A DNA stretch of 64,000 nt from Acinetobacter albensis (lineage in GTDB: Bacteria > Pseudomonadota > Gammaproteobacteria > Pseudomonadales > Moraxellaceae). The DNA lies in the NCBI RefSeq assembly GCF_900095025.1, contig NZ_FMBK01000001.1:186001-250000 (forward strand), written 5' to 3'. This document shows, piece after piece, positions 1 through 64,000 of the stretch (positions within the stretch are counted from its first letter, which is position 1; each line of letters begins with the position of its first letter). The notes beneath the pieces were generated by a model. It searched no databases. It saw only the letters and a list, made by a program, of their open reading frames with translations, and was not told the origin of the DNA. The position numbers and the translations under genes are program-made.

Positions 1-545
1 ACTCCGCTCCCACCATTTCCCATGGCCAAGTAACCTGGAACATTATTTGTTCCTTCATTGGCTACCGTATCTGTTTCAATGGCTAAGGCACTAAAACCGA
101 AGTTACGAATTCTGATCGGATATTTTTCACTGAAGCTCACTTGGAGCGCTGCCTTAATTTGATCTACGCCACTTGTATTTTTATAAAGTAAATCTGTCCC
201 ATCAATTTGAACTTGTTGCAGATCTATCGTGCCTTGAACACCTTTGAATACAACCCACTGTTTTTTACCAGCAGCATCTACCCGATTGTTCAAAGACATT
301 GCAAATCGGCAAAATCTTAAATCACTACACGTTGAGCTATCAAAAGAATAAGTATCCAGAAACCCAGAAGTCGTATTGGTTTGACTTATTTGATTAAGAC
401 TGAGTAACCAATCAATCGTTGCAGCAGAAGATGCTTGTCCATCTATTTTTGCGAGTTCGTAATTTTCTACAGCTTGTAACTCAGCATGTGCATTTACACT
501 TATTAAAGTCCATAGTGCAGCACATAATATTGATTTATTCATCAT
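1..545 (-). CDS. Fil-type secreted surface/pilus-system protein (partial, C-terminus beyond window)
   Basis: The N-terminal ~180 residues are visible; the rest lies before base 1. The product starts with a Sec signal peptide (MNKS, a hydrophobic stretch, then a cleavage context VNAHA-EL). It continues with LQAVENYELAKIDGQAS, a post-signal motif resembling proteins annotated in Acinetobacter as putative pilus system protein FilA; this is from memory, not a search. Tandem ATG codons sit at 545 and 542, and AGGAG is better spaced for 542. The gene begins 6 bp after the stop of the gene at 552-2534, so the two are likely co-transcribed. The function of Fil proteins is only putatively pilus-related. 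Confidence 0.7.
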   Translation of the reverse strand, partial: MMNKSILCAALWTLISVNAHAELQAVENYELAKIDGQASSAATIDWLLSLNQISQTNTTSGFLDTYSFDSSTCSDLRFCRFAMSLNNRVDAAGKKQWVVFKGVQGTIDLQQVQIDGTDLLYKNTSGVDQIKAALQVSFSEKYPIRIRNFGFSALAIETDTVANEGTNNVPGYLAMGNGGSG

Positions 546-551
546 CTACTC

Positions 552-2534
552 CTACAGCCCCCGAGTGGTAATTTTCATATGTTGAATTAACATGCCATCA
601 ATGACTGCAGAACCTAAGTTTTTAGGCGCAAAATATTCTCGGGTAGATGGTAGCGTTGCAGATCCAGGATTACTTACCCAAGATGAACCATTCACCACAG
701 CACCCGGTAAAGCCCCCCATGCTGCTCCAGCACAAGCGCCACTTTGTGCAACTGCACCTGTACAGAAATCTCCAGCATCAACCCTGCCTTCTACTTTATA
801 AGCCGCGTGAGATACTCGTGGATCAATAGAAAAAGTAGCATGATTAACTGAACCTACATTAATCCAATCCGCCAGATTAAATTCACTGTAAGTACCGGTA
901 GTAGCTGTAGCTCCTGAAGTATAGGTCCCATTATCTTGAAGGTACTCCCATCGTGGAGTTGTACCTGATTGATTTTTCTGACGATATTTAGATTGCAGCT
1001 GATAATAATTTTGCGTGATATTAGAAGTTGCTATATTTTTCAATGCGCCAAAAGAAACTCCAATCGCATCTGCCCCACTATATCCTGTGACCAGATTACT
1101 GCCAGCACCAGAATATTTTGTAGAACCTATAGTAATACTGCTGTGGGTGGCAGGATAAAATGTTCCACCGACTGTTTTACCACATTGGTACACATTACAA
1201 GTTGAACCCAAGTAAGTCGTTGAGGCTGGATTAGCATAATCAGTGTAAATTTTTTGATAAACATTGGCCTGATTAGGAATACGCGTGATTTCCATATTCA
1301 AGTTTTTACCATCATCGGCTACACCTATGACTAAAGGTTGATAGAGCGAACCCAGTACCAAATTAAAATTGGCTCCATACAAAAACAAACCTTCATTTTC
1401 AGCAAATGTTGGCGCTGTTGCAGCGCTATCAATTGCTGGCGTTGAAGCATTCTCACCAGCAACACCTTGAGTACTAAAACGCAATACCGATAAATTACTA
1501 GGAAGTGTATATGAAACGCCATTGTAAGTATCTGTAGTACGGAGTGCCCGATATTGATAACAAGATGCAACATCTGGGCAAGTATTATTAGCCATTCCAG
1601 TAGTTGCTCGAGTTGTATCTGTCGAACTGTAGAGATAAATTGCCTGATTGGTTGTGGTACGGGCCGCAGTACCATTGACTACGGTGGCTTTAAACCCACT
1701 GGTGTCTGTAGCCTGTGTATCACCACCATTGAACCGTAAAGTTCCGGCCAAACCCAGCGTGTTATTATAAGATGTACTTAAACCACCACTAGTCGTTGCA
1801 CCACCCAAAGTTTGAAAAAGATTAATCGAACTACCATTGATACTAAAATTATTCCAGATGGCCTGTAATCGCAAACGATTGGACAATCCCGCGCCCCATC
1901 CTGCCGGATTATTATCAGGCGCAGCAACTGTCGGATTACGCATAAACACATCGGTCCACAAACCTAATTTTAAATGGTAATCATCTGTACTATTTGCACC
2001 TGTAAAACCTGCAATATCATAAGCAGGTGCTTCAAAACTTAAATAAGAAAGCGGTTTATTTACCCCAGCAAAATCTGGTGTACTTGGTGCAGTTTGTACT
2101 TTGAGCAACCATGGATTATTCGTTGTACCCCAGGATTTAACCTGACCTGTACTCGAACTATTATAACGATTGTTAATATCGGTATCTGCACGTGACAAAG
2201 CCAAACCGTATAAGAAAATATCGGCTTTTTGAGCTCCCCTTGCAGTGGCTTCTGTCGTTAGTGGCCCGACTGGAATATAACGAATATAACCAGTGTCTTT
2301 AGTACGATCGAGGTAATCAATACCCATACCCGATGTTAAATTAGGGTTGTCATTCGCCCCTTGAAAAACCATTCTAAAGTTTTCAGGGAGCATGGCAATA
2401 CCCTCACCTGTAGCTTCACTTAAACCAGCATCAGAAATTTCTTGGAGCGCAAAAGTATATTGACTCACACTTAAACCTATCAGTGAAGCCAGTAAAGTTT
2501 TCTTAAATTTTACCGTATAACGAAGTGCAGTCAT
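552..2534 (-). CDS. Fil-type large secreted surface protein (FilB-like)
   Basis: A 660-residue protein with an N-terminal signal peptide (basic YTVKFKK, hydrophobic segment, SQYTFA-LQ). It then carries LQEISDAGLSEATGEGIAML, a relative of the post-signal motif of the next gene. The remainder is Ser/Thr/Asn/Gly-rich and low in charge, typical of secreted beta-rich surface proteins. It resembles Acinetobacter proteins called putative pilus system protein FilB (recalled similarity). I chose the ATG at 2534 because GGAAGG lies just upstream; an upstream in-frame start at 2603 has no such site and would put 23 residues before the signal peptide. It forms an operon with the 1-545 gene. Paired cysteines in the middle (CPDVASC, CNVYQC) suggest disulfides outside the cytoplasm. 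Confidence 0.75.
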   Translation of the reverse strand: MTALRYTVKFKKTLLASLIGLSVSQYTFALQEISDAGLSEATGEGIAMLPENFRMVFQGANDNPNLTSGMGIDYLDRTKDTGYIRYIPVGPLTTEATARGAQKADIFLYGLALSRADTDINNRYNSSSTGQVKSWGTTNNPWLLKVQTAPSTPDFAGVNKPLSYLSFEAPAYDIAGFTGANSTDDYHLKLGLWTDVFMRNPTVAAPDNNPAGWGAGLSNRLRLQAIWNNFSINGSSINLFQTLGGATTSGGLSTSYNNTLGLAGTLRFNGGDTQATDTSGFKATVVNGTAARTTTNQAIYLYSSTDTTRATTGMANNTCPDVASCYQYRALRTTDTYNGVSYTLPSNLSVLRFSTQGVAGENASTPAIDSAATAPTFAENEGLFLYGANFNLVLGSLYQPLVIGVADDGKNLNMEITRIPNQANVYQKIYTDYANPASTTYLGSTCNVYQCGKTVGGTFYPATHSSITIGSTKYSGAGSNLVTGYSGADAIGVSFGALKNIATSNITQNYYQLQSKYRQKNQSGTTPRWEYLQDNGTYTSGATATTGTYSEFNLADWINVGSVNHATFSIDPRVSHAAYKVEGRVDAGDFCTGAVAQSGACAGAAWGALPGAVVNGSSWVSNPGSATLPSTREYFAPKNLGSAVIDGMLIQHMKITTRGL

Positions 2535-2724
2535 CAAGACCTTCCTTTTTATCAGATGCTCCGCATCATTATTTTCATTTCTTCCTAAACTTGGCACGTC
2601 CATTTTTTTAATTTGTCATTACAACAATACTTTTACCAAGTCTATACAACTTTTTATTATGCTGAATATTTATGCAATTGCAAAAAAAAAAGGATAAATG
2701 TCTCCAATTTCCGATGAATGAATA

Positions 2725-2761
2725 ATATAAAAAATAAGCGGATCAAAATGATCCGCTTATT
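2725..2761 (-). terminator. Intrinsic terminator after dcd
   Basis: A perfect 12-bp inverted repeat (AATAAGCGGATC / GATCCGCTTATT, 2733-2761) is followed on the minus strand by a T-run. It lies 17 bp past the dcd stop codon. Confidence 0.85.
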
Positions 2762-2777
2762 CAATTATTTATACAAT

Positions 2778-3347
2778 TTAAGCTTTCGGCAAAGTCACAC
2801 CTGTTTGACCTTGGTATTTACCACCACGGTCTTTATATGATGTCTCGCACACTTCATCAGATTCAAAAAACAACATTTGTGCCACTCCTTCGCCTGCATA
2901 AATACGGGCTGGCAAATTGGTTGTATTTGAAAATTCTAACGTCACATGACCTTCCCACTCAGGTTCCAAAGGCGTTACATTCACAATAATGCCGCAACGT
3001 GCATAGGTCGACTTACCTAAACAAATGGTTAAAACATTGCGTGGGATACGAAAATACTCAACTGTACGTGCTAAAGCAAATGAATTGGGTGGAATAATAC
3101 ACACATCAGATTCAATATCGATAAAGCTTTTATCATCAAAGTTTTTTGGATCGACAATCACGGAATGCACATTAGTAAATACTTTGAATTCACGTGCACA
3201 ACGTACATCATAACCATAACTAGATACGCCATAAGAGATGAGTTTTTCACCTGCTTCATCATAACGTACTTGGTTTTCTGCATACGGTTCAATCATGCCA
3301 TGATTTTCGCTCATTTCACGAATCCAACGATCAGACTTAATTGCCAT
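2778..3347 (-). CDS. dcd: dCTP deaminase
   Basis: The 189-residue protein deaminates dCTP to dUTP in the cytoplasm, feeding dTMP synthesis. The family signatures are in place: SSYGYDVR (residues 42-49), GKSTYARCG (111-119), and [16 protein letters not shown] with the expected catalytic Glu at about 138. The C-terminal GKYQGQTG covers the active site in the trimer. Length matches the family (about 190). It stands alone, with its own terminator, between the Fil genes and a LysE exporter. No regulation is visible. The assignment is firm. Confidence 0.97.
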
Positions 3348-3470
3348 TATTTCTATCCAAAAAGAGTTAAATCAATTATTGAGCTGTACTTTAACTGAAA
3401 TTGGTCACAATGAAAATCATGAACAGGGCCTGTACGGCTTTTTTGCCATCATCAGTATTACGCTCTTATT

Positions 3471-4064
3471 TTAGAGACTTAAAAGCGCAGAGTAACTCAG
3501 TGGAATAGAAAAACTGACTAAAACCAAAGAAGCGGTTTTTTGCAAATTGGTTTGATTCAGCCAACGTAATTTATTGGACACTAAAATAGAACCAATAAAG
3601 GTCCAGAACAAGGCAATAGGAATAATTAAAACCAAGAACATCAGCATATGTATGATATAGGCATGCATACTTAACCATGCCGCGCTTGGGAAAATAGCTG
3701 AGGCAAACAAAAGTGCTTTAGGGTTTAATAATGTTGCACAGAATAATTCACGAGCACGAATACTAGGTTGTTGGTAACTGGCTTGGATCTCTGCTGTTTT
3801 CCACAATTTAATCGCAAGAAAAATAATGTACAAAGCACTTAATAATTTTAGCAGAATCGGAATGATCGGAAATTCACTTGAAACTGTTCCAATAATCACG
3901 CCCCAAATGGTGATCGAAATTAAATAGCCGATAGATTCTGCGGGAATAAGTCGCAATGATTGGCGTACACCGACCTGAATCCCAGATGATGCAAGCAAAG
4001 TATTTGTTGGACCGGGCGTCAATAAAATGGTCACAACCAAACCGATAAAAAACCATGAAATCAT
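3471..4064 (-). CDS. LysE/RhtB-family amino-acid exporter
   Basis: A 197-residue integral membrane protein with about six hydrophobic segments. The family signature LLTPGPTNTLL lies near residues 13-23 in the first helix, where LysE/RhtB proteins have a PGP motif. The family exports amino acids or small amphiphiles across the inner membrane; the substrate cannot be told from sequence. I chose the ATG at 4064 because GAGAGG lies 6 bp upstream; the longer frame to 4088 lacks a site. It is a single gene, followed by dcd on the same strand after about 120 bp. A second family member lies at 37632-38255. Confidence 0.85.
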   Translation of the reverse strand: MISWFFIGLVVTILLTPGPTNTLLASSGIQVGVRQSLRLIPAESIGYLISITIWGVIIGTVSSEFPIIPILLKLLSALYIIFLAIKLWKTAEIQASYQQPSIRARELFCATLLNPKALLFASAIFPSAAWLSMHAYIIHMLMFLVLIIPIALFWTFIGSILVSNKLRWLNQTNLQKTASLVLVSFSIPLSYSALLSL

Positions 4065-4340
4065 ATGCGACCTCTCTGTAGAGAGCACGAAGACTAAATT
4101 AATTTATTGTAATGAGCAAATGAGGAATTTCATATTTTTTAGAAAATTTATTTATATTTTAATAAACAATTAAGTTTCAATTGCTTATATAGCAAACACT
4201 GTAATAACTGTACGGTCATTTGTTATAAAAGATTTCAAAAAATGCTTTACCGTATTTTTATGAACAGTCCTTTTAGTTAAAACTGTCATACCATAGGCCT
4301 TTTCAGGCACAATACCTCATTACTTTAGCATCTTATTTTT

Positions 4341-4892
4341 ATGGCAAAAAAATTCTTCCAATCATGGCTTCCCTCTTCGCATAAAATCGCAGAGATGAAA
4401 TTGATGAAGATTTTTGGTCAACGTACCTTAAATCCTTTGCTGTGGTATATAAATAGAAAATCTATTTCTAAAGCCATTTTTATTGGCACTTTTTGGGGCA
4501 TGTTACCACTGCCTTTTCATAGTATTTTGATTGTATTGACTGTATTGCTTTTTGAAGTAAATTTACCGATCAGTTTATGTTTGGCTTGGCTAACTAATCC
4601 GCTTACGCTAGTTCCTATTTTGTATGTGGGTTTTTGGTTGGGTGCAAAAATATTTCAGGTCAATATGATTGATCAAGATATGATCATGGGTGTATTGCAT
4701 CAGATCAGTCACGTCATTACTCATTTTGGTGAAGGACATATCGATTTAAGTTTAGCGAAAATTTTATTATCTGGTTTAATGCTAGAAGCGCTGATTTTTG
4801 CTTTGATATTTTTTATTCTTACTCGTCTTATTTGGCGCTGGAATATTATTCTTCATTATAGACGTCGTCGTTTAACTAAAAGCGAATATTAA
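4341..4892 (+). CDS. DUF2062 membrane protein
   Basis: The 183-residue protein has a basic N-terminus, two or three hydrophobic segments (about 45-70, 78-105, 140-165) and a very basic C-terminal tail (YRRRRLTKSEY). The motif FIGTFWGMLPLPFHS with LAWLTNPLTLVPILY is characteristic of DUF2062, a bacterial inner-membrane family of unknown function. The start follows an AT-rich leader with no strong Shine-Dalgarno. It is divergent from the LysE gene and convergent with apbC. The family assignment is solid; the role is unknown. Confidence 0.85.
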   Translation: MAKKFFQSWLPSSHKIAEMKLMKIFGQRTLNPLLWYINRKSISKAIFIGTFWGMLPLPFHSILIVLTVLLFEVNLPISLCLAWLTNPLTLVPILYVGFWLGAKIFQVNMIDQDMIMGVLHQISHVITHFGEGHIDLSLAKILLSGLMLEALIFALIFFILTRLIWRWNIILHYRRRRLTKSEY

Positions 4893-4930
4893 TTTTAGCA
4901 AATCATACTGTCTACACCAGTTTTAAGCTG

Positions 4931-4968
4931 AAAACAGTTAAGGTGAATGTACAAAAACACCTTAACTG
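4931..4968 (-). terminator. Hairpin downstream of apbC
   Basis: An 11-bp perfect inverted repeat, CAGTTAAGGTG / CACCTTAACTG (4935-4945, 4958-4968), is followed by four Ts on the minus strand. It lies between two convergent genes and may serve both; the plus-strand side lacks a T-run. Confidence 0.55.
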
Positions 4969-5029
4969 CTCCAATTTATAAATCGTTCATTTCTTGCTTT
5001 TCGCTTTTATTAAAGCGTTTAATTTAGAA

Positions 5030-6310
5030 TTAAAAAATTCTGTTTTCTGGCTTTTCAACTTTGGGTAATTGATTGATAATTTTTTCTGCAATCAACATAT
5101 AGCTTTCGGCTGCATCATCACCCGCAATAACGGATGGTCTACCGGCATCAGCATTTTCACGAATTTGAGTATTTAAAGGCAAGCGCCCCAGTAAAGGAAT
5201 ATTGTATTGTGCAGACAATTGATCTCCTCCTCCTGTACCAAAAATTTGCTCTTCATGCCCACAGTGCGAACAAATATGGGTTGACATGTTTTCTATTACA
5301 CCCATAACAGGAATTTGAACCTTATTAAACAACTCAATTCCCTTTGTCGCATCTAATAAAGCAACATTTTGTGGTGTAGTCACAATGACCGCCCCAGTGA
5401 CTGGAATACGCTGCGCCAGTGTGAGTTGAATATCTCCTGTACCGGGAGGCATATCGATCATCAAAACATCTAAATTTGGCCATAAAGTCTGATTAAATAA
5501 TTGCATTAAAGCGCCTGTTGCTTTCGGCCCGCGCCAAGCTACAGGTGTATTGTTATCACCGGTTAAATGCCCAATCGAAAGTACAGCCATGCCATAAGCC
5601 TCAATCGGAACAAATTGTTCCGCTTCAATCATTGGAGTACGTCCCGCATTTCCGAGCATAGTCGGAATGCTTGGGCCATAAATATCAGCATCTAGCACGC
5701 CGACCTTTAAACCTAACTTTTGTAAAGCCAGTGCAAGATTCACGGTTGTGGTTGATTTACCCACCCCCCCCTTGCCCGATGAAACCAAAATAATATTTTG
5801 AATACGCGGATGTTTTGTGACATCTCTTTGTTGTGGAGCTGGTTTTTGGATAGGTGGATTATTTAAGTCTTCTTGTTTTTGAGCTTCAATTGAATCAGTT
5901 CTTGCGGAAGCATCAATTGTAGGAGGAAGTTTTGGATTTGCTGAAGGTGTAGTTTTTGTTTGAGTTGAACTCGAACCTTGAGGAGCAATGTCGGCCTGCT
6001 TTGGAGGAATAGTGTTTGCAGCTTGAGTATGCTTTTGCTGAATTACATGCATATTCAATTCTTGAATACCGCATTTTTCCAGTGCTACTGCTAAATCATC
6101 ATGAATTTTTTGCAAATCCTCTGCTTCATCGGGATAGGTGCGAACAGTAATTTGTAATATCTGTCCTTCTACATTCACTTGAGTGATACGGTCTTTTAGT
6201 AAATGAGAAGAGTTTGGCAATACATAGTTTTGCAGCACATTCTGGATTTCTTCTTCATTCACCCCCTGAGCCGGTGAAAAAACAGATTTAAGCGAAGAAA
6301 GCCACGACAT
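5030..6310 (-). CDS. apbC: Mrp/ApbC iron-sulfur cluster carrier ATPase
   Basis: A 426-residue cytosolic P-loop NTPase that carries and transfers Fe-S clusters. Residues 15-90 form an N-terminal DUF59/MIP18-like domain. Residues 92-165 are a Gln/Pro/Ser/Thr-rich linker, longer than in most homologues. The deviant Walker A SSGKGGVGKST is at 177-187, followed by VLDADIYGPS and IDMPPGTGD. A conserved CSHC pair (THICSHCGHE, near residue 350) binds the bridging cluster. The start at 6310 has GGAG 7 bp upstream; a longer TTG-start reading to 6337 is unlikely. It may supply clusters for enzymes such as Nuo; that link is inference. Confidence 0.95.
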   Translation of the reverse strand: MSWLSSLKSVFSPAQGVNEEEIQNVLQNYVLPNSSHLLKDRITQVNVEGQILQITVRTYPDEAEDLQKIHDDLAVALEKCGIQELNMHVIQQKHTQAANTIPPKQADIAPQGSSSTQTKTTPSANPKLPPTIDASARTDSIEAQKQEDLNNPPIQKPAPQQRDVTKHPRIQNIILVSSGKGGVGKSTTTVNLALALQKLGLKVGVLDADIYGPSIPTMLGNAGRTPMIEAEQFVPIEAYGMAVLSIGHLTGDNNTPVAWRGPKATGALMQLFNQTLWPNLDVLMIDMPPGTGDIQLTLAQRIPVTGAVIVTTPQNVALLDATKGIELFNKVQIPVMGVIENMSTHICSHCGHEEQIFGTGGGDQLSAQYNIPLLGRLPLNTQIRENADAGRPSVIAGDDAAESYMLIAEKIINQLPKVEKPENRIF

Positions 6311-6683
6311 AAATTTACTCCAAGTATGTACATACAACTGAATGTCATAGTTTAACTTTAAATACGATGAAGGTTAATCATTAATATCTGGTGTTTAAGT
6401 TAACCCACAGATCAGCGCCTGTTGTACTTAAAGTTCAATAAATAAAAACGAGCACAATCATTCAAATAATGATGCTAATGAAACTTAAAAAAATTTCATT
6501 TAAGTTAAATTTATTGCTGATCTATATAAATATTTTATTTTTATAATTCCAAAATGTTAAAAAAAACTGCTGATCCTTAATCCAGCTTTATCAGTTAAAG
6601 CATTCATAAATCATCAACAGTCTTATTTTTATGGTGTTACTTATTTAAAATTATTACATTTTAAAATTACTAAATATTCAACA
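6311..6683. other. AT-rich intergenic region, no gene seen
   Basis: It holds the apbC promoter region and sequence 3' of the coiled-coil gene. A weak inverted repeat (AACTTAAA ... TTTAAGTT, about 6483-6506) is the only local structure I see. No open frame with a ribosome-binding site stands out. Confidence 0.5.
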
Positions 6684-7139
6684 TTACGCTTGATCATCTT
6701 TTTTAAACTTATTCAATTTTTCAGTTGCTGTTTTCTTTAACTCATCAAACTTGGTGGTCGCTTGTGCCTTGAGCTCATCGAATTTAACAGTCGCTTCTTG
6801 TTTTAATTCGGTGGCTTTTACTTTCGCCTCTTCAAATTTTTGACTGGCTTCAGTTTTTAAGGTTTCAAGTTTTTCCTGTGCTTTATCTTTAAGCTCAGTA
6901 GCTTGATTTTTTAAGTCATCTAAACTTTCATTACTTTTTGTTTGCTCTTCTGTCTGAGTGTCATCTTTTAGATTATTTAACGCTTTTTCACCTTCAAGTT
7001 TTGCCTCAGATGCTTTATGTTTTAAATCATCGACTACCTTTTCACCTTGTAGTTGAACTTCTTTCGCTTTAAGTTTTAAGTCATCTCCCAAGTCAGATGC
7101 TTTGTTTTTTAAATCGTCTAATTTATTGTCATTGGTCAT
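6684..7139 (-). CDS. Lys/Glu-rich amphipathic coiled-coil protein (LEA/apolipoprotein-like)
   Basis: The 151-residue protein has no signal peptide, no membrane segment and no cysteine, and is almost entirely helix-forming. It is built from degenerate 11-residue repeats of the type xxxxDLKxKAx and xKFDELKAxAT (LKNKASDLGDDL, LKHKASEAKLEGE, KFDELKAQATT). Such 11-mers occur in LEA proteins and apolipoprotein-like amphipathic helices; LEA-like proteins are linked to desiccation tolerance, which would suit Acinetobacter. That role is inference. The start at 7139 follows GAGGACAATATC, an acceptable ribosome-binding site. It is monocistronic. Confidence 0.75.
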   Translation of the reverse strand: MTNDNKLDDLKNKASDLGDDLKLKAKEVQLQGEKVVDDLKHKASEAKLEGEKALNNLKDDTQTEEQTKSNESLDDLKNQATELKDKAQEKLETLKTEASQKFEEAKVKATELKQEATVKFDELKAQATTKFDELKKTATEKLNKFKKDDQA

Positions 7140-7576
7140 GATATTGTCCTCAGTATTATCTGCATGTTATTTCATAATAGTTATACAGTCTTTAAGGAAA
7201 AATTAAATCTAAAACTGCATTTTGAAACAAATGCTGTACAGAGTGTAGTGAAACCACCCTCTTGATTTAGAAATAGTTTTTTATCAAATTTGGGGGTATT
7301 TTTTTGAATTTTTCGATGCCAGTTCAATCTATTTATGAATTAGTGCATCGCTCTTTAAGTTCATGCTTTGGTTGAGTTTCTATCTATCCTATTTTATCCA
7401 ACTTATTGGTTATCATTTAAGGAATTTAATGAAAATCTAGTAAGTTTACTAATGACCAGAACAATATAGCAGATAAGATAAATTGGCTTTAAAAACTTTC
7501 TATGAAGTAAATAGTACTCTTAAACACGCTTAACTGTCTAAATGTTCAGAAATTGCATCGCAATTTCTAGCACTTG

Positions 7577-7585
7577 TGCTATACT
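7577..7585 (+). promoter_or_regulatory. Extended -10 promoter of ssrA
   Basis: TGC-TATACT, an extended -10 element, ends 13 bp before the first base of mature tmRNA. No well-spaced -35 is obvious (TTGCAT at 7553 is 21 bp away). The rest of 7140-7576 is AT-rich with no recognisable gene. Confidence 0.6.
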
Positions 7586-7598
7586 CGCCTTGTACTTT

Positions 7599-7957
7599 GG
7601 GGGTGTTTCTGGCTTCGACGCTGGTGATGAAACTCATAGATGCATGCCGAGAGCGCATTTTCTCTCGTAAATCAAATTTGCATTTTTTAGTCGCAAACGA
7701 CGAATCATACGCTCTAGCTGCCTAAGGGCAGCTTGTCCGCCTCTCCGAATACTTGTGGTTAGAGAGACCGACTGAAGCGCACGCACACAAGGCCGTATAA
7801 AGCCAAGCCTCGGGGCTTTATACTAAACTTAGAGGATCGCGATTTGTATCCTGTTCGTCGGGTCACAAAGAGTTAAAATAATAGACGATATCTAAGCATG
7901 TAGTATTCTCGAGCGTAATGCTGGCGGACGCGGGTTCAACTCCCGCCACCTCCACCA
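7599..7957 (+). ncRNA. ssrA: Transfer-messenger RNA (tmRNA)
   Basis: It rescues stalled ribosomes and tags nascent proteins for proteolysis. The 5' end GGGGGTGTTTCTGGCTTCGA and the 3' end CGGGTTCAACTCCCGCCACC + TCCACCA form the tRNA-like half, with a T-arm and encoded CCA. The reading frame begins at GCA 7693 and gives ANDESYALAA before TAA at 7723-7725; the YALAA end is the usual degron. Length is about 359 nt, normal for gammaproteobacterial tmRNA. The 3' end is the integration target of the island that follows, and the gene remains intact. Confidence 0.97.
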
Positions 7958-7974
7958 AATACCTTCCCAAACAT

Positions 7975-8060
7975 GGCAAAATATGCCTGGTTTTGGAACT
8001 GAAAGGCTTAATCCTAAAGGGGTTAAGCCTTTTTTTATGCCTGAACATAACTAAACATAA
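7975..8060. repeat. Left 86-bp boundary repeat (attL side) of the ssrA island
   Basis: It begins 17 bp after the tmRNA CCA and matches 24965-25050 with only four substitutions, in direct orientation. It includes the ssrA terminator. tmRNA genes are common targets of tyrosine integrases and an integrase gene starts 76 bp downstream, so this pair most likely marks the island ends. Confidence 0.85.
8004..8037 (+). terminator. Intrinsic terminator of ssrA
   Basis: The stem AGGCTTAA(T)CC / GG(GG)TTAAGCCT is followed by seven Ts. An identical hairpin is present in the right boundary copy at 24994-25027. Confidence 0.9.
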
Positions 8061-8083
8061 CTAGCTACAGTGTACATGTGCCG

Positions 8084-8101
8084 TGTACACTGTCATGTAC
8101 A
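8084..8101. repeat. 18-bp palindromic motif, left copy
   Basis: TGTACACTGTCATGTACA, with TGTACA arms around a 6-bp centre, recurs exactly at 24877-24894 inside the right end. Here its first half also pairs with CAGTGTACA at 8068-8076. It sits between the boundary repeat and the integrase start, a place expected for integrase arm or regulator sites (inference). Confidence 0.7.
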
Positions 8102-8136
8102 TTGCATGTTTTGTTGAACTCACTGGTGTACAAGAT

Positions 8137-9366
8137 ATGAAAAGAGCAGATATTAAACGTAGGCCATTGGCTGATACCGTATTAGCCACCTTAGAGCCTG
8201 AATTAAAAGAATACCGAGAGTTGGATGGCGATGGCTTGTATTTCCGTGTAAAGCCTGATGGTAAAAAGGCATGGTTATTCAGATATAAAAAAGCAGATGG
8301 TAAATGGTCGTGGCTTGGGATTGGTACTTATCCTGAATTATCAGGTAAAGGTGCAAGAAAAAAGGCATCCGAGATTATTAAGGATATTTCACACGGCGAT
8401 AATCCAATCATTACCAAGCAAGAACGAAAGCGGCAAGAACTGGAACAGAACAATGCCACCTTTGAAGTATTGGCCCGTGAATGGCTAGACACAAAAACTA
8501 ATACTTGGGTACAAGACACCATGACCCGAAACAAAGGTGCATTAGAGAAGCATGTATTCCCTATTTTCGGCAAACGCTTGTACACCACCATAAAACCGAT
8601 TGAATGGATGAATCATTTAAAAGGAATACAACAAGAGAAAGGTATTTATGAACAAGTCAATCGAGTTCGCGCCATGTGCAGAGATATATACGACTTTGCA
8701 AAGGTTACAGGTCGAATTGATTACAACCCAGTAGAAGGCATTCAAAAATACTTACAGCAAGGCAAGAAGCAGAATATGTCTCATGTAAGTGAACAGGAAT
8801 TACCTGCCCTACTTCGTGCAATTAACAACTACCCGACCCTTGATGTGCGAATGGGTTTACAGCTTTTGGCTATGTTGTTTTGCCGACCTACTGAGCTGAG
8901 GGAAGCCAAATGGGATGAGTTCGACTTAGAACAAGGCTTATGGAATATCCCTGAATATCGAATGAAGAAACGCCGTGAGCATGTCGTGCCTTTATCCACT
9001 CAAGCAGTGGTAATACTTCAAGAATTAAAAACCTATGAAACCAATTCAGAGTACTTATTTCCAAGCAGATCAGACAAGAGCAAACCCAAATCAGACACCG
9101 TTTTTATTATGGCTTTACGGCGTATGGGATATGAGAGCAGACAGACACCACATGGTTTTAGACATATCGCCAGTACCTTGTTAAATAATCGTGGTTTTGA
9201 TGAACGTCATATTGAAGCAGCTTTAGCCCATGTGAAGGACGGCGTAGCAGGGGTATATAACAAAGCCCAGTACTTACAGGACAGGGCAAATATGATGCAG
9301 TGGTATGCAACCCATTTAGAGGAAATAGCAGACCAGAGCATTATTCAATTTAAAAAGGTTAAGTGA
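8137..9366 (+). CDS. Tyrosine-type site-specific integrase
   Basis: The 409-residue protein integrates and excises the island. The N-terminus (GDGLYFRVKPDGKKAWLFRY) is the DUF4102/arm-binding domain of P4-like integrases, followed by a core-binding domain (about 100-200). The catalytic set is complete: R250 (FCRPTELR), H339-x-x-R342 (HGFR), H365 (LAHV) and nucleophile Y374 (GVYNKAQYL). I chose the ATG at 8137; a GTG at 8083 or ATG at 8095 would add up to 18 residues but run through the 18-bp palindrome. It reads away from ssrA, the standard layout for islands at this locus. Confidence 0.95.
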   Translation: MKRADIKRRPLADTVLATLEPELKEYRELDGDGLYFRVKPDGKKAWLFRYKKADGKWSWLGIGTYPELSGKGARKKASEIIKDISHGDNPIITKQERKRQELEQNNATFEVLAREWLDTKTNTWVQDTMTRNKGALEKHVFPIFGKRLYTTIKPIEWMNHLKGIQQEKGIYEQVNRVRAMCRDIYDFAKVTGRIDYNPVEGIQKYLQQGKKQNMSHVSEQELPALLRAINNYPTLDVRMGLQLLAMLFCRPTELREAKWDEFDLEQGLWNIPEYRMKKRREHVVPLSTQAVVILQELKTYETNSEYLFPSRSDKSKPKSDTVFIMALRRMGYESRQTPHGFRHIASTLLNNRGFDERHIEAALAHVKDGVAGVYNKAQYLQDRANMMQWYATHLEEIADQSIIQFKKVK

Positions 9367-9514
9367 CATACCTTGTCGCACTAATGCCAAGATATACACA
9401 TATATAGTTCAATATCGTTTATATTCAGTTTGCTAAGTCTAGGTTTGCTCCCGAAAGTCGAATACCCAATTCGATTGGCTTAGCTATTTCTTGGGGATGC
9501 TGTGGGAGGCATAT

Positions 9515-10723
9515 ATGGGATTATTCGAGGGAAAACAAAAATCTATAATAGAAAATTATGTAAAAGTTTTAGACGTATTGGAAAAGTTATATGAAAAATC
9601 GGATCAAGGATGGTTTGAGGTTTTACACTTTTTAAAAAATAGTTCCATTGAGTCAATAACAACTTATTCATGTGAGGGTGGTGTTGTACCTGAAGTGAGA
9701 ATCTGCAATGAAGTATTAATAGAAAAAGTATACGAAAATGAATATGGATTAGGGCAGTTAAAAGATGCTTTATGTGCATTTATAGCCAATAATTGTGACT
9801 CCCTAGATGGAGAGCATTTGGAAAATAAAATAATTGCTGAAAGTGAATTTACAAAACAATTTAAACAATATGTTTGGTTGAAAAGTGATATTCAGGAACT
9901 AGAAGAATTTAAGATACTTAATTTAATTGAACTTATAGAACTAGGGAGACCATTAAAGAATAATCAGAAAGCAATCAACATGATTGATGCTATAAATCAA
10001 AAAAGCCAAAAATATAGAGAGTTAATATTCTGCATAGAAAACTTTACGGAAGGATTTAATAGACCGCTAGCAACCATTGCAAAATTTCTAAAACAAACAA
10101 AGTTTTATAAGCATTGTGACGTATATATTCGTATTGGAAATGGCGAGTTTATTAAGTTAAATAAACTAAATTCAGAAAAATCTATATCATTTGTTTTAGA
10201 TTTTTTGGATGACTCAAAATTTAATAAAATAGACCTTGGATTTGATACTGATTACTTTCATTTAGATCATATTCTAATAGATGAAGATGACTTGTTATAT
10301 TTCGAGCCATTAAGAGATTTAATTGTTGATATAAAAATAGGACATACCTTATATGAAAATATAAGATACGGCGATATAAGATTGAATAAATTAGATACCT
10401 TTAAAGAATATCACTATCAAGAAACTGACAAATTTTTTAGTGAAAAATGGGAGCGACTTAAAAATGCAGAAATTGAGCAAGAGCCCACTATAGAGCCTCA
10501 TCGTTCTAATATTAATAATACACATCCTGCACTTGATCCAAATCATCCAAATCATGCACCTGAATTATTGTTAGCAATAAAAGCATGGGAAGCCAAATAC
10601 TTAGAAAATGAATATCCACATCAAGAACATACCCCTGCTATAACCAATATTCTAAAAAACAAAAATATCATACAAGTAAATCTTGTTAAAAGAATTTGCG
10701 CTATAACAAACCCAAACAAATAA
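9515..10723 (+). CDS. Hypothetical mobile-element protein with conserved C-terminal helical motif
   Basis: The 402-residue soluble protein has no signal peptide or membrane segment. The N-terminal ~310 residues are Asp/Glu/Lys/Ile-rich with no motif I recognise. The C-terminus has HPALDPNHPNHAPELLLAIK and AWEAKYLENEY, then a short basic end; I recall the DPNHPxHAPEL type of motif from unknown proteins of proteobacterial integrative elements, where it may be a DNA-binding or regulatory tail. The start at 9515 is supported by GGGAGG 5 bp upstream. It follows the integrase after about 150 bp and ends in a strong terminator. Function unknown. Confidence 0.8.
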   Translation: MGLFEGKQKSIIENYVKVLDVLEKLYEKSDQGWFEVLHFLKNSSIESITTYSCEGGVVPEVRICNEVLIEKVYENEYGLGQLKDALCAFIANNCDSLDGEHLENKIIAESEFTKQFKQYVWLKSDIQELEEFKILNLIELIELGRPLKNNQKAINMIDAINQKSQKYRELIFCIENFTEGFNRPLATIAKFLKQTKFYKHCDVYIRIGNGEFIKLNKLNSEKSISFVLDFLDDSKFNKIDLGFDTDYFHLDHILIDEDDLLYFEPLRDLIVDIKIGHTLYENIRYGDIRLNKLDTFKEYHYQETDKFFSEKWERLKNAEIEQEPTIEPHRSNINNTHPALDPNHPNHAPELLLAIKAWEAKYLENEYPHQEHTPAITNILKNKNIIQVNLVKRICAITNPNK

Positions 10724-10746
10724 CAGTTTTATATTAAATTATAGAA

Positions 10747-10777
10747 AGGTGTCACTTAAAGGTGACACCTTTTTTTA
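10747..10777 (+). terminator. Intrinsic terminator after the 9515-10723 gene
   Basis: The perfect 9-bp stem AGGTGTCAC / GTGACACCT is followed by a run of Ts starting at 10770. Confidence 0.9.
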
Positions 10778-10782
10778 TAGAA

Positions 10783-10801
10783 GTGACACTTGTATGACAC
10801 C
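10783..10801. promoter_or_regulatory. Repeated TGACAC sites upstream of the AlpA-like gene (possible operator)
   Basis: Two direct copies of (G)TGACAC at 10784 and 10795 follow the terminator stem, which itself contains GTGTCA and TGACAC. Four copies within about 55 bp, directly upstream of the small regulator gene, look like a control site. This is inference. Confidence 0.35.
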
Positions 10802-10853
10802 TTAGATAATTTGTTTTTATGCACTAACAATATTTAGCCATGTAGGTGCATAA

Positions 10854-11069
10854 ATGACTATCAAACCAATCCGCGTTCAATTCAAAACAGCTTGTGAACT
10901 ACTGGACATAAGCCGTGAATCATTGCGTCATATCGTGCGTACTGATGCAGCATTTCCTCGACCGATAAAAACAGGTGATACGAAACAAGCCCCGGTCTAT
11001 TTTGACTATGCCGAGCTTGTTGAATGGCATAACAGCCAAAAGCAAAGCCTTTCAGTGATGGAGGCTTAA
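10854..11069 (+). CDS. Small AlpA-like helix-turn-helix regulator
   Basis: The 71-residue protein has the layout of AlpA/excisionase-type winged helices: FKTACELLDISRESLRHIV (recognition segment), then FPRPIKTGDTKQAPVYFDYAELVEWH, where the FP-P-K-G spacing followed by a Y/F-x-x-x-E-x-x-x-W end is typical. Such proteins control integrase genes or act in excision. It opens a plus-strand operon running to 15294 and lies 3 bp before the next gene. The target is unknown; the TGACAC repeats just upstream are a candidate for autoregulation. Confidence 0.75.
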   Translation: MTIKPIRVQFKTACELLDISRESLRHIVRTDAAFPRPIKTGDTKQAPVYFDYAELVEWHNSQKQSLSVMEA

Positions 11070-11072
11070 TTC

Positions 11073-11456
11073 ATGACTAAAACACAAATTAAAGCCATTG
11101 CCTTAAATGCCAGCCGTCAACTCAATGCCGTGGCAAAGGACATCTACAATCGTGATTTAGTGACAGCACATAATCATGGCCAATTAAAAGATACATCTAC
11201 CACTTTAGATGACCTATACGGCGTATTAGATACTCAGTACCAGAGAAGTCTTAAAGCTGGCATTGATGAACCTATGGAATACACAGAGCTGGTTAAAAAA
11301 CGCATTGATGCCCTTGCCGAGTACATCCGCCCTGCACGTCTTAAAACTATTCACATATCACCTAAACATATTGTTCAAATGCTCGATGTTGAACAGCAGG
11401 CTATGCATCATCTGGCCACTTTATTAGATGCAATCAACATAGGGGACAAGGTATGA
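11073..11456 (+). CDS. Hypothetical island protein (127 aa)
   Basis: Mostly helical, charged and soluble, with no cysteine, signal peptide or membrane segment. I do not recognise a family. It lies 3 bp after the AlpA-like gene and its stop overlaps the next start (ATGA at 11453-11456), so it is translated as part of the replication/regulation operon. That tight coupling is the main evidence it is a real gene. Confidence 0.75.
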   Translation: MTKTQIKAIALNASRQLNAVAKDIYNRDLVTAHNHGQLKDTSTTLDDLYGVLDTQYQRSLKAGIDEPMEYTELVKKRIDALAEYIRPARLKTIHISPKHIVQMLDVEQQAMHHLATLLDAINIGDKV

Positions 11457-12136
11457 ATCAATTAACCATGCCAGTATTAACCATGTCTAGCCGTGATATT
11501 GCAGAGCTGACTGGCAAAGAACATAAAAATGTAATTAGGACCATTAAAGATTTATTAGGTGCTGAAATTTTAGACGCTCAAATTGAGCCACTAAAATTTG
11601 AATACCGTGGCCAGTGGTTTGATTACTACGAACTCAATAAACGTGACAGCCTGATTCTAGTGGCACGGTTATCACCTGAATTTACTGCCCAAATTGTCGA
11701 CCGTTGGCAAGAGTTAGAACAACAGACTAAACAGCTTAATGTTGATCTAAATAGCCCTCAAGCTCTACGCAAGGCCTTACTTGAATATACAGAACAGGTC
11801 ATTGAGCTTGAACATAAAAATATTGGTTTGGAAAAGTCGATACAAACCATAACTCAGACTCCTTCAGGTGTGAAATTTCAACAGGCATGTAAGATTCTGA
11901 ATATTAAACAGCCCATTCTCGCGAATTGGCTTCGTCAGCATAGTTGGGACCGGATGCTAAACAACACCCGGGCATCGACCTACTACAGTCAGGAGCGTGA
12001 CTATTGTGAAACCAAGTATGAGGAAGTAGCCAGAATACGCCCTAATGGTGATCCGTATACCTTTACAAAAATTGAGTTTTTCATTCTGCCTAAAGGCATG
12101 CAGGTATTGGCCAAGTTTTTTGGCAAGGTAGAATAA
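11453..12136 (+). CDS. Rha-type regulator with C-terminal KilAC antirepressor domain
   Basis: A 227-residue, two-domain phage-type regulator. Residues 8-95 match the Rha domain (SSRDIAELTGKEHKNVIRTI, then a tyrosine-rich strand and YYELNKRDSLILVARL). Residues 115-227 resemble the phage antirepressor KilAC domain (FQQACKILNIKQP, NWLRQHSW, ending PKGMQVLAKFF). A coiled-coil linker lies at 85-125. Such proteins counteract repressors or modulate lysogeny genes in phages and satellites. The start overlaps the preceding stop by 4 bp. The domain calls are good; the target is unknown. Confidence 0.85.
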   Translation: MNQLTMPVLTMSSRDIAELTGKEHKNVIRTIKDLLGAEILDAQIEPLKFEYRGQWFDYYELNKRDSLILVARLSPEFTAQIVDRWQELEQQTKQLNVDLNSPQALRKALLEYTEQVIELEHKNIGLEKSIQTITQTPSGVKFQQACKILNIKQPILANWLRQHSWDRMLNNTRASTYYSQERDYCETKYEEVARIRPNGDPYTFTKIEFFILPKGMQVLAKFFGKVE

Positions 12137-12138
12137 GA

Positions 12139-12537
12139 ATGAATACACGTTCATTTGCAATGTTCGTTTCTTATCGAAATGAACGTTGTAATTCAGCAAT
12201 ATCTAAAGCATTAATTTTAGGAATTTTCATCTTAGGTCTTGAAAGCTGTGATGTGCCTAGTTATGCTAAGGGCGTTCACCCTCATGGTGAATTAGCTTTG
12301 GTCGGCTATAAACTCTCAACAGGCGCACAGTCCGCAAGGGCTTTTTTTGTGCGTGAAATCTCTATGCGTTCGCATGTTATGGTGAAGCTGGAGAGGGACA
12401 TATTTATATGTGCAGGTCACCTGTTGAGCCTGTCGACCAACCCTTTTCAGCTTTGCCACCCTCATTTGGTCGTGAATGGCAAAGCTCCTTTAGTTCAACA
12501 GGAGCGCATTAATCATGCCTACACAAACTCATTCTAA
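12139..12537 (+). CDS. Ash/Icd-like ORF of P4-type satellites (may mainly be an RNA region)
   Basis: This 132-codon frame starts 3 bp after the previous stop and overlaps the next gene by 23 bp. Its middle (YKLSTGAQSARAFFVR, then MVKLERD, then TNPFQLCHPHL) follows the pattern of Ash/Icd-like proteins in P4-type satellites (recalled, weak). In P4 that region also encodes the CI immunity RNA. Here the DNA contains two notable inverted repeats: CGTTCATTT/AAATGAACG (12148-12185) and a nested hairpin at 12420-12502. It may be a peptide gene, a regulatory RNA or both. Confidence 0.45.
   Translation: MNTRSFAMFVSYRNERCNSAISKALILGIFILGLESCDVPSYAKGVHPHGELALVGYKLSTGAQSARAFFVREISMRSHVMVKLERDIFICAGHLLSLSTNPFQLCHPHLVVNGKAPLVQQERINHAYTNSF
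12420..12502 (+). promoter_or_regulatory. Nested long hairpin upstream of the 12515 gene
   Basis: The outer arms CCTGTTGA (12420-12427) / TCAACAGG (12495-12502) enclose a perfect 10-bp inner stem AGCTTTGCCA (12449-12458) / TGGCAAAGCT (12477-12486). The outer arm overlaps the AGGAG ribosome-binding site of the 12515 gene, so folding could control translation or processing. P4-type satellites use RNA structures at this position; the parallel is inference. Confidence 0.55.
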
Positions 12538-12826
12538 TAACACATCTAAAACTTATGATGCTGGTGACATGGTGGATGCCTATTCACTTGCCTATGAACA
12601 AATGGCTGACACAAGTGTAATGCTAGGGGCTATTGCTAATGAATTTAAACGCACCAAAGAATACCTAAGTAATGTCTACAATATCCCTGAGTCATGCTTT
12701 AACGACCTAAAACGCCTCATTGCAATCAGCAATACTATGATTCAAGAATCTGCTGAATTTAATCAAGCTCAAGAACAGAAATTCGAAATAGAATGGGAAG
12801 CAAATAAAAAGGCGGTGTCACTATGA
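12515..12826 (+). CDS. Hypothetical island protein (103 aa)
   Basis: A soluble helical protein with no recognised motif (TYDAGDMVDAYSLAYEQMAD at the N-terminus, acidic C-terminus). The start follows AGGAG at a spacing of about 10 bp, and the stop overlaps the ATG of the helicase gene (ATGA at 12823-12826). Translational coupling to the DUF927 protein suggests a role in the element's replication or its control. No function can be named. Confidence 0.75.
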   Translation: MPTQTHSNNTSKTYDAGDMVDAYSLAYEQMADTSVMLGAIANEFKRTKEYLSNVYNIPESCFNDLKRLIAISNTMIQESAEFNQAQEQKFEIEWEANKKAVSL

Positions 12827-15294
12827 ATAACACCGCCCAAAACTTTCAGCATGACCTTGATAAGCCTAGCAATATTTTAGCGCAATGCACCCTATTTAAA
12901 CAACAGGAAATAGCGCATTTAAACCATTCAATCATTGAGCGTTTTGGTAATCCATTACAGCCGATCTATGTTGATCAAAGCCATATAGAGATAGACGGTA
13001 TGAGCTACGACCAACCTTTAATTTTGCCTATCGTGAACGGCCAATTAGAGATTGTTCAATGTGCTGTATTACAGGATGCAAAGCGTGTTTCTATCATCCC
13101 CGATGGATTGGCCAAAGGCTTTGCAAGCTATGGTGATTTTGACCAGGATAAACCTGTCATTATTACCCACAACCTTGAGACATTTTTTAAGATTGCTCAA
13201 ACCGGTTACGCCGTTGTATTAGTGGTACTCCCTATCCTATGCAATGCTAAACAAACAGCACTTAAGCCATTTGATTTTGAGCAAATTCAATTTGTGATTA
13301 AGCAGTTATCACAGGCAGGATTCAAGCAGCTCTATCTACCAGTTCGCCCTGAACATATTCAGCTTGAAGCATTCCAAAGCCTAGAGAAGAACACACCAGT
13401 CCGATTATTGAATCAGTATCAAAAGATCATGGATGCTGAATTTCTGACTGAGCTATTAAAAACTGACAGCAAAGAGGAAGTCACTGCTTTTCTTGATGAA
13501 GCGATAGAGCAACTACCTAAACTGAGCTTTTTGCCTAAAGGCCACTTGGCCAAGCCTTTTAAAATGGATGACGGCGCATTTCTGCATATTTTGGACAATG
13601 GCCTCTACCTGATTAAAGAAAAAAGAGATGAGGAAGGCCAACTTAAACAGACACGGACGTTTATCTGTCATTCTGCCATTATTTTAGGTGAAGCACGAAG
13701 CCTCAATAATGACAATTGGAAGCGTGTTCTACAGTTCCATGATAAGGACAATACACTGCACCGGTTGTTAATCCCTTATGAGCATTTCATGGGTGAAGCA
13801 CAGGAAGCTTTAAAGATTATTGCCAATCATGGCCTGATGCCTCCACGCCAAGCCTATAAGAAAAATGTATTCATTAACTACATTCAAGACTACCCGATAG
13901 AGCAACGCTTTCGGTGTGTCGATCGTGCAGGATGGCATGGCTCTTGTTTTGCCACACCCAATAAAACGTATGGCAATAGTGAAGATGAGGAACTACTTTT
14001 TCACAGTGACAGTAAAAGCCCTTACACCGTATCAGGGAGCTTTGAAGAATGGCAGGAACTTAGCCGGTTAATTGAACCTCATGCTTTAGCTGTACTGGCC
14101 TTCTCCAGTGCCTTTTCTGGCCAACTGGTTTTGCCTTTAGGTGCTGAAAGTGGCGGTTTTCACATCTATGGTTCATCGACCGATGGGAAAAGTACCGTGA
14201 CCAAAGCATCATGCAGTATATGGGGTAATCCTAAGCATATCTCTAAGTCATGGCGCACCACGGACAACGCCTTAGAGAATGAAGCAGAGTTAAGAAACGA
14301 TAGCTTTTTAAACCTGGATGAACTACGCCAAGCAGTACCGAAAGCGGTGTCTGATATTGTCTATATGCTGACTGGTGGACAAGGCAAAGCCCGAAGTACC
14401 AAGGCCGGTAAAAACCGCGATGCCAAGCAATTTAGCCTTATGTATACCTCTACGGGTGAAGTGACCCTTGAGGAGCATTTGCGCCGTGGCAGTATTGAAC
14501 TGGATGCAGGGCTATTACTCCGCTTTGCACATATCCCCAGTGATGCAGGTAAAGGATACGGCGTATTTGACTGTATTAACTATGGCACAGCACCACAAGA
14601 TATTGGTAACCGCATTAATGAATTGGCATCACAGCACTATGGCCATGCAGGAATTAAATGGCTGGAATATCTAACCCAAGATAAAGACGCAGTCATGCAG
14701 AAAGCCCAAGCCTTACTGGATAGCTTTGTTGAACAGCACACTCATATCAAGAATGGGCAAGCTAGCCGTGTTTTACGCCGTTTTGCACTTGTGGCCACTG
14801 CTGGAGAACTGGCCACACAAGCAGGCATCACAGGATGGACACAAGGTCGTGCATTTGAGGCAGTAGCATACTGCTTTAACACTTGGCTGGGTAATCTAGG
14901 CAATGGCGAAAATATGGAAGAAACTAAAACCCTTGAGCATATTAAGGCATTTTTTGAGGCCAATGGCACAAGCCGTTTTGAGGATCTAACCGTAATCAGG
15001 CAAGCAGACGGTGAGGTCATACGCCCACGTATAAATAACCGTGTCGGCTACTATGATCCTGAAGATAAAGTTTACCTGGTATCCCCGACCATGTTTAAAA
15101 AGGAAATGTGTATCGGAATGAATGAGGCCAGTGTAAAAAAGGCATTGATCAAACATGGCTGGATTAAGGAGTTCATAGAGGGTGATAAAAAGCTCTATGT
15201 GAAGAAATGCAGTAATAATCTACCTGATGGTACACGGCCTAGAATGATGCATTTCAGCGCAGAAGCCATGCAGAGTCTAGATAATGAAACCTGA
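12823..15294 (+). CDS. DUF927-type helicase/primase of a mobile element
   Basis: An 823-residue replication-type protein. The N-terminal third (about 70-200) resembles the toprim-like region of element primases (IIPDGLAKGFASYGDFDQ, PVIITHNLETFFKIAQ). The DUF927 ATPase domain occupies about 250-620, with Walker A GSSTDGKST at 450-458 and a Walker B-like FLNLDELRQ near 495. This family replaces the P4 alpha protein in many integrative elements, acting as helicase and often primase at the element's origin. The C-terminal part (about 640-800) has a winged-helix look. It ends 16 bp before an iteron cluster that is a plausible origin. Confidence 0.85.
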   Translation: MNNTAQNFQHDLDKPSNILAQCTLFKQQEIAHLNHSIIERFGNPLQPIYVDQSHIEIDGMSYDQPLILPIVNGQLEIVQCAVLQDAKRVSIIPDGLAKGFASYGDFDQDKPVIITHNLETFFKIAQTGYAVVLVVLPILCNAKQTALKPFDFEQIQFVIKQLSQAGFKQLYLPVRPEHIQLEAFQSLEKNTPVRLLNQYQKIMDAEFLTELLKTDSKEEVTAFLDEAIEQLPKLSFLPKGHLAKPFKMDDGAFLHILDNGLYLIKEKRDEEGQLKQTRTFICHSAIILGEARSLNNDNWKRVLQFHDKDNTLHRLLIPYEHFMGEAQEALKIIANHGLMPPRQAYKKNVFINYIQDYPIEQRFRCVDRAGWHGSCFATPNKTYGNSEDEELLFHSDSKSPYTVSGSFEEWQELSRLIEPHALAVLAFSSAFSGQLVLPLGAESGGFHIYGSSTDGKSTVTKASCSIWGNPKHISKSWRTTDNALENEAELRNDSFLNLDELRQAVPKAVSDIVYMLTGGQGKARSTKAGKNRDAKQFSLMYTSTGEVTLEEHLRRGSIELDAGLLLRFAHIPSDAGKGYGVFDCINYGTAPQDIGNRINELASQHYGHAGIKWLEYLTQDKDAVMQKAQALLDSFVEQHTHIKNGQASRVLRRFALVATAGELATQAGITGWTQGRAFEAVAYCFNTWLGNLGNGENMEETKTLEHIKAFFEANGTSRFEDLTVIRQADGEVIRPRINNRVGYYDPEDKVYLVSPTMFKKEMCIGMNEASVKKALIKHGWIKEFIEGDKKLYVKKCSNNLPDGTRPRMMHFSAEAMQSLDNET

Positions 15295-15309
15295 AACCTA
15301 TATTAATAA

Positions 15310-15570
15310 GGTGGACGTAGTGGACAAGGTGGACATAGCAGTAATATTGAAATCTAATTTATTGTTATATATAGGTATTATTATGTCCACTTTATATGAA
15401 TATATCTATTTTAATAGGTGGACACGATTCAATGCAATCTATTCTGTCCACTTCATCTATTTTTTATGTCCACCCTTTTATGATGCAAATTGATACATAG
15501 GTGGACGGTATTATTTATTTAAAATCATACAGATAATTACCAATGTCCACTTTGTCCACCATGTCCACCT
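15310..15570. repeat. GTGGAC iteron cluster, candidate replication origin
   Basis: Eleven copies of GTGGAC or its complement lie in 260 bp. Three plus-oriented copies at exact 9-bp steps (15311, 15320, 15329) open the cluster. Three minus-oriented copies at 9-bp steps (15544, 15553, 15562) close it. Five more lie between (15384, 15418, 15445, 15467, 15501) in very AT-rich DNA. P4 alpha protein binds iterons of the type GGTGAACAG, so GGTGGACA next to a helicase gene fits an origin (inference). The remaining bases up to 15698 hold no gene I can support. Confidence 0.75.
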
Positions 15571-15698
15571 CAAAACACACACATATATGAGCCAACAGGA
15601 TAAGAGCAAAATAGCTGGCAGGAAAGAAGATCTTAAGGAATACTGCTCCTGTAACATACATAGATAATTAAGTGCAAAATTACTCAATTTCATTGATT

Positions 15699-18600
15699 TT
15701 AATCTTCGGCTATTTCTTTTAACCTTCTCCATGATGGATGGTTTTTAATAGTTGGTTTCGCTGAAATTAATTTCTCTAATATGTCCTTCAAATAATGATC
15801 ATAATGTTCAATTCTTGAACCTATTACTTTATCTAATAATAAAAGAATTTCTTCAGGATATTTTTCTAAAAGGAAAACCTTATCATCTGTGACCAATCTG
15901 AACATAAATAAGGATCCTGAATCTATTTTTCCTAAATAGGGCATTACATGTTTATGAATATCTACAAAACTATCAGGTGTTTCTAAAATTAAATTTAGTA
16001 ATCGTTCAGACGTTCTTGAATTTTGAAATCTTATTTCTTTAGGCCAAATATTTTTAATAAAATGTCGTCCAAATGTTGCCCAGTTTTTTTGTTCAGTTAC
16101 TACTTTCTGTAACACCCACAAGGTATGTGAGAGCATATCATTATCAAAATTTCGGATCATATTTCTAAGATCAATATCAGAATAATATTTAGCTTTAGGA
16201 TATGACCAGTAACTTACAATAACGAGATATGTAGCTAAGTTATTTTTTAACTTTTCACTACCAAGCCATTCAGTTTTATTTTTAAACAATGAAGTTATAT
16301 AAGGCTTTATGATTAATGCTGCTTTTGGGGGAGGTGTCTCAAGCATTATTCCATGCCAAACAGATTCGCTTACTGGGTTCTCTATATTTAAAAGTGGAAT
16401 TAAATTAAGTTCAGTCCATTGTTTATAATGATAAAAAATGAATTTAAAACGATATGCTATCATCACTGCCGCATGATCAGCTCCTTCACCAACACTATTT
16501 AATGCTAATTCAAATCTTGAAAGATAATTTTTTCTACAAATCTTAGGGTCTAATTTCCAAGCATTAAAAGTTGAAAATATTGAATAAACTAATTTACCAA
16601 TAGGTGAATTCAAAGCATGATCTAAAGTTTTTCGAGATAAATTTATAACTTTTCCTCCTCGTTTAACTTCACCGATAGAACTTTTTGTTGCATCTGGACC
16701 TATTGTATTTAGTGAATTGAAAACATAATCCCAGACTTGCCAAAATAGTCCATGATTTGAAATACAGGTATTTACAAGTGTCTCATCAATCCATCTAGAT
16801 AGACTGAAGCGACAATTAAAAATCACTTCATTTGGTAAAAGAAATATTGCATTAGCCACAATTAATTTTTCTTCTAGGGTTGTACTTTCAGGAATATTTT
16901 CAAATAACTGCTGCCAAAAATCTTCACGGAAGTTACCCAACTCAAGCTCTTTTAAAAGTATGTTTAGAACATGTTGAATATTTTTTTGTATTAAACCAAT
17001 AAATGGTCTATTTTGTTCAAGAACTACACTCCTCTCATTCTCAATTTTTTTAATTTCATCCAATAATTTTGTTGAATCTGTTATTAGCCCTAAATCAAAC
17101 ATATCTATAGATGTATTAGTCTTTACTAAACCTGAAATAGCACCAGGAATAAATGGTTCTTCATCTAAAAAACTGTTCTTCCATTTATCAGATGATTTTA
17201 TTTTTAATAAATCTTTTTTAGCTGATTCTGATAAACCTATTTTCGAATTACGAATTTGATTTAGTAACCGCCCAGTATGATAAATTCTTCTCTTTTCAAA
17301 TAAGTCGTCAGCGTAATCTTTATTATTTGGATAGTATCTTATAATCTTATTTTCGATAATTATGCGATCTTGCTCAGGTATTTTATCCCATTTTTTTGAA
17401 ATAAATTTAAATAGATCCGCCTCTAGAACTGAGCTCCAAAAAAAATCATCAGAGAAGTTTTCGATATTTTTTCCGATATCAAATTCATGAATATTTTGAG
17501 AATACATCCATACAAATAATCTTAAACGATTGAAAATAAATGAATCATTTTTTGGCCATTCTTTAGAAAGCGCATAAATCTCCTTTTCATCTATCTGAAG
17601 TTGCCTGTTAATCAAATGGCTTAACCAAACAATGATTTTTCCAGTATTTTCATAAGCATCTCGCATTTCATTATCAAAATCCTTAAGAGCTATTATGGGA
17701 TATTCAAAATTTAAAAATGAACTAACAGTTGTAGAGGTGTGTTGAAGCAATTTTATATATTTAAGTAATGACACTACGAGGATATTGATAACATTTATTA
17801 ATGAGTTTTCGTGGACATTAATAGAATCATGACTAAAACCAATAAATTGAGTTTTAAAATTTATCTTTAGATTCTCATCTTCTTCAGTGTTCAAATAGGA
17901 GATATATGATAAATCACTACATACTCTCAATGTTGGTTCAAGTAATGACTCCAGATCCTTTAAGTTTGACTCAGTAAATACATTGCCATTTTTCTCTACT
18001 ATAAATTTTAATTCATACCAAGTTATTGTAGGTTGTCTTTCTAATAGCTTATGACTTAATATTATTTTTCTGAAAAAAATTAATTTATTCTCAGAAAATG
18101 AATTAGGCTCTTTAGTAATTCGCTCTTCAATTTCACGGGTCATTAATGGATGTAAGTTATTCTGATTGGCGACCCACCATATACCTGCAGGTTGTTCAAT
18201 AACTTTTACGAGCCATCTTATTAAACTTGTAATTCTTGAGTTTACAGCCCATAACCTTTGATATCGTAAATTTGATATTCTTTCTCTTAGCTTACCTGAG
18301 TGCTCAGTATTTAAATTATCAATGAAATCTTCACCAACATTATTTATTAAATGATTAGGAATTAATTCTAAGTCTGAACGAATAAAATCTGTATCTATCC
18401 CATATAAATCGATAGGATCTAATATAAGATTTTGACCAGTTTGATTTTTTACGTTTTTAAGTTTTCCTAACCTGATATATTTATCAAAAACATAAATCCA
18501 TTCTGCTTTTGGGGTGGGCTGAAATAATTGAAACTTTTGAGCACCTTTAAATGTTGAAATAAAATTGGCAACCTGTCCTCTCTCAAATGCTTCTAAATCT

Positions 18601-19487
18601 TTTGGGCTTTTTTGACTAAATTCAAAAATGTGAGTATTCCACTTATCATCATCTCCCGCATATTTTGCCCATTCTGTAATTGTATCCCATAGATCATCAT
18701 GATTAGGGTATGAAATACCTATAGCACCAAGCTGAGCCCACTTTTGATCAATTTTGCTTTGCTCTCCTCGTTCAAAGGCATATATCTTATTTTTATTGTC
18801 CGAATTTTCAGAGTTTAGTCCCTCAAGTAAATAACGAACTAAAGTATCATCTCCCGAATAACCAATTAATACGACTGTACGGCGTGTCAATAGATTTGAT
18901 AAAAATCTTGTTGCCCAACCATGGGATAAATAAGCACTACCAAAGTCTTGAGATGAAACAATAAGATTATTAGGTTCATTTTTCTTTGGATCTATCCATT
19001 TACCATGTAAGTAAACAATGCCTGATAATGGATCTTTAGATTTTAGATCTGGTAAATATGGTGGAACAAAAGATTTTACTTTCTTATCCACTTTCTCAAA
19101 AAGTAGATCAAAGTTTGTTGTTATAAGAAATGGTTTCTTTTCTTCATTTATCGAAAGTTTTAAAAGATTTTCATGATTCCTTAGTAATGGAGTTTTTTTG
19201 AGTTTTAGCTCATTTAATAAGACAGAATCAACAATCTCATCACCATAAGTTCTTTTTAAGGCTGTAAATGTTCTATCGAATTGAGAATTAAATAGTAATT
19301 GTGAAATCTCATTATTTTCATCATCTAGTGCATGTAATTCTTCAGCAACTTTTTTCGTTAAACTATAAAAAGTAGGTAATCCAGCTGGAACCGAAACCCC
19401 CGCACCACAGAAAAATAGAAGTTCACCATTTTTTTGTGCTTCAATTAATTCATCGGGAATATTAGGACCAGTTTTAGTAAAGCGCAT
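15699..19487 (-). CDS. Large SIR2-domain protein, probable anti-phage NADase
   Basis: A 1262-residue protein. Residues 1-270 form a SIR2 domain: NAD-binding GAGVSVPAGLPTF (28-40), TTNFD (123-127) and YLHGK (159-163), giving the expected catalytic Asn125 and His161, then LIGYSGDDTLVRYLL. The remaining ~990 residues are helical, Leu/Ile/Asn/Lys-rich, without zinc cysteines or a P-loop I can see. This layout matches defence-associated sirtuins (DSR-like), which deplete NAD+ when phage proteins are sensed. Start ATG 19487; a TTG 12 bp upstream is less likely. It is convergent with the replication operon, and its low GC marks it as cargo. Confidence 0.85.
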   Translation of the reverse strand: MRFTKTGPNIPDELIEAQKNGELLFFCGAGVSVPAGLPTFYSLTKKVAEELHALDDENNEISQLLFNSQFDRTFTALKRTYGDEIVDSVLLNELKLKKTPLLRNHENLLKLSINEEKKPFLITTNFDLLFEKVDKKVKSFVPPYLPDLKSKDPLSGIVYLHGKWIDPKKNEPNNLIVSSQDFGSAYLSHGWATRFLSNLLTRRTVVLIGYSGDDTLVRYLLEGLNSENSDNKNKIYAFERGEQSKIDQKWAQLGAIGISYPNHDDLWDTITEWAKYAGDDDKWNTHIFEFSQKSPKDLEAFERGQVANFISTFKGAQKFQLFQPTPKAEWIYVFDKYIRLGKLKNVKNQTGQNLILDPIDLYGIDTDFIRSDLELIPNHLINNVGEDFIDNLNTEHSGKLRERISNLRYQRLWAVNSRITSLIRWLVKVIEQPAGIWWVANQNNLHPLMTREIEERITKEPNSFSENKLIFFRKIILSHKLLERQPTITWYELKFIVEKNGNVFTESNLKDLESLLEPTLRVCSDLSYISYLNTEEDENLKINFKTQFIGFSHDSINVHENSLINVINILVVSLLKYIKLLQHTSTTVSSFLNFEYPIIALKDFDNEMRDAYENTGKIIVWLSHLINRQLQIDEKEIYALSKEWPKNDSFIFNRLRLFVWMYSQNIHEFDIGKNIENFSDDFFWSSVLEADLFKFISKKWDKIPEQDRIIIENKIIRYYPNNKDYADDLFEKRRIYHTGRLLNQIRNSKIGLSESAKKDLLKIKSSDKWKNSFLDEEPFIPGAISGLVKTNTSIDMFDLGLITDSTKLLDEIKKIENERSVVLEQNRPFIGLIQKNIQHVLNILLKELELGNFREDFWQQLFENIPESTTLEEKLIVANAIFLLPNEVIFNCRFSLSRWIDETLVNTCISNHGLFWQVWDYVFNSLNTIGPDATKSSIGEVKRGGKVINLSRKTLDHALNSPIGKLVYSIFSTFNAWKLDPKICRKNYLSRFELALNSVGEGADHAAVMIAYRFKFIFYHYKQWTELNLIPLLNIENPVSESVWHGIMLETPPPKAALIIKPYITSLFKNKTEWLGSEKLKNNLATYLVIVSYWSYPKAKYYSDIDLRNMIRNFDNDMLSHTLWVLQKVVTEQKNWATFGRHFIKNIWPKEIRFQNSRTSERLLNLILETPDSFVDIHKHVMPYLGKIDSGSLFMFRLVTDDKVFLLEKYPEEILLLLDKVIGSRIEHYDHYLKDILEKLISAKPTIKNHPSWRRLKEIAED

Positions 19488-19699
19488 TTTAATTCTCAAC
19501 TTTATATAAAAGCATATATATTTTTAAATAATTGTTTTATAACATATATATTTCATTTTAAATTACATGATTTACTATTAAAATAATTACTATTTTTTCA
19601 TATTTAACTAGTAAAAATTTTATTCACGTGCTTTTAGAATTATCCAATATTTTGGCATACTGAACCTCTCCCTTAATAAAAAATTGATCCCAACGGTAG

Positions 19700-19939
19700 T
19701 AGCATTACCACATTCAGCGTGGCAACCTCGGAACATTAGAAAGACAAGACCACTGGAGAACGCAAAGAGGCTACGGAATCGCCACTAGTAACCGATTAGC
19801 TGAGATTGCCAGTAAGTACCTTAAGAAAGGCGGAAAGGTTTATATAGAGGGCCCATTCCGTACACGTAAATGGAAAGACCAAAGCGGATCAGAAAAGGAA
19901 ATAACCGAGATTCGAGCTGATGTTCTGCAATTGCTTTAG
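19700..19939 (+). pseudogene. Truncated single-strand DNA-binding protein (ssb remnant)
   Basis: Reading in frame to the TAG at 19937-19939 gives RLAEIASKYLKKGGKVYIEG, then RTRKWKDQSG and TEIRADVLQLL, which is the centre and end of an SSB OB-fold. The normal N-terminus is missing: a stop at 19700-19702 and a degraded GNLGTLERQDHW segment precede it, and the acidic C-terminal tail is absent. Element-borne ssb genes often accompany replication modules, so this is probably a decayed accessory gene. A terminator follows. Confidence 0.75.
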
Positions 19940-19948
19940 TGCTTATAT

Positions 19949-19972
19949 GCCCCTTTGATGGGGCTTTTTTAA
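19949..19972 (+). terminator. Intrinsic terminator after the ssb remnant
   Basis: The stem GCCCC / GGGGC is followed by six Ts. Confidence 0.8.
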
Positions 19973-20026
19973 TAATGGTGTATTTTCCTCATTTAAACTA
20001 ATATCTCTTTAAATTTAGGGGGATTT

Positions 20027-20719
20027 ATGACTAAGAAGACTTTAGAAGAAAAGATAAAACAGGTCGGATTTTGGACTTTTGGAGGAATATTTTGGTACTT
20101 AGCGATAGCTTTCTTTCTGAAAAGCAATTACCCGATTTACGATTATGACTTTAATCGATCTATTGCATATGACGTTATAAAGGATGCTCTAACCTTAGCT
20201 GCAGCCTTTCTTGCTCCAGTTGCTGCATTTATTCTTTTCAGTGATTGGAGGGTGCAACATATAGAAAAGAGAAAAGAACAAGAAAGTGAAGTTATCTTAA
20301 GCAGAATTAATATCTTATTGGAAAAACTTGCTCAATTATATGTAAGTGTTTGCAGAGATGAAAATATTAATAATGAAGCAGCATCATTAGATATTGTGAA
20401 ACAAGAATTTCTTATAACACTGGAATGTATAGCATTGGAAAAAATTACAGAGAAGTCATTTGGACCAGATTCTGAGGCAAAAGATTTTTATAATGCTTCC
20501 AAAAAAATACTTAAAGAAATAAATCAAATTGGCAAAAAACTTAAAGAAGATGAAGACTTTTTCCAGAGATATCCACTATTGGAAAAGAATATTGATCGGT
20601 TTGGTGATTCCAGGGAGTCTTATTTAAGCAGACTTAAAAGACAGCGCGAGTCAATTGAAAGTCTCAGCTTGGAAATAAGTAACTTAACCGAACTCTCAAA
20701 AGGTCTAAGAGTGCTGTAA
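20027..20719 (+). CDS. Hypothetical membrane-anchored coiled-coil protein (230 aa)
   Basis: Two N-terminal membrane segments (about 12-32 and 50-70) are followed by a DWRVQHIEKRKEQE juncture and about 150 residues of charged helix with coiled-coil character. That topology puts the long domain in the cytoplasm. AGGGGGATTT gives a good ribosome-binding site for the start at 20027. I recognise no family. It lies between the SIR2 gene and another membrane-anchored helical protein, so it is probably island cargo; a defence role is possible but not shown. Confidence 0.75.
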   Translation: MTKKTLEEKIKQVGFWTFGGIFWYLAIAFFLKSNYPIYDYDFNRSIAYDVIKDALTLAAAFLAPVAAFILFSDWRVQHIEKRKEQESEVILSRINILLEKLAQLYVSVCRDENINNEAASLDIVKQEFLITLECIALEKITEKSFGPDSEAKDFYNASKKILKEINQIGKKLKEDEDFFQRYPLLEKNIDRFGDSRESYLSRLKRQRESIESLSLEISNLTELSKGLRVL

Positions 20720-20849
20720 TATATTTATTTTTTCAAATTACCTTGCCCTTTTTATGGACTCCGAAAATTCAGAATTAAGTCGTACTGAATCTCAATATAT
20801 CAGTTAATATTTTCTATAAATGAAATTGTAAAATACTTAAGAAAATAGC

Positions 20850-21638
20850 ATGAACCAAAAAAATCAAATAGTTTCTGAAACCATACAAGCCGCGAATATA
20901 CAAGCTGATGCAACGATATTTGCAGCAAGTATAGCCGCACTAGGCCTTATAGTCGGTTTGGTGGTTTCATGGTATACGGCAAAACATATACAAAGAAAAA
21001 CCTCAATTGATGAGATAAGAAGAAATACATATTTAAAAACCGTTGATTCTTACTCTCGAATGATAGCTTCCTTATCAATGATTACAGTAGATCCTAAAAA
21101 GACATCCGATGAATTTAAACCAAGATTTGAAAATTTTGTTGCAGCGATTGATCAGTCAATGTTTGTTTGTGATACTAAAACTAAAGTTAAGCTCGTTGAA
21201 TTTTATGAAATTTTCTTTACAGAATTAAAATTAATTGAAGATCCAATATCAAGTATTTTTGATGCCTCACAGGATTGTGAAATAGCTTACAAAACCTATT
21301 TTAAAATTATGAGTGAGTTAGAGCCAATTAAGTCTCGCTTAGTAGATCTTCAGGTTGAAGATCCTGCGCAGAAAAATATTGAAAATGCATTACAAATATT
21401 TGACGATAAATTAAATTTTTCTCATAAGTATTTACAGGCTGCACAAGATAAAGGCGATTTAGTTCAAGAACTTTGCACCGATGCAGAACCAAAAATTCAT
21501 GACTTTATGATTAAGATAAATACAAAAGCAGTAGATGTAATGTATAGCTTAAGACAGGAAATAGGTATAAAAACCGATATAAAAACTGATAAGGAATTAA
21601 ATGAAAGGCTAAAAAAACTCGTATTAAAAAGTAAATAA
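20850..21638 (+). CDS. Hypothetical membrane-anchored helical protein (262 aa)
   Basis: One strong membrane segment (about 24-44, FAASIAALGLIVGLVVSWYT) is followed by a basic stop-transfer stretch (AKHIQRKTSIDEIRR) and about 200 residues of helical cytosolic domain. The layout TM-WYTAKHIQRK is seen in many small cargo proteins of unknown role. It starts 130 bp after the previous gene on the same strand. Like its neighbour it is AT-rich. No function can be named. Confidence 0.75.
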   Translation: MNQKNQIVSETIQAANIQADATIFAASIAALGLIVGLVVSWYTAKHIQRKTSIDEIRRNTYLKTVDSYSRMIASLSMITVDPKKTSDEFKPRFENFVAAIDQSMFVCDTKTKVKLVEFYEIFFTELKLIEDPISSIFDASQDCEIAYKTYFKIMSELEPIKSRLVDLQVEDPAQKNIENALQIFDDKLNFSHKYLQAAQDKGDLVQELCTDAEPKIHDFMIKINTKAVDVMYSLRQEIGIKTDIKTDKELNERLKKLVLKSK

Positions 21639-21808
21639 TCATTTTTATAGTTTTTATTCTCATTATTAAGGCTATTAGTTCTTAGCAAAGTAGTTGCACT
21701 AATCTGTAGTCTGGAAAATAATTAAATACTTGGAGTGAATCCTATCAGGATTGATTAGCTATAGATCCAATCTTGAGATAAAAATACTAAACTTTAAAGG
21801 AATTAAAG

Positions 21809-22018
21809 ATGAAACAAATATTTAAGGTGTCTACAGATAGTTTAAGAAGTTGCCCTTATTGTCGCAATGTTGATGTGGGTGGTATTTGTTTTGAAAAAGG
21901 GATAAACCACATGCTGAGTGAACATAATTATCAAATTGAGCATATTGGCACCGAAACCATTGAAGGGGACCTAGGATTGTTTCATACAACAGTGGCAATC
22001 CTTTCCGTAGAAGATTAA
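21809..22018 (+). CDS. Small hypothetical protein (69 aa)
   Basis: Begins MKQIFKVSTDSLRSCPYCRN with one CxxC pair, followed by GGICFEKGINHML and a C-terminal acidic strand. AAAGGAATT upstream of 21809 is a usable ribosome-binding site and a terminator follows within 35 bp, which together support a real gene. The single CPYC could bind metal or be redox-active. No family recognised. Confidence 0.6.
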   Translation: MKQIFKVSTDSLRSCPYCRNVDVGGICFEKGINHMLSEHNYQIEHIGTETIEGDLGLFHTTVAILSVED

Positions 22019-22022
22019 AAAC

Positions 22023-22050
22023 AGCCTCCTTAACTTGGGGCTTTTTATTA
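22023..22050 (+). terminator. Intrinsic terminator after the 21809 gene
   Basis: The imperfect stem AGCCTCC / GGGGCT is followed by TTTTTATTA. Confidence 0.7.
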
Positions 22051-22343
22051 GCTGAATGGTCATTATCACCATGCAGATTCAATCACCAGTCATGGGTATT
22101 TGCACCACAACTGAATAAATGGCTTTAGATTGGTTTAGCCATCATGAAAATCATGACAACTGAGTCGATAGATAACGTGTCAATGCCTTAGACAGCTATA
22201 GATCGGTACAGTCTAATTAGACAAATCCTCTGACATCTAATTGTGCTGAGACAGTCATAAACCACTAAAAAACAACTCAATTGTTTTGACATTTTCACTG
22301 ACAAAAACGCCATGAATTTGGCTAGACAAGTCATATTAATTTA

Positions 22344-22450
22344 GGTTGACGGCATACGGCGTAAATAAGGCATTAAATTGTGCTTAAAGGCATATACAAA
22401 AAGGCTTTATCCTATTTTGTGAAATACCAATCCTGTCAACGTACGTTAAC
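22344..22450 (+). repeat. Tag module A (GGTTGAC / GTCAAC)
   Basis: 5' tag 22344-22350, 84-nt core, complements GTCAAC (22435) and GTTAAC (22445). The second copy has one substitution. Confidence 0.75.
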
Positions 22451-22627
22451 GTAAACAGCCAAAAATTTACCTGAACAAGGTATGACTTAAGTATTCTATT
22501 AAATTTCATACAAGCCTTATCAATCGAACATTACAGCGTATTTATATGTTTTTTATAAATTCCAATCCGTCCAAGTACGTCCAAGAAGAATCCGTATTTC
22601 ATACCAGATAAGCTTTATTCAATATTT

Positions 22628-22734
22628 CCTTGATGAAGCTCCACCATAAAACCACTAAAAACAGCTTCAAGGCCTTATCTACTGGGGATTGCAGCCGTTT
22701 TCAATAAGTGCCATTTCATCAAGAATCATCAAGG
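22628..22734 (+). repeat. Tag module C (CCTTGATG / CATCAAG)
   Basis: 5' tag 22628-22635; complements at 22717 and 22727, the second extended to CATCAAGG. The inverted ends extend to TTTCCTTGATG / CATCAAGGAAA. This copy has CA in place of the usual GT at the tag start. Confidence 0.8.
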
Positions 22735-22762
22735 AAAACGCTACATTCTGTCCTGTTAATTA

Positions 22763-22858
22763 GATATACAGCACCTACCAGTAAAACAAGCTGAAAAGCT
22801 GTGCTCGCAGGCCATTCACTCATACTTGAAAATGCTGTTTTGTATAGCTACGTATAGC
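22763..22858 (+). repeat. Tag module D, short type (GATATAC / GTATAG)
   Basis: 5' tag 22763-22769 followed by AGCACC, a 72-nt core, complements GTATAG at 22842 and 22852. One mismatch between tag and complement. Confidence 0.65.
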
Positions 22859-22898
22859 AAGAAATACCATTCACCTTGCAGAAAGCGCCGTATATTTT

Positions 22899-23064
22899 GT
22901 TATACAGGACATAAGCCATTTACCTTGACAGCACCACCCTAGAAAAAAGAAATAAAATGCACTCAGACCTTTATGAATAAAGTATCACAGCTATTTTCAC
23001 TAGGTTTTAAGAAGTAATATTTCGTCAAGGTACGTCAAGGTAAATCTGTATGACTACGTATAAC
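22899..23064 (+). repeat. Outer tag module F enclosing module E (GTTATAC / GTATAAC)
   Basis: The outer tag GTTATAC (22899-22905) pairs with GTATAAC (23058-23064); GTATGA at 23048 is the first, imperfect copy. Module E (22923-23040) with ends TTTACCTTGAC / GTCAAGGTAAA sits inside it. E has a longer core (94 nt). Confidence 0.75.
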
Positions 23065-23149
23065 TAAATTCAGGATTTAGAATCTGAAATTCACCATTAT
23101 GGATTTCAAATCTAATAGGGTGAAAACATACAGGCATATATCCATATCT

Positions 23150-23166
23150 GTATCACTACGTATCAC
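23150..23166 (+). repeat. Tag pair G (GTATCA, TAC, GTATCAC) without a local 5' partner
   Basis: Two copies at 10-bp spacing. The complement GTGATAC is not upstream but occurs 145 bp downstream at 23311-23317. Confidence 0.6.
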
Positions 23167-23184
23167 AAAACATCCTTAAATCTT

Positions 23185-23292
23185 GCATGACAAGGTACGT
23201 TAATAAATACCTTATAAAAATGCTTCAAAGCTTTGCTACCATTGGGTTTAAAACAAATTACCAAAACTACGCTTTGTCAAACTACGTCAAAC
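23185..23292 (+). repeat. Tag module H, apparent chimera (GCATGAC / GTCAAAC)
   Basis: The 5' end TCTTGCATGACAAG is that of the module at 23620, but the 3' tags are GTCAAA (23276) and GTCAAAC (23286). The core is exactly 84 nt and contains TCAAAGC at the usual place. Confidence 0.65.
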
Positions 23293-23333
23293 AAAATCTC
23301 CCTAATTCTAGTGATACAAGAACTTCGTATTTT

Positions 23334-23428
23334 GTACGACGGCAAGCAATATAAAACAGTCTTAAAGACTTACTATCCTTGGCCTATAGCCCATTAATGA
23401 AAATAGGCTTTGTCGTTCTACGTCGCAC
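23334..23428 (+). repeat. Tag module J, short type (GTACGAC / GTCGCAC)
   Basis: 5' tag 23334-23340, 71-nt core, 3' tags GTCGTT (23412) and GTCGCAC (23422). The tag differs from the second complement at one position. Confidence 0.65.
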
Positions 23429-23452
23429 AAGAAAGGGAGAAATTTAGCTATA

Positions 23453-23611
23453 CGACACATCATTAATTTACCTTGACAGCACTCCACCCAAAAGCACCAT
23501 AAAAACTATATCAACGCCTTACTATATAAGCATTACAGCCATTTTATTAAAACTGCATTTCGTCAAGGTACGTCAAGGTAAATAAATCAATTCCGTGTCG
23601 CTACGTGTCGC
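23453..23611 (+). repeat. Nested pair: outer L (CGACAC / GTGTCG) around module K (CCTTGAC / GTCAAGG)
   Basis: Outer tag at 23453-23458, complements at 23595 and 23605. Inner module K is 23471-23578 with an 84-nt core and perfect doubled GTCAAGG tags at 23562 and 23572. K has almost the same ends as module E. Confidence 0.8.
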
Positions 23612-23619
23612 AAAATCTT

Positions 23620-23781
23620 GCATGACAAGCCTTTTGTATTTGTTGGACAAGGCAATCATAAAAGCACCTATAAAAATGCAGTCAAAGCCAAACTATACAA
23701 GGCATACAGCTATTATATTAAAACTGCGCTTCGTCCTGCTACGTCCAACAAGAAATATGGTTTTGTAATGTTACGTCATGC
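23620..23781 (+). repeat. Nested pair: outer N (GCATGAC / GTCATGC) around module M (GTTGGAC / GTCCAAC)
   Basis: Outer tag at 23620-23626, with GTAATG (23765) and GTCATGC (23775) on the other side; the arms extend to AATCTTGCATGAC / GTCATGCAAGATT. Inner module M is 23642-23749 with an 84-nt core, GTCCTG at 23733 and GTCCAAC at 23743. Confidence 0.8.
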
Positions 23782-23799
23782 AAGATTAGCCTTATTTTA

Positions 23800-23907
23800 G
23801 GTTGACGGCATACATGCTAAATCATCTGTAAAACAGTGGTCAGAGCTATAAGATGAAAGGATTTTGATAGTTTTATGGAAACCCTATTCCGTCAACGTAC
23901 GTCAACC
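23800..23907 (+). repeat. Tag module O (GGTTGAC / GTCAACC)
   Basis: 5' tag 23800-23806, 84-nt core, complements at 23891 and 23901. The inverted ends extend to TTTAGGTTGAC / GTCAACCTAAA. It has the same tag as module A but a different core sequence. Confidence 0.8.
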
Positions 23908-23925
23908 TAAATAGTCAAAATCCTA

Positions 23926-24033
23926 CTTAGACAATACTCATTCAAGAAACGACATAAAAGCCATGTCAAAGCCATACGTAGCAAACATCACAATAATCTG
24001 GCATTAATTTCAATCTGTCTAAGTACGTCTAAG
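23926..24033 (+). repeat. Tag module P (CTTAGAC / GTCTAAG)
   Basis: 5' tag 23926-23932, 84-nt core, complements GTCTAA at 24017 and GTCTAAG at 24027. Confidence 0.8.
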
Positions 24034-24048
24034 AATAAAGCCTTGTTT

Positions 24049-24110
24049 CATCAAGAATCATAAAGAAAAAACTTGGTCAGATTTAAAATCCATCCAAGTA
24101 CATCCAAGTA
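24049..24110 (+). repeat. Two tag pairs without clear 5' partners
   Basis: CATCAAG (24049) with CATAAAG (24059), and CATCCAAGTA twice in tandem (24091, 24101). Both keep the 10-bp period. Confidence 0.55.
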
Positions 24111-24115
24111 TTTTT

Positions 24116-24212
24116 TGTTTTACAGCATATTTATATAAATTGCTATGTATGTCAGTTACAGTAAGGCATACAGTGTTTTTCTACATATCAATCCGTAAAA
24201 CTACGTAAAACA
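24116..24212 (+). repeat. Tag module R, short type (TGTTTTAC / GTAAAACA)
   Basis: 5' tag 24116-24123 followed by AGC, a 71-nt core, complements at 24195 and 24205. Confidence 0.75.
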
Positions 24213-24230
24213 AAACAGCCTTAAATTATT

Positions 24231-24377
24231 CTTTACGGCGTTTATTTAATTCCCTTGATGGGCCACCAGTAGAAAGACCATTAAAATTGCTTAAATGCTA
24301 TATCTAGCAAGGTTTACCGCTATTTTTAGGGAATCCCATTTCATCAAGCCCCCCCAGTTTTGTATAGCTACGTAAAG
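24231..24377 (+). repeat. Nested pair: outer (CTTTAC / GTAAAG) around module S (CCTTGATG / CATCAAG)
   Basis: Outer tag CTTTAC 24231-24236, complements GTATAG (24362) and GTAAAG (24372). Inner module S is 24253-24348; its second tag copy is replaced by a run of C. Confidence 0.7.
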
Positions 24378-24395
24378 AATTTTGACCTTATTTTT

Positions 24396-24503
24396 GTCTT
24401 ACAGCACCACATTAAAAAGACCATCAAAACCATGCTCAAATATACACACAGCAAGGTTTACGCCGTATTTAACGAATACCGATATTGTAAGACTACGTAA
24501 GAC
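24396..24503 (+). repeat. Tag module T (GTCTTAC / GTAAGAC)
   Basis: 5' tag 24396-24402 followed by AGCACCAC, 84-nt core, complements GTAAGA (24487) and GTAAGAC (24497). It is one of the cleanest modules and closes the island part of the array. Confidence 0.8.
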
Positions 24504-24660
24504 TAAATGTCAGGTTTTGACAGGTTCAAAGCGTTTGAGCTTCGACCATTGGGGGAGCATCTATCAGGCTTATTGGTATTTGAAATGCGGATATAAAATC
24601 TAACCCTTTTACCTAGGGGGAGATATGAACAAACTTACTGACATTTAAAACGTGACCAAG

Positions 24661-24870
24661 TTAATTCAGCATTCCAAATGTGGATTTTGAATCTACTCCT
24701 ACCTGAGCCACCAAATAGAGGAGCAGTGAAAAAACACAGTAAACCGCTATATAGATCGGCCAATAATCAAGAATGAAAACGCAGTGGAGTGTATCAAGGG
24801 GGGTATTTTTACCTCTTGAGTTCATCACCCAGTACGACAACCAAACCCAGAGAAAATAGGCTAGCAACAA
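24661..24870 (-). CDS. Possible small membrane protein (69 aa)
   Basis: It has two hydrophobic stretches (residues 1-16 and about 36-54). The frame starts with TTG at 24870 and has no clear ribosome-binding site, so it may be chance. It lies between the repeat array and the island end. No family recognised. Confidence 0.25.
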   Translation of the reverse strand: MLLAYFLWVWLSYWVMNSRGKNTPLDTLHCVFILDYWPIYIAVYCVFSLLLYLVAQVGVDSKSTFGMLN

Positions 24871-24876
24871 GTAATT

Positions 24877-24894
24877 TGTACACTGTCATGTACA
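24877..24894. repeat. 18-bp palindromic motif, right copy
   Basis: TGTACACTGTCATGTACA, identical to 8084-8101 and in the same orientation, 70 bp inside the right boundary repeat. Confidence 0.7.
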
Positions 24895-24964
24895 CTAGGA
24901 TTTTTATATAAAATTTAAACAATATAAAACATACACTTATAATATTTGTTCAATTGTCGCCACC

Positions 24965-25050
24965 GGCAAAATATGCCTAGTTTTGGAACTAAAAGGCTTA
25001 ATCCTAAAGGGGTTAAGCCTTTTTTTATGCCTGAATATAACCAAACATAA
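24965..25050. repeat. Right 86-bp boundary repeat (attR side)
   Basis: A direct repeat of 7975-8060 with four substitutions, including the ssrA terminator hairpin (24994-25027). Upstream, CGCCACC (24958-24964) matches the tmRNA 3' end but is followed directly by the repeat, lacking the 24 nt that lie between them on the left. It marks the island's right end. Confidence 0.85.
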
Positions 25051-25101
25051 AAGCGTTATAGTGCTGCGTTCCCTGTATTTCTCTATATATACAAATACTA
25101 T

Positions 25102-26328
25102 TTATTTTTGCTCTTCACTAAACTCTTTGAAGTCCGCTTTGCGTATTTTGGCATGGATTCCTTTGGTTTTATCCACCACTTGTGAAACTTCAAAATCTGT
25201 AGCAGCACTTAAATAAGCATAGGCAATTGCCTCATCAATACCGTATTCCTGATTTAAAAAACGGATTGCTTCACGAGTGGATTTTTTCATAGCCTCATCT
25301 AAGTCTTCGTCTAATCCTGGTGTAATCCAAAACTCAGCATTTTCTGCTAAAGGTTGTACAATTTCCTTACCAGGAATCTTATCTTTACCTGCTTTTAATA
25401 AAGTAAATTTAAGCGTTGCACGAGCGGATGCCTCAAGCGCTGTCAAAGCTACTTCACCATCTCCTTGTGCAAAGTGACTATCACCTGTATAGAAGAGAGC
25501 ACCTTTGACTTGCACAGGATAATAGGCAGTTGATCCAGCACCTAATTCATTAATATCAATGTTACCGCCATACATTGCTGGCGGAACAGAATGCACAGGT
25601 TCGGAGGTATTCGCAGCGACCCCCATAATCCCCATAAAAGGATAAAGTGGGAAACGAATAGACTTACCTGATTCTGTTTTTAGGACACCTTCATACTCAC
25701 CTTGCGAATTTTTTTCTATAGGGGTAAATACCGAAACATTGCCATATCGTTCAGGATGGGCAGCGGAGGCATTTTCTTGTTTTGGTTTTTTCGGAAATTC
25801 ACCAACGAGTGCACCTTTACCATGACGGTTGGAGATGACGCCATAAGGAACACGTGGCTCAACTTTAATCACTTCTACTTTTAAGATATCACCTGGTTGA
25901 GCACCTTGAATTTCAACAGGTCCAGTCACAATATGTGGACCATCTTTATGAAAATCATGACTCAATTTAGATTGAGTAATCTTTTTTGCTTCATCTAAAA
26001 TATATTCGGCTTTCACGCCTTTAGATTTAAAGAATTTTTCTGCATCGCGTCCTTGATCTTCAAGTAAACCTTCATGTGAAACTGTATCAAAAGTCACCAC
26101 ACTGCCAGACGGAACCGAAATAACAGGCTTAGCATCTTTATTTGGCAAATATCCCCAAGTAATCGTATCTAAAGTCGAAGGAACATAATAATTGCCTTTG
26201 TATTCGCCATCTTTGAGCTGAACAGGTTTATTTGATATCTGCTTAAGAATATTAAAACTTTCTGCATAGGCTGCTGAAGAACCAAGAGCGCTGAAAATAA
26301 ATATTGAAATGAGCGTGTGCTTAAACAT
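25102..26328 (-). CDS. Exported acetamidase/formamidase family protein
   Basis: A 408-residue protein of the FmdA/AmdA family, which hydrolyses short amides to ammonia and the acid. Family motifs: GPHIVTGPVEIQGAQPGDIL, then YGVISNRHGKGALVGEFP, YPFMGIMGVA, PPAMYGGNIDINELGAGST and FYTGDSHFAQGDGEVALTALE. The N-terminus is a Sec signal peptide (MFKH, hydrophobic core, SSAAYA-ES), so the enzyme is likely periplasmic, unlike the cytosolic homologues best studied. ATG at 26328 with AAAGGTATG upstream. It is the first gene past the island and ends about 50 bp from the boundary repeat. The substrate is not determined. Confidence 0.88.
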   Translation of the reverse strand: MFKHTLISIFIFSALGSSAAYAESFNILKQISNKPVQLKDGEYKGNYYVPSTLDTITWGYLPNKDAKPVISVPSGSVVTFDTVSHEGLLEDQGRDAEKFFKSKGVKAEYILDEAKKITQSKLSHDFHKDGPHIVTGPVEIQGAQPGDILKVEVIKVEPRVPYGVISNRHGKGALVGEFPKKPKQENASAAHPERYGNVSVFTPIEKNSQGEYEGVLKTESGKSIRFPLYPFMGIMGVAANTSEPVHSVPPAMYGGNIDINELGAGSTAYYPVQVKGALFYTGDSHFAQGDGEVALTALEASARATLKFTLLKAGKDKIPGKEIVQPLAENAEFWITPGLDEDLDEAMKKSTREAIRFLNQEYGIDEAIAYAYLSAATDFEVSQVVDKTKGIHAKIRKADFKEFSEEQK

Positions 26329-27259
26329 AGAACATACCTTTAATAATTGAAAAATAAAAATATTGTAAATACGTCTACAGCAAATTCCATGCCACGCTAG
26401 AATTGGGTTTATTGGATAATTTACATGAAAAATGCACTATTTACTTACAAACATCCGATCTAATCAGGTGCATAAATACTTAAGTGACTACAAAACCTGC
26501 TATCTATTCCCTCAAAGTTAAACATGTTGTTTTGTCATGCTCCGTATCACAAAATAACTTTAAATCTTGCATGACAGAGTATTTATAATTTTGTTAAACG
26601 AGGTGCGTTAAAAAAGACATATAGAAACCACTTCAAAGTATTGCTATCAGTGGATTTTAGCTATTTCATTATAATTATATTTTGTCCTACTACGTCCAAT
26701 AAGACACCGTTGTTTCGTCATGCTACGTCATGCTACGTCATGCTACGTCATGCAAGAAATACGCTTGTGTCCTACTCAATCTTGACTGGATTTTGAATCC
26801 GTTCGAGTAGGTCCTAGAAGAAATGTAAAAAAGAAGCTTTTCATTAACATAAAACGTGAACGCTTTTTATCTAAGTCATAATCACGATAAAATTTTACAC
26901 AGGTGTGACACGCGTGTAATAGGCTAGCTATGATTTCAGATGTACAAGTAAAAGCTTAAAGATACTCACTGATATACTTCCACGTGAAGATTAAGAGTAA
27001 AAAGTAAGATCATTCAGACATAATTTTTTTAATTACATAAAAATCAAATACTTGTATTAATATTTAAATTTTAAAATCCACAAAGATAAATTTTGGACTC
27101 AAATTAAGTGAATTCAATCAATATATAAGCCCTGTTTTTTATAACGAAACACATCTAAAAAGAAGAACTCACGGAAATTAGAACTGATGTGTTTCAATTG
27201 CTGAAATGGATATTTTAATTCGATATTTTATGGAATAGAAATTGCATTTTAAACTAAAA
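26329..27259. repeat. 930-bp gap with further tag modules (26534-26753); otherwise no gene
   Basis: Outside the island repeats. GTCATG/GTATCAC form a tag pair at 26534-26550. An outer module starts with GCATGAC (26569) and ends with four tandem GTCATG copies at 10-bp steps (26717, 26727, 26737, 26747). It encloses a module at 26593-26700 with an exact 84-nt core. GTCCTA copies at about 26776 and 26810 look like decayed tags. From 26850 to 27259 I see only AT-rich sequence. Confidence 0.65.
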
Positions 27260-27295
27260 TACCATTTAGGCTGTATCTCAACAGTCTAAATGGTA
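27260..27295 (-). terminator. Terminator of the TonB-dependent receptor gene
   Basis: Perfect 10-bp arms TACCATTTAG / CTAAATGGTA, followed on the minus strand by TTTTAG. It begins 24 bp past the stop codon. Confidence 0.7.
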
Positions 27296-27318
27296 AACGA
27301 ATAAAAACTGAAGATGTC

Positions 27319-29508
27319 TTAAAATTTGTACTTGAGTCCTAAATTATAGTTACGTCCTTCACCCCATGTATAAGTGCTATACCAGCTAAAAATCGTATAA
27401 TATTTCTCATCTAAAAGATTATTCACATTAAATGAAAGTGATAACTGGTCATTTACCTCGTAATTTGCCATAGCGTCAACTAACCAATAGTCGGATACGA
27501 CATGTTTAAATGAGTCTTTGTCTAGTGGATTACTGACATCACCCCATGTCTCATCTTGCCAACGTACACCACCACCTACGGTTAAACCGTCAACCCATTG
27601 ATTAACTTTATAACTGGTATAAAGCGTAAATTCATTTTCAGGGGTTAAAGTACTTTCTTTCTTACCTTCCTGCTTTGAAACCTTATGATTAAAGCCAGCA
27701 TGTAAATTCCAACCAGGCATAATCTCGCCCGTAATTTCTAATTCAGCCCCTTTAGTTTTGACACCTTGTAACGCTTCATAAGCGATCTCTCCAGCAGGAG
27801 TTGCAGTTAGTAGAAGCTCTTTACCAAAATTGTTCTGCGTAAGCTGATAATATGCCAAGCTTGTATTTAGACGCCCACCATAAAACTCACCCTTCATTCC
27901 CACTTCGTAGTTTTCACCTTCCAGCGGATCAAGAACTTTCCCATTTATATCTTTTTTAGATTGAGGTTTAAATATCGTACTGTAACTTGCATAAAGTGAA
28001 TAATTATCATTTAAATCATAAACGGTGCCGATATAAGGCACGAATATGCCTGACTTTTTCGTATCTTCTGATTCATAATTTGCAACACGCCCACCTAAAA
28101 TTACTTTTAAATCATCACGTAAATTCAAACGAGAAGTAACGTAAAGTCCATTTTGTTTGGTCGTTTCGTCATTGCTCCAATGACTACCTTTTTGCCAGTC
28201 AGGTTCTGGAACATTGCCATCCCATTGGTAATATTGATCTACACTGGTCTTATAGTCACTAGGAGCGCTATAACCATTATTTTTCCAAGTACTTTGAGAA
28301 ATATTTGCACCGAGCACTAACTCATGTTGACGACCAAAAAGCTGAAATGGCCCTGTGGCATATACGTCTGCTGCATTACTTTTAGTTTCACCTTTGTATT
28401 TCCCAAGCCACATAGAAACACCTTCCCCAGTTACTGGATTTGGATTGCCACCTGCGGCAGCACCCAAACGTGCATCATATTCATTGATTTGGTGGTTTAA
28501 TTGCAATTTAGCGATCCAATCATTATCAAATTTATGCTCTAAAGTTGAAAATATAGTTCGTGTATATTGTTCCCAGTTACTCCAATTTGCTCCGTTGTTA
28601 AAACTTTTAGGCATTTTATTAAATTGGCCTGTCGCATCATAAATTGGGATTCCTCCCCAAGTTGATCCTTTGGGCTTACTGTCCTGATAATCAGCACCCA
28701 CAGTAAGTAAAGTATTTTCAGATAGATCAGCTTCTAATATTCCATAGAAAACAGGAGATTTACGTTCATAGTTGTCAAGTTGTGATTCTTTTTCTTGGTA
28801 AGCAGCAACACCACGAGCACGGATAGTTCCTGATTCATTTATTGGCCCACTTAAATCCACTTCACTCCGGTATGTATTCCATGAACCTAGATCGGCTGAA
28901 GCACTGCCCTGAAACTCTTGAGTTGGTTTTTTTCGAATCAGGTTAATTGTTGCTCCTGGATCTCCAATACCAGTCAATAAGCCAGTTGCTCCTTTGAGCA
29001 CTTCAATACGGTCATAAATAGCCATATCACTTAAAGTGTTTCCTGCTGAGTAAGCAGAATCACGATTCATAGGAATACCGTCATATTGAAAGTTCTGAAT
29101 TGCAAAACCTCGTGAATAATATTCAGTCCGTTCACTATCGTAAGTAACTACGCTTACGCCTGGTGTATGACGCATTACCTCATCAATAGAACTTAAATTA
29201 AAGTCATCCATTTCTTGACGGGTAATCACGCTAATCGTTTGTGGTGTTTCTTTCGGTTTTAAAACCAACCGAGTTGCTGTAGCAATTGCTCCTGGAGTAT
29301 ATATGCCACTATTTTCTGTTATTTCACCTAACTGATTTGCTGTAACAGTAAGCGTCGGTAGTACTTGAGTGGCTGTACTATTTTGTGCGATATCATCTGA
29401 GGCAGATACTAGGCTATTAGTGGCAACATATGTTGTGCCTACCATAATGAGTTTTATCATTTTCGACAAATATTTTTTATCTGTCTTCTGAATGTCTTGT
29501 GACAACAT
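27319..29508 (-). CDS. TonB-dependent siderophore receptor
   Basis: An outer-membrane receptor of about 729 residues that takes up ferric siderophores using TonB energy. After the signal region comes a TonB-box-like VLPTLTVTA. The plug domain has ETPQTISVITRQEMDDF, SIDEVMRHTPGVSV, YYSRGFAIQNFQYDGIPM and LKGATGLLTGIGDPGATINL. About 20 amphipathic strands follow, ending with aromatic YNLGLKYKF as barrel proteins do. This plug is typical of the FpvA/FoxA/ferrichrome receptor group; the ligand is unknown. The ATG at 29508 has AAAGG 9 bp upstream; ATG 29529 is possible. Fur control is expected, but only a weak match is visible. Confidence 0.9.
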   Translation of the reverse strand: MLSQDIQKTDKKYLSKMIKLIMVGTTYVATNSLVSASDDIAQNSTATQVLPTLTVTANQLGEITENSGIYTPGAIATATRLVLKPKETPQTISVITRQEMDDFNLSSIDEVMRHTPGVSVVTYDSERTEYYSRGFAIQNFQYDGIPMNRDSAYSAGNTLSDMAIYDRIEVLKGATGLLTGIGDPGATINLIRKKPTQEFQGSASADLGSWNTYRSEVDLSGPINESGTIRARGVAAYQEKESQLDNYERKSPVFYGILEADLSENTLLTVGADYQDSKPKGSTWGGIPIYDATGQFNKMPKSFNNGANWSNWEQYTRTIFSTLEHKFDNDWIAKLQLNHQINEYDARLGAAAGGNPNPVTGEGVSMWLGKYKGETKSNAADVYATGPFQLFGRQHELVLGANISQSTWKNNGYSAPSDYKTSVDQYYQWDGNVPEPDWQKGSHWSNDETTKQNGLYVTSRLNLRDDLKVILGGRVANYESEDTKKSGIFVPYIGTVYDLNDNYSLYASYSTIFKPQSKKDINGKVLDPLEGENYEVGMKGEFYGGRLNTSLAYYQLTQNNFGKELLLTATPAGEIAYEALQGVKTKGAELEITGEIMPGWNLHAGFNHKVSKQEGKKESTLTPENEFTLYTSYKVNQWVDGLTVGGGVRWQDETWGDVSNPLDKDSFKHVVSDYWLVDAMANYEVNDQLSLSFNVNNLLDEKYYTIFSWYSTYTWGEGRNYNLGLKYKF

Positions 29509-29529
29509 GAACGATGACCTTTTAACCAT

Positions 29530-30010
29530 TAATAATACTTTTAAGTCGGTTAAAAAAATAAAAAAGGTCAATTTAATAAGTTTTATCTAAGATTATTTAA
29601 AATTTAATAAAAATATTGTTGAATGCTATTATCAATAAATATGAAAAGTAATGTTGTACGTTTATCTGAGCATTTTTGGGTGTATAGCACCACTAATAAA
29701 AACCCCTCAAAAGCTGTGCTATTAGACTATTCAACCATAATATGAAAATGCCTTTTTTACTACGTGTAACAAGAGATACCAATTTTTTTCCTGTATAAAG
29801 TGCGCTATATTTTGTTGTACTAGATAGAGGGAATTTATCTTGACAATCCAGTCTTTAAAATCACATTAAAACAAAATTAACTAGCACTAAATAGTCTGTA
29901 TCCCTGTATTTACTCTCACTTTTAAAATAAAAAACGAGAACTTATAATCATTTATTTTTTAAATTTCACTCACTAAATTCTTAAATCAACATCAATTATG
30001 ATTTATAAAA
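29530..30010. other. Intergenic region with a weak Fur-like site and a decayed tag-module trace
   Basis: On the minus strand, GATAATAGCATTCAAC (about 29617-29637) partly resembles a Fur box upstream of the receptor gene. At about 29755-29775, TTTTACTACGTGTAACAAG resembles the 3' tag pair of the array, with further AT-rich similarity. I see no gene. Confidence 0.4.
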
Positions 30011-30012
30011 CT

Positions 30013-30048
30013 AAAGCTTTGCTTGATCATCCAGCAAAGCTTTTTTTA
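30013..30048. terminator. Terminator hairpin downstream of emrB
   Basis: AAAGCTTTGC / GCAAAGCTTT (10-bp arms) with seven Ts on the plus strand and TTTAGTTTT on the minus strand, so it probably works in both directions. Confidence 0.75.
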
Positions 30049-30093
30049 TACGTATTAGAATCTTTGATTCATCATGAATAGTAGGTGATTTTG

Positions 30094-31626
30094 TTAATGA
30101 ATCGGTTGTCCACCGACGCCTTTTTGAGGTTTAGGACATAACCAGATAATCAAAGCTGCAAAAACAAAAATCATCGATAAGATAAAAAACACATGATTTG
30201 CAGATAACGTTAAAGCTTCTTTATCCACCAAGCTGGAGATATACGCTAAAGCACTCTCAGAACTCATCCCTTTTTGCATCAAAGTATTCTGAACTTCATT
30301 GACATGCAAGTTTGACACCATTTCACTACGTGCGACTTTGGCATGATCATCCCATAAAGTCACTGCAATAGATGCACCAATTGCCCCTGCCATGGTTCTT
30401 AAAAAATTCATTAAACCTGCCGCAGAGGCCATTTCGTGTGGCTGAACAGAAGCCAAGGCCATATTAGACAAAGGAATAAAGAAAAAAGGGACCGCAAAAC
30501 CTTGCAAAATTTGTGGTAATGCCAATGCCATAAAATCAGCATCCGTTGTCCAAAAAGAACGTATTAAGGTCACTACAGCTAAAATCATCAGACCAAAACA
30601 TGCCAAACCACGTTGATCATATTTGGTGGCCATTTTCGCCACAATTGGTGACATGGTTAAACTGCCAAACCCCATAGTCGCAGTAAGATAACCTGCCCAC
30701 GTTGCGGTATAACCCAAATTTATTTGTAGCCATTGCGGAATAAGCACAATACTGGCAAAGAATGCACCGAACGCAAAAGCAAGCGATAAAACTGAAATAG
30801 TAAAACCACGATAACGAAAAATCTGAATATTAACAACGGGATGTCTCTCTGTGAGTTCCCAAATAATAAAAATGATTAAACCCACCACAGTAATAATGGC
30901 TAAAGCACAAATCAAAGTGCTATTAAACCAGTCATTTTCGTGTCCCAGATCGAGCATCAGTTGCAATGCACCAATCCAGATAATCAGTAGAAATAAACCA
31001 ATACTATCAATCTTGATTTTTGAAATGGCCGTTTCTGCGGGTTTTAATAAACGCATAGCCGCAAGTGCACAGAATATGCCGACAGGAATATTAATAAAGA
31101 AAATCCAGTGCCATGACATATTATCACTAATAGAGCCACCTAAAATGGGGCCTAAAATAGGTCCAATTACAGTCGTCATCGCCCACATCCCCATGGCTTG
31201 GGACTGTTTTTCTGGGGGGAATATACGCATTAACAAAGTTTGGCTCAGTGGCATAATCGGCCCACCAAATAAACCCTGCCCTATTCGGCAAAATACCAAC
31301 ATCTCCAAACTTGTCGACAATCCACACAATACAGAAAAAATGGTAAAACCGATCAAACTGACAACAAAAACCCGAACGCCACCAAAACGTCCTGCCAACC
31401 ATCCTGTCAATGGAACACAAATGGCTTCGGCAACCGCATAGGAAGTAATGACCCAAGTCCCTTGTGAACTTGATACTGCCAAGCTTCCCGTTATATGGGG
31501 CACAGAAACATTGGCAATGGTCATATCTAGAACCACCATGAAATTGGCTAAAGCCAACACAAAAGCAGCAAAGATGAGACGAGGCCCTTTCAAGTCGCCA
31601 AAGGGGATATAGCTATTCTGGTTCAT
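30094..31626 (-). CDS. emrB: EmrB/QacA-type DHA2 multidrug exporter
   Basis: A 510-residue inner-membrane protein with about 14 membrane segments, the DHA2 subclass of the major facilitator superfamily. Motifs: LDMTIANVSVPHI in helix 1 (motif D1), GWLAGRFGGVRVF in loop 2-3 (motif A) and GPILGPILGG in helix 5 (motif C, antiporter). It exports drugs or fatty-acid-like compounds with its adaptor and an outer-membrane channel. ATG at 31626 comes 6 bp after the emrA stop; a TTG at 31632 is less likely. No regulator gene lies next to it. It is distinct from the second MFS/HlyD pair at 40105-42955. Confidence 0.88.
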   Translation of the reverse strand: MNQNSYIPFGDLKGPRLIFAAFVLALANFMVVLDMTIANVSVPHITGSLAVSSSQGTWVITSYAVAEAICVPLTGWLAGRFGGVRVFVVSLIGFTIFSVLCGLSTSLEMLVFCRIGQGLFGGPIMPLSQTLLMRIFPPEKQSQAMGMWAMTTVIGPILGPILGGSISDNMSWHWIFFINIPVGIFCALAAMRLLKPAETAISKIKIDSIGLFLLIIWIGALQLMLDLGHENDWFNSTLICALAIITVVGLIIFIIWELTERHPVVNIQIFRYRGFTISVLSLAFAFGAFFASIVLIPQWLQINLGYTATWAGYLTATMGFGSLTMSPIVAKMATKYDQRGLACFGLMILAVVTLIRSFWTTDADFMALALPQILQGFAVPFFFIPLSNMALASVQPHEMASAAGLMNFLRTMAGAIGASIAVTLWDDHAKVARSEMVSNLHVNEVQNTLMQKGMSSESALAYISSLVDKEALTLSANHVFFILSMIFVFAALIIWLCPKPQKGVGGQPIH

Positions 31627-31632
31627 AGGCAA

Positions 31633-32784
31633 CTACTTCGAAGCGAGGTTAATTTTCGCTTCCATAGAGAGCCCTACACGTAACGGGTGCTCCGTCAACT
31701 CTTGAGGATCAAGTACAATTCGAACAGGTAAACGCTGAACCACCTTAATCCAGTTTCCTGTGGCATTTTGTGCAGGAATTAAAGCAAAGGCTGAACCTGT
31801 ACCCCCTGAAAAGCCTACAACTTTTCCATGAAATTCAACCTCATCGCCATATAGATCAGAAGTAAGAATAACATTCTGATCAGCTTTTACTTTAGCCAAT
31901 TGACTCTCTTTAAAATTGGCATCGACGTACAGCTTATTCATCGGAACCAGCATCATCAAAACACTGCCCGCAGCAACACGTTGTCCAACCTGTATATTTC
32001 GACGCGTGATAACCCCATCAAATGGCGCTTTAATTTCAGTACGCTCTAAATCTAGCATGGCTTGTTTTAAACGCGCTTGTGCAATCAATACATCGGGCGT
32101 TGATGTTTCATTACTTCCCAAAATCAGTGCTTCATTGGCTGCCAAGGTACTTTGTGCGGCTTTCTGACTCGATTGAGCCTGTGCTAAACCTGCTTGAGCC
32201 AAATCAAATCCTGCTTGTGCATTATTTACAGCACTTTGTGCGGTACTCAGCTCTTCTTTAGAAATTGCGCCTGATACACTCAACTTAAGACGACGAGACA
32301 AATCATCCTGTGCTTTATTCAATTCAGTTTTCGCTTTCGCTACTTGCGCTTCTGCACTGTGAATTCCGTCATCACTGACAAAGACCTGAGAATTGAGTGC
32401 ACTACTATTGGCTTGTGTTTGCTTATATTGACGTTTGGCTTTCATCAATTCAGCTTGTGCCTGAGCAACTGCAATCTGTGCATCGCGATTGTCCACTCGA
32501 ACCAATAATTGACCCTGTTTAACACTTTGAGTATCACTCACCGACACTTGTTCAACTTGGCCATTTACCATAGAGGTAATTGAGGCTGTTTCTGCACCTA
32601 CATAGGCATTGTCAGTACTGACCGAATGATTAAAAAATAGTGACCAGAGTACATAGAGGATTGCAGCGATGATCAGAATCAGAGCAACAAAAACTAATGC
32701 TTTTTTGCGTTTTGCTTTTAAAACAGTATCTGAAGGTTCAGGCATTTGACCCAATTCGGGTGAGGTGTTTTGAGCATCTGTCAT
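31633..32784 (-). CDS. emrA: EmrA-type membrane fusion protein (HlyD family)
   Basis: The 383-residue periplasmic adaptor links the EmrB-like pump to an outer-membrane channel. One N-terminal membrane anchor (about 30-50) is followed by the HlyD/biotinyl-lipoyl half-motif (VEQVSVSDTQSVKQGQLL), a long Ala/Gln-rich coiled coil (about 95-215), the second lipoyl half (IKAPFDGVITRRNIQVGQRV) and a beta-barrel domain. ATG 32784 has AGGA 7 bp upstream; a TTG at 32787 is rejected. It is the first gene of the two-gene operon; 32785-33066 holds its promoter region and nothing else I can identify. Confidence 0.88.
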   Translation of the reverse strand: MTDAQNTSPELGQMPEPSDTVLKAKRKKALVFVALILIIAAILYVLWSLFFNHSVSTDNAYVGAETASITSMVNGQVEQVSVSDTQSVKQGQLLVRVDNRDAQIAVAQAQAELMKAKRQYKQTQANSSALNSQVFVSDDGIHSAEAQVAKAKTELNKAQDDLSRRLKLSVSGAISKEELSTAQSAVNNAQAGFDLAQAGLAQAQSSQKAAQSTLAANEALILGSNETSTPDVLIAQARLKQAMLDLERTEIKAPFDGVITRRNIQVGQRVAAGSVLMMLVPMNKLYVDANFKESQLAKVKADQNVILTSDLYGDEVEFHGKVVGFSGGTGSAFALIPAQNATGNWIKVVQRLPVRIVLDPQELTEHPLRVGLSMEAKINLASK

Positions 32785-33066
32785 CAATTATTCCTAAATC
32801 CAACAAACTTGGTCACCTCCACCTGTGTATCATTCTGCTTTACAACAGAGGGCTGGGTTAAATACCCGATTGCCTAAGATGGTCTGGATGAGAAAGTCAT
32901 TTTTTCTTTAATAGAGTCAGCACAATTTTAATAACAAAAAATCATCATGTGATAATAAAAAACGTAACTCATCAGTCTTTAAATTAAATTCGGCACTCAA
33001 TTTTCATTTTATGCCGAATCATTTAGTCAATTCTTTTTATTTTATTTGACCAAGCTTAAAACAACC

Positions 33067-33567
33067 TTAAAACGCATAAGAGGCTATTGCTGTAGCAATG
33101 GCTTTATCTTCATCATTGACCAAAGTCATGCGCATAGTGCAGCCCTTCCGACCTAAACGTAAAGTTTCTGCACGTGCAATAAAATATTTCCCTCGACCAG
33201 GTGAGAGATAATCCACACGCATATCTACGGTGGCCAAACGGGTCACTTTTTTGATCGTGTCCGGCAATTCAGCAGCTTCGGCTTTTTTATACAATTCGCC
33301 CATCGCGACAATTCCACCAATACTATCCAGAATAGTCGCAGCGACTCCGCCATGTAAGATTTGAAAAGCAACATTTCCAATCATGAAAGGCTGCATCTCA
33401 ATATAAGCCTCGATTTGACCATCGACCACACGCATCAACATATCGTTGTGTTTAAAGTAGGGAGAACTATTAAATGCATGACACAACTGTTTAAGGACAA
33501 TATCTATATCCACTTTCGAGCCCAAATGAATACTCCCCGTCCATTTTTTATCTGAATCAGTCATCAT
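33067..33567 (-). CDS. Hotdog-fold acyl-CoA thioesterase (YigI/PaaI-like)
   Basis: The 166-residue cytosolic protein has the hotdog signature LHGGVAATILDSIGGIVAM (about 73-91), with RVDYLSPGRGKYFIARAE and GRKGCTMRMTLVNDEDKAIATA following as in PaaI/YigI-like acyl-CoA thioesterases. It would hydrolyse an acyl- or aryl-CoA; the substrate is unknown. Two adjacent ATGs at 33567 and 33564 are equally possible. It is divergent from hemB across about 100 bp. Confidence 0.85.
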   Translation of the reverse strand: MMTDSDKKWTGSIHLGSKVDIDIVLKQLCHAFNSSPYFKHNDMLMRVVDGQIEAYIEMQPFMIGNVAFQILHGGVAATILDSIGGIVAMGELYKKAEAAELPDTIKKVTRLATVDMRVDYLSPGRGKYFIARAETLRLGRKGCTMRMTLVNDEDKAIATAIASYAF

Positions 33568-33628
33568 CTACACGAATACCTTTATTTGAGAAATAGCACT
33601 TAACTTTTGCCCCAAAATTTAATTCTAG

Positions 33629-34684
<1,056 letters not shown>

Positions 34685-34702
34685 GGGTTAATCACACAAG
34701 CT

Positions 34703-35824
34703 ATGAAAATTGCCATTATTGGAGCAGGCATTAGCGGTCTAATGTCGGCTTTAGAGCTTGTGGAACAAGGATGTTCTGTCATTATTTTTGATCAAAAAAG
34801 TGCTGGGAAGGCAGCCTCTTGGGCAGGCGGTGGTATTCTTTCCCCAATGTATCCTTGGCGATACGATCCAGCAGTCAACCTACTGGCACGCCATGGTAAA
34901 TCATTGTATATAGAATGGAATCAAAAATTAAAACCTGTTTCAGGCATTGACTTTGAAATTCAAGAAACAGGCATGATGATTTTTGATGAAGCAGACTTTG
35001 AGCAGGGTTTAAACTATGCACAAAAGTTTCAAGAACCTATGCAGAAATGTCATTATTTACACCAAAAGCAAATCAAGCAAATCAATCCTTTAATTAGCAC
35101 TCAATTTCAACACGCGCTTTATTTTCCACAGATCGCCAATATTCGAAATCCACGCTTGCTTCAATCGATCACACGTTATTTAAAACAACACCCACAAGTT
35201 GAATTGATTGAAAACTGTTGTATTCATCAGCTGAATAAAGTGAATGGCAAAATTCAATCTGTGACCGATCAAAATTATCAACACTATTTTGCAGACCATT
35301 TTGTCATATCAACAGGAGCATGGTCGCAAATGTGGTCAGCACAACTGGATATTGAGATACCCATTCGACCTATTCAGGGACAAATGGTGTTATTTAAAAC
35401 CCCACAAAACTGGCTACCAAGCATGTGTATGAATAAGGTCATGTATTTAATTCCTCGTGCAGATGGACATGTGGTATGCGGTTCAAGCATGTCAAATTGT
35501 GGGTTTGATATCACACCAGACGCGCGAACACAGCAATCGATTTTGGATGCTTGTTTTGAAATGGTTCCTGAATTGACAAAATATCCGATTGTTAAGCAAT
35601 GGGCTGGCCTTAGACCAAGTTCTCCGCATGGCGTACCTTATATTGGAAAAATACCGAATATCAATAATCTATGGGCAAATTTCGGACATTTCCGTAATGG
35701 CTTGTGTATGGGGCCTGCTTCCGCACGTTTATTAAGACAATTGATTCTTAACCAACCCACACTGGTTGATCCTGCACTTTATAGCGCAGAAAGGTTAAAC
35801 ACTGATCTTTTAGCGATGCCCTAA
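34703..35824 (+). CDS. thiO: Glycine oxidase ThiO (FAD-dependent)
   Basis: The 373-residue flavoenzyme oxidises glycine to the imine used for the thiazole ring of thiamine. The N-terminal dinucleotide site is IIGAGISGLMSALELVEQG (4-22), followed by SWAGGGILSPMYPWRY, characteristic of ThiO, and a C-terminal FAD motif (WAGLRPSSPHGVPYIG, then NFGHFRNGLCMGPASARL). It is a member of the DAO family, and D-amino-acid oxidase is the main alternative. Its last 15 bases overlap the convergent epimerase gene. No thiamine riboswitch is visible upstream. Confidence 0.9.
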   Translation: MKIAIIGAGISGLMSALELVEQGCSVIIFDQKSAGKAASWAGGGILSPMYPWRYDPAVNLLARHGKSLYIEWNQKLKPVSGIDFEIQETGMMIFDEADFEQGLNYAQKFQEPMQKCHYLHQKQIKQINPLISTQFQHALYFPQIANIRNPRLLQSITRYLKQHPQVELIENCCIHQLNKVNGKIQSVTDQNYQHYFADHFVISTGAWSQMWSAQLDIEIPIRPIQGQMVLFKTPQNWLPSMCMNKVMYLIPRADGHVVCGSSMSNCGFDITPDARTQQSILDACFEMVPELTKYPIVKQWAGLRPSSPHGVPYIGKIPNINNLWANFGHFRNGLCMGPASARLLRQLILNQPTLVDPALYSAERLNTDLLAMP

Positions 35825-36718
35825 AAGATCTTGTAAGGCAGCTTTCAAATACGGATATTCAAATTCAAAACCTGCCTCTAATAAGGCTTCCGGTTGCACA
35901 TACTGACCATTCAAAACCAGTTGTGATTGTTCACCCAATAGCATTTTCAATATGACACTGGGCAGCGTTAAAAGTGGTTTTCGCTGTAATTGCTGCGCGG
36001 CGATTTGTGCAAACTTTGCTTGATTCATTTTTTCTGGTGATACGACATTAAAGACTTGAGCTTTGGTTTCATTGATCATTAAAAACTCAATAGCGCGTAA
36101 TATATCGTGAATATGCACCCAAACCACAGGTTGTCGACCGTGTCCAATTTTTCCAATTAAATTCATTTTGATCGGTAATAACATTTGTGGAAGAATCCCA
36201 CCCTTCCCAGCAAAAACAACCCCGAAACGCACAATTTTAGTATGTTGTGATTTAAAATTTAAAGCTGCATGCTCCCAAAGCTGACATAATTCAGACATAA
36301 AAATAGATTGCGGTGCAGATTGTTCTGTACATAGGCCTGACCATTGTTCTGATGGGTCAATACCATAATAGCCAATTGCGGAAGCCGAAATAATTCGTTT
36401 GGGGAAAATCTGTCTTTTTTCGAGATAACGATAAAGTTGATCGGTCATTTTAACCCGACTTTCAATTAATTGTTGTTTTCGGCGCTTTGTCCAACGTGAC
36501 TGTCCAATATTCTCACCTGCAAGATTAATTACATAATCAATTTGATCTGTTTTTAGTTCATCTAAATGCTGAATCCAAGTGAGATTCGGATGATCGGATG
36601 AATTTTTTTTCTGTCGAGATAACCCTATCACGCCATAATCACGTGCCAATAAGTAAGGCACTAAATAAGAGCCAATAAAACCACTCGCACCGGTAATCAA
36701 TACATATGATTTTTGCAT
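35810..36718 (-). CDS. TIGR01777-family NAD(P)-dependent epimerase (SDR39U1/YfcH-like)
   Basis: The 302-residue atypical short-chain dehydrogenase has the Rossmann motif ITGASGFIGSYLVPYLL (8-24), INLAGENIGQSRWTKRRK (typical of this subfamily), the SASAIGYYG active-site region and a C-terminal DUF1731-like end (VLPEALLEAGFEFEYPYLKAAL-type). The family is widespread but the substrate is unknown; E. coli YfcH is a relative. It overlaps thiO tail to tail by 15 bp. Confidence 0.9.
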   Translation of the reverse strand: MQKSYVLITGASGFIGSYLVPYLLARDYGVIGLSRQKKNSSDHPNLTWIQHLDELKTDQIDYVINLAGENIGQSRWTKRRKQQLIESRVKMTDQLYRYLEKRQIFPKRIISASAIGYYGIDPSEQWSGLCTEQSAPQSIFMSELCQLWEHAALNFKSQHTKIVRFGVVFAGKGGILPQMLLPIKMNLIGKIGHGRQPVVWVHIHDILRAIEFLMINETKAQVFNVVSPEKMNQAKFAQIAAQQLQRKPLLTLPSVILKMLLGEQSQLVLNGQYVQPEALLEAGFEFEYPYLKAALQDLLGHR

Positions 36719-36787
36719 TTTATGATCTCACTGTTCTTCTATCTATAGATCAACTAAAGTGAAATTTCAAGCATCGCGCAAATGATT

Positions 36788-37231
36788 TTAACCAAACATC
36801 TTATCGGCCATGCGCTGTGCTTGCTTGCCATAAAACCAGTAAGTCAAAATATAAAGCGGAATTGCGATAAGTAAAAACATGATGAGTACTACACTCATAA
36901 ACTGTGGATTTTTGATATATAAAAGAAAGTTTTGCCAAATATCGGGATCACTTTTGGCGAAAATTAAAAGACCAACCAGTAAAAAAAATACGTTATAACC
37001 CCAAAAAATAAGGGTAAATCCGAGTGTTATTTTTTTTCGTTCTTGATCAGTAGGCGCACGGTGCTGCTGTTTTAAAAATTTGTAAAGGACTAAAATCATC
37101 GCCATTAAATAAGGCACAATCGTTAAAATCCCCCCCATACCTGTTGGCAATAGCGCAGCCAATACGCCGCAAATGCAGGTAAATATAAAACAAAATAAAA
37201 AAAACCATAAAAAATATCGAGTTAAAGACAC
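36788..37231 (-). CDS. ABZJ_00895-like membrane protein
   Basis: A 147-residue protein with four hydrophobic segments (about 5-28, 33-50, 70-92, 108-132) and a cytosolic loop KQQHRAPTDQERKK. It resembles a small Acinetobacter family labelled ABZJ_00895, recalled from memory. No function is known. It reads in the same direction as the epimerase gene, 70 bp upstream of it, but need not be co-transcribed. Confidence 0.7.
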   Translation of the reverse strand: MSLTRYFLWFFLFCFIFTCICGVLAALLPTGMGGILTIVPYLMAMILVLYKFLKQQHRAPTDQERKKITLGFTLIFWGYNVFFLLVGLLIFAKSDPDIWQNFLLYIKNPQFMSVVLIMFLLIAIPLYILTYWFYGKQAQRMADKMFG

Positions 37232-37334
37232 TTTAAACCTGTTTGAATCATATGATGATCATCAGTATAGAAAAAAATGAGTTTTTTTTCACTTTCTTGT
37301 CAACCAATCTGTAAATGTCTACGTTATATAGAAC

Positions 37335-37512
37335 ATGAAGTTCATAAATCCGCGAATTTGGACTGGCATCCACAATATTCTCGGTGAACTTTTCCTAAAG
37401 CAATAAACTTAGTTTTAAGTTTTGGTACAGTCAGCAGCCTTGCTAAACCTTGAAACAGATTTCTTTGACCGACGATTTCACCATCACTCGAATCGTCGGT
37501 CTTTTCTTTTTT
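37335..37512 (+). ncRNA. Candidate small RNA gene in the 400-bp gap 37232-37631
   Basis: A very strong terminator (37467-37512: arms GACCGACGATT / AATCGTCGGTC, then a T-rich tail) ends a region with no open frame and no upstream plus-strand gene, so something must be transcribed into it. TTGTCA (about 37298) followed by TATAT-like sequence near 37326 could be the promoter. I cannot assign a known RNA family. Confidence 0.4.
37467..37512 (+). terminator. Strong intrinsic terminator, plus strand
   Basis: An 11-bp perfect stem with a 13-nt loop, then TTTTCTTTTTT. It lies convergent to the LysE gene, whose own transcript could also use it in reverse. Confidence 0.85.
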
Positions 37513-37631
37513 GCGATTTGATTTATTCTGAATTCAAGTATTTAAAAGAAATATAACTGATTTTTTTTGTTCTGTTTTTTGTAAATTTAACAATTTCAAA
37601 ACGACTAAACTGCGGTCGATAGTCAAGCAAA

Positions 37632-38255
37632 TTATTTCATACCAAAAATGAGTTTTAATCCCAGTAACGTCATCACACCACCCGCAATACGGTCAAAAAT
37701 AACTTTCGATTTTAAATACACTTTTCTTGGTCCTTCTGCTGACAACACAACAGCAACCAATGAATACCAACTGGCATCAATAAAAAAACACAAGATAGGT
37801 AAAACCACATAAAAATAGCTCGGAATGTCTTGAGGCAATAAGGCAGTAAACACACTGGCTAAAATAATGGCAATTTTTGGATTACTTAATTGCGTGATTA
37901 AACCTAAACGATAAGCCTGCGCATAACTCATCGGTTGTACATCACCTAAAGTATTTTGCATCGGCTGTTTCGCATGTTTAATAATTTTATATGCCAACCA
38001 CAGTAAATATAAACCACCACAGACTTTCAAAAGCAAATATGCAGAAGGTACAGCCAACAAAACAGCTTGTAATCCCATAACAGCTAAAAAGCCAAACAAT
38101 GCGGCCCCAGTTCCCGTACCTAAAGCTGTAAATAAACCATGTTTACGTGAAATCGCAATTGAATTTTTCGCTACATAAATAAACGTTGGACCAGGACTAA
38201 TCGCGCCTAACATCAATGCCAACGTAATTGAGCCTAAGATAAATAAAGATTCCAA
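37632..38255 (-). CDS. LysE/RhtB-family amino-acid exporter
   Basis: A 207-residue membrane protein with six predicted segments. The signature AISPGPTFIYVAKNSI (18-33) is the PGP motif of the family, followed by HGLFTALGTGTGAALFG and a central basic loop. It probably exports an amino acid or homoserine-like compound. It is closer to the common RhtB pattern than the copy at 3471-4064. Single gene, no neighbouring Lrp-type regulator. Confidence 0.88.
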   Translation of the reverse strand: MESLFILGSITLALMLGAISPGPTFIYVAKNSIAISRKHGLFTALGTGTGAALFGFLAVMGLQAVLLAVPSAYLLLKVCGGLYLLWLAYKIIKHAKQPMQNTLGDVQPMSYAQAYRLGLITQLSNPKIAIILASVFTALLPQDIPSYFYVVLPILCFFIDASWYSLVAVVLSAEGPRKVYLKSKVIFDRIAGGVMTLLGLKLIFGMK

Positions 38256-38465
38256 AACTTATACCTAAATTTATGCAGGAAATGGGTTGTGTAATTCTAC
38301 GTGTTTTAGATGCTGATTACCCTAAAATTTTATCTTTCTTTTTCATCAGAAAATAAAATGATTTCTCACTATAAAATTTCAGATACAAAATAGAATTGCC
38401 CAGCAGCATCATTCATTGCAAGATGATGAGTAAAATTAAATAGTCGATCTGAATATAGGGAAATA

Positions 38466-38921
38466 ATGAAACTTGCAGAAGCTCTTCTTCTCCGAAGCGA
38501 TTTACAAACCAAATTGGCCTCCTTGCAACAACGAATCAATCAAAATGTTTTGGTTCAGGAAGGCGATCAACCCAGTGAAGATCCCAATGTTTTGTTAAAT
38601 GAAGCTTTTCAGGTTAATACTGAGTTGCATCATTTGATTCAACGCATTCACGCGACCAATGCGCAAGCCAAAACCAGCAATGGTCGTATATTATTAGCAG
38701 TATTAAATGAACGTGATGCACTCATTAGCCAACATCGCATTCTACAACAAGCAATTGATCATTCACGTCGTGACAACGCACGTTATAGCTCAAGTGAAAT
38801 ACGCTGGATTAAAGTCATTACTGTGAGTGACTTACAAAAGCAAGCAGATGATATCAGTGCTCAATTACGTCAAAATAATTTAGATATACAAGCTTCTAAT
38901 TGGCAAATTGATTTGATCTAA
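38466..38921 (+). CDS. DIP1984-family protein
   Basis: A 151-residue all-helical protein. The pattern MKLAEALLLRSDLQTKLASL, then RIHATNAQAK, LLAVLNERDAL and a C-terminal LRQNNLDIQASNW(Q)IDL is that of the DIP1984 family (some members are annotated septicolysin). The role is unknown and toxin activity is not implied. GGGAAATA upstream gives a modest ribosome-binding site. Single gene. Confidence 0.85.
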   Translation: MKLAEALLLRSDLQTKLASLQQRINQNVLVQEGDQPSEDPNVLLNEAFQVNTELHHLIQRIHATNAQAKTSNGRILLAVLNERDALISQHRILQQAIDHSRRDNARYSSSEIRWIKVITVSDLQKQADDISAQLRQNNLDIQASNWQIDLI

Positions 38922-39167
38922 CCAAATTCGTAAAGAATGACAAATATATAAGCGTGATTCTTTACTCACAAGTTCGGACATATTGGGCGAGTACAAGACC
39001 TTTTTTACAGTGGGTAAGGTTTCAAATAAGACAAACTGTATGCAAGAAGTAAAACGTCTACTTCAAATTTTTCACTCATCTGACGTAGCACTACGCATCT
39101 GTTACTTCTTACATTGCACTCTTCACTACCCTGTACTGACAATATGTCCACCCTCTTCTGTTCTAAT

Positions 39168-39359
39168 TTATTCACGAGTTGGACTTTGGGTTTCTAAGGC
39201 ACTCAATCGAGCGGTTTTATAATCATGATCATGTACAGGCATTCCACCAATAATCATGGTCCTCACTTCTGTTTTAGGTTTATTGTAGTCATTTTTTATA
39301 TCACATGCTGTTAACAGCAATAATAGACTCATACACAAACCCATGGATAGTTTTTTCAT
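39168..39359 (-). CDS. Small putative lipoprotein (63 aa)
   Basis: The N-terminus MKKLSMGLCMSLLLLLTAC is a lipoprotein signal peptide with lipobox LLTAC, so mature Cys19 would be lipidated. The remaining 44 residues are polar, with HDHD. The ATG has GAGGATATGT just upstream. Function unknown. The region 38922-39167 before it holds no gene I support. Confidence 0.7.
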   Translation of the reverse strand: MKKLSMGLCMSLLLLLTACDIKNDYNKPKTEVRTMIIGGMPVHDHDYKTARLSALETQSPTRE

Positions 39360-39492
39360 TACATATCCTCTTTTTCGATATTATTCTATTTTTAGCTTAA
39401 CATTAATAAGTAGTTAAGCATTATTTATATATATTTTAAATTCAATACCTTATGATATTATTACAAATAAATACAAAGTATACTATTTACAC

Positions 39493-39508
39493 CGGACAAA
39501 GATGTCCG
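39493..39508. promoter_or_regulatory. Palindromic operator candidate for the TetR regulator
   Basis: CGGACA-AAGA-TGTCCG, a perfect 6-bp inverted repeat, lies 35 bp before the TetR start. TetR proteins usually bind such palindromes in their own promoter, so this likely controls the tetR-MFS-hlyD operon. Confidence 0.6.
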
Positions 39509-39543
39509 TTAAATATTCAAACAGTTTTATTCATCTATTCTTT

Positions 39544-40092
39544 ATGTCAACACGTCAAGAAAATGCGGTACAAAATCGTCAAATTTTTCTAAATGCAGCT
39601 ACTGATATATTTCGTCTACACGGTATCAATGCGCCTTTACAGTTGGTCATTAACCAAGCCAAATTAGGACGCGCAACATTTTATCGTAATTTCAAGGATC
39701 GTCGGGCTTTAGTATTGGCTTTAATTGAGCAGGCTTTAGAGCGTCTAGAAAAAAAAGCGTATTATTATTCGCAATTTAATGATGGTTTCGTTCAATTAAT
39801 TCAAAGTCATATTGATCATCTTCCTGACTTAACTGCTCTCATGGAATATTGGCGAGTGATAGAACGTTCTGACCCCATTATGATCGAAATTTATCAACGC
39901 CGTGATTCGATTTTACAACCGCTGATTGATAAAGCGATTGCGCATAAAATATGCCGTTCGGATCTGACTCCCAAAGATTATGCCATGCTAACCGCGATTT
40001 TACGTTCTTCATTTCAAGGTTTAACAGATTATGAACAACGGGCTTTAGCAAGCCGAGCAATTGATTTATTATTGAATGGTATGCGGGCTTAA
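39544..40092 (+). CDS. TetR-family transcriptional regulator
   Basis: A 182-residue repressor. The N-terminal helix-turn-helix runs from RQIFLNAATDIFRLHGINAP to KLGRATFYRNFKDRRALVLAL, the standard TetR pattern; the C-terminal ligand domain is divergent. I chose ATG 39544 because the in-frame ATG 39502 overlaps the palindrome that is probably the operator. It lies 12 bp before the MFS gene and is very likely the repressor of that efflux operon. Confidence 0.88.
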   Translation: MSTRQENAVQNRQIFLNAATDIFRLHGINAPLQLVINQAKLGRATFYRNFKDRRALVLALIEQALERLEKKAYYYSQFNDGFVQLIQSHIDHLPDLTALMEYWRVIERSDPIMIEIYQRRDSILQPLIDKAIAHKICRSDLTPKDYAMLTAILRSSFQGLTDYEQRALASRAIDLLLNGMRA

Positions 40093-40104
40093 GCAGGGAT
40101 CATC

Positions 40105-41757
40105 ATGGCAAAAGAACCACGTCTCCTCGAACCTGCTCCAGACTGGACACCCGAGGAACAACCCACCCTGCCTGGCTCTCCCGCAGTCATTGCTCATTCA
40201 TTGCGTAAAAAAATCCTTTATTTTTTGATTGGGGTTTTCATCGCAATTTCAGGTAGTTTAAGTAATGGTTTTATCACTGCTAATTTGCCACTCATTCAGG
40301 GAGAGTATGGGTTAACTCCCTCCCAAGCTGCATGGATTCCTGCGGCTTATGTCATGGCTAACATGAGTTCGAATCTCATTTTATTTAAAGCACGCCAACA
40401 ATATGGGCTGCGACTATTTTCAGAAATTGGTCTAGTGCTTTTTATTCTTGTTTTAATGTTGCATCTGTTTGTACATAATTTTGAAATGGCATTATTTGTT
40501 CGCTTAATCAGTGGAATGGTGGCTGCGCCCTTAAGTTCATTGGGTATGTATTATATTATGCAGGCTTTTACACGTGCCAATTTTGGTCGTGGTATTTATC
40601 TTGCATTTGGTTTTCAACAACTCGGGATGCCACTCGCATGGGTTATTTCTCCAGCCTTAGTCGATGTAGATGATTGGGCTGTGCTTTATACTTTTGAACT
40701 CGGCTTGGCACTTTGTTGTCTTGCAATGGTGGTTTCACTTAAATTGCCTCGTAGTTTAAGAATAGCTACCTTTGAAAAACAAGATTTTTTCACTTTTTTC
40801 TTACTGGCGCCCGGTTTTGCTCTGCTCTGTATTGTACTGACACAAGGGCCTATTTTATGGTGGTTGAATACAGAGTGGCTCGCCTATGCCTTGATTGCTG
40901 GATTTGTACTCATTGTAATTGGCTTAACCTACGAGAATTTTCGTGCTAATCCCCTGATCATGACACGCTGGCTAGGTACCTCATCTACTGTTCGTTTTAT
41001 TATTGGCGCACTTGCCATCCGCTTTTTAATGTCAGAACAAAGTTACGCTGCGGTAAACTTCCTCAAAACCATGGGAATGGGACCAGACCAATTTGTATCC
41101 TTCTATTTAGTCATTGCTATCGGGATTATTTCAGGAACTATTTTTAGTACCGTTACTTTTTCTAAGGAACGAATTAGCTGGCATCTGGTTTTAGCTGTGG
41201 TACTGGTTTTGATCGCCTGTGGTCTAGATTTACATTTAACCAGTGACGTTCGGCCAGCCAATTTTTATCCGAGTCAGTTTTTAGTGGGTTTTGCCAGTGG
41301 TGTATTTATTGGGCCTTTACTTTTAACGGGCTTTATTAATGCCTTACAGAAAGGCCCTTCTTATGTACTCACTTTTATTGTGCTGTTTTCTGCGACCCAA
41401 ACTTTCGGCGGTTTACTCGGTAATGCTTTTTTTTCTAGCTATCAATATATGAGAACTCAAAATCACCGTATCGAAATTATCAGCAAACTGCCACAAAACA
41501 GCCCTTTGCTTACTCAACAGCTTGCAGTCTATCAACACAATGCAACAACCTACACTTTAGACCCCGTATTACAACAAAATCAGGCCTTACGCAGCTTAAA
41601 TCAGACAGTAAATCGTGAAGCCCAAGTACGTGCATATAATGATGTTATTGCATTGAACGGCATTTTTGCCCTGTTACTTTTGCTTTGGGGCAGCTTTAAT
41701 ATTCTAAAAAGTCAATACTTGTTGCGAAAACAACCATTCAGCTCAGATACATCCTAA
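40105..41757 (+). CDS. DHA2-type MFS efflux transporter
   Basis: A 550-residue inner-membrane exporter with about 14 segments. After a 35-residue Pro-rich cytosolic start come SNGFITANLPLIQGEYGLTP and QAAWIPAAYVMANMSS, matching helix 1-2 of EmrB-like pumps; the periplasmic loop before the last helix is long (about 460-510). AGGGA lies 6 bp before the ATG. It pairs with the HlyD adaptor 67 bp downstream and is repressed, presumably, by the TetR upstream. The substrate is unknown. It is divergent from the EmrB at 30094. Confidence 0.87.
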   Translation: MAKEPRLLEPAPDWTPEEQPTLPGSPAVIAHSLRKKILYFLIGVFIAISGSLSNGFITANLPLIQGEYGLTPSQAAWIPAAYVMANMSSNLILFKARQQYGLRLFSEIGLVLFILVLMLHLFVHNFEMALFVRLISGMVAAPLSSLGMYYIMQAFTRANFGRGIYLAFGFQQLGMPLAWVISPALVDVDDWAVLYTFELGLALCCLAMVVSLKLPRSLRIATFEKQDFFTFFLLAPGFALLCIVLTQGPILWWLNTEWLAYALIAGFVLIVIGLTYENFRANPLIMTRWLGTSSTVRFIIGALAIRFLMSEQSYAAVNFLKTMGMGPDQFVSFYLVIAIGIISGTIFSTVTFSKERISWHLVLAVVLVLIACGLDLHLTSDVRPANFYPSQFLVGFASGVFIGPLLLTGFINALQKGPSYVLTFIVLFSATQTFGGLLGNAFFSSYQYMRTQNHRIEIISKLPQNSPLLTQQLAVYQHNATTYTLDPVLQQNQALRSLNQTVNREAQVRAYNDVIALNGIFALLLLLWGSFNILKSQYLLRKQPFSSDTS

Positions 41758-41824
41758 GATTATTTCATCTTCTCAGTCTGATTTAATTTGCCCCGTACGC
41801 TTCAATATTTTATGAGAAAATAAT

Positions 41825-42955
41825 ATGTCAAAGGATCAAGAGACTCCAGAAAACACAGTCGATGCTGCTCAAACGCAACCCGTGGACACTTTACCTCCAC
41901 CATCGAGTAAATTAATTCCAACGGCGAAGCGTACTCTCATCTTGATGTTTTTTATTTTACTGATTGGGATAAGTATTATTCTATGGGCATGGAAAATTGG
42001 GCCTTTTCAAAATGAAATAGAATCGACAGATAACAGCTATATTAAGGGTAAAACGACTATTTTATCTTCGCAAATCAATGGATATATCAAAGATGTGCAG
42101 GTCAATGATTTTGATCATGTTAAAAAAGGTCAGGTGTTATTGCATATCGATACTACCACTTATGACCAAAATATTACTCAGGCTGAATCGGGTGTAGATC
42201 AAGCTAAAAACAATTTAGCCAATCAAGCACAAACCATTCAACAACGTCAGGCAGATATTCTTGCAGCTCAAGCCAAAGTCGAACAGACTCAAGCAGCTTA
42301 CGCACTTTCTTCGACACAATTAAAACGTTATCAGCAATTATCGAATAGCGGTGCAGTTTCAAAAGCTGAACAAGACCAAGCCGCAGCAGATGTAAAAAAT
42401 AATTTAGCCTTAGTTAAACAGGCAGAGGCAAATGTTTTGGTGGCCAAGGAGGCGCTGAAAACTGCGGAAGTGGCGAAAAAAGGTTTAAATGCTCAAATCA
42501 CAAGTGCCCAAGCAAAACTCGACCAAGCCATGACGACTAAGGACTATAGTGTAATTACAGCCCCCATGGATGGTCAGCTTGGAGAGGTTACTCCTCGAGT
42601 GGGACAATATGTTGCTGCTGGTACACAATTAATGTATCTCATTCCTGCAAAAACATGGGTCATTGCAAACTTTAAAGAAACTCAAATTACTGATATGCAT
42701 ATTGGTCAAAAAGCATGGTTTCATGTGGATGCAATGGGGAAACAAAAATTTACAGGGAAAGTGGAGGAGATTTCTCCTGCCGCAGGCTCTGAATTTAGTG
42801 TTCTTAAACCTGACAATACTACAGGTAATTTTACCAAAGTAGTGCAACGCATTTCAGTGCGTATCGCGATTGATTCAAATCAACAAGGAATCGAACGTTT
42901 ACGACCAGGCATGTCGGTAGTGACTTCTGTGGATACTCAATCTGATGTTAAATAA
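41825..42955 (+). CDS. HlyD-family membrane fusion protein
   Basis: A 376-residue adaptor with one membrane anchor (about 38-58), a first lipoyl half (INGYIKDVQVNDFDHVKKGQ), a long Ala/Gln coiled coil (about 105-230), a second lipoyl half (VITAPMDGQLGEVTPRVGQY) and a beta-barrel. It would couple the MFS pump to a TolC-type channel encoded elsewhere. It is the last gene of the tetR-MFS-hlyD operon; the next gene starts 9 bp later and may be read with it. Confidence 0.9.
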   Translation: MSKDQETPENTVDAAQTQPVDTLPPPSSKLIPTAKRTLILMFFILLIGISIILWAWKIGPFQNEIESTDNSYIKGKTTILSSQINGYIKDVQVNDFDHVKKGQVLLHIDTTTYDQNITQAESGVDQAKNNLANQAQTIQQRQADILAAQAKVEQTQAAYALSSTQLKRYQQLSNSGAVSKAEQDQAAADVKNNLALVKQAEANVLVAKEALKTAEVAKKGLNAQITSAQAKLDQAMTTKDYSVITAPMDGQLGEVTPRVGQYVAAGTQLMYLIPAKTWVIANFKETQITDMHIGQKAWFHVDAMGKQKFTGKVEEISPAAGSEFSVLKPDNTTGNFTKVVQRISVRIAIDSNQQGIERLRPGMSVVTSVDTQSDVK

Positions 42956-42964
42956 TCAAAATTT

Positions 42965-43891
42965 ATGGATATTGCTTTTGGAAACAATAGTCCGATGAAT
43001 CATTCAGCCATCTTTGACCAAATTGCACAATCTGTGACTTATCAAAAGTTGAATCTTAGTAGTCAACTTACAGTGACAGTTAAGCGCTTAGACCAGATTC
43101 ATCCCTATATTTCAGGCAATAAATTTTTTAAATTAAAATACAATTTCAGTGCAGCACACCATCTAGGTTTAAATAAAGTCCTGACTTTCGGGGGGGCTTA
43201 TTCCAATCATATTGCTGCCACCGCTTATGCGGCTCATTTATTGGGAATTGAAAGTGTTGGAATCATTCGCGGTGAAGAACTTGCTCATCAGCCACTCAAT
43301 CATACGCTCAACCTTGCAGCTGAATTGGGGATGCAACTGCATTTTGTGTCTCGTGAACAATATCGGCAAAGAGATCAACCTGAGTATCTAACAGCGTTAA
43401 CACAACAATTTCCTGAATATTTTATTATTCCTGAAGGTGGAACCAATGCACTTGCGATCCAAGGGTGCAAAGAGATCCTCTCTCATGAAGATGTACAAAA
43501 TTATGATGTGATTTGCTGTGCAGTTGGCACAGGCGGCACAATTTCTGGGCTCATTGAAGCCAGTTCAGCACAGCAAACGATTTTAGGATTTTCTGCCTTA
43601 AAAGGCGATTTTTTAAAACGTGATATCCATAAATGGACGCAGAAAACAAACTGGCAACTGACCGATGCTTATTGCGGTGCAGGTTATGCAAAAACCACAC
43701 CCGAACTCTTAAAATTTATGCAGTCTTTTGAGATAGAGCATGCTATACCCCTTGAACAAGTGTATACCGCTAAAATGATGAAGGGCATATTGGATTTGAT
43801 TCAACATCATTATTTTCCGCAAGGTTCACGTATTTTGGTTATACATACAGGCGGATTACAAGGACGTACGAATCACAGAGATCAAACCTGA
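42965..43891 (+). CDS. PLP-dependent D-cysteine desulfhydrase / ACC deaminase-like enzyme
   Basis: A 308-residue fold-type II PLP enzyme. HPYISGNKFFKLKYN contains the PLP-binding lysine, FGGAYSNHIAATAYAAHLLG binds the cofactor phosphate, and AVGTGGTISGLIEAS is the glycine-rich loop. Such proteins degrade D-cysteine, or open the cyclopropane ring of ACC if the key residues are right; desulfhydrase is more usual in Acinetobacter. ATG 42965 is used; ATG 42995 would shorten it by 10. It starts 9 bp after hlyD. Confidence 0.85.
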   Translation: MDIAFGNNSPMNHSAIFDQIAQSVTYQKLNLSSQLTVTVKRLDQIHPYISGNKFFKLKYNFSAAHHLGLNKVLTFGGAYSNHIAATAYAAHLLGIESVGIIRGEELAHQPLNHTLNLAAELGMQLHFVSREQYRQRDQPEYLTALTQQFPEYFIIPEGGTNALAIQGCKEILSHEDVQNYDVICCAVGTGGTISGLIEASSAQQTILGFSALKGDFLKRDIHKWTQKTNWQLTDAYCGAGYAKTTPELLKFMQSFEIEHAIPLEQVYTAKMMKGILDLIQHHYFPQGSRILVIHTGGLQGRTNHRDQT

Positions 43892-43934
43892 AATTGAGTG
43901 TAAAATTGTCTATAATGCCCTGCTTTTATCTCCC

Positions 43935-45146
43935 ATGAGTTTGTCCATGTCTACAAATCAGTATGATGTCATTGTTTTAGGTGCAGGTGCATCAGGTTTG
44001 ATGTTGGCATATATGGCAGCCCAACGTGGGCGTAAAGTTTTGGTCATGGAAAAAGCCAATAAGGTCGGTAAAAAAATTCTCATGTCTGGTGGTGGAAAAT
44101 GTAATTTCACCAACCTGTATGTCGAACCTGAAAACTTTATTTCTCATAATCCCCATTTTGTCATTTCCGCTTTAACACGTTATACCAATTGGGATTTTAT
44201 TGGTTTAGTGTGCGAACACGGCATAGAATATGAAGAACGTAAACATGGCCAGCTTTTTACCTTAAATGGTGCCAAAGAAATTTTGGCGATGCTCTTGGCT
44301 GAATGTGAGAAAACAGGCTTAGTTGATATTAAGACCAGTTGTGAAGTCAAGAATGTCAGCACTCTAGATGATTCAAATTTTCAAGTGTCCACTTCGATGG
44401 GTGATTTCCAATCAAAATCTGTCGTGGTCGCAACAGGTGGCTTATCTATTCCAACATTGGGCGGATCAGGAATTGGATATGAAATTGCCAAACAGTTTGG
44501 ACATCATATTTATCCAACGCGTGCAGGCCTAGTGCCTTTTACTTTTTCAGATCAATTTAAAGAAGTCACCACTCGTTTAAGTGGCAATGCCGTAGATGCG
44601 ACTTTATCCAATGATTTAAATAGCTTTACTGAAGCTTTGCTGTTTACACATCGAGGTTTAAGTGGCCCAAGTTCATTGCAACTTTCCAATTATTGGCAAG
44701 TCGGCGAGCGTTTTAATATTAATTTTCTGCCTTCTCTTGATCTCATTGATTTATTAAAAGCAAAAAAAATCAGTCAACCCAAAGTGCTGTTACGTACTTT
44801 ACTCACTGAATATTTACCTAAAAGTGTAGTTTTAGAATTACAGACCCTCGTTTGGGCGGAATTTGCAGATATAGCCATCGGTAATTTAAGCGATGAAAAG
44901 CTTGAACACATTGCACAACGTTTACATCATTTTGAAGTAAAACCTTCAGGAACTGAAGGTTATCGTACAGCAGAAGTGACCTTAGGCGGTGTTGATACCA
45001 CTGAAGTATCGTCAAAGACCATGGAAAGTAAAAAGCAACAAGGTTTATATTTTATTGGTGAAATACTCGATGTTTCCGGACATCTAGGCGGATTTAATTT
45101 TCAATGGGCATGGGCATCGGCACATGCTGCTTCACACTATGTTTAA
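43935..45146 (+). CDS. HI0933-like FAD/NAD(P)-dependent flavoprotein
   Basis: A 403-residue flavoprotein of the HI0933/BaiN family (Pfam HI0933_like). Signatures: VLGAGASGLMLAYMAAQRG (12-30), GKKILMSGGGKCNFTN (47-62), VVATGGLSIPTLGGSGIGYE and the C-terminal GEILDVSGHLGGFNFQWAWASA. Its reaction is not established. ATG 43935 and ATG 43947 are both in frame; the second matches the usual start close to the Rossmann strand. It stands 43 bp from the desulfhydrase gene. Confidence 0.9.
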   Translation: MSLSMSTNQYDVIVLGAGASGLMLAYMAAQRGRKVLVMEKANKVGKKILMSGGGKCNFTNLYVEPENFISHNPHFVISALTRYTNWDFIGLVCEHGIEYEERKHGQLFTLNGAKEILAMLLAECEKTGLVDIKTSCEVKNVSTLDDSNFQVSTSMGDFQSKSVVVATGGLSIPTLGGSGIGYEIAKQFGHHIYPTRAGLVPFTFSDQFKEVTTRLSGNAVDATLSNDLNSFTEALLFTHRGLSGPSSLQLSNYWQVGERFNINFLPSLDLIDLLKAKKISQPKVLLRTLLTEYLPKSVVLELQTLVWAEFADIAIGNLSDEKLEHIAQRLHHFEVKPSGTEGYRTAEVTLGGVDTTEVSSKTMESKKQQGLYFIGEILDVSGHLGGFNFQWAWASAHAASHYV

Positions 45147-45339
45147 TTATCAACAGTAATAGAATGCCTAGATTCTAAATCCACATAGGGCGTCTACAAG
45201 ATGTAATTCGCCCTAGTCATTTTTTAAAACAGGTCATGCTATTTGACATTTCCTTAAAATCTACCGCCTTGAAACCACAGCGCTATATTTTTAAAACAAA
45301 GCCTCTACATGACTATAAACAAAATATATTTAATAACAT

Positions 45340-45516
45340 TTAATGTTTTGAACTTTCATCGACAGGTGCTTGATCTGTTAAAGAATCATGAGGTTCAGCT
45401 TCATTTTTTTGCTTGGATTTACCAAACACAAACTTATAGGCACTAATAAAAAATCCTGCAGTAATGCCAGCAATCACAATAGGAGCTAAAAACTTATTGG
45501 GTTGTTTTTTTGCCAT
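45340..45516 (-). CDS. Small single-span membrane protein (58 aa)
   Basis: The start MAKKQPNKFLAPIVIAG leads into one membrane helix (about 11-30) and a charged tail. AGGTG lies about 7 bp before the ATG at 45516. It follows the MscS-type channel gene on the same strand but is separated by a terminator. No family recognised. Confidence 0.6.
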   Translation of the reverse strand: MAKKQPNKFLAPIVIAGITAGFFISAYKFVFGKSKQKNEAEPHDSLTDQAPVDESSKH

Positions 45517-45543
45517 TATATTCACCTATTTTATATCAAAAAA

Positions 45544-45573
45544 AAGATCGACCAACTCAGTGTGATCGATCTT
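45544..45573 (-). terminator. Terminator of the MscS-type channel gene
   Basis: AAGATCGA / TCGATCTT arms followed by eight Ts on the minus strand, 17 bp past the stop. Confidence 0.85.
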
Positions 45574-45589
45574 CGGTTAAAATTACAGG

Positions 45590-47284
45590 TTATTTGAGGT
45601 CATCCTGAGGACGAATATCAATATCTTTTTCCGCTTCACCTGTAGAACCATACGGATTATTGAATGGTTTATGTGTAGGATCGACATCTACTTCAGTTGG
45701 AAGCGTATCAATATGGTGATACTCATCGGTAATCACACTTGAATCGACTTGCTCTGTCAAAGGTGCAATATCTTGCTGTACAGATGGCTCATGATGTGGA
45801 TTCGGTTCTTTCGCCTTTTCTTTAGCTTTATCAATTAAATTGGTCAATACTCGTTCAGCAGGCTGACGACCACCTAGACCGAAGGCTATTGCAAAAGCAA
45901 CTGCAACTGCACCTAGCGTTAAACCGAAAGCAAGGTTAACAATTGAATCAGCGATACCCATAGCACGTAAGCCCATAGCGACCACTAAGCCCATAATCAG
46001 GATACGAACCAAATTGGCCAACCAACGTGAACTGTTGTATTCACCGCGACCAATCACATTTGCAACCAAATTGGCTAACCAGAAACCCACCATGAAAATT
46101 ACAGCACCCAATAATATATTGGCACCAAAATGGATAAACATCGAAATCAAACCACTGACTTGCTCAAATCCAAGACGGTTTGCTGCTTCTGACACTGCAA
46201 ATAACATAGTGAAGAAAACAATCAGATAACCGACAATACATGAAACTTTGGTGGTTCCTAAAAAGCGTTGTACATCAAGTTTGGCAGGAATTTCATCCAC
46301 ACCTGTACCAGCAACAACCTCAACCACCAAATTGGCCACAAAACGTGATACGACATAAGCCAAAATTAAAATTAGGCCTGCTGCTATAATATGGGGAATC
46401 GCATTCATAATTTCATACAACATCGCAGTCGCGGGTTGTGAAATTGCGTCTATGCCTAAAGCTTCAAATGCAATAATTAAAGAGGTAATAATAATAATGG
46501 CAAAAATAAATGAACCAAGTACTTGCGGTAAATTAGAACTTTTAAATAAGCCAATTTTTTGCGCTTGCTGTTGTAAATTTAAACTACGAATTAATCCTTC
46601 AACAATACCACGTACAATTTTTGCCAGAATATAACCAACAAAAACAATAACACCTGCAATGAAAATATTAGGTAAGAATGAAACGACATCATTCAACATA
46701 TTTTGTATTGGGAATAATAATCCGTTTAAACCTAAAATCGAAAGTACAATTGGCAAAAATAGAAGTAAAATCAACCAATAAACAATATCACTGATATTCT
46801 GGCTAATTGGACTTACACCAACATCTGCACTTAATTTTTCATCTAATTGTGTTCGATCAAGCAGTTTTTGCAGTCCAACTTTGACCAAATTTGCGACAAT
46901 CCAACCAATAAAACCGACTACAATCGCAGCTAAAAGCTGTGGAATAAACAATAAGAATTGCTGGAGCATATTACTAAAAGGTCCACTCACGCTGGTGAGA
47001 TTTAAAACATTTAATGCTCCAACCACGGCAACAATCATGACTAACCAGAAAATGACACGTGAAAGAATACTTTCAACATTGGAACGATGCCCTGTTGTAC
47101 TTGAGAGTTTTTGATTTGTGCCTAATTTTTGTAAAACTTTTTTAACCGCTGCCGCAAGTATGAGGGCAACAATCCAACCAATCAGTAAAATAGCAATAGC
47201 AGATAAAATAGGATGAAATTGATTCCAATAATACATGGCATCAAATTCGCCGCCTCTAGGGCCTCCAGAAAAATATTCATTCAT
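45590..47284 (-). CDS. Mechanosensitive channel-like protein with repeated membrane helices
   Basis: A 564-residue inner-membrane protein with about 10-12 segments arranged in repeats of the type ILLIGWIVALILAAAVKKVL, FVGYILAKIVRGIVEGLI and MVGFWLANLVANVI, the Gly/Ala-rich TM helix repeat found in MscS-related proteins. The soluble MscS beta-domain is not obvious; instead an acidic tail of about 90 residues follows the last helix. It may relieve osmotic shock, but channel activity is inference. The ATG at 47284 follows AAAGGAAATGACAAT. Confidence 0.82.
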   Translation of the reverse strand: MNEYFSGGPRGGEFDAMYYWNQFHPILSAIAILLIGWIVALILAAAVKKVLQKLGTNQKLSSTTGHRSNVESILSRVIFWLVMIVAVVGALNVLNLTSVSGPFSNMLQQFLLFIPQLLAAIVVGFIGWIVANLVKVGLQKLLDRTQLDEKLSADVGVSPISQNISDIVYWLILLLFLPIVLSILGLNGLLFPIQNMLNDVVSFLPNIFIAGVIVFVGYILAKIVRGIVEGLIRSLNLQQQAQKIGLFKSSNLPQVLGSFIFAIIIITSLIIAFEALGIDAISQPATAMLYEIMNAIPHIIAAGLILILAYVVSRFVANLVVEVVAGTGVDEIPAKLDVQRFLGTTKVSCIVGYLIVFFTMLFAVSEAANRLGFEQVSGLISMFIHFGANILLGAVIFMVGFWLANLVANVIGRGEYNSSRWLANLVRILIMGLVVAMGLRAMGIADSIVNLAFGLTLGAVAVAFAIAFGLGGRQPAERVLTNLIDKAKEKAKEPNPHHEPSVQQDIAPLTEQVDSSVITDEYHHIDTLPTEVDVDPTHKPFNNPYGSTGEAEKDIDIRPQDDLK

Positions 47285-47460
47285 ATTGTCATTTCCTTTT
47301 GTTATTACTTATTGAAGTTCTGTAGCGTGCGTAATAGTCGCACTGTTATGTGAAGTGACCTAAATTCTCGATTATGTTATGAACAACCTTAGATTTAGTA
47401 TGTTTCTTATTCAAGACAAATCAGCATAAATACAACAAAAGCGCACATCAGATTGCACAA

Positions 47461-47486
47461 AGCCCCCATCTTTTCAGATCGGGGCT
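47461..47486 (-). terminator. Hairpin after the 47510-47842 gene
   Basis: AGCCCC / GGGGCT with an ATC/GAT extension; the T-run on the minus strand is short. Confidence 0.6.
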
Positions 47487-47509
47487 TAAGGTATCATTTT
47501 ATAAGATGA

Positions 47510-47842
47510 TTAGTTGGCTGAACGGCCTACGCCAACATTGTCAGCTGCATCTTTAATCGCATCACTTTCATTTGCTTCTGTAGCGGTATCCACACCCGTT
47601 GCCACGGCTTCATTTTCTGGAGTTGCAGTCGTGCTGTTATTTGGAGTTGCGGGTTGAGCTGATGGATTGGGATGGCCAGGAGGTGCATCTTTAACATCAG
47701 GTTTAGGGTCTGCAAACATGTACGCCAGTAACGCGAGTAAGAAAACACCCACCAAAATTAAAATATAAACAGGTAAACGTTTCTTTTGATTCTTTTCTTC
47801 TGCACTGGTGACATGAGGTGGTTTATTAAAATCATGTGTCAT
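47510..47842 (-). CDS. Hypothetical single-span membrane protein (110 aa)
   Basis: A cytosolic N-terminus (MTHDFNKPPHVTSAEEKNQK), one membrane helix (about 25-43) and a Pro/Thr/Ala/Asn-rich tail that would lie in the periplasm. The start at 47842 has GAGGGGATATAAAC upstream; a longer reading to 47926 has no ribosome-binding site. Unknown function. Confidence 0.7.
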   Translation of the reverse strand: MTHDFNKPPHVTSAEEKNQKKRLPVYILILVGVFLLALLAYMFADPKPDVKDAPPGHPNPSAQPATPNNSTTATPENEAVATGVDTATEANESDAIKDAADNVGVGRSAN

Positions 47843-48127
47843 GTTTATATCCCCTCTAATTTCTAAATAAGTATATTGACTTATAAACTGTAGCAAATGC
47901 ACTAACAGCATTGTGTATAAATGCATAGCAACATGGTGAAAACATGTAAACTTTTCCTATACTTTTTCAAGCTAAATTCTTATTCAGATGAACATTCATC
48001 ACCGCATCTTTTTCCAGATAATGTTAAATTACCCTTTTACCTCATTAAAGCTTAATCCAGCTTTAAGTGCTGAAAACTCTAAAATGAGCTATAATTGTGC
48101 ACCTTGTTTTTCCTGCTGCTTAAGTTT

Positions 48128-48550
48128 ATGGCGTATCGTCAACAATCTGTAACGCTTGATCTGGACACAGACGTGACTCATCAATGTTGTTTACATTCCA
48201 CACGCGATGAACATCTCATTGGTATTATTGAATTTAATAAACCAAGTTATGTGCTGAAATGGGGTGATTTAGAATATTTTCGACGTCGTACTGAAGAATT
48301 TTCAGTCATGCCCTTCCCTGAGTGCATCAATGCCATGGTGATTGATATTCGAAATATTGCACCCTTCTTAGACAATGAAGTTCCTATTATTCCTTGGCGT
48401 TTATTAGAAGAGGAATGTCCAATTCGTCTAGTGGTACCGCAAGATCGTTTGGAACATTATTCAGGTTTGTTTGAACCGACGTGGCTCACCAGTGATGTTG
48501 AAACCGCTATTCAAGAAATTCGTGAATATATCGATATGTTTGTCCATTAA
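48128..48550 (+). CDS. Hypothetical cytosolic protein (140 aa)
   Basis: Acidic, compact protein, no signal or membrane segment. The alternation of strands and helices (IIEFNKPSYVLKWGDLEY, AMVIDIRNIAPFLD, EEECPIRLVVPQDRLEHYSG) recalls a STAS-like fold, but this is only an impression. ATG 48128 is preferred over GTG 48095. Its own terminator follows at once. Confidence 0.75.
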   Translation: MAYRQQSVTLDLDTDVTHQCCLHSTRDEHLIGIIEFNKPSYVLKWGDLEYFRRRTEEFSVMPFPECINAMVIDIRNIAPFLDNEVPIIPWRLLEEECPIRLVVPQDRLEHYSGLFEPTWLTSDVETAIQEIREYIDMFVH

Positions 48551-48573
48551 AAGGAAAGAATACCTTTCCTTTT
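48549..48573 (+). terminator. Terminator after the 48128 gene
   Basis: AAAAGGAAAG / CTTTCCTTTT with a 5-nt loop, beginning at the stop codon. Confidence 0.75.
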
Positions 48574-48618
48574 ACCTTAAGTTTTAAAAAGTTTAACTTG
48601 CCTATTTTGTCCTTAGTT

Positions 48619-49380
48619 TTACCAATAATTTTCTACTGCGATATTCCCTTCACCTCGACGATTCATTTTTAAACCGCGTGCTTTTAATGCTTCTTTGGTG
48701 TCCTCGACCATTTGTGGATTTCCACACAGCATAATATGACTGGTTTCAGTGTTAAATTGTAGACCAGTCGCTTGTTCTAATTCACCATTTTCAATCAATA
48801 CAGGCAAACGTTCATGTAAGGCAGAATGAGGGTCGCGGGTAACAATTGGGATAAATTTAAAGCCTGAGTGTCCTTCCCCAAAAGTTTGAGCAATGTCTTG
48901 AATACGTTCGACATACGCAAGCTCTGAAACCGTTCGAACACTGTAGACCAAATAAATATGTTTATATTTAGACCATGTTTCAAAGTCTTGTAGCATTGAA
49001 ATGAAAGGCGCTAAGCCTGTTCCCGTTGCCAGTAACCATAAATCTTGTGGCAAGGGTAACTGATAACGTGCCAACGTTAAAAAGCCATAAGGTATTTTTT
49101 CTAAATAGAGTTCATCGCCAATTTGTAAATGTTGCAAATTTGAAGTAAATGCGCCATCGGGAACCACAATTGAAAAAAATTCCAAAGTTTCATCAAAAGG
49201 TGAGGACACCACTGAATAGGCTCTAACCACTAGTTCATCGCCGACTTTAAGTCCAATACGGGCAAACTGGCCTGCGGTAAATTTAAAATGTGCAGGTCGG
49301 GTCATGGTAAAACTGAATAAGGTATTGGTCCAGCGGTGTACAGATAAGACTTTTTCTAAACTAAATTTTTCACTTGACAT
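48619..49380 (-). CDS. fpr: Ferredoxin/flavodoxin-NADP+ reductase
   Basis: A 253-residue cytosolic flavoenzyme that passes electrons between NADPH and ferredoxin or flavodoxin. The FAD site is RAYSVVSSP, the NADP site is LATGTGLAPFISMLQD, and the end is VENYW, matching the bacterial Fpr type with an aromatic C-terminus. I chose ATG 49380; the longer frame to 49428 adds a Cys/His-rich stretch not seen in the family. It is divergent from a LysR regulator; fpr and a LysR gene (finR) are also divergent in Pseudomonas, where the regulator responds to oxidative stress. Confidence 0.93.
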   Translation of the reverse strand: MSSEKFSLEKVLSVHRWTNTLFSFTMTRPAHFKFTAGQFARIGLKVGDELVVRAYSVVSSPFDETLEFFSIVVPDGAFTSNLQHLQIGDELYLEKIPYGFLTLARYQLPLPQDLWLLATGTGLAPFISMLQDFETWSKYKHIYLVYSVRTVSELAYVERIQDIAQTFGEGHSGFKFIPIVTRDPHSALHERLPVLIENGELEQATGLQFNTETSHIMLCGNPQMVEDTKEALKARGLKMNRRGEGNIAVENYW

Positions 49381-49465
49381 GATTTCAACGTGGCATGAAA
49401 GACTATGCTCATGGTAGCATGACCACATAATTTATTAATAATTTTTAAATGTTAAGGCACTATTC

Positions 49466-50347
49466 ATGCGCATGACTTTACGCCAGTTGGCTGTTTTTGT
49501 AGCAGTCGCTCAAGAAGGCACAGTAACCAAAGCCAGTGATGCCGTAAAGCTCACCCAAAGCGCAGCCAGTATGGCTCTAGCCGACTTAGAAGATGGCTTG
49601 GGTGCTCCCCTCTTTGACCGTTTAGGTAAACGATTACAACTCAATGACTTAGGACGATTTTTATTACCACAAGCTTTAGAAATTCTGGGGCGTTGTGACG
49701 CTTTCGAACAAGCTGCAAAAGGTGAGTTACAAAGTATTGACTTAAGACTTGGCGCAACACTAACGATTAGTGATTACCTGATGCCAGACCTAATGGCAGA
49801 GTTTTTACAAATTCAACCACAAGCGCATCTACAGCTTCAAGTTGGCAACACTCGCCAAATGATTGAAGCCGTCAACCAGTTCCAACTTGATCTTGCCTTG
49901 ATTGAAGGTTCTTGTCATTTACCCCAATTACAATGTATTCCTTGGCGTGATGATGAACTTGCCGTCTGTTGCGCACCTACCCATCCTCTCGCACAATTGG
50001 GCCGCAACGTAACAGCAGCAGATTTCGATCAAGTGGAATGGATTTTACGCGAAGAAGGTTCAGGAACACGTGAAGTTTTTGACCATGCCATTTTAAAAGA
50101 TTTACCTGATGCCAATATTCGTTTGACCCTCGGTCATAATGAAGCAATTTTGAAAATTGTGGCTGGCGGTATTGGAATGTCATGTATTTCGAGACTAGCT
50201 ATTGAACCTTTAATTGAAAAAGGACATTTGGTGATTATTGATACGCCTTTTTGGCAATTGACCCGTCCTTTATTTATGCTAGTCCACCGACAAAAGTATC
50301 AAGGTCCGGGTTTAAAAGCTTTTATTCAATTCTGTGAAAAAAAATAA
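49466..50347 (+). CDS. LysR-family regulator divergent from fpr
   Basis: A 293-residue LysR-type regulator. The N-terminal helix-turn-helix is LRQLAVFVAVAQEGTVTKAS with KLTQSAASMALADLED, followed by a periplasmic-binding-like effector domain (about 90-290). By position it probably controls fpr and itself from the 85-bp intergenic region; the FinR parallel in Pseudomonas supports this but is inference. A strong terminator follows. Confidence 0.92.
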   Translation: MRMTLRQLAVFVAVAQEGTVTKASDAVKLTQSAASMALADLEDGLGAPLFDRLGKRLQLNDLGRFLLPQALEILGRCDAFEQAAKGELQSIDLRLGATLTISDYLMPDLMAEFLQIQPQAHLQLQVGNTRQMIEAVNQFQLDLALIEGSCHLPQLQCIPWRDDELAVCCAPTHPLAQLGRNVTAADFDQVEWILREEGSGTREVFDHAILKDLPDANIRLTLGHNEAILKIVAGGIGMSCISRLAIEPLIEKGHLVIIDTPFWQLTRPLFMLVHRQKYQGPGLKAFIQFCEKK

Positions 50348-50359
50348 ATCATAAAATGA

Positions 50360-50389
50360 AAATGCGCTTAAACAGCGCATTTTTTTAGC
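50360..50389 (+). terminator. Terminator of the LysR gene (bidirectional)
   Basis: AAATGCGC / GCGCATTT with seven Ts; it also overlaps the end of the convergent gene at 50385. Confidence 0.9.
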
Positions 50390-51107
50390 GTCTGAATTGA
50401 CGTTCACAAGGTTCACCATCATGATTACCGTCCATTTGAGTTCCAGGACAGTTTCTTAAAAAGAATACTGCCTCATCATAAGAACGCATTTGTGAACAAT
50501 GCGTACGCCCGTCACACTTAAATGCTGATACCGATACTTGAGGGTACTCCTTTTCTGTAATAGGACTTCCTTTTACTGCAACAGATTGATTGGATCTATT
50601 CTCTAAATGCGCTTTACTTTCTTTAGACAGCACCTGATCTGGTAAATTACCCAAAGCTTGACGCTGTTGTTTCACTATCTGTGCTTGTTCATGCATAAAT
50701 TGCTGTGCTTTTAATAACTGAGTCTGCCTATAAGCCTGATATTTGTTATACACCACTACTGACAATACTAGGATTAGCAATAATCCAATCACGGTGAATA
50801 GATAAGATATGCGACTCCTTTTTTCTCTAAACCTTGGCGAAGCCTGCTGATTAGATAGATTTTTCTTCACATCGTAATTTGATTCTTTTATCTCTTCTTT
50901 CAAATCTAATCGAACAATCTGATCTGCTTTTAATTTGCCATGATCTTCAACAATAGAAAATCTCAGCTTCTCCCCAATTTTAGGTGCAATATGTGCATTT
51001 GGAAAATCATGAATATGAAAAAATAGATCTTTGGCTTCACCTTGAATTGAAATAAAACCAAAACCACGCGCTGTGATATAACTTTTAATTTCCCCCTCAA
51101 CAAACAT
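50385..51107 (-). CDS. Cold-shock domain, membrane helix and excalibur domain fusion
   Basis: A 240-residue protein with three parts. Residues 1-65 are a cold-shock domain (GEIKSYITARGFGFISIQG, DLFFHIHDFP). Residues about 103-125 form one membrane helix (SYLFTVIGLLLILVLSVVVY). Residues about 195-240 are an excalibur calcium-binding domain (FKCDGRTHCSQMRS, then NCPGTQMDGNHDGEPCERQF). The cold-shock domain would be cytosolic and the excalibur domain periplasmic. Relatives carry DUF1294 in place of the middle part. The role is unknown. Confidence 0.88.
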   Translation of the reverse strand: MFVEGEIKSYITARGFGFISIQGEAKDLFFHIHDFPNAHIAPKIGEKLRFSIVEDHGKLKADQIVRLDLKEEIKESNYDVKKNLSNQQASPRFREKRSRISYLFTVIGLLLILVLSVVVYNKYQAYRQTQLLKAQQFMHEQAQIVKQQRQALGNLPDQVLSKESKAHLENRSNQSVAVKGSPITEKEYPQVSVSAFKCDGRTHCSQMRSYDEAVFFLRNCPGTQMDGNHDGEPCERQFRR

Positions 51108-51149
51108 AACGCTCTCTTATTATTTCAGTCTTATACATAGAATTATAAT

Positions 51150-51172
51150 AAAAAAACGCCATTTAGGCGCTC
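51150..51172 (-). terminator. Terminator of the small cold-shock gene
   Basis: GCGCC-TAAAT-GGCG, then seven Ts on the minus strand. Confidence 0.8.
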
Positions 51173-51231
51173 TTTTATACGTATAAAATTTCATTCTAAA
51201 TTAAAATGTAATCCTATATGCGTTACCACAA

Positions 51232-51525
51232 TCAGCGTCTAAAATTAGATAATAATGATGTAGTAATCGATTTATTATGTGTCGAAACTTTTGCTTTTTT
51301 TGCTTTTGCAGAAGTGTCTTCAACACGTTCTATACGCACGGCCTTAAACTTTTCTCCATTCTCAACCACCAAGAATTTTACACGCTCATTGCGTTTAGGT
51401 TCACCTTCTGCGGCAGGGAAGTCTGAAATGTGGAAAAATATATCTCCGTCCATTGTACCGATAAAACCAAAACCTTTTGCAGGGTCATACTGTTTAATTT
51501 TGCCCTGTTGAAATTCATCTTTCAT
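51232..51525 (-). CDS. Cold-shock-domain protein with basic tail
   Basis: A 97-residue single-strand nucleic-acid-binding protein. The cold-shock fold is clear: GKIKQYDPAKGFGFIGTMDG (RNP1 region) and DIFFHISDFPAAEG (RNP2 region), but it has an extra Lys/Arg-rich tail of about 25 residues absent from CspA. It acts presumably as an RNA chaperone. Its sequence is related to the cold-shock part of the neighbouring 50385 gene, suggesting duplication. Confidence 0.9.
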   Translation of the reverse strand: MKDEFQQGKIKQYDPAKGFGFIGTMDGDIFFHISDFPAAEGEPKRNERVKFLVVENGEKFKAVRIERVEDTSAKAKKAKVSTHNKSITTSLLSNFRR

Positions 51526-51566
51526 GCTGCTGCCTTATTCTCAAAACGCCATGTGTACAGTATATA

Positions 51567-51592
51567 AAAAAAGAGGCTTTAAAGCCTCCCTT
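51567..51592 (-). terminator. Terminator of upp
   Basis: GAGGCTTT / AAAGCCTC stem followed by seven Ts on the minus strand. Confidence 0.85.
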
Positions 51593-51609
51593 TTGATCAA
51601 GTTCAAAAA

Positions 51610-52245
51610 TTAGTCTTTTTGCACAGAACCAAAAATTTTATCACCCGCATCACCCAAGCCCGGTACGATATAACCCTGCGCATTTAAACCGTCATCAATC
51701 GAAGCGGTAAAAATAGTCACATCTGGATGTAACGCTTCTACGCGCTTAATCCCTTCTGGTGCCGCCACTAAGACCATGACTCGAATATCTTTACAGCCAC
51801 TTTCTTTTAGAACATCAATCGCTGCGACAAGAGATGAACCCGTTGCCAACATTGGATCGATAATCATAGCAATACGGTTTTGTACATCAGGAACCAATTT
51901 TTTATAATACGTACGTGCTTCTAAGGTTTCCTCGTCACGCTCTAAACCCAAAACAGATACTTTCGCACTTGGAATCAGATTTAAAAAACCATCCAACATG
52001 CCAATACCTGCTCTTAAAATAGGTACAACTGTGATTTTTTTACCTGCAATACGTTGCGTGGTGACTTTACCATTCCAACCATTAATTTCATGATCAATCA
52101 CAGGTAAATCTTTGGTCGCTTCGTAGGTTAAAAGCATCGTCACTTCTTGTGAAAGTTCACGAAAGTTTTTGGTACTAATATCTGCACGGCGCAGTAGACC
52201 CAGTTTATGTCGAATAAGTGGATGTCGGATTTCATGAATAGCCAA
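51610..52245 (-). CDS. upp: Uracil phosphoribosyltransferase
   Basis: The 211-residue salvage enzyme makes UMP from uracil and PRPP. The PRPP-binding loop is [20 protein letters not shown] (about 127-146), an upstream [13 protein letters not shown] and the C-terminal [15 protein letters not shown] uracil site are both intact, and the length matches the family (about 209). No attenuator or operon with a uracil permease is visible nearby. Assignment firm. Confidence 0.97.
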
Positions 52246-52313
52246 GGGAGAGCACCTAAAAGATGAAATAAAATTTTGCTTATTATAAGTTGTTTTTACG
52301 CGCTATATAAACA

Positions 52314-52342
52314 AAAAGCCCCCTATCTCAGGAGGCTTTTTA
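52314..52342. terminator. Terminator of the nuo operon
   Basis: AAAAAGCC(CC)CC / GG(A)GGCTTTTT stem between upp and nuoN; T-runs on both strands, so it could also stop transcripts from the other direction. Confidence 0.85.
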
Positions 52343-52366
52343 TTAAAAACTAATCGTTTTTTTAGA

Positions 52367-53860
52367 TTACTGTTGTGAGAGCATGAAATGCAGTGGCGAT
52401 AAAATCTCGGCTTGAAGTGCCATTTTAATCACGGGGTCAGGATAAACACCTATGACCAATACAGCCAGCGCAGCAGCCAATACCATCAAACCACCGACTT
52501 TTTGGCCCCAGTGTTTATCGGCATCAATACGTGGTGTATCTGGCGGTGTCATATACATCACCACCATAACACGCAAGTAATAGTACAAACCAATACCTGA
52601 ACCGACCACAATCATGGCAGCAAGGAACCAGTGATGCGTTGTAACTGCCGCCATCACAATCAGGAATTTACCAATAAATCCTGCGGTCAATGGAATACCT
52701 GCCAAAGACAACATCATTACAGTTAAAGTGGCCGTTAATACTGGACGACGCCAGAATAAACCACGGTAATCTGCCAAGCTTTGTGCTTCATCCACATTAT
52801 TATATGGACTAGACATCAGCGCAACTGCACCAAATGCACCAATCGTGGTCAATACATAGGTAATCACATATACCGATACGCTACCCAGACTTGCAAAAGT
52901 CATGCTGACTAAACCAATCAACAAATAACCAAAGTGTGCAATCGATGAATAACCCAAAATACGTTTTAGGTTCACTTGACGCACGGCAAGGAAGTTACCG
53001 ACCAAAATCGAAAGCACTGCAATAATCGTAATAATCGTCACGATTGATTCGACTAAAATTGCACCTGAAGTTAAGAGATAACGAACAAATAAACCAATGG
53101 TCGCTACTTTTGCCACAGTCGCAAGGAAAGTTGCGATAGGGGCTGGAGCTCCAGCATAAACATCTGGTGTCCATTTATGAAATGGCGCAAGAGACAATTT
53201 AAACGCAACCGCAAAAATGATCAGGCCTAAACCTAAAATCACCATCGGTTGTTGAATCGCTTGCATTAAAGCCTGAACATTGTCATAGAAAGACAAAGAA
53301 CCTGTATATGCATAAATATAGGCCATGCCCATCAACAACATTGCCGAAGCTGTTGCTGATAGAACCAGATATTTAATACCGGCTTCTAAAGATTGTGAAC
53401 GTTGATGGGTATACGCTAACAAACCATAGATCGGAATCGACATCAACTCAAGGCTAATGAAGAAAGATGCATAATGAGAGCTTGAAACCATGAGCATTGC
53501 ACCCGCAACCGAACATAACATTAAAATGTAAAGTTCTTCACGGTTATCTTGATAGCTTTCGATATACGCATGCGACAAGGTACAACATGCCAGTGCAGCA
53601 ACAATAATCACCAACTGATAGAGCATGCTAAATGGATCAACCATAAACATACCCATCACATTCGCAGGTACAAATGACCCACCGAACATGGCGATTAAAA
53701 TATATGCTGCGGCAAGGTTTAAACCCACCACAGATGCTGTTGCAATTAAATTGTGATTTCGTTTAATGGCAACGAGAATCATCACCACGATCGCAGTTAA
53801 AGCCACGATCATCACAGGAGCCAAAGGCATTAGCTCAGAAAATGATATTGTGAAGTTCAT
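52367..53860 (-). CDS. nuoN: NADH-quinone oxidoreductase subunit N
   Basis: A 497-residue antiporter-like proton-pumping subunit of respiratory complex I with about 14 membrane helices. Visible features: KYLVLSATASAMLLMGMAYI, FKLSLAPFHKWTPDVYAGAP (the conserved Lys/His and PFHxWxPD region) and LKRILGYSSIAHFGYLLIG, all diagnostic of the family. It is the last gene of the operon, 3 bp after nuoM, and a terminator follows. Confidence 0.97.
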   Translation of the reverse strand: MNFTISFSELMPLAPVMIVALTAIVVMILVAIKRNHNLIATASVVGLNLAAAYILIAMFGGSFVPANVMGMFMVDPFSMLYQLVIIVAALACCTLSHAYIESYQDNREELYILMLCSVAGAMLMVSSSHYASFFISLELMSIPIYGLLAYTHQRSQSLEAGIKYLVLSATASAMLLMGMAYIYAYTGSLSFYDNVQALMQAIQQPMVILGLGLIIFAVAFKLSLAPFHKWTPDVYAGAPAPIATFLATVAKVATIGLFVRYLLTSGAILVESIVTIITIIAVLSILVGNFLAVRQVNLKRILGYSSIAHFGYLLIGLVSMTFASLGSVSVYVITYVLTTIGAFGAVALMSSPYNNVDEAQSLADYRGLFWRRPVLTATLTVMMLSLAGIPLTAGFIGKFLIVMAAVTTHHWFLAAMIVVGSGIGLYYYLRVMVVMYMTPPDTPRIDADKHWGQKVGGLMVLAAALAVLVIGVYPDPVIKMALQAEILSPLHFMLSQQ

Positions 53861-53863
53861 GGC

Positions 53864-55474
53864 TTATTGGATCTCCACATTTTGTTGTGATATGACTTGT
53901 TGAGTCACATCGACAACGTCTTGAACTGGAATATAGCTATTGGCTAACCACGCCATACTTGAGTTTGAAATATCAAGGAAGCTTTGTGGATAAATCCCGA
54001 GCCACAGTAGACCAAACGCACAAATCAATAAGATCGTAATTTCACGCGCATTCAAATCTTTAAGCGGAAGAGTATAGTGCTGTTTCTGCTCTTCATTCGG
54101 CGTACCAAATAAAGCTTTATGAATCAGAATTAAGCCATAAAGACCTGCCATCACTAAACTGATTGCAGCCAAAATGGTAAAGGTTGGGAACTGACCGAAT
54201 GAACCCATTAAAATCAGGAATTCACCGATAAAGTTACCTAAGCCCGGAATACCGACCAATGCAGCAACAAAGAACATGAGGAAGAATGACAGGTATTGGA
54301 ATTGACCTCGAATACCACCCATTTTTCGTAAGTCACGTGTATGTAAACGCTCATACACTTGGCCACACATAATGAACAATGCAGCAGAGGATAAACCATG
54401 TGCCAACATCATAATCATTAAGCCTTGGAACGTTAAAATATTACCCGCGTAAAGTGCAAGCAATACAAAGCCCATATGCGAAATAGAGGTGTAAGCCAAT
54501 AAGCGTTTCATATCGGTTTGTTGGAAAGCACACCAAGCACCGTAGAAAACACCAATTAAGCCTAAAATGATAGCAATGTCAGCAAACTGCGCAGATGCGG
54601 CTGGAAAGAACGGAATCACAAAACGAAGTAAACCGTATGCAGCAGTCTTAATTAAAATACCTGCTAAGTCGACAGAACCCGCTGTTGGTGCTTGAGCATG
54701 TGCATCGGGTAACCAACCATGTAATGGAAATACAGGAAGTTTTACAGCAAAACCGATAAACATACACAGCATTAAGGCATAAGCCACTGACGGTAATTGC
54801 GCATCGAGTGTATTTGCGACACCTAATAGATAGTTATAATCGAATCCGATCATCCCTGTCATCATGTAACCGTAAATCACCAAGCCCAAAATACCAATGA
54901 GCATGATTAAACCCGCAACTTGAGTATAAATAAAGAACTTAGTCGCTGCATAAACACGAGATTTACCATCTGCGCCTTTATGGCCCCAAAGTGCAATCAA
55001 GAAATAGATTGGAACCAGCATCATCTCCCAGAAGAAGAAGAACAAGAACAAATCAATTGCAAGGAATACACCGATCACCCCACCCAAAGACCATAAAAGG
55101 TTCAAATGGAAGAAGCCAACATTCTTTTGAATCTCGCCCCATGAACAGCCTACTGCAATCACACCCAGTAATGCAGTTAAACCCACCATCAGTAAAGATA
55201 AACCATCCACTGCCAAGTGAATGTTAATACCCAGAGTTTGAATCCAAGGCAACATGAATTCGGCAGACCAAGTCGGAACTTTAGCGCCTATTTCATAGTG
55301 ATAGGTTCCCGATTGCCAAAGGACAACCGTTAAACCTAGCGTTATAAGCATGCCGAATAAGGCAATATAACGCGGCATTTTGTCATCGAACTTGTCGACT
55401 AACCAACAAATAAAACCTGCAATGAATGGTACAAGAATCAGTGCGGGTAAAATCCAGTTGTTTGTGATTTCCAT
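53864..55474 (-). CDS. nuoM: NADH-quinone oxidoreductase subunit M
   Basis: A 536-residue antiporter-like membrane subunit. It has FFWEMMLVPIYFLIALWG with the key Glu in helix 5, VKLPVFPLHGWLPDAHAQAP and MKRLLAYTSISHMGFVLLAL, the hallmarks of the NuoM/ND4 family. Usual length is about 510; the extra residues are at the C-terminus (a short polar tail). Start ATG 55474, one base after the nuoL stop. Confidence 0.97.
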   Translation of the reverse strand: MEITNNWILPALILVPFIAGFICWLVDKFDDKMPRYIALFGMLITLGLTVVLWQSGTYHYEIGAKVPTWSAEFMLPWIQTLGINIHLAVDGLSLLMVGLTALLGVIAVGCSWGEIQKNVGFFHLNLLWSLGGVIGVFLAIDLFLFFFFWEMMLVPIYFLIALWGHKGADGKSRVYAATKFFIYTQVAGLIMLIGILGLVIYGYMMTGMIGFDYNYLLGVANTLDAQLPSVAYALMLCMFIGFAVKLPVFPLHGWLPDAHAQAPTAGSVDLAGILIKTAAYGLLRFVIPFFPAASAQFADIAIILGLIGVFYGAWCAFQQTDMKRLLAYTSISHMGFVLLALYAGNILTFQGLMIMMLAHGLSSAALFIMCGQVYERLHTRDLRKMGGIRGQFQYLSFFLMFFVAALVGIPGLGNFIGEFLILMGSFGQFPTFTILAAISLVMAGLYGLILIHKALFGTPNEEQKQHYTLPLKDLNAREITILLICAFGLLWLGIYPQSFLDISNSSMAWLANSYIPVQDVVDVTQQVISQQNVEIQ

Positions 55475-55475
55475 C

Positions 55476-57371
55476 TTATTTCCCCACGACCTGAATCACG
55501 ATCAAGATCATCAGTAATACTACGACACCAAGTGACATACTAGATGCGTATTCACGCAATGAACCTGTTTGGCGCGCGCTTGTGAAGCTATGACCACTTT
55601 TCACAATCGCAGGAAGCACCAACCATAAGCCATCAATTGGGTCACGACCGATAATTTTCGTAATCAGTAAATATGGCTTCACAAATACGATGTTATACAA
55701 GGCATCAAAACCAAATGCATTACGACAGATATTTGCAAGACCTGCACCCAATGAACTTTGAGCAAAAGTTTTTACTGCACCATATGCAAATGCAAATAAA
55801 ATCACACCCACTACAAGACCAGCAAGCGCAATACCTACTGCGGTATGCTCAGCGCTGTGTACCCCTGCTTCAAGTGCTTCAGGAATAATAAATGCTGGAA
55901 TTTTCGCAGAATTAAGAATTGCTTCTACAGGCGCTTTTAAGAAGTAAGCTAAACCAGTTGAAAGTACTGCTAAAATACCCAACGGTGCCCAATAAGTTGC
56001 GCCTTTAATCTCATGATACGGTGTATTTTCTTTACCAAAAAATACTACCCAGATTAAACGGAAAGTATAAATAGAGGTTAAGAACGCACCAGCAACACCA
56101 ACCCAATACAAACTGTTATATACAGGAAGGTTGGCAATATGACCTTGCGCCCAAACTGCACCTAAAATCGCATCTTTCGAGAAGAAACCAATAGTAATGA
56201 ATGGGATTGCAGCCAATGCACCGCCACCGATGGCAAAGCAAGCAAATAAGAATTTGTTATGTTTAAACAAACCACCCATTTTAAAGATGTTTTGTTCGTG
56301 GTGGTAAGCCATAATCACCGCACCAGAAGACAAGAATAATAATGCCTTGAAGAATGCGTGAGAAAGCATGTGGAATAAACCTGCTTGATAAGCTTCAGCA
56401 CCCACTGCCATAAACATATAACCCAGCTGACTCATGGTGGAGTAAGCCAAAATACGTTTGATGTCTGTTTGAACCAAGGCAGCAAAACCAGCCACAATTA
56501 ATGTGACCGCACCCGTGATCGAGATGAACATCATCACTTCAGGGGTCATTTCAAACACAGAGAACATACGGCAGCACAGGTAAATACCTGCAGTGACCAT
56601 GGTCGCAGCATGAATAAGTGCAGAAACAGGCGTTGGACCAGCCATCGCATCAGCAAGCCAAGTTTGTAATGGAATTTGTGCAGATTTACCCGCGGCACCC
56701 AAGAACAACATTAAAGATGTCCAGATTGCCAATGAATGATTACCGGCTAATACTTGTGGTGCATTGGCAACGATTGTTCCAATATGCAAAGTATCAAATT
56801 GTTGATAAAGCAAGAACAATGCGATGAGTAAGAAAACATCACCGACACGCGTTACTGTAAATGCTTTAATGGCTGCAAAACCATTTTCAGGTTTTTCGTA
56901 GTAATAACCAATCAACAAGTATGAACATAGACCTACGCCTTCCCAACCGAGGAACAATAACGCCAAGTTATCGCCCAAGACCAACAACAACATGCTGGCC
57001 ACAAACAAGTTGAAATAAGAGAAGAAACGCGCAAAATCTTCTTCACCACGCATGTACCATGATGCAAAAATGTGGATCAGGAAACCCACACCTGTGACCA
57101 TGCCCATCATCAGTAATGATAGACCATCTAAATGCAAGCTCATACCGGGTGCAAATCCACCCACATTGAACCAAGTCCATAGATGTTGAACTTGAGCCAC
57201 TGAGCCATTGGCGACAAAACCGAGACCAGCAATTAATGCAAATAATGCTGAAAGACCGACTGAACCTACACCAATAATCGCTGCAATATTTTCCGGAAGC
57301 TTGTTACGCCCCGCCGCCAATAGGACAAAACCAATGAGCGGAAACAATACTGTTAAATATAAATAACTCAT
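55476..57371 (-). CDS. nuoL: NADH-quinone oxidoreductase subunit L
   Basis: The 631-residue largest antiporter-like subunit. Motifs: [40 protein letters not shown] (conserved pump segment), [13 protein letters not shown] and [20 protein letters not shown]. The C-terminus has the lateral amphipathic helix and a final anchor expected of NuoL. The ATG overlaps the nuoK stop by 4 bp (ATGA), so translation is coupled. Confidence 0.97.
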
Positions 57372-57676
57372 CCGCGCATCTCACTAGCAGCATCTACATC
57401 CAAATGATGGAAGCGATGGTAGAACTGAAGGACGATCGCAAGACCAATACATGCCTCAGCAGCCGCAAGTGTTAAAATCAAGATAAACATAATTTGTCCA
57501 TCCGGTTGTAACCATGCACTACCTGCTAAAACAAACGCAAGTGCAGCTGCGTTCATCATCACTTCAAGGCTCATTAACATAAAAAGTAAATTGCGTCGCA
57601 CCATTACACCGTAAAAACCGAGTGCAAAAAGAATGGTCGCAACGATCAAACCATGTTCTAAAGGGATGTTGCCCAT
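57368..57676 (-). CDS. nuoK: NADH-quinone oxidoreductase subunit K
   Basis: A 102-residue, three-helix membrane subunit at the pump base. The second helix [16 protein letters not shown] carries the conserved Glu of the proton path, and [15 protein letters not shown] the second. It overlaps nuoJ by one base (TAATG) and nuoL by four. Confidence 0.97.
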
Positions 57677-58197
57677 TATTCTTTTTCCTTTTCTGCACTT
57701 GGTTCACGCTTGCCCAAATGGAATGCTGCAACCAAAGCTGCAAGCAATAACATCGCGGCAATTTCAACCAATAATAAATAGTGAGTAAAGAGCGCTTGAC
57801 CGACTACTTTAGGTCCAATCACTTCAGTGCCCATGACAGGTCCTGCAGTGGTGTAATCTGAACTTAACATCCAGATCAATACCAAACCCATGAGAAAACT
57901 CATGAGTGCGGGATAGGCCCATGCAGATGAAGTGAGCCACTTACGTTCTTGTTCAACCGTATGTTGACCCAAGTTCAGCATCATGACCACGAATACGAAC
58001 AACACCATAATGGCGCCAGCATAGACAATAATTTCTAATGCACCCGCAAATGGAGCACCCACAATCATGAACATACCTGCTACAGCAAGCAATGACACGA
58101 TTAAACTCAGTAAAGCATGTACAGGATTCGCATTAGTAACAACACGAACCGTCGAGACAATGGCCACAAGTGCCATCAAATAAAATGGCCACATCAT
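57676..58197 (-). CDS. nuoJ: NADH-quinone oxidoreductase subunit J
   Basis: A 173-residue membrane subunit with five helices. The conserved third helix ([20 protein letters not shown]) is the most typical ND6/NuoJ feature; the basic/acidic C-terminal tail ([11 protein letters not shown]) is cytosolic. Two ATGs at 58197 and 58194 overlap the nuoI stop. It forms the quinone-side linkage between peripheral arm and pumps. Confidence 0.96.
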
Positions 58198-58736
58198 GGT
58201 AATAAGCTCCGTACATCTACAGGTGCACTTTCACGTTGTGCTTGACCTTTATCTTTACCTGTAACAGCCATACCCGCTACACGGTAGAAGTTATAGTCAG
58301 GATATTTACCAGGACCTGAAATGAGTAAGTTTTCTTTCTCATAGACCAAATCTTGACGAACATATTCACCTAACTCAAAATCAGGTGTCATCTGAATTGC
58401 AGTCGTTGGACATGCTTCTTCACACATACCGCAGAAAATACAACGCGAGAAATTGATACGGAAAAACTCCGGATACCAGCGACCATCTTCTTTTTCTGCT
58501 TTTTGCAGTGAGATACAGCCCACTGGACATGCAACCGCACATAGGTTACAGGCCACACAACGCTCTTCGCCGTCAGGGTCACGCGTTAAAACAATACGAC
58601 CACGGAAACGCGGCGGAACAATCTGTTCAGCTGGCACTTCTGGATATAAAATGGTGTCACGTTTACGTGTCACATGTGAAAAAACCATCCACAATGAACG
58701 TACAATTGACCCGAATCCAGCTAGAATTTTATACAT
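58194..58736 (-). CDS. nuoI: NADH-quinone oxidoreductase subunit I (two [4Fe-4S])
   Basis: The 180-residue ferredoxin-type subunit of the peripheral arm holds clusters N6a and N6b in two motifs: [16 protein letters not shown] and [16 protein letters not shown], both of the CxxCxxCxxxCP form. An N-terminal amphipathic helix attaches it to the membrane part. ATG 58736, 18 bp after nuoH. All eight ligands are present. Confidence 0.98.
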
Positions 58737-58754
58737 TTTGTACTCCCTGCTGTC

Positions 58755-59771
58755 CTAGGCCTGATTCATCAGAATCACAGCACCAGTCACTAGCAAGTTG
58801 ACCAACGCCAATGGCAAACAAATTTTCCAACCAAAGTTCATCACTTGGTCATAACGTGGACGCATTAATGAGCCACGAGCCAAGACAAACATCATTACAA
58901 AGAATGCTGTTTTAATAATGAACCAGAATACAGGTGGAATAAACGGAATTTCTAAGTTGAACGGCGCAAGCCAGCCACCAAAGAATAAAGTCACGATCAA
59001 TGCTGAGATAAGAACCACGTTGACATATTCTGCAACGAAGAACATCCCCCATTTCATACCGCCATATTCAACATGATAGCCTTCAGCTAACTCTTGTTCT
59101 GCTTCAGGTTGGTCAAATGGATGACGATGCGTAACTGCAACCCCCGCCACAATAAAGATGAGGAAACCTAAGAATTGTGGAATAACGAACCAAACATCAC
59201 GTTGTGCTTCAACAATTTCACGCATATTGAATGAACCCGCAATTGCGACCACACCCATCAGTGAAATACCCAAAAACACTTCATAAGAAATCGTTTGCGC
59301 AGCAGAACGTAGACCACCTAATAACGCATATTTGTTATTCGATGCCCAACCACCAAACAGTACGGCATACACTGCAATACCCGCCATTGCCATAAAGAAC
59401 AATAAGCCAATGCTCATGTCCGCAACACCGAGTGTTGGGCTAACAGGAATCACCATGAATGATAGCACTGCAGTTGCCATCGCCACTGCAGGTGCTAAAC
59501 GGAACGTCAGTTTGTCCGCAAATTTCGGTGTCCAATCTTCTTTAAACATGATTTTCAGCATGTCGGCAACAATCTGGAACATTCCTCCAGGGCCAACGCG
59601 GTTTGGACCATAACGGTCTTGCCACAATGCCAGTAAACGACGCTCGATGAATGACATCAATGCAGCAACCAGCACCACCACCAGTAAAATGACAATCGCT
59701 TGAATCACTGAATAAGCAATTGGCCAGTTTTCAGCCCAAAGCGGTGTTTGACGTATTAATTCTTGTTCCAT
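58755..59771 (-). CDS. nuoH: NADH-quinone oxidoreductase subunit H
   Basis: A 338-residue membrane subunit forming the quinone-access channel with about eight helices. [20 protein letters not shown] is the conserved ND1 signature loop; [20 protein letters not shown] carries the acidic cluster lining the proton path (E/D-rich loop 5). The length is typical. It starts 3 bp after nuoG. Confidence 0.97.
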
Positions 59772-59774
59772 GAA

Positions 59775-62459
59775 TTACACTCCTACCGCGACTGAAACAG
59801 GTTCTGCCAAAGATACTGTTGGTGCTAAACCAATTGGATAACCAATATAACCTGCGGGTAAATATTCAATCACTTGTACCGGAAGACTAATAGTGGCTTC
59901 ACCTGCTTGCACAGTAATTTTTTGGCCATCTTGCACATTTAAACGCGCAGCATCTTGCTCACCGACAGTAAACATTGCATTTGGAATACGAGATTCCATT
60001 GCTGCTGTTTTCACCGTAAATTCACCTGAAGCAAAAATGTGATGCATCGGTACTAAACGGAAACTTTCTGCATGTGCAACAACGGGCGTAGGTGCAACGA
60101 AAGTACGTGCAGCACGTTTTGCTAAACGATCAAATAAACGAACGCCAGAATCACCACCTTTTAAATGACCACCCACCTTGTCTTGGAATTTATTCCAAGC
60201 TTGTGGCGAATTCCAACCTGCAGACCATGCAAATGGAACTAATGCCGCTGGTGTTTCAGCTCCCACATAACCTTCCATCGAGAACGTTAATGCAGAATCT
60301 AAATCAATCGGTTGTTTTGGCTCATGGACAGATAATGGCGCACGCATTGCGGTACGACCTGAATAACGACGTGGCTCACGTGCAACTTTTAGACCATGTA
60401 CACGGAAACCTGCATCTGGTGCAACATCTTGAATGCCTTCCAATGCTGGAACATTCTTGGCAACAGCTTCAACCACGTCATCTAACAATGTCCATGAAAT
60501 CGCTTTACCTTTAAGACCAGTTTCAAGGGCATGTAACCAACGCCATGACTCTTTAATTGCTAATTCTGGTTTGTAATAGCTTGGGTCGTAGACTTGATAG
60601 AAACGTTGTGCACGGCCCTCTTGAGAAACGACAGTACCATCACCTTCAGCAAAACTTGCCGCAGAAAGCACAATAGATGCTTTCGCAACAGTTGCAGTTT
60701 CAGAATGATCAAGCACGATAATATCGTTGGCTTTGGCCAATGCTGCATCAACTTGAGCCGTTGGTAAACGACGATATAGGTCATTTTCCACGACAATGAT
60801 CGCATCATAATCTTGGGCAAATGCTTGCTCTAAACTTTGACCACCGAAAATTGCTAAGCCCATCGAATTCACTTCAGGCACAGTTAAAGTCAAGCCTGCA
60901 TGTGAACCCAAGTTTTGAGCAACTTGCGCTGCCGCCTCCATGATCGCTGGATCTTGTAGGCTTGTACCCGAGATGATCAATGGTTTTTTTGCTGCTTTTA
61001 AGGTATCAGCAATAGTCTGAGCAAATGCTTTAGCATCGTCATCCAAACCAGTCACAGACTCACCCGCAACTGCAGCAGCAATTGCAAAGCCTAAACGCGC
61101 AATATCATTTGGAGAAGCAACCACTTCACCTGTTGCAACGTCGGCTAAACGGGTTTGTGTTGCAGCCAAAATGTAAATCGGAGATTTTTCATCCTGTGCA
61201 ATACGTTGAACTGGTTCAGCCAACCACTCTTGCGTACGACGTTCTGCTGCCATTTCTTTGGCTTTGTTTTTTGAAGCCTGACGAACAGATAAAGCCATAC
61301 GTGGTGCAGTTTGTGTTAGGTCTTCACCCAAAATCAACACGGCATCATAGCTTTCAATTTCACGCATACCAGGGTTATAAACACCTTCGGTTTGCATAAT
61401 TGATGCAGCTAACTCAACCAATTTTTGCTCTTTTTGAGATAAACCAGTAGAGAAATTTTCTTGGCCCACCAATTCACGCAGTGCAAAATTTGACTCTAAA
61501 CTTGCACGTGGTGAACCAATACCTAAGACTTTTTTACCTTGGATATTTTCAATCACTGTGTCTAATGCTTGATCTACAGAAACTGTAGTCACATTTACGC
61601 CATCACGGAATTGAGGTTGGCGTGGACGATCTGCACGGTTCACATAACCTGTACCGAAACGACCTTTGTCGCATAGGAAGTATTGGTTCACGTCACCATT
61701 GAAGCGATTTTCGACACGGCGAAGCTCGCCATAACGTTCACCCGGAGAGATATTACAACCTGAAGAACAACCTTGGCATACGCTTGGCGCATACTGCATG
61801 TCCCATTTACGGTTGTAACGTTCAGAATGCGTTTTATCGGTAAATACACCAGTCGGACACACTTCAGTCAAGTTACCCGAAAATTCAGACTCTAAAGTAC
61901 CGGACTCAGGACGACCAAAGTAAACACGTGACGCGCTTGCATACACACCAAAGTCCGTACCACCCGCATAGTCGTTGTAGTAACGAACACAACGGTAACA
62001 TGCAATACAACGGTTCATTTCATGTGAAATGAATGAGCCTAGCTCTTGGTTGTAGTGCGTACGTTTAGTGAAACGATAGCGACGACGATCGTGTTGTGTC
62101 ATCACCGTCATATCTTGTAAATGACAATGACCACCCTCTTCACACACTGGACAGTCGTGTGGGTGATTGGTCATTAAAAATTCAACAATCGATGCACGAA
62201 AATCTTTTGCTTCTTTGTCTTCAATCGAAATAAAGGTATTGTCAGATGCTGGTGTCATACATGACATGACCAAGCGACCACGCGTATCTTCTGGGTTCGC
62301 ATATTGAGTCACGGCACATTGACGGCAAGAACCGACTGAACCTAAGGACGGATGCCAACAAAAGTATGGAATATCAATACCCAAAGATAAGCATGCTTGT
62401 AGCAAGTTCTCTGAGCCATTGACTTCATACGATTTGCCATCGACATGAATTGTAGCCAT
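59775..62459 (-). CDS. nuoG: NADH-quinone oxidoreductase subunit G
   Basis: The 894-residue catalytic subunit carries the [2Fe-2S] N1b site ([15 protein letters not shown], ending RLVMSC), [18 protein letters not shown] (His/Cys site N5), [17 protein letters not shown] with EVCPTGVF (N4) and [20 protein letters not shown] (N7). The C-terminal 600 residues are a molybdopterin-oxidoreductase-like domain without cofactor. Length is normal for gammaproteobacteria (about 900). 11 bp after nuoF. Confidence 0.98.
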
Positions 62460-62470
62460 AGTCGAATTCC

Positions 62471-63802
62471 TTAAACTTGTTCAGCGTGGCGGGCAGCAGC
62501 AAGCGGACTATTGGTCACTTTTGCTTCAAACTCGCTACGGAAATATTTGAGTGCGCCCATCAACGGCTCCATCGCACCTGGTGCGTGAGCACAGAAGGTC
62601 TTACCAATCCACAATTTACGGGTAAGTTCAGAGAGATGCTCAATGTCTTCCATCTTCCCCTCACCCGTTTCAAGTGCTTTGAGTGCTTTTACAGCCCAAG
62701 GTAAGCCATCACGGCAAGGTGTACAGAAACCGCATGATTCACGTGCAAAGAACTCTTCTAAGTTACGTGTTGCAGACACCATGCATTGAGTTTCATCAAC
62801 CACCATCAGCAAACATGTGCCTAAACGTGAACCTGCTTTCATGATACTTTCAGCATCCATCGGCAAATCAATATGTTCGGCCGCCAAAAAGTCGGTTGAT
62901 GCGCCCCCTGGTAACCACGCTTTAAGGGTTAAGCCATCACGCATACCACCCGCATGATCTTCAATCACTTCACGTGCAGTCGTACCAAACGGTAGTTCCC
63001 AAAGACCTGGAAATTTTACTTTACCTGATGCGCCATAAATTTTAGTGCCTGGATCTTTAGACTTGCCCGCAGACAAACCGACATACCATTCAGGGCCACG
63101 CAAAATAATGGCAGGCAAGTTATTAAAGGTTTCGACATTATTGACAATCGTCGGACGTCCCCAAGCACCCGCAACTTGTGGGAATGGTGGTTTAGTCCGT
63201 GGATTTGCACGACGACCTTCAAGCGAGTTAATCAATGCAGTTTCTTCACCACAAATATAACGCCCCGCACCAGTGTGCACGTGCATTTCAAAGTTCCAGC
63301 CAGTACCGAGGATATTTTCACCCAAGTAGCCTTTGGCACGAATTTGCTCTAAAGCCTCATTTAAGTAACCAGCCGCTTCAATGTATTCACCACGGATGAA
63401 GATATAACCTTGAGTCGCTTCCAAGGTATATGCTGCAATCAACATACCTTCGATCAATTGATGTGGAAGTTTTTCCATCAACAAACGGTCTTTGAATGTG
63501 CCCGGTTCCATTTCATCGGCATTACAGATCAAGTAACGAGGGCCACCATCATTGGGTGCCATCAATGACCATTTAATCCCAGCGGGGAAACCTGCACCAC
63601 CACGACCTTTTACTGTGGCAGCTTTAATGACATCAAGTACTTCAGTGGGTTTTAGCTCAATCGCCTTTTTAAAACCCGCATAACCTTCTAGAGCTTCGTA
63701 ATCATCAGCACTACGCACATGTTCTTGTTTGCTCAAGCGCCAAGTGAGTGGATGAGTTTCCGGATTACCGTCGCCATAAATTGGTTTTGGTTCAGTATTC
63801 AT
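62471..63802 (-). CDS. nuoF: NADH-quinone oxidoreductase subunit F (NADH/FMN site)
   Basis: A 443-residue NADH-binding flavoprotein. [17 protein letters not shown] binds [26 protein letters not shown] the FMN phosphate, and the C-terminal [12 protein letters not shown] with TFCAHAPGA ligate [4Fe-4S] N3. It takes electrons from NADH and passes them to NuoG. Its ATG overlaps the nuoE stop (ATGA). Confidence 0.98.
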
Positions 63803-64000
63803 ACATACTTCTCCAATAACTGTTTAACTGAAGTCACTTCAACTAAGCCGTGAGTATCTTCATCAATCATTAAGGTTGGACCTTTGTCACAGTTGCCCAA
63901 ACAGCAAATCGGTAGCAAAGTAAAACGACCGTCCGCAGTGGTTTGACCAAACTGAACACCCAATTCACGTTGGAATGCTTCGGCTAAGGTTTCTGCACCC
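63799..64000 (-). CDS. nuoE: NADH-quinone oxidoreductase subunit E (partial, N-terminus beyond window)
   Basis: The last ~67 codons are visible. They encode the thioredoxin-like [2Fe-2S] (N1a) domain end: [20 protein letters not shown], with the C-x3-C pair, then [13 protein letters not shown] and TGA. The first pair of cluster cysteines lies outside the window. The stop overlaps nuoF by 4 bp. Confidence 0.93.

Follow-up and report, generated by a model that had tools for sequence, protein, structure and literature searches.

The locus described here raises the question of what a dense row of about 20 short sites, each bounded by copies of a 7-bp tag, might be doing at the end of an integrated element of Acinetobacter albensis. 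In the window (the whole stretch of DNA analysed, 64 kb), this element is a P4-like satellite of 17 kb located at the tmRNA gene (7599-7957) and extending from 7975 to 25050, in which an integrase, a C4 RNA, a DUF927 primase, a SIR2/Dsr1-like gene and the array follow one another in this order, the array occupying the right end of the satellite, beside the attachment site. The P4-like features present are a tyrosine integrase with att direct repeats at an RNA gene, an alpha-like primase/helicase and a C4 antisense RNA:

7975..8060, + strand: attL, one copy of an ~86-bp direct repeat (7975-8060 / 24965-25050, few mismatches), in the 3' flank of the tmRNA
8083..9366, + strand: tyrosine integrase (Pfam Phage_integrase, E 2.5e-25; Arm-DNA-bind_3)
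12375..12463, + strand: C4 antisense RNA (Rfam RF01695, 62 bits against a cut-off of 45)
12823..15294, + strand: DUF927 primase/helicase-like replication protein (Pfam DUF927, E 3.5e-63; PHROG DNA primase and primase/helicase)
15699..19499, - strand: SIR2-domain protein, Dsr1-like cargo, candidate anti-phage gene (Pfam SIR2_2; PADLOC Dsr1, E 2.8e-88, best stretch residues 5-341)
24965..25050, + strand: attR, second copy of the att repeat, directly past the array (by comparison with attL)

Layout of the modules

Each module consists of a left tag (7-bp, inverted), a core, and two direct copies of the tag at a 10-bp step (tag-TAC-tag). A script searching for an exact left tag and an exact tag pair found 13 matches in the window, several of them overlapping and all on the + strand, against none in five base-composition shuffles of one strand, which bears out the shared layout of tag, core and double tag claimed in a preliminary description of this DNA. 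In a control comprising 390 kb of spaced stretches from another genome of the genus, no module and one chance look-alike were found. Between 22344 and 24510 there are 19 right ends (tag-NNN-tag), and a left end could be assigned to 17 of them, three of these left ends (m01, m02 and m08) being poor, with 5/7 positions matching. The ca. 20 sites carry 18 different outer tags, all facing one way, and some modules are nested (22923 inside 22899, 23471 inside 23452, and 23642 inside 23620, while that at 24230 encloses a CTTGATG one). They are listed here together with the phage tag pairs discussed below:

m01, 22344..22451, +: GGTTGAC / GTCAACG-TAC-GTTAACG; 89% identity to the phage GTCAACC site over 38 nt spanning the right end
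m02, 22470..22585, +: GTCCAAG twice, left tag poor; exact phage pair
m03, 22628..22734, +: read as CCTTGAT / ATCAAGA-ATC-ATCAAGG; near the phage pair ATCAAGG twice, counted as non-matching
m04, 22763..22858, +: GTATAGC twice; exact phage pair
m05, 22923..23040, +: GTCAAGG twice, within m06; exact phage pair
m06, 22899..23064, +: GTATGAC/GTATAAC, surrounds m05; exact mixed phage pair
m07, 23150..23166, +: right end only, GTATCAC twice, no left tag found; exact phage pair
m08, 23185..23292, +: right end GTCAAAC twice, poorly matching left tag GCATGAC
m09, 23334..23428, +: GTCGTTC/GTCGCAC; one base off phage GTCGTTC/GTCGTAC
m10, 23452..23611, +: GTGTCGC twice, surrounds m11; exact phage pair
m11, 23471..23578, +: GTCAAGG twice, within m10; exact phage pair
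m12, 23620..23781, +: GTAATGT/GTCATGC, surrounds m13
m13, 23642..23749, +: GTCCTGC/GTCCAAC, within m12; exact mixed phage pair
m14, 23800..23907, +: GTCAACG/GTCAACC; one base off a phage pair
m15, 23926..24033, +: GTCTAAG twice; phage tags exact, phage linker CAC
m16, 24092..24108, +: right end, ATCCAAG twice; exact phage pair
m17, 24117..24211, +: GTAAAAC twice; exact phage pair
m18, 24230..24378, +: TCTTTAC / GTATAGC-TAC-GTAAAGA, surrounds the CTTGATG element; exact mixed phage pair, left tag exact as well
m20, 24396..24503, +: GTAAGAC twice; exact phage pair

The two right copies are unequal in seven modules of the window; in five of these (m06, m12, m13, m14 and m18) the left tag agrees more closely with the outer copy, in m01 with the inner copy, and in m09 with neither. 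Core lengths are stepped, and not fixed as initially proposed, falling at 71/72, 83/84, 92-94 and 138-142 in modules with a perfect left tag, with additional single lengths at 105-127 when one mismatch is allowed, and the core sequence is not conserved between modules. An exact 84-nt core does occur in seven island modules (six by scan, plus m08), as had been noted, but one of this length outside the island could not be confirmed, the core of the outside module at 26569 being 141. Regular helical phasing of core lengths was considered and set aside as weak: the 28 tag/length classes, which include a prophage site in L054 (96), were fitted best by a period of 11.4 (R 0.87) and not 10.5 (R 0.59).

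Arrays in other satellites and single sites in phages

Absence from every other genome, which the preliminary description had named as speaking against it, is not what was found, since blastn with the array rendered a match in 41 of 149 genomes, the source genome included, part of them being single prophage sites. Three records of a plasmid collection also match, all from A. baumannii, as do two of 115 genomes drawn from the order, namely the source genome and one with a 27-base match. Further satellites carry arrays, making 22 array loci with that of the window, although several of the arrays compared are near relatives (L034, L035, L038, L039, L564 and L589). Within each of the 22 loci, exact-pair sites and strict modules all lie on one strand. 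Relatives of the window's island genes were found in 21 of these loci, and in every one of the 21 they are on this strand too. Outer tags within one array are nearly all different, with mostly one site per tag. On the other hand, 20 DUF927 loci of the genus, chosen for having no nearby array match, showed no array within ~15 kb downstream and one single GTATAAC pair (in L533); the array is therefore not universal in such satellites. These loci bear on the possibility that the modules serve as iterons at a replication origin belonging to the satellite itself, with the DUF927 protein or the integrase binding to them. The satellite does encode its own primase-like protein, and P4 has iteron regions bound by the P4 alpha protein, which can be counted in favour; 18 different tags would however be needless for one protein, and the presence of the same tags at phage terminase genes, together with the existence of DUF927 loci without arrays, leaves this reading with hardly any credence.

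In phages, the layout occurs as a single copy next to a DUF2280 gene that itself precedes the large terminase gene, a position at which one would expect the packaging (cos) site. Of 310 loci examined, 16 were unreadable; in 289 of the other 294 the site is located 11-13 nt before the DUF2280 start, with a core of 95-97 in 280 of the 289 and typically of 96. Prophage loci retrieved by family search behave alike, all 76 readable ones (90 examined) scoring at least 9 of 12 when the best-scoring start is taken, some starts being mis-set by codons. Among the matches listed from a pattern scan, a DUF2280 start was found in 66 of 80 loci, with two at contig edges, and the RTCAAGG pattern also matches contigs without such a gene downstream. 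The gene following DUF2280 is a large terminase according to PHROGs (two types tested). The phage site overlaps the DUF2280 gene, its left tag lying inside DUF2280 codons, and the tags differ from phage to phage. TCAAAGC and TACAGC, described as core motifs of the array, were seen by eye in phage sites at another offset, inside DUF2280 codons.

Some sequence records have their ends near the site. The break of the linear BUCTT20 record falls inside it and the Eva record, marked circular, begins 5 nt outside it; many other phage records begin elsewhere, and that of phage Magia breaks 15 nt before terS, its printed ends showing no tag repeat. For fEg-Aba01-type phages, passages of PMC7354433 describe 10-nt 3' cohesive ends, of a different sequence. 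A distant blastn of the array against 50,697 phage records rendered no match, presumably because the shared part is short. PDP110P1, filed as Lambdavirus, has GTCCAGT-ACA-GTCCAGT before a DUF2280-like gene, so the layout may extend past the genus.

The finding of single copies at terminase genes led to the dropping of integron attC, CRISPR, MITE/REP and group II intron, which had been considered from the layout. Likewise, the suggestion of tiny mobile palindromes found no support, the modules examined being in satellites, near one (26.5-29.8 kb), or single at phage terminase genes. A structured RNA family with a covarying end stem, another of the initial suggestions, would account for the complementarity of left and outer right tags in most modules, and three of eight folded modules have z at or below -2. 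However, the inner tag, which a stem does not need, covaries too; predicted folds differ among the eight modules (z -0.3 to -3.0); Rfam over the array gave no family at its cut-off; in phages the left tag sits in DUF2280 codons, and of 39 distinct phage tag sets no more than 15 show full pairing with the outer tag. We regard an RNA as very improbable.

Shared tags and the DUF2280 protein

Exact matches to phage pairs were found for 9 of the 19 window tag pairs with the family-search prophages alone, a set free of array-tag seeding and of query-protein bias (the 5000 shuffles averaged 2.3 and did not exceed 8). Adding IMG/VR sites, which are biased to relatives of four query proteins and partly seeded by array tags because the first phage loci came from blastn with the array, raised this to 11 of 19 (shuffles averaging 2.4 and reaching 7 at most), and a tag-directed search brought the number over all phage sites to at least 13 of 19. 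Considering all arrays, 27 of 40 phage pairs (among the matches listed) recur among 88 array pairs, noise included, against a null mean of 4.6 and a maximum of 11 in 2000 shuffles; eight mixed pairs are shared.

Acinetobacter DUF2280 phages (BUCTT20, Eva and relatives) have in common with the array the left tag, the tag-TAC-tag and similar bases adjoining the tags, and differ in a core of 96 that overlaps the DUF2280 start, whereas the satellite cores are of other sequence and mostly shorter (71-94), so that some sites may be weak or dead. Satellite cores are not closer to those of same-tag phages than to those of others, their last 20 nt being 34% vs 33% identical. It could be argued that the modules are relics, the cos regions of former phages that recombination has left behind and that have no function, as m02, m07, m08 and m16 are decayed or without a fitting left tag, and relic-like modules exist outside the island (26531-26835 and 29683-29780). 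Against this, no DUF2280 coding trace is detected in the array (best tblastn E 0.56) though the gene overlaps the phage site, the tags are kept while the cores are equally distant from same-tag and other phages, and many satellites show the same arrangement, which makes this explanation quite unlikely.

The DUF2280 (PF10045) protein is a putative small terminase. In phage Magia it is annotated as 'terminase small subunit', and the best 11 rows of a Foldseek search with a DUF2280 model were all small terminases, with weak E values (0.36-2.2); the VIA Z of the model was 5.3 against the TerS of G20C and E217 and 5.4, a tie, against the phage protein 2ao9. A sequence search of solved structures with a DUF2280 alignment gave nothing below E 0.027, and PHROGs labels these proteins as of unknown function. 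Phage tags covary with DUF2280 residues 38-51: over 244 distinct sequences, the share of close pairs that differ at residues 38, 40, 42-44, 50 and 51 is 44-75% when their tags are unlike vs 0-7% when they have one tag in common, a covariation that may also reflect linkage. In the model, helices 22-33 and 39-43 form a predicted helix-turn-helix at the tag-covarying residues. Judging from the sequences, this change of the tag triplet at phage DUF2280 genes along with those residues supports the earlier idea of a paired recognition being kept, by way of paired protein-binding sites.

A probable library of packaging sites

The layout, the identity of tags with phage sites, the position of these at terminase genes, the satellite context, the single orientation and the tag/protein covariation make it likely that the array provides a P4-like satellite with a library of minimal cos-type packaging sites of phages, serving the terminases of many helpers. 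The DUF2280 protein, as the small terminase we infer it to be, would read the 7-bp tag in all three places, inverted on the left and twice in direct orientation on the right, at a 10-bp step, and the phage genome would presumably be cut near the tag copies, the tag varying by phage lineage. Upon infection or induction of a helper, its terminase would find the matching site on replicated satellite DNA, and the satellite body would be packaged leftwards from that site. With about 20 addresses resembling the packaging labels of many phages, the satellite may ride in the shells of many of them and not of one. The presence of nested, decayed and left-tag-less modules counts against a packaging library, as do the mostly shorter cores, unshared with same-tag phages, and the source genome, in which there is at present no DUF2280 match.

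It can also be the case that the array is a decoy, whose sites soak up the small terminase of many phages and shield the host or the satellite with no use in packaging. Many specificities are indeed found together, in an island with a SIR2/Dsr1-like gene, and degraded cores might be harmless to a decoy. A decoy would nevertheless need no common orientation, let alone an orientation in common with the island genes, as seen in 21 of 21 loci having such genes, nor a place near the att end like that of P4 cos, and many copies of one site would serve it better than mostly one site per tag; we therefore consider it unlikely.

According to passages of PMC9122126 and PMC8628076, P4 cos sits in a hotspot region between psu and int, and the island resembles P4 in carrying an integrase, a primase and a C4-type RNA, and in having defence cargo in the packaging-signal region near an att end. 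It differs in that P4 has one core cos, common with P2, whereas here ca. 20 sites match many DUF2280 phages, and in that no psu, sid or delta/ogr gene was seen among those island ORFs that were scanned with Pfam. Passages of PMC6092414 report two functional cos sites in EcCICFT073, with cosB unlike the phage's, and two putative ones in SaPIbov4, and those of PMC5052747 a conserved phage cos site in SaPIbov4 and SaPIbov5. These PICIs are satellites packaged by helper phages via cos sites, as would be the case here, but with one or two sites instead of a row of about 20 bearing 18 outer tags. In known satellites the cos sites number one or two, and a search of open-licence PMC texts on satellites and packaging, by titles, abstracts and passages, listed no array of packaging sites.

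Going further, there is an even chance that the packaging library is an evolving key ring in which each terminase specificity has its own stripped-down address. Such addresses would come and go between satellites of the genus and record the circulating phages, and the helper range would far exceed what is known for any satellite, perhaps with a titration of those terminases. A wider helper range would imply a wider host range. How satellites find their helpers is an open question, and here the code may be directly readable, the tag denoting the helper, which would predict which phages move which island, SIR2/Dsr1-like cargo included. With at least 40 tag pairs and 244 distinct DUF2280 sequences, these loci constitute a natural data set for terminase-DNA specificity.

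The satellite array and its relatives

The island carrying the array, read as a P4-like satellite, has genes for a tyrosine integrase, a regulator of the Rha/KilAC type, a primase-like protein of the DUF927 family and a Dsr1-like SIR2-domain protein, as well as a C4 antisense RNA. The array forms its final part, just before attR.

7975-8060 and 24965-25050: att direct repeat of 86 bp at the tmRNA flank, bounding the island
15699-19499, - strand: SIR2-domain protein of 1266 aa, its first third Dsr1-like
20027-21638: two adjacent genes matching PHROGs phrog_7125 and phrog_13166 (unknown function), in the stretch from the SIR2 gene to the array

A protein 51% identical to the SIR2-domain protein is encoded at another DUF927 locus (L050). 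The modules had been described as sharing one tag architecture, and this was borne out by a strict scan (7-bp tag, identical tag 10 bp further, inverted tag upstream, zero mismatches), which rendered 13 matches in the window, some overlapping; every one lies on the + strand, and five shuffles yielded no match. The core of exactly 84 nt reported for seven modules was also recovered, in six modules by a further scan and in the one at 23185. A relaxed listing of the window gave 19 right ends at 22435-24503; a left end could be assigned to 17 of these and is poor in three, and several modules are enclosed within others. Core lengths are stepped (71/72, 83/84, 92-94, 138-142); helix spacing between tags might determine this, a weak statistic because of the fitted period of 11.4 and the shared descent of the modules.

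A blastn search with the array matched 41 of the 149 genomes of the genus, its own included, some matches being single prophage sites, as well as three records of a plasmid collection, all from A. baumannii. Such named records, together with the phages described below, point to Acinetobacter as the genus. The 22 array loci compared were the window, 18 genome or record stretches chosen by their matches, a contig end (L074) and two viral contigs (L564, L589); the arrays of L034, L035, L038, L039, L564 and L589 are closely related to one another. At each of the 22, all exact-pair sites and strict modules lie on one strand, and relatives of the window island genes, found at 21 (a single match at L036, none at L074), are always on the array strand. 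Outer tags are almost all different within an array: 12 of 14 in L034, 12 of 13 in L053, 4 of 5 in L046 and 18 of the 22 counted in the window, which include four from the cluster outside the island. In two stretches (L044, L049) neither a convincing array nor an island gene turned up. Twenty further DUF927 loci, picked for absence of a nearby array match, have no array within ~15 kb downstream (one, L533, has a single tag pair), and therefore the array is present in only part of such satellites.

Single sites at phage DUF2280 genes

Other matches in the genus are single modules in prophages, with a core near 96 nt, that span the start of the DUF2280 gene, the large terminase being next. IMG/VR scans with four DUF2280 queries gave at least 309 loci; adding one phage record brought the set examined to 310, of which 294 were readable. 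Among the matches listed, the site lies 11-13 nt upstream of the DUF2280 start in 289 of the 294, and the core is 95-97 nt in 280 of those 289, ties being resolved in favour of 96. By protein-family search, 88 of the 149 genomes carry DUF2280; 90 of these loci were taken, and in each of the 76 readable ones a site scores 9 or more out of 12, the linker being different or the tags weak in a few. Pooling with the pattern scan gave, among the matches listed, at least 431 phage sites and at least 40 inner/outer tag pairs, and 376 of the 431 listed sites have a core of 96 and a left tag that matches at 5 or more of its 7 positions. A core of 96 plus 12 nt to the start places the left tag within codons 29-31 of the DUF2280 gene.

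In a second DUF2280 lineage (prophages L512, L516, L518 and L526) the tags start with AT (ATCTAAG, ATCCAAG, ATCAACG, ATCAAGG), and such tags are also present in arrays. Phage PDP110P1 has GTCCAGT-ACA-GTCCAGT 12 nt upstream of a DUF2280-like gene, so that the site layout, here with an ACA linker, may reach beyond the genus.

Correspondence between satellite and phage tags

The cleanest comparison takes its phage sites solely from the prophages of the protein-family search; here 9 of the 19 tag pairs of the window match exactly (null mean 2.3, maximum 8, columns shuffled among modules in 5000 runs). With IMG/VR sites, whose first query proteins were derived from array matches, 11 of 19 are exact among the matches listed (null mean 2.4, maximum 7) and four more are one base off. 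A search with RTCAAGG placed 66 of the 80 pattern matches listed at a DUF2280-like start; GTCAAGG phages are thus common, and the exact pairs rise to 13 of 19 among the matches listed. When all arrays are taken together, they contain 27 of the 40 phage pairs from the sites listed (null mean 4.6, maximum 11 in 2000). Eight of the shared pairs are mixed, GTCCTGC/GTCCAAC and GTATAGC/GTAAAGA among them; chance hardly accounts for the recurrence of such rare unequal pairs.

Sequence comparison points to mimicry of phage sites, not copies. The array has no trace of DUF2280 coding sequence, and core ends of satellites and phages are no more alike for the same tag than for other tags. Tag-adjacent bases in satellites (AGC behind the left tag and A-rich sequence behind the outer one) resemble the phage consensus, and the window module m01 matches a phage site across 38 nt around its right end.

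Putative tag recognition and packaging

Several observations suggest that the phage site is a putative packaging region. The large terminase directly follows the DUF2280 gene by PHROGs in the two types examined, 279 of 295 loci have a forward ORF of 350 aa or more downstream, and the protein of phage Magia is annotated as small terminase. A predicted DUF2280 model (18 sequences; mean pLDDT 73, pTM 0.46; helices 6-18, 22-33, 39-43) has the Sf6, G20c and P74-26 small terminases as best Foldseek rows, with weak E-values, and gives a VIA Z of about 5 against small terminases. The record of phage BUCTT20, which is linear, closes with ...ATCCGTC and opens with CAAGTACGTCCAAG, a break inside the first tag, and the Eva record starts 5 nt beyond the outer tag.

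The tags look like specificity determinants that DUF2280 would read. Among close DUF2280 pairs (75-99.5% identical, not phylogenetically independent), residues 38, 40, 42, 43, 44, 50 and 51 are substituted in 44-75% of 385 pairs with different outer tags vs 0-7% of 1439 same-tag pairs, with no excess past residue 80. Residues 29-31 are not independent evidence, since their DNA overlaps the left tag.

We propose putative unit-length packaging by many helpers, in which whichever helper terminase is present would package replicated satellite DNA; the single orientation, nearly one site per tag and the place beside att would all fit. Against this, satellite cores are shorter, some modules are broken, and the protein-family search found no DUF2280 match in the array's own genome. 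The cos site of P4 is located in the defence-hotspot region (PMC9122126, PMC8628076), SaPIbov4 and SaPIbov5 each have a phage cos site (PMC5052747), and two cos sites are described in SaPIbov4 (putative) and in EcCICFT073 (functional, with deviant cosB) (PMC6092414). The window has a multi-specific array of about 20 sites, and no report of such an array was found among the papers listed by searches on satellites and their packaging; we file it as a putative form of satellite cos mimicry, new in this respect.

Module-like relics also occur outside the island, at 26531-26835, including tandem GTCATGC-TAC repeats, and at 29683-29780, where there is one, decayed; an earlier satellite inserted at tmRNA may have left them behind.
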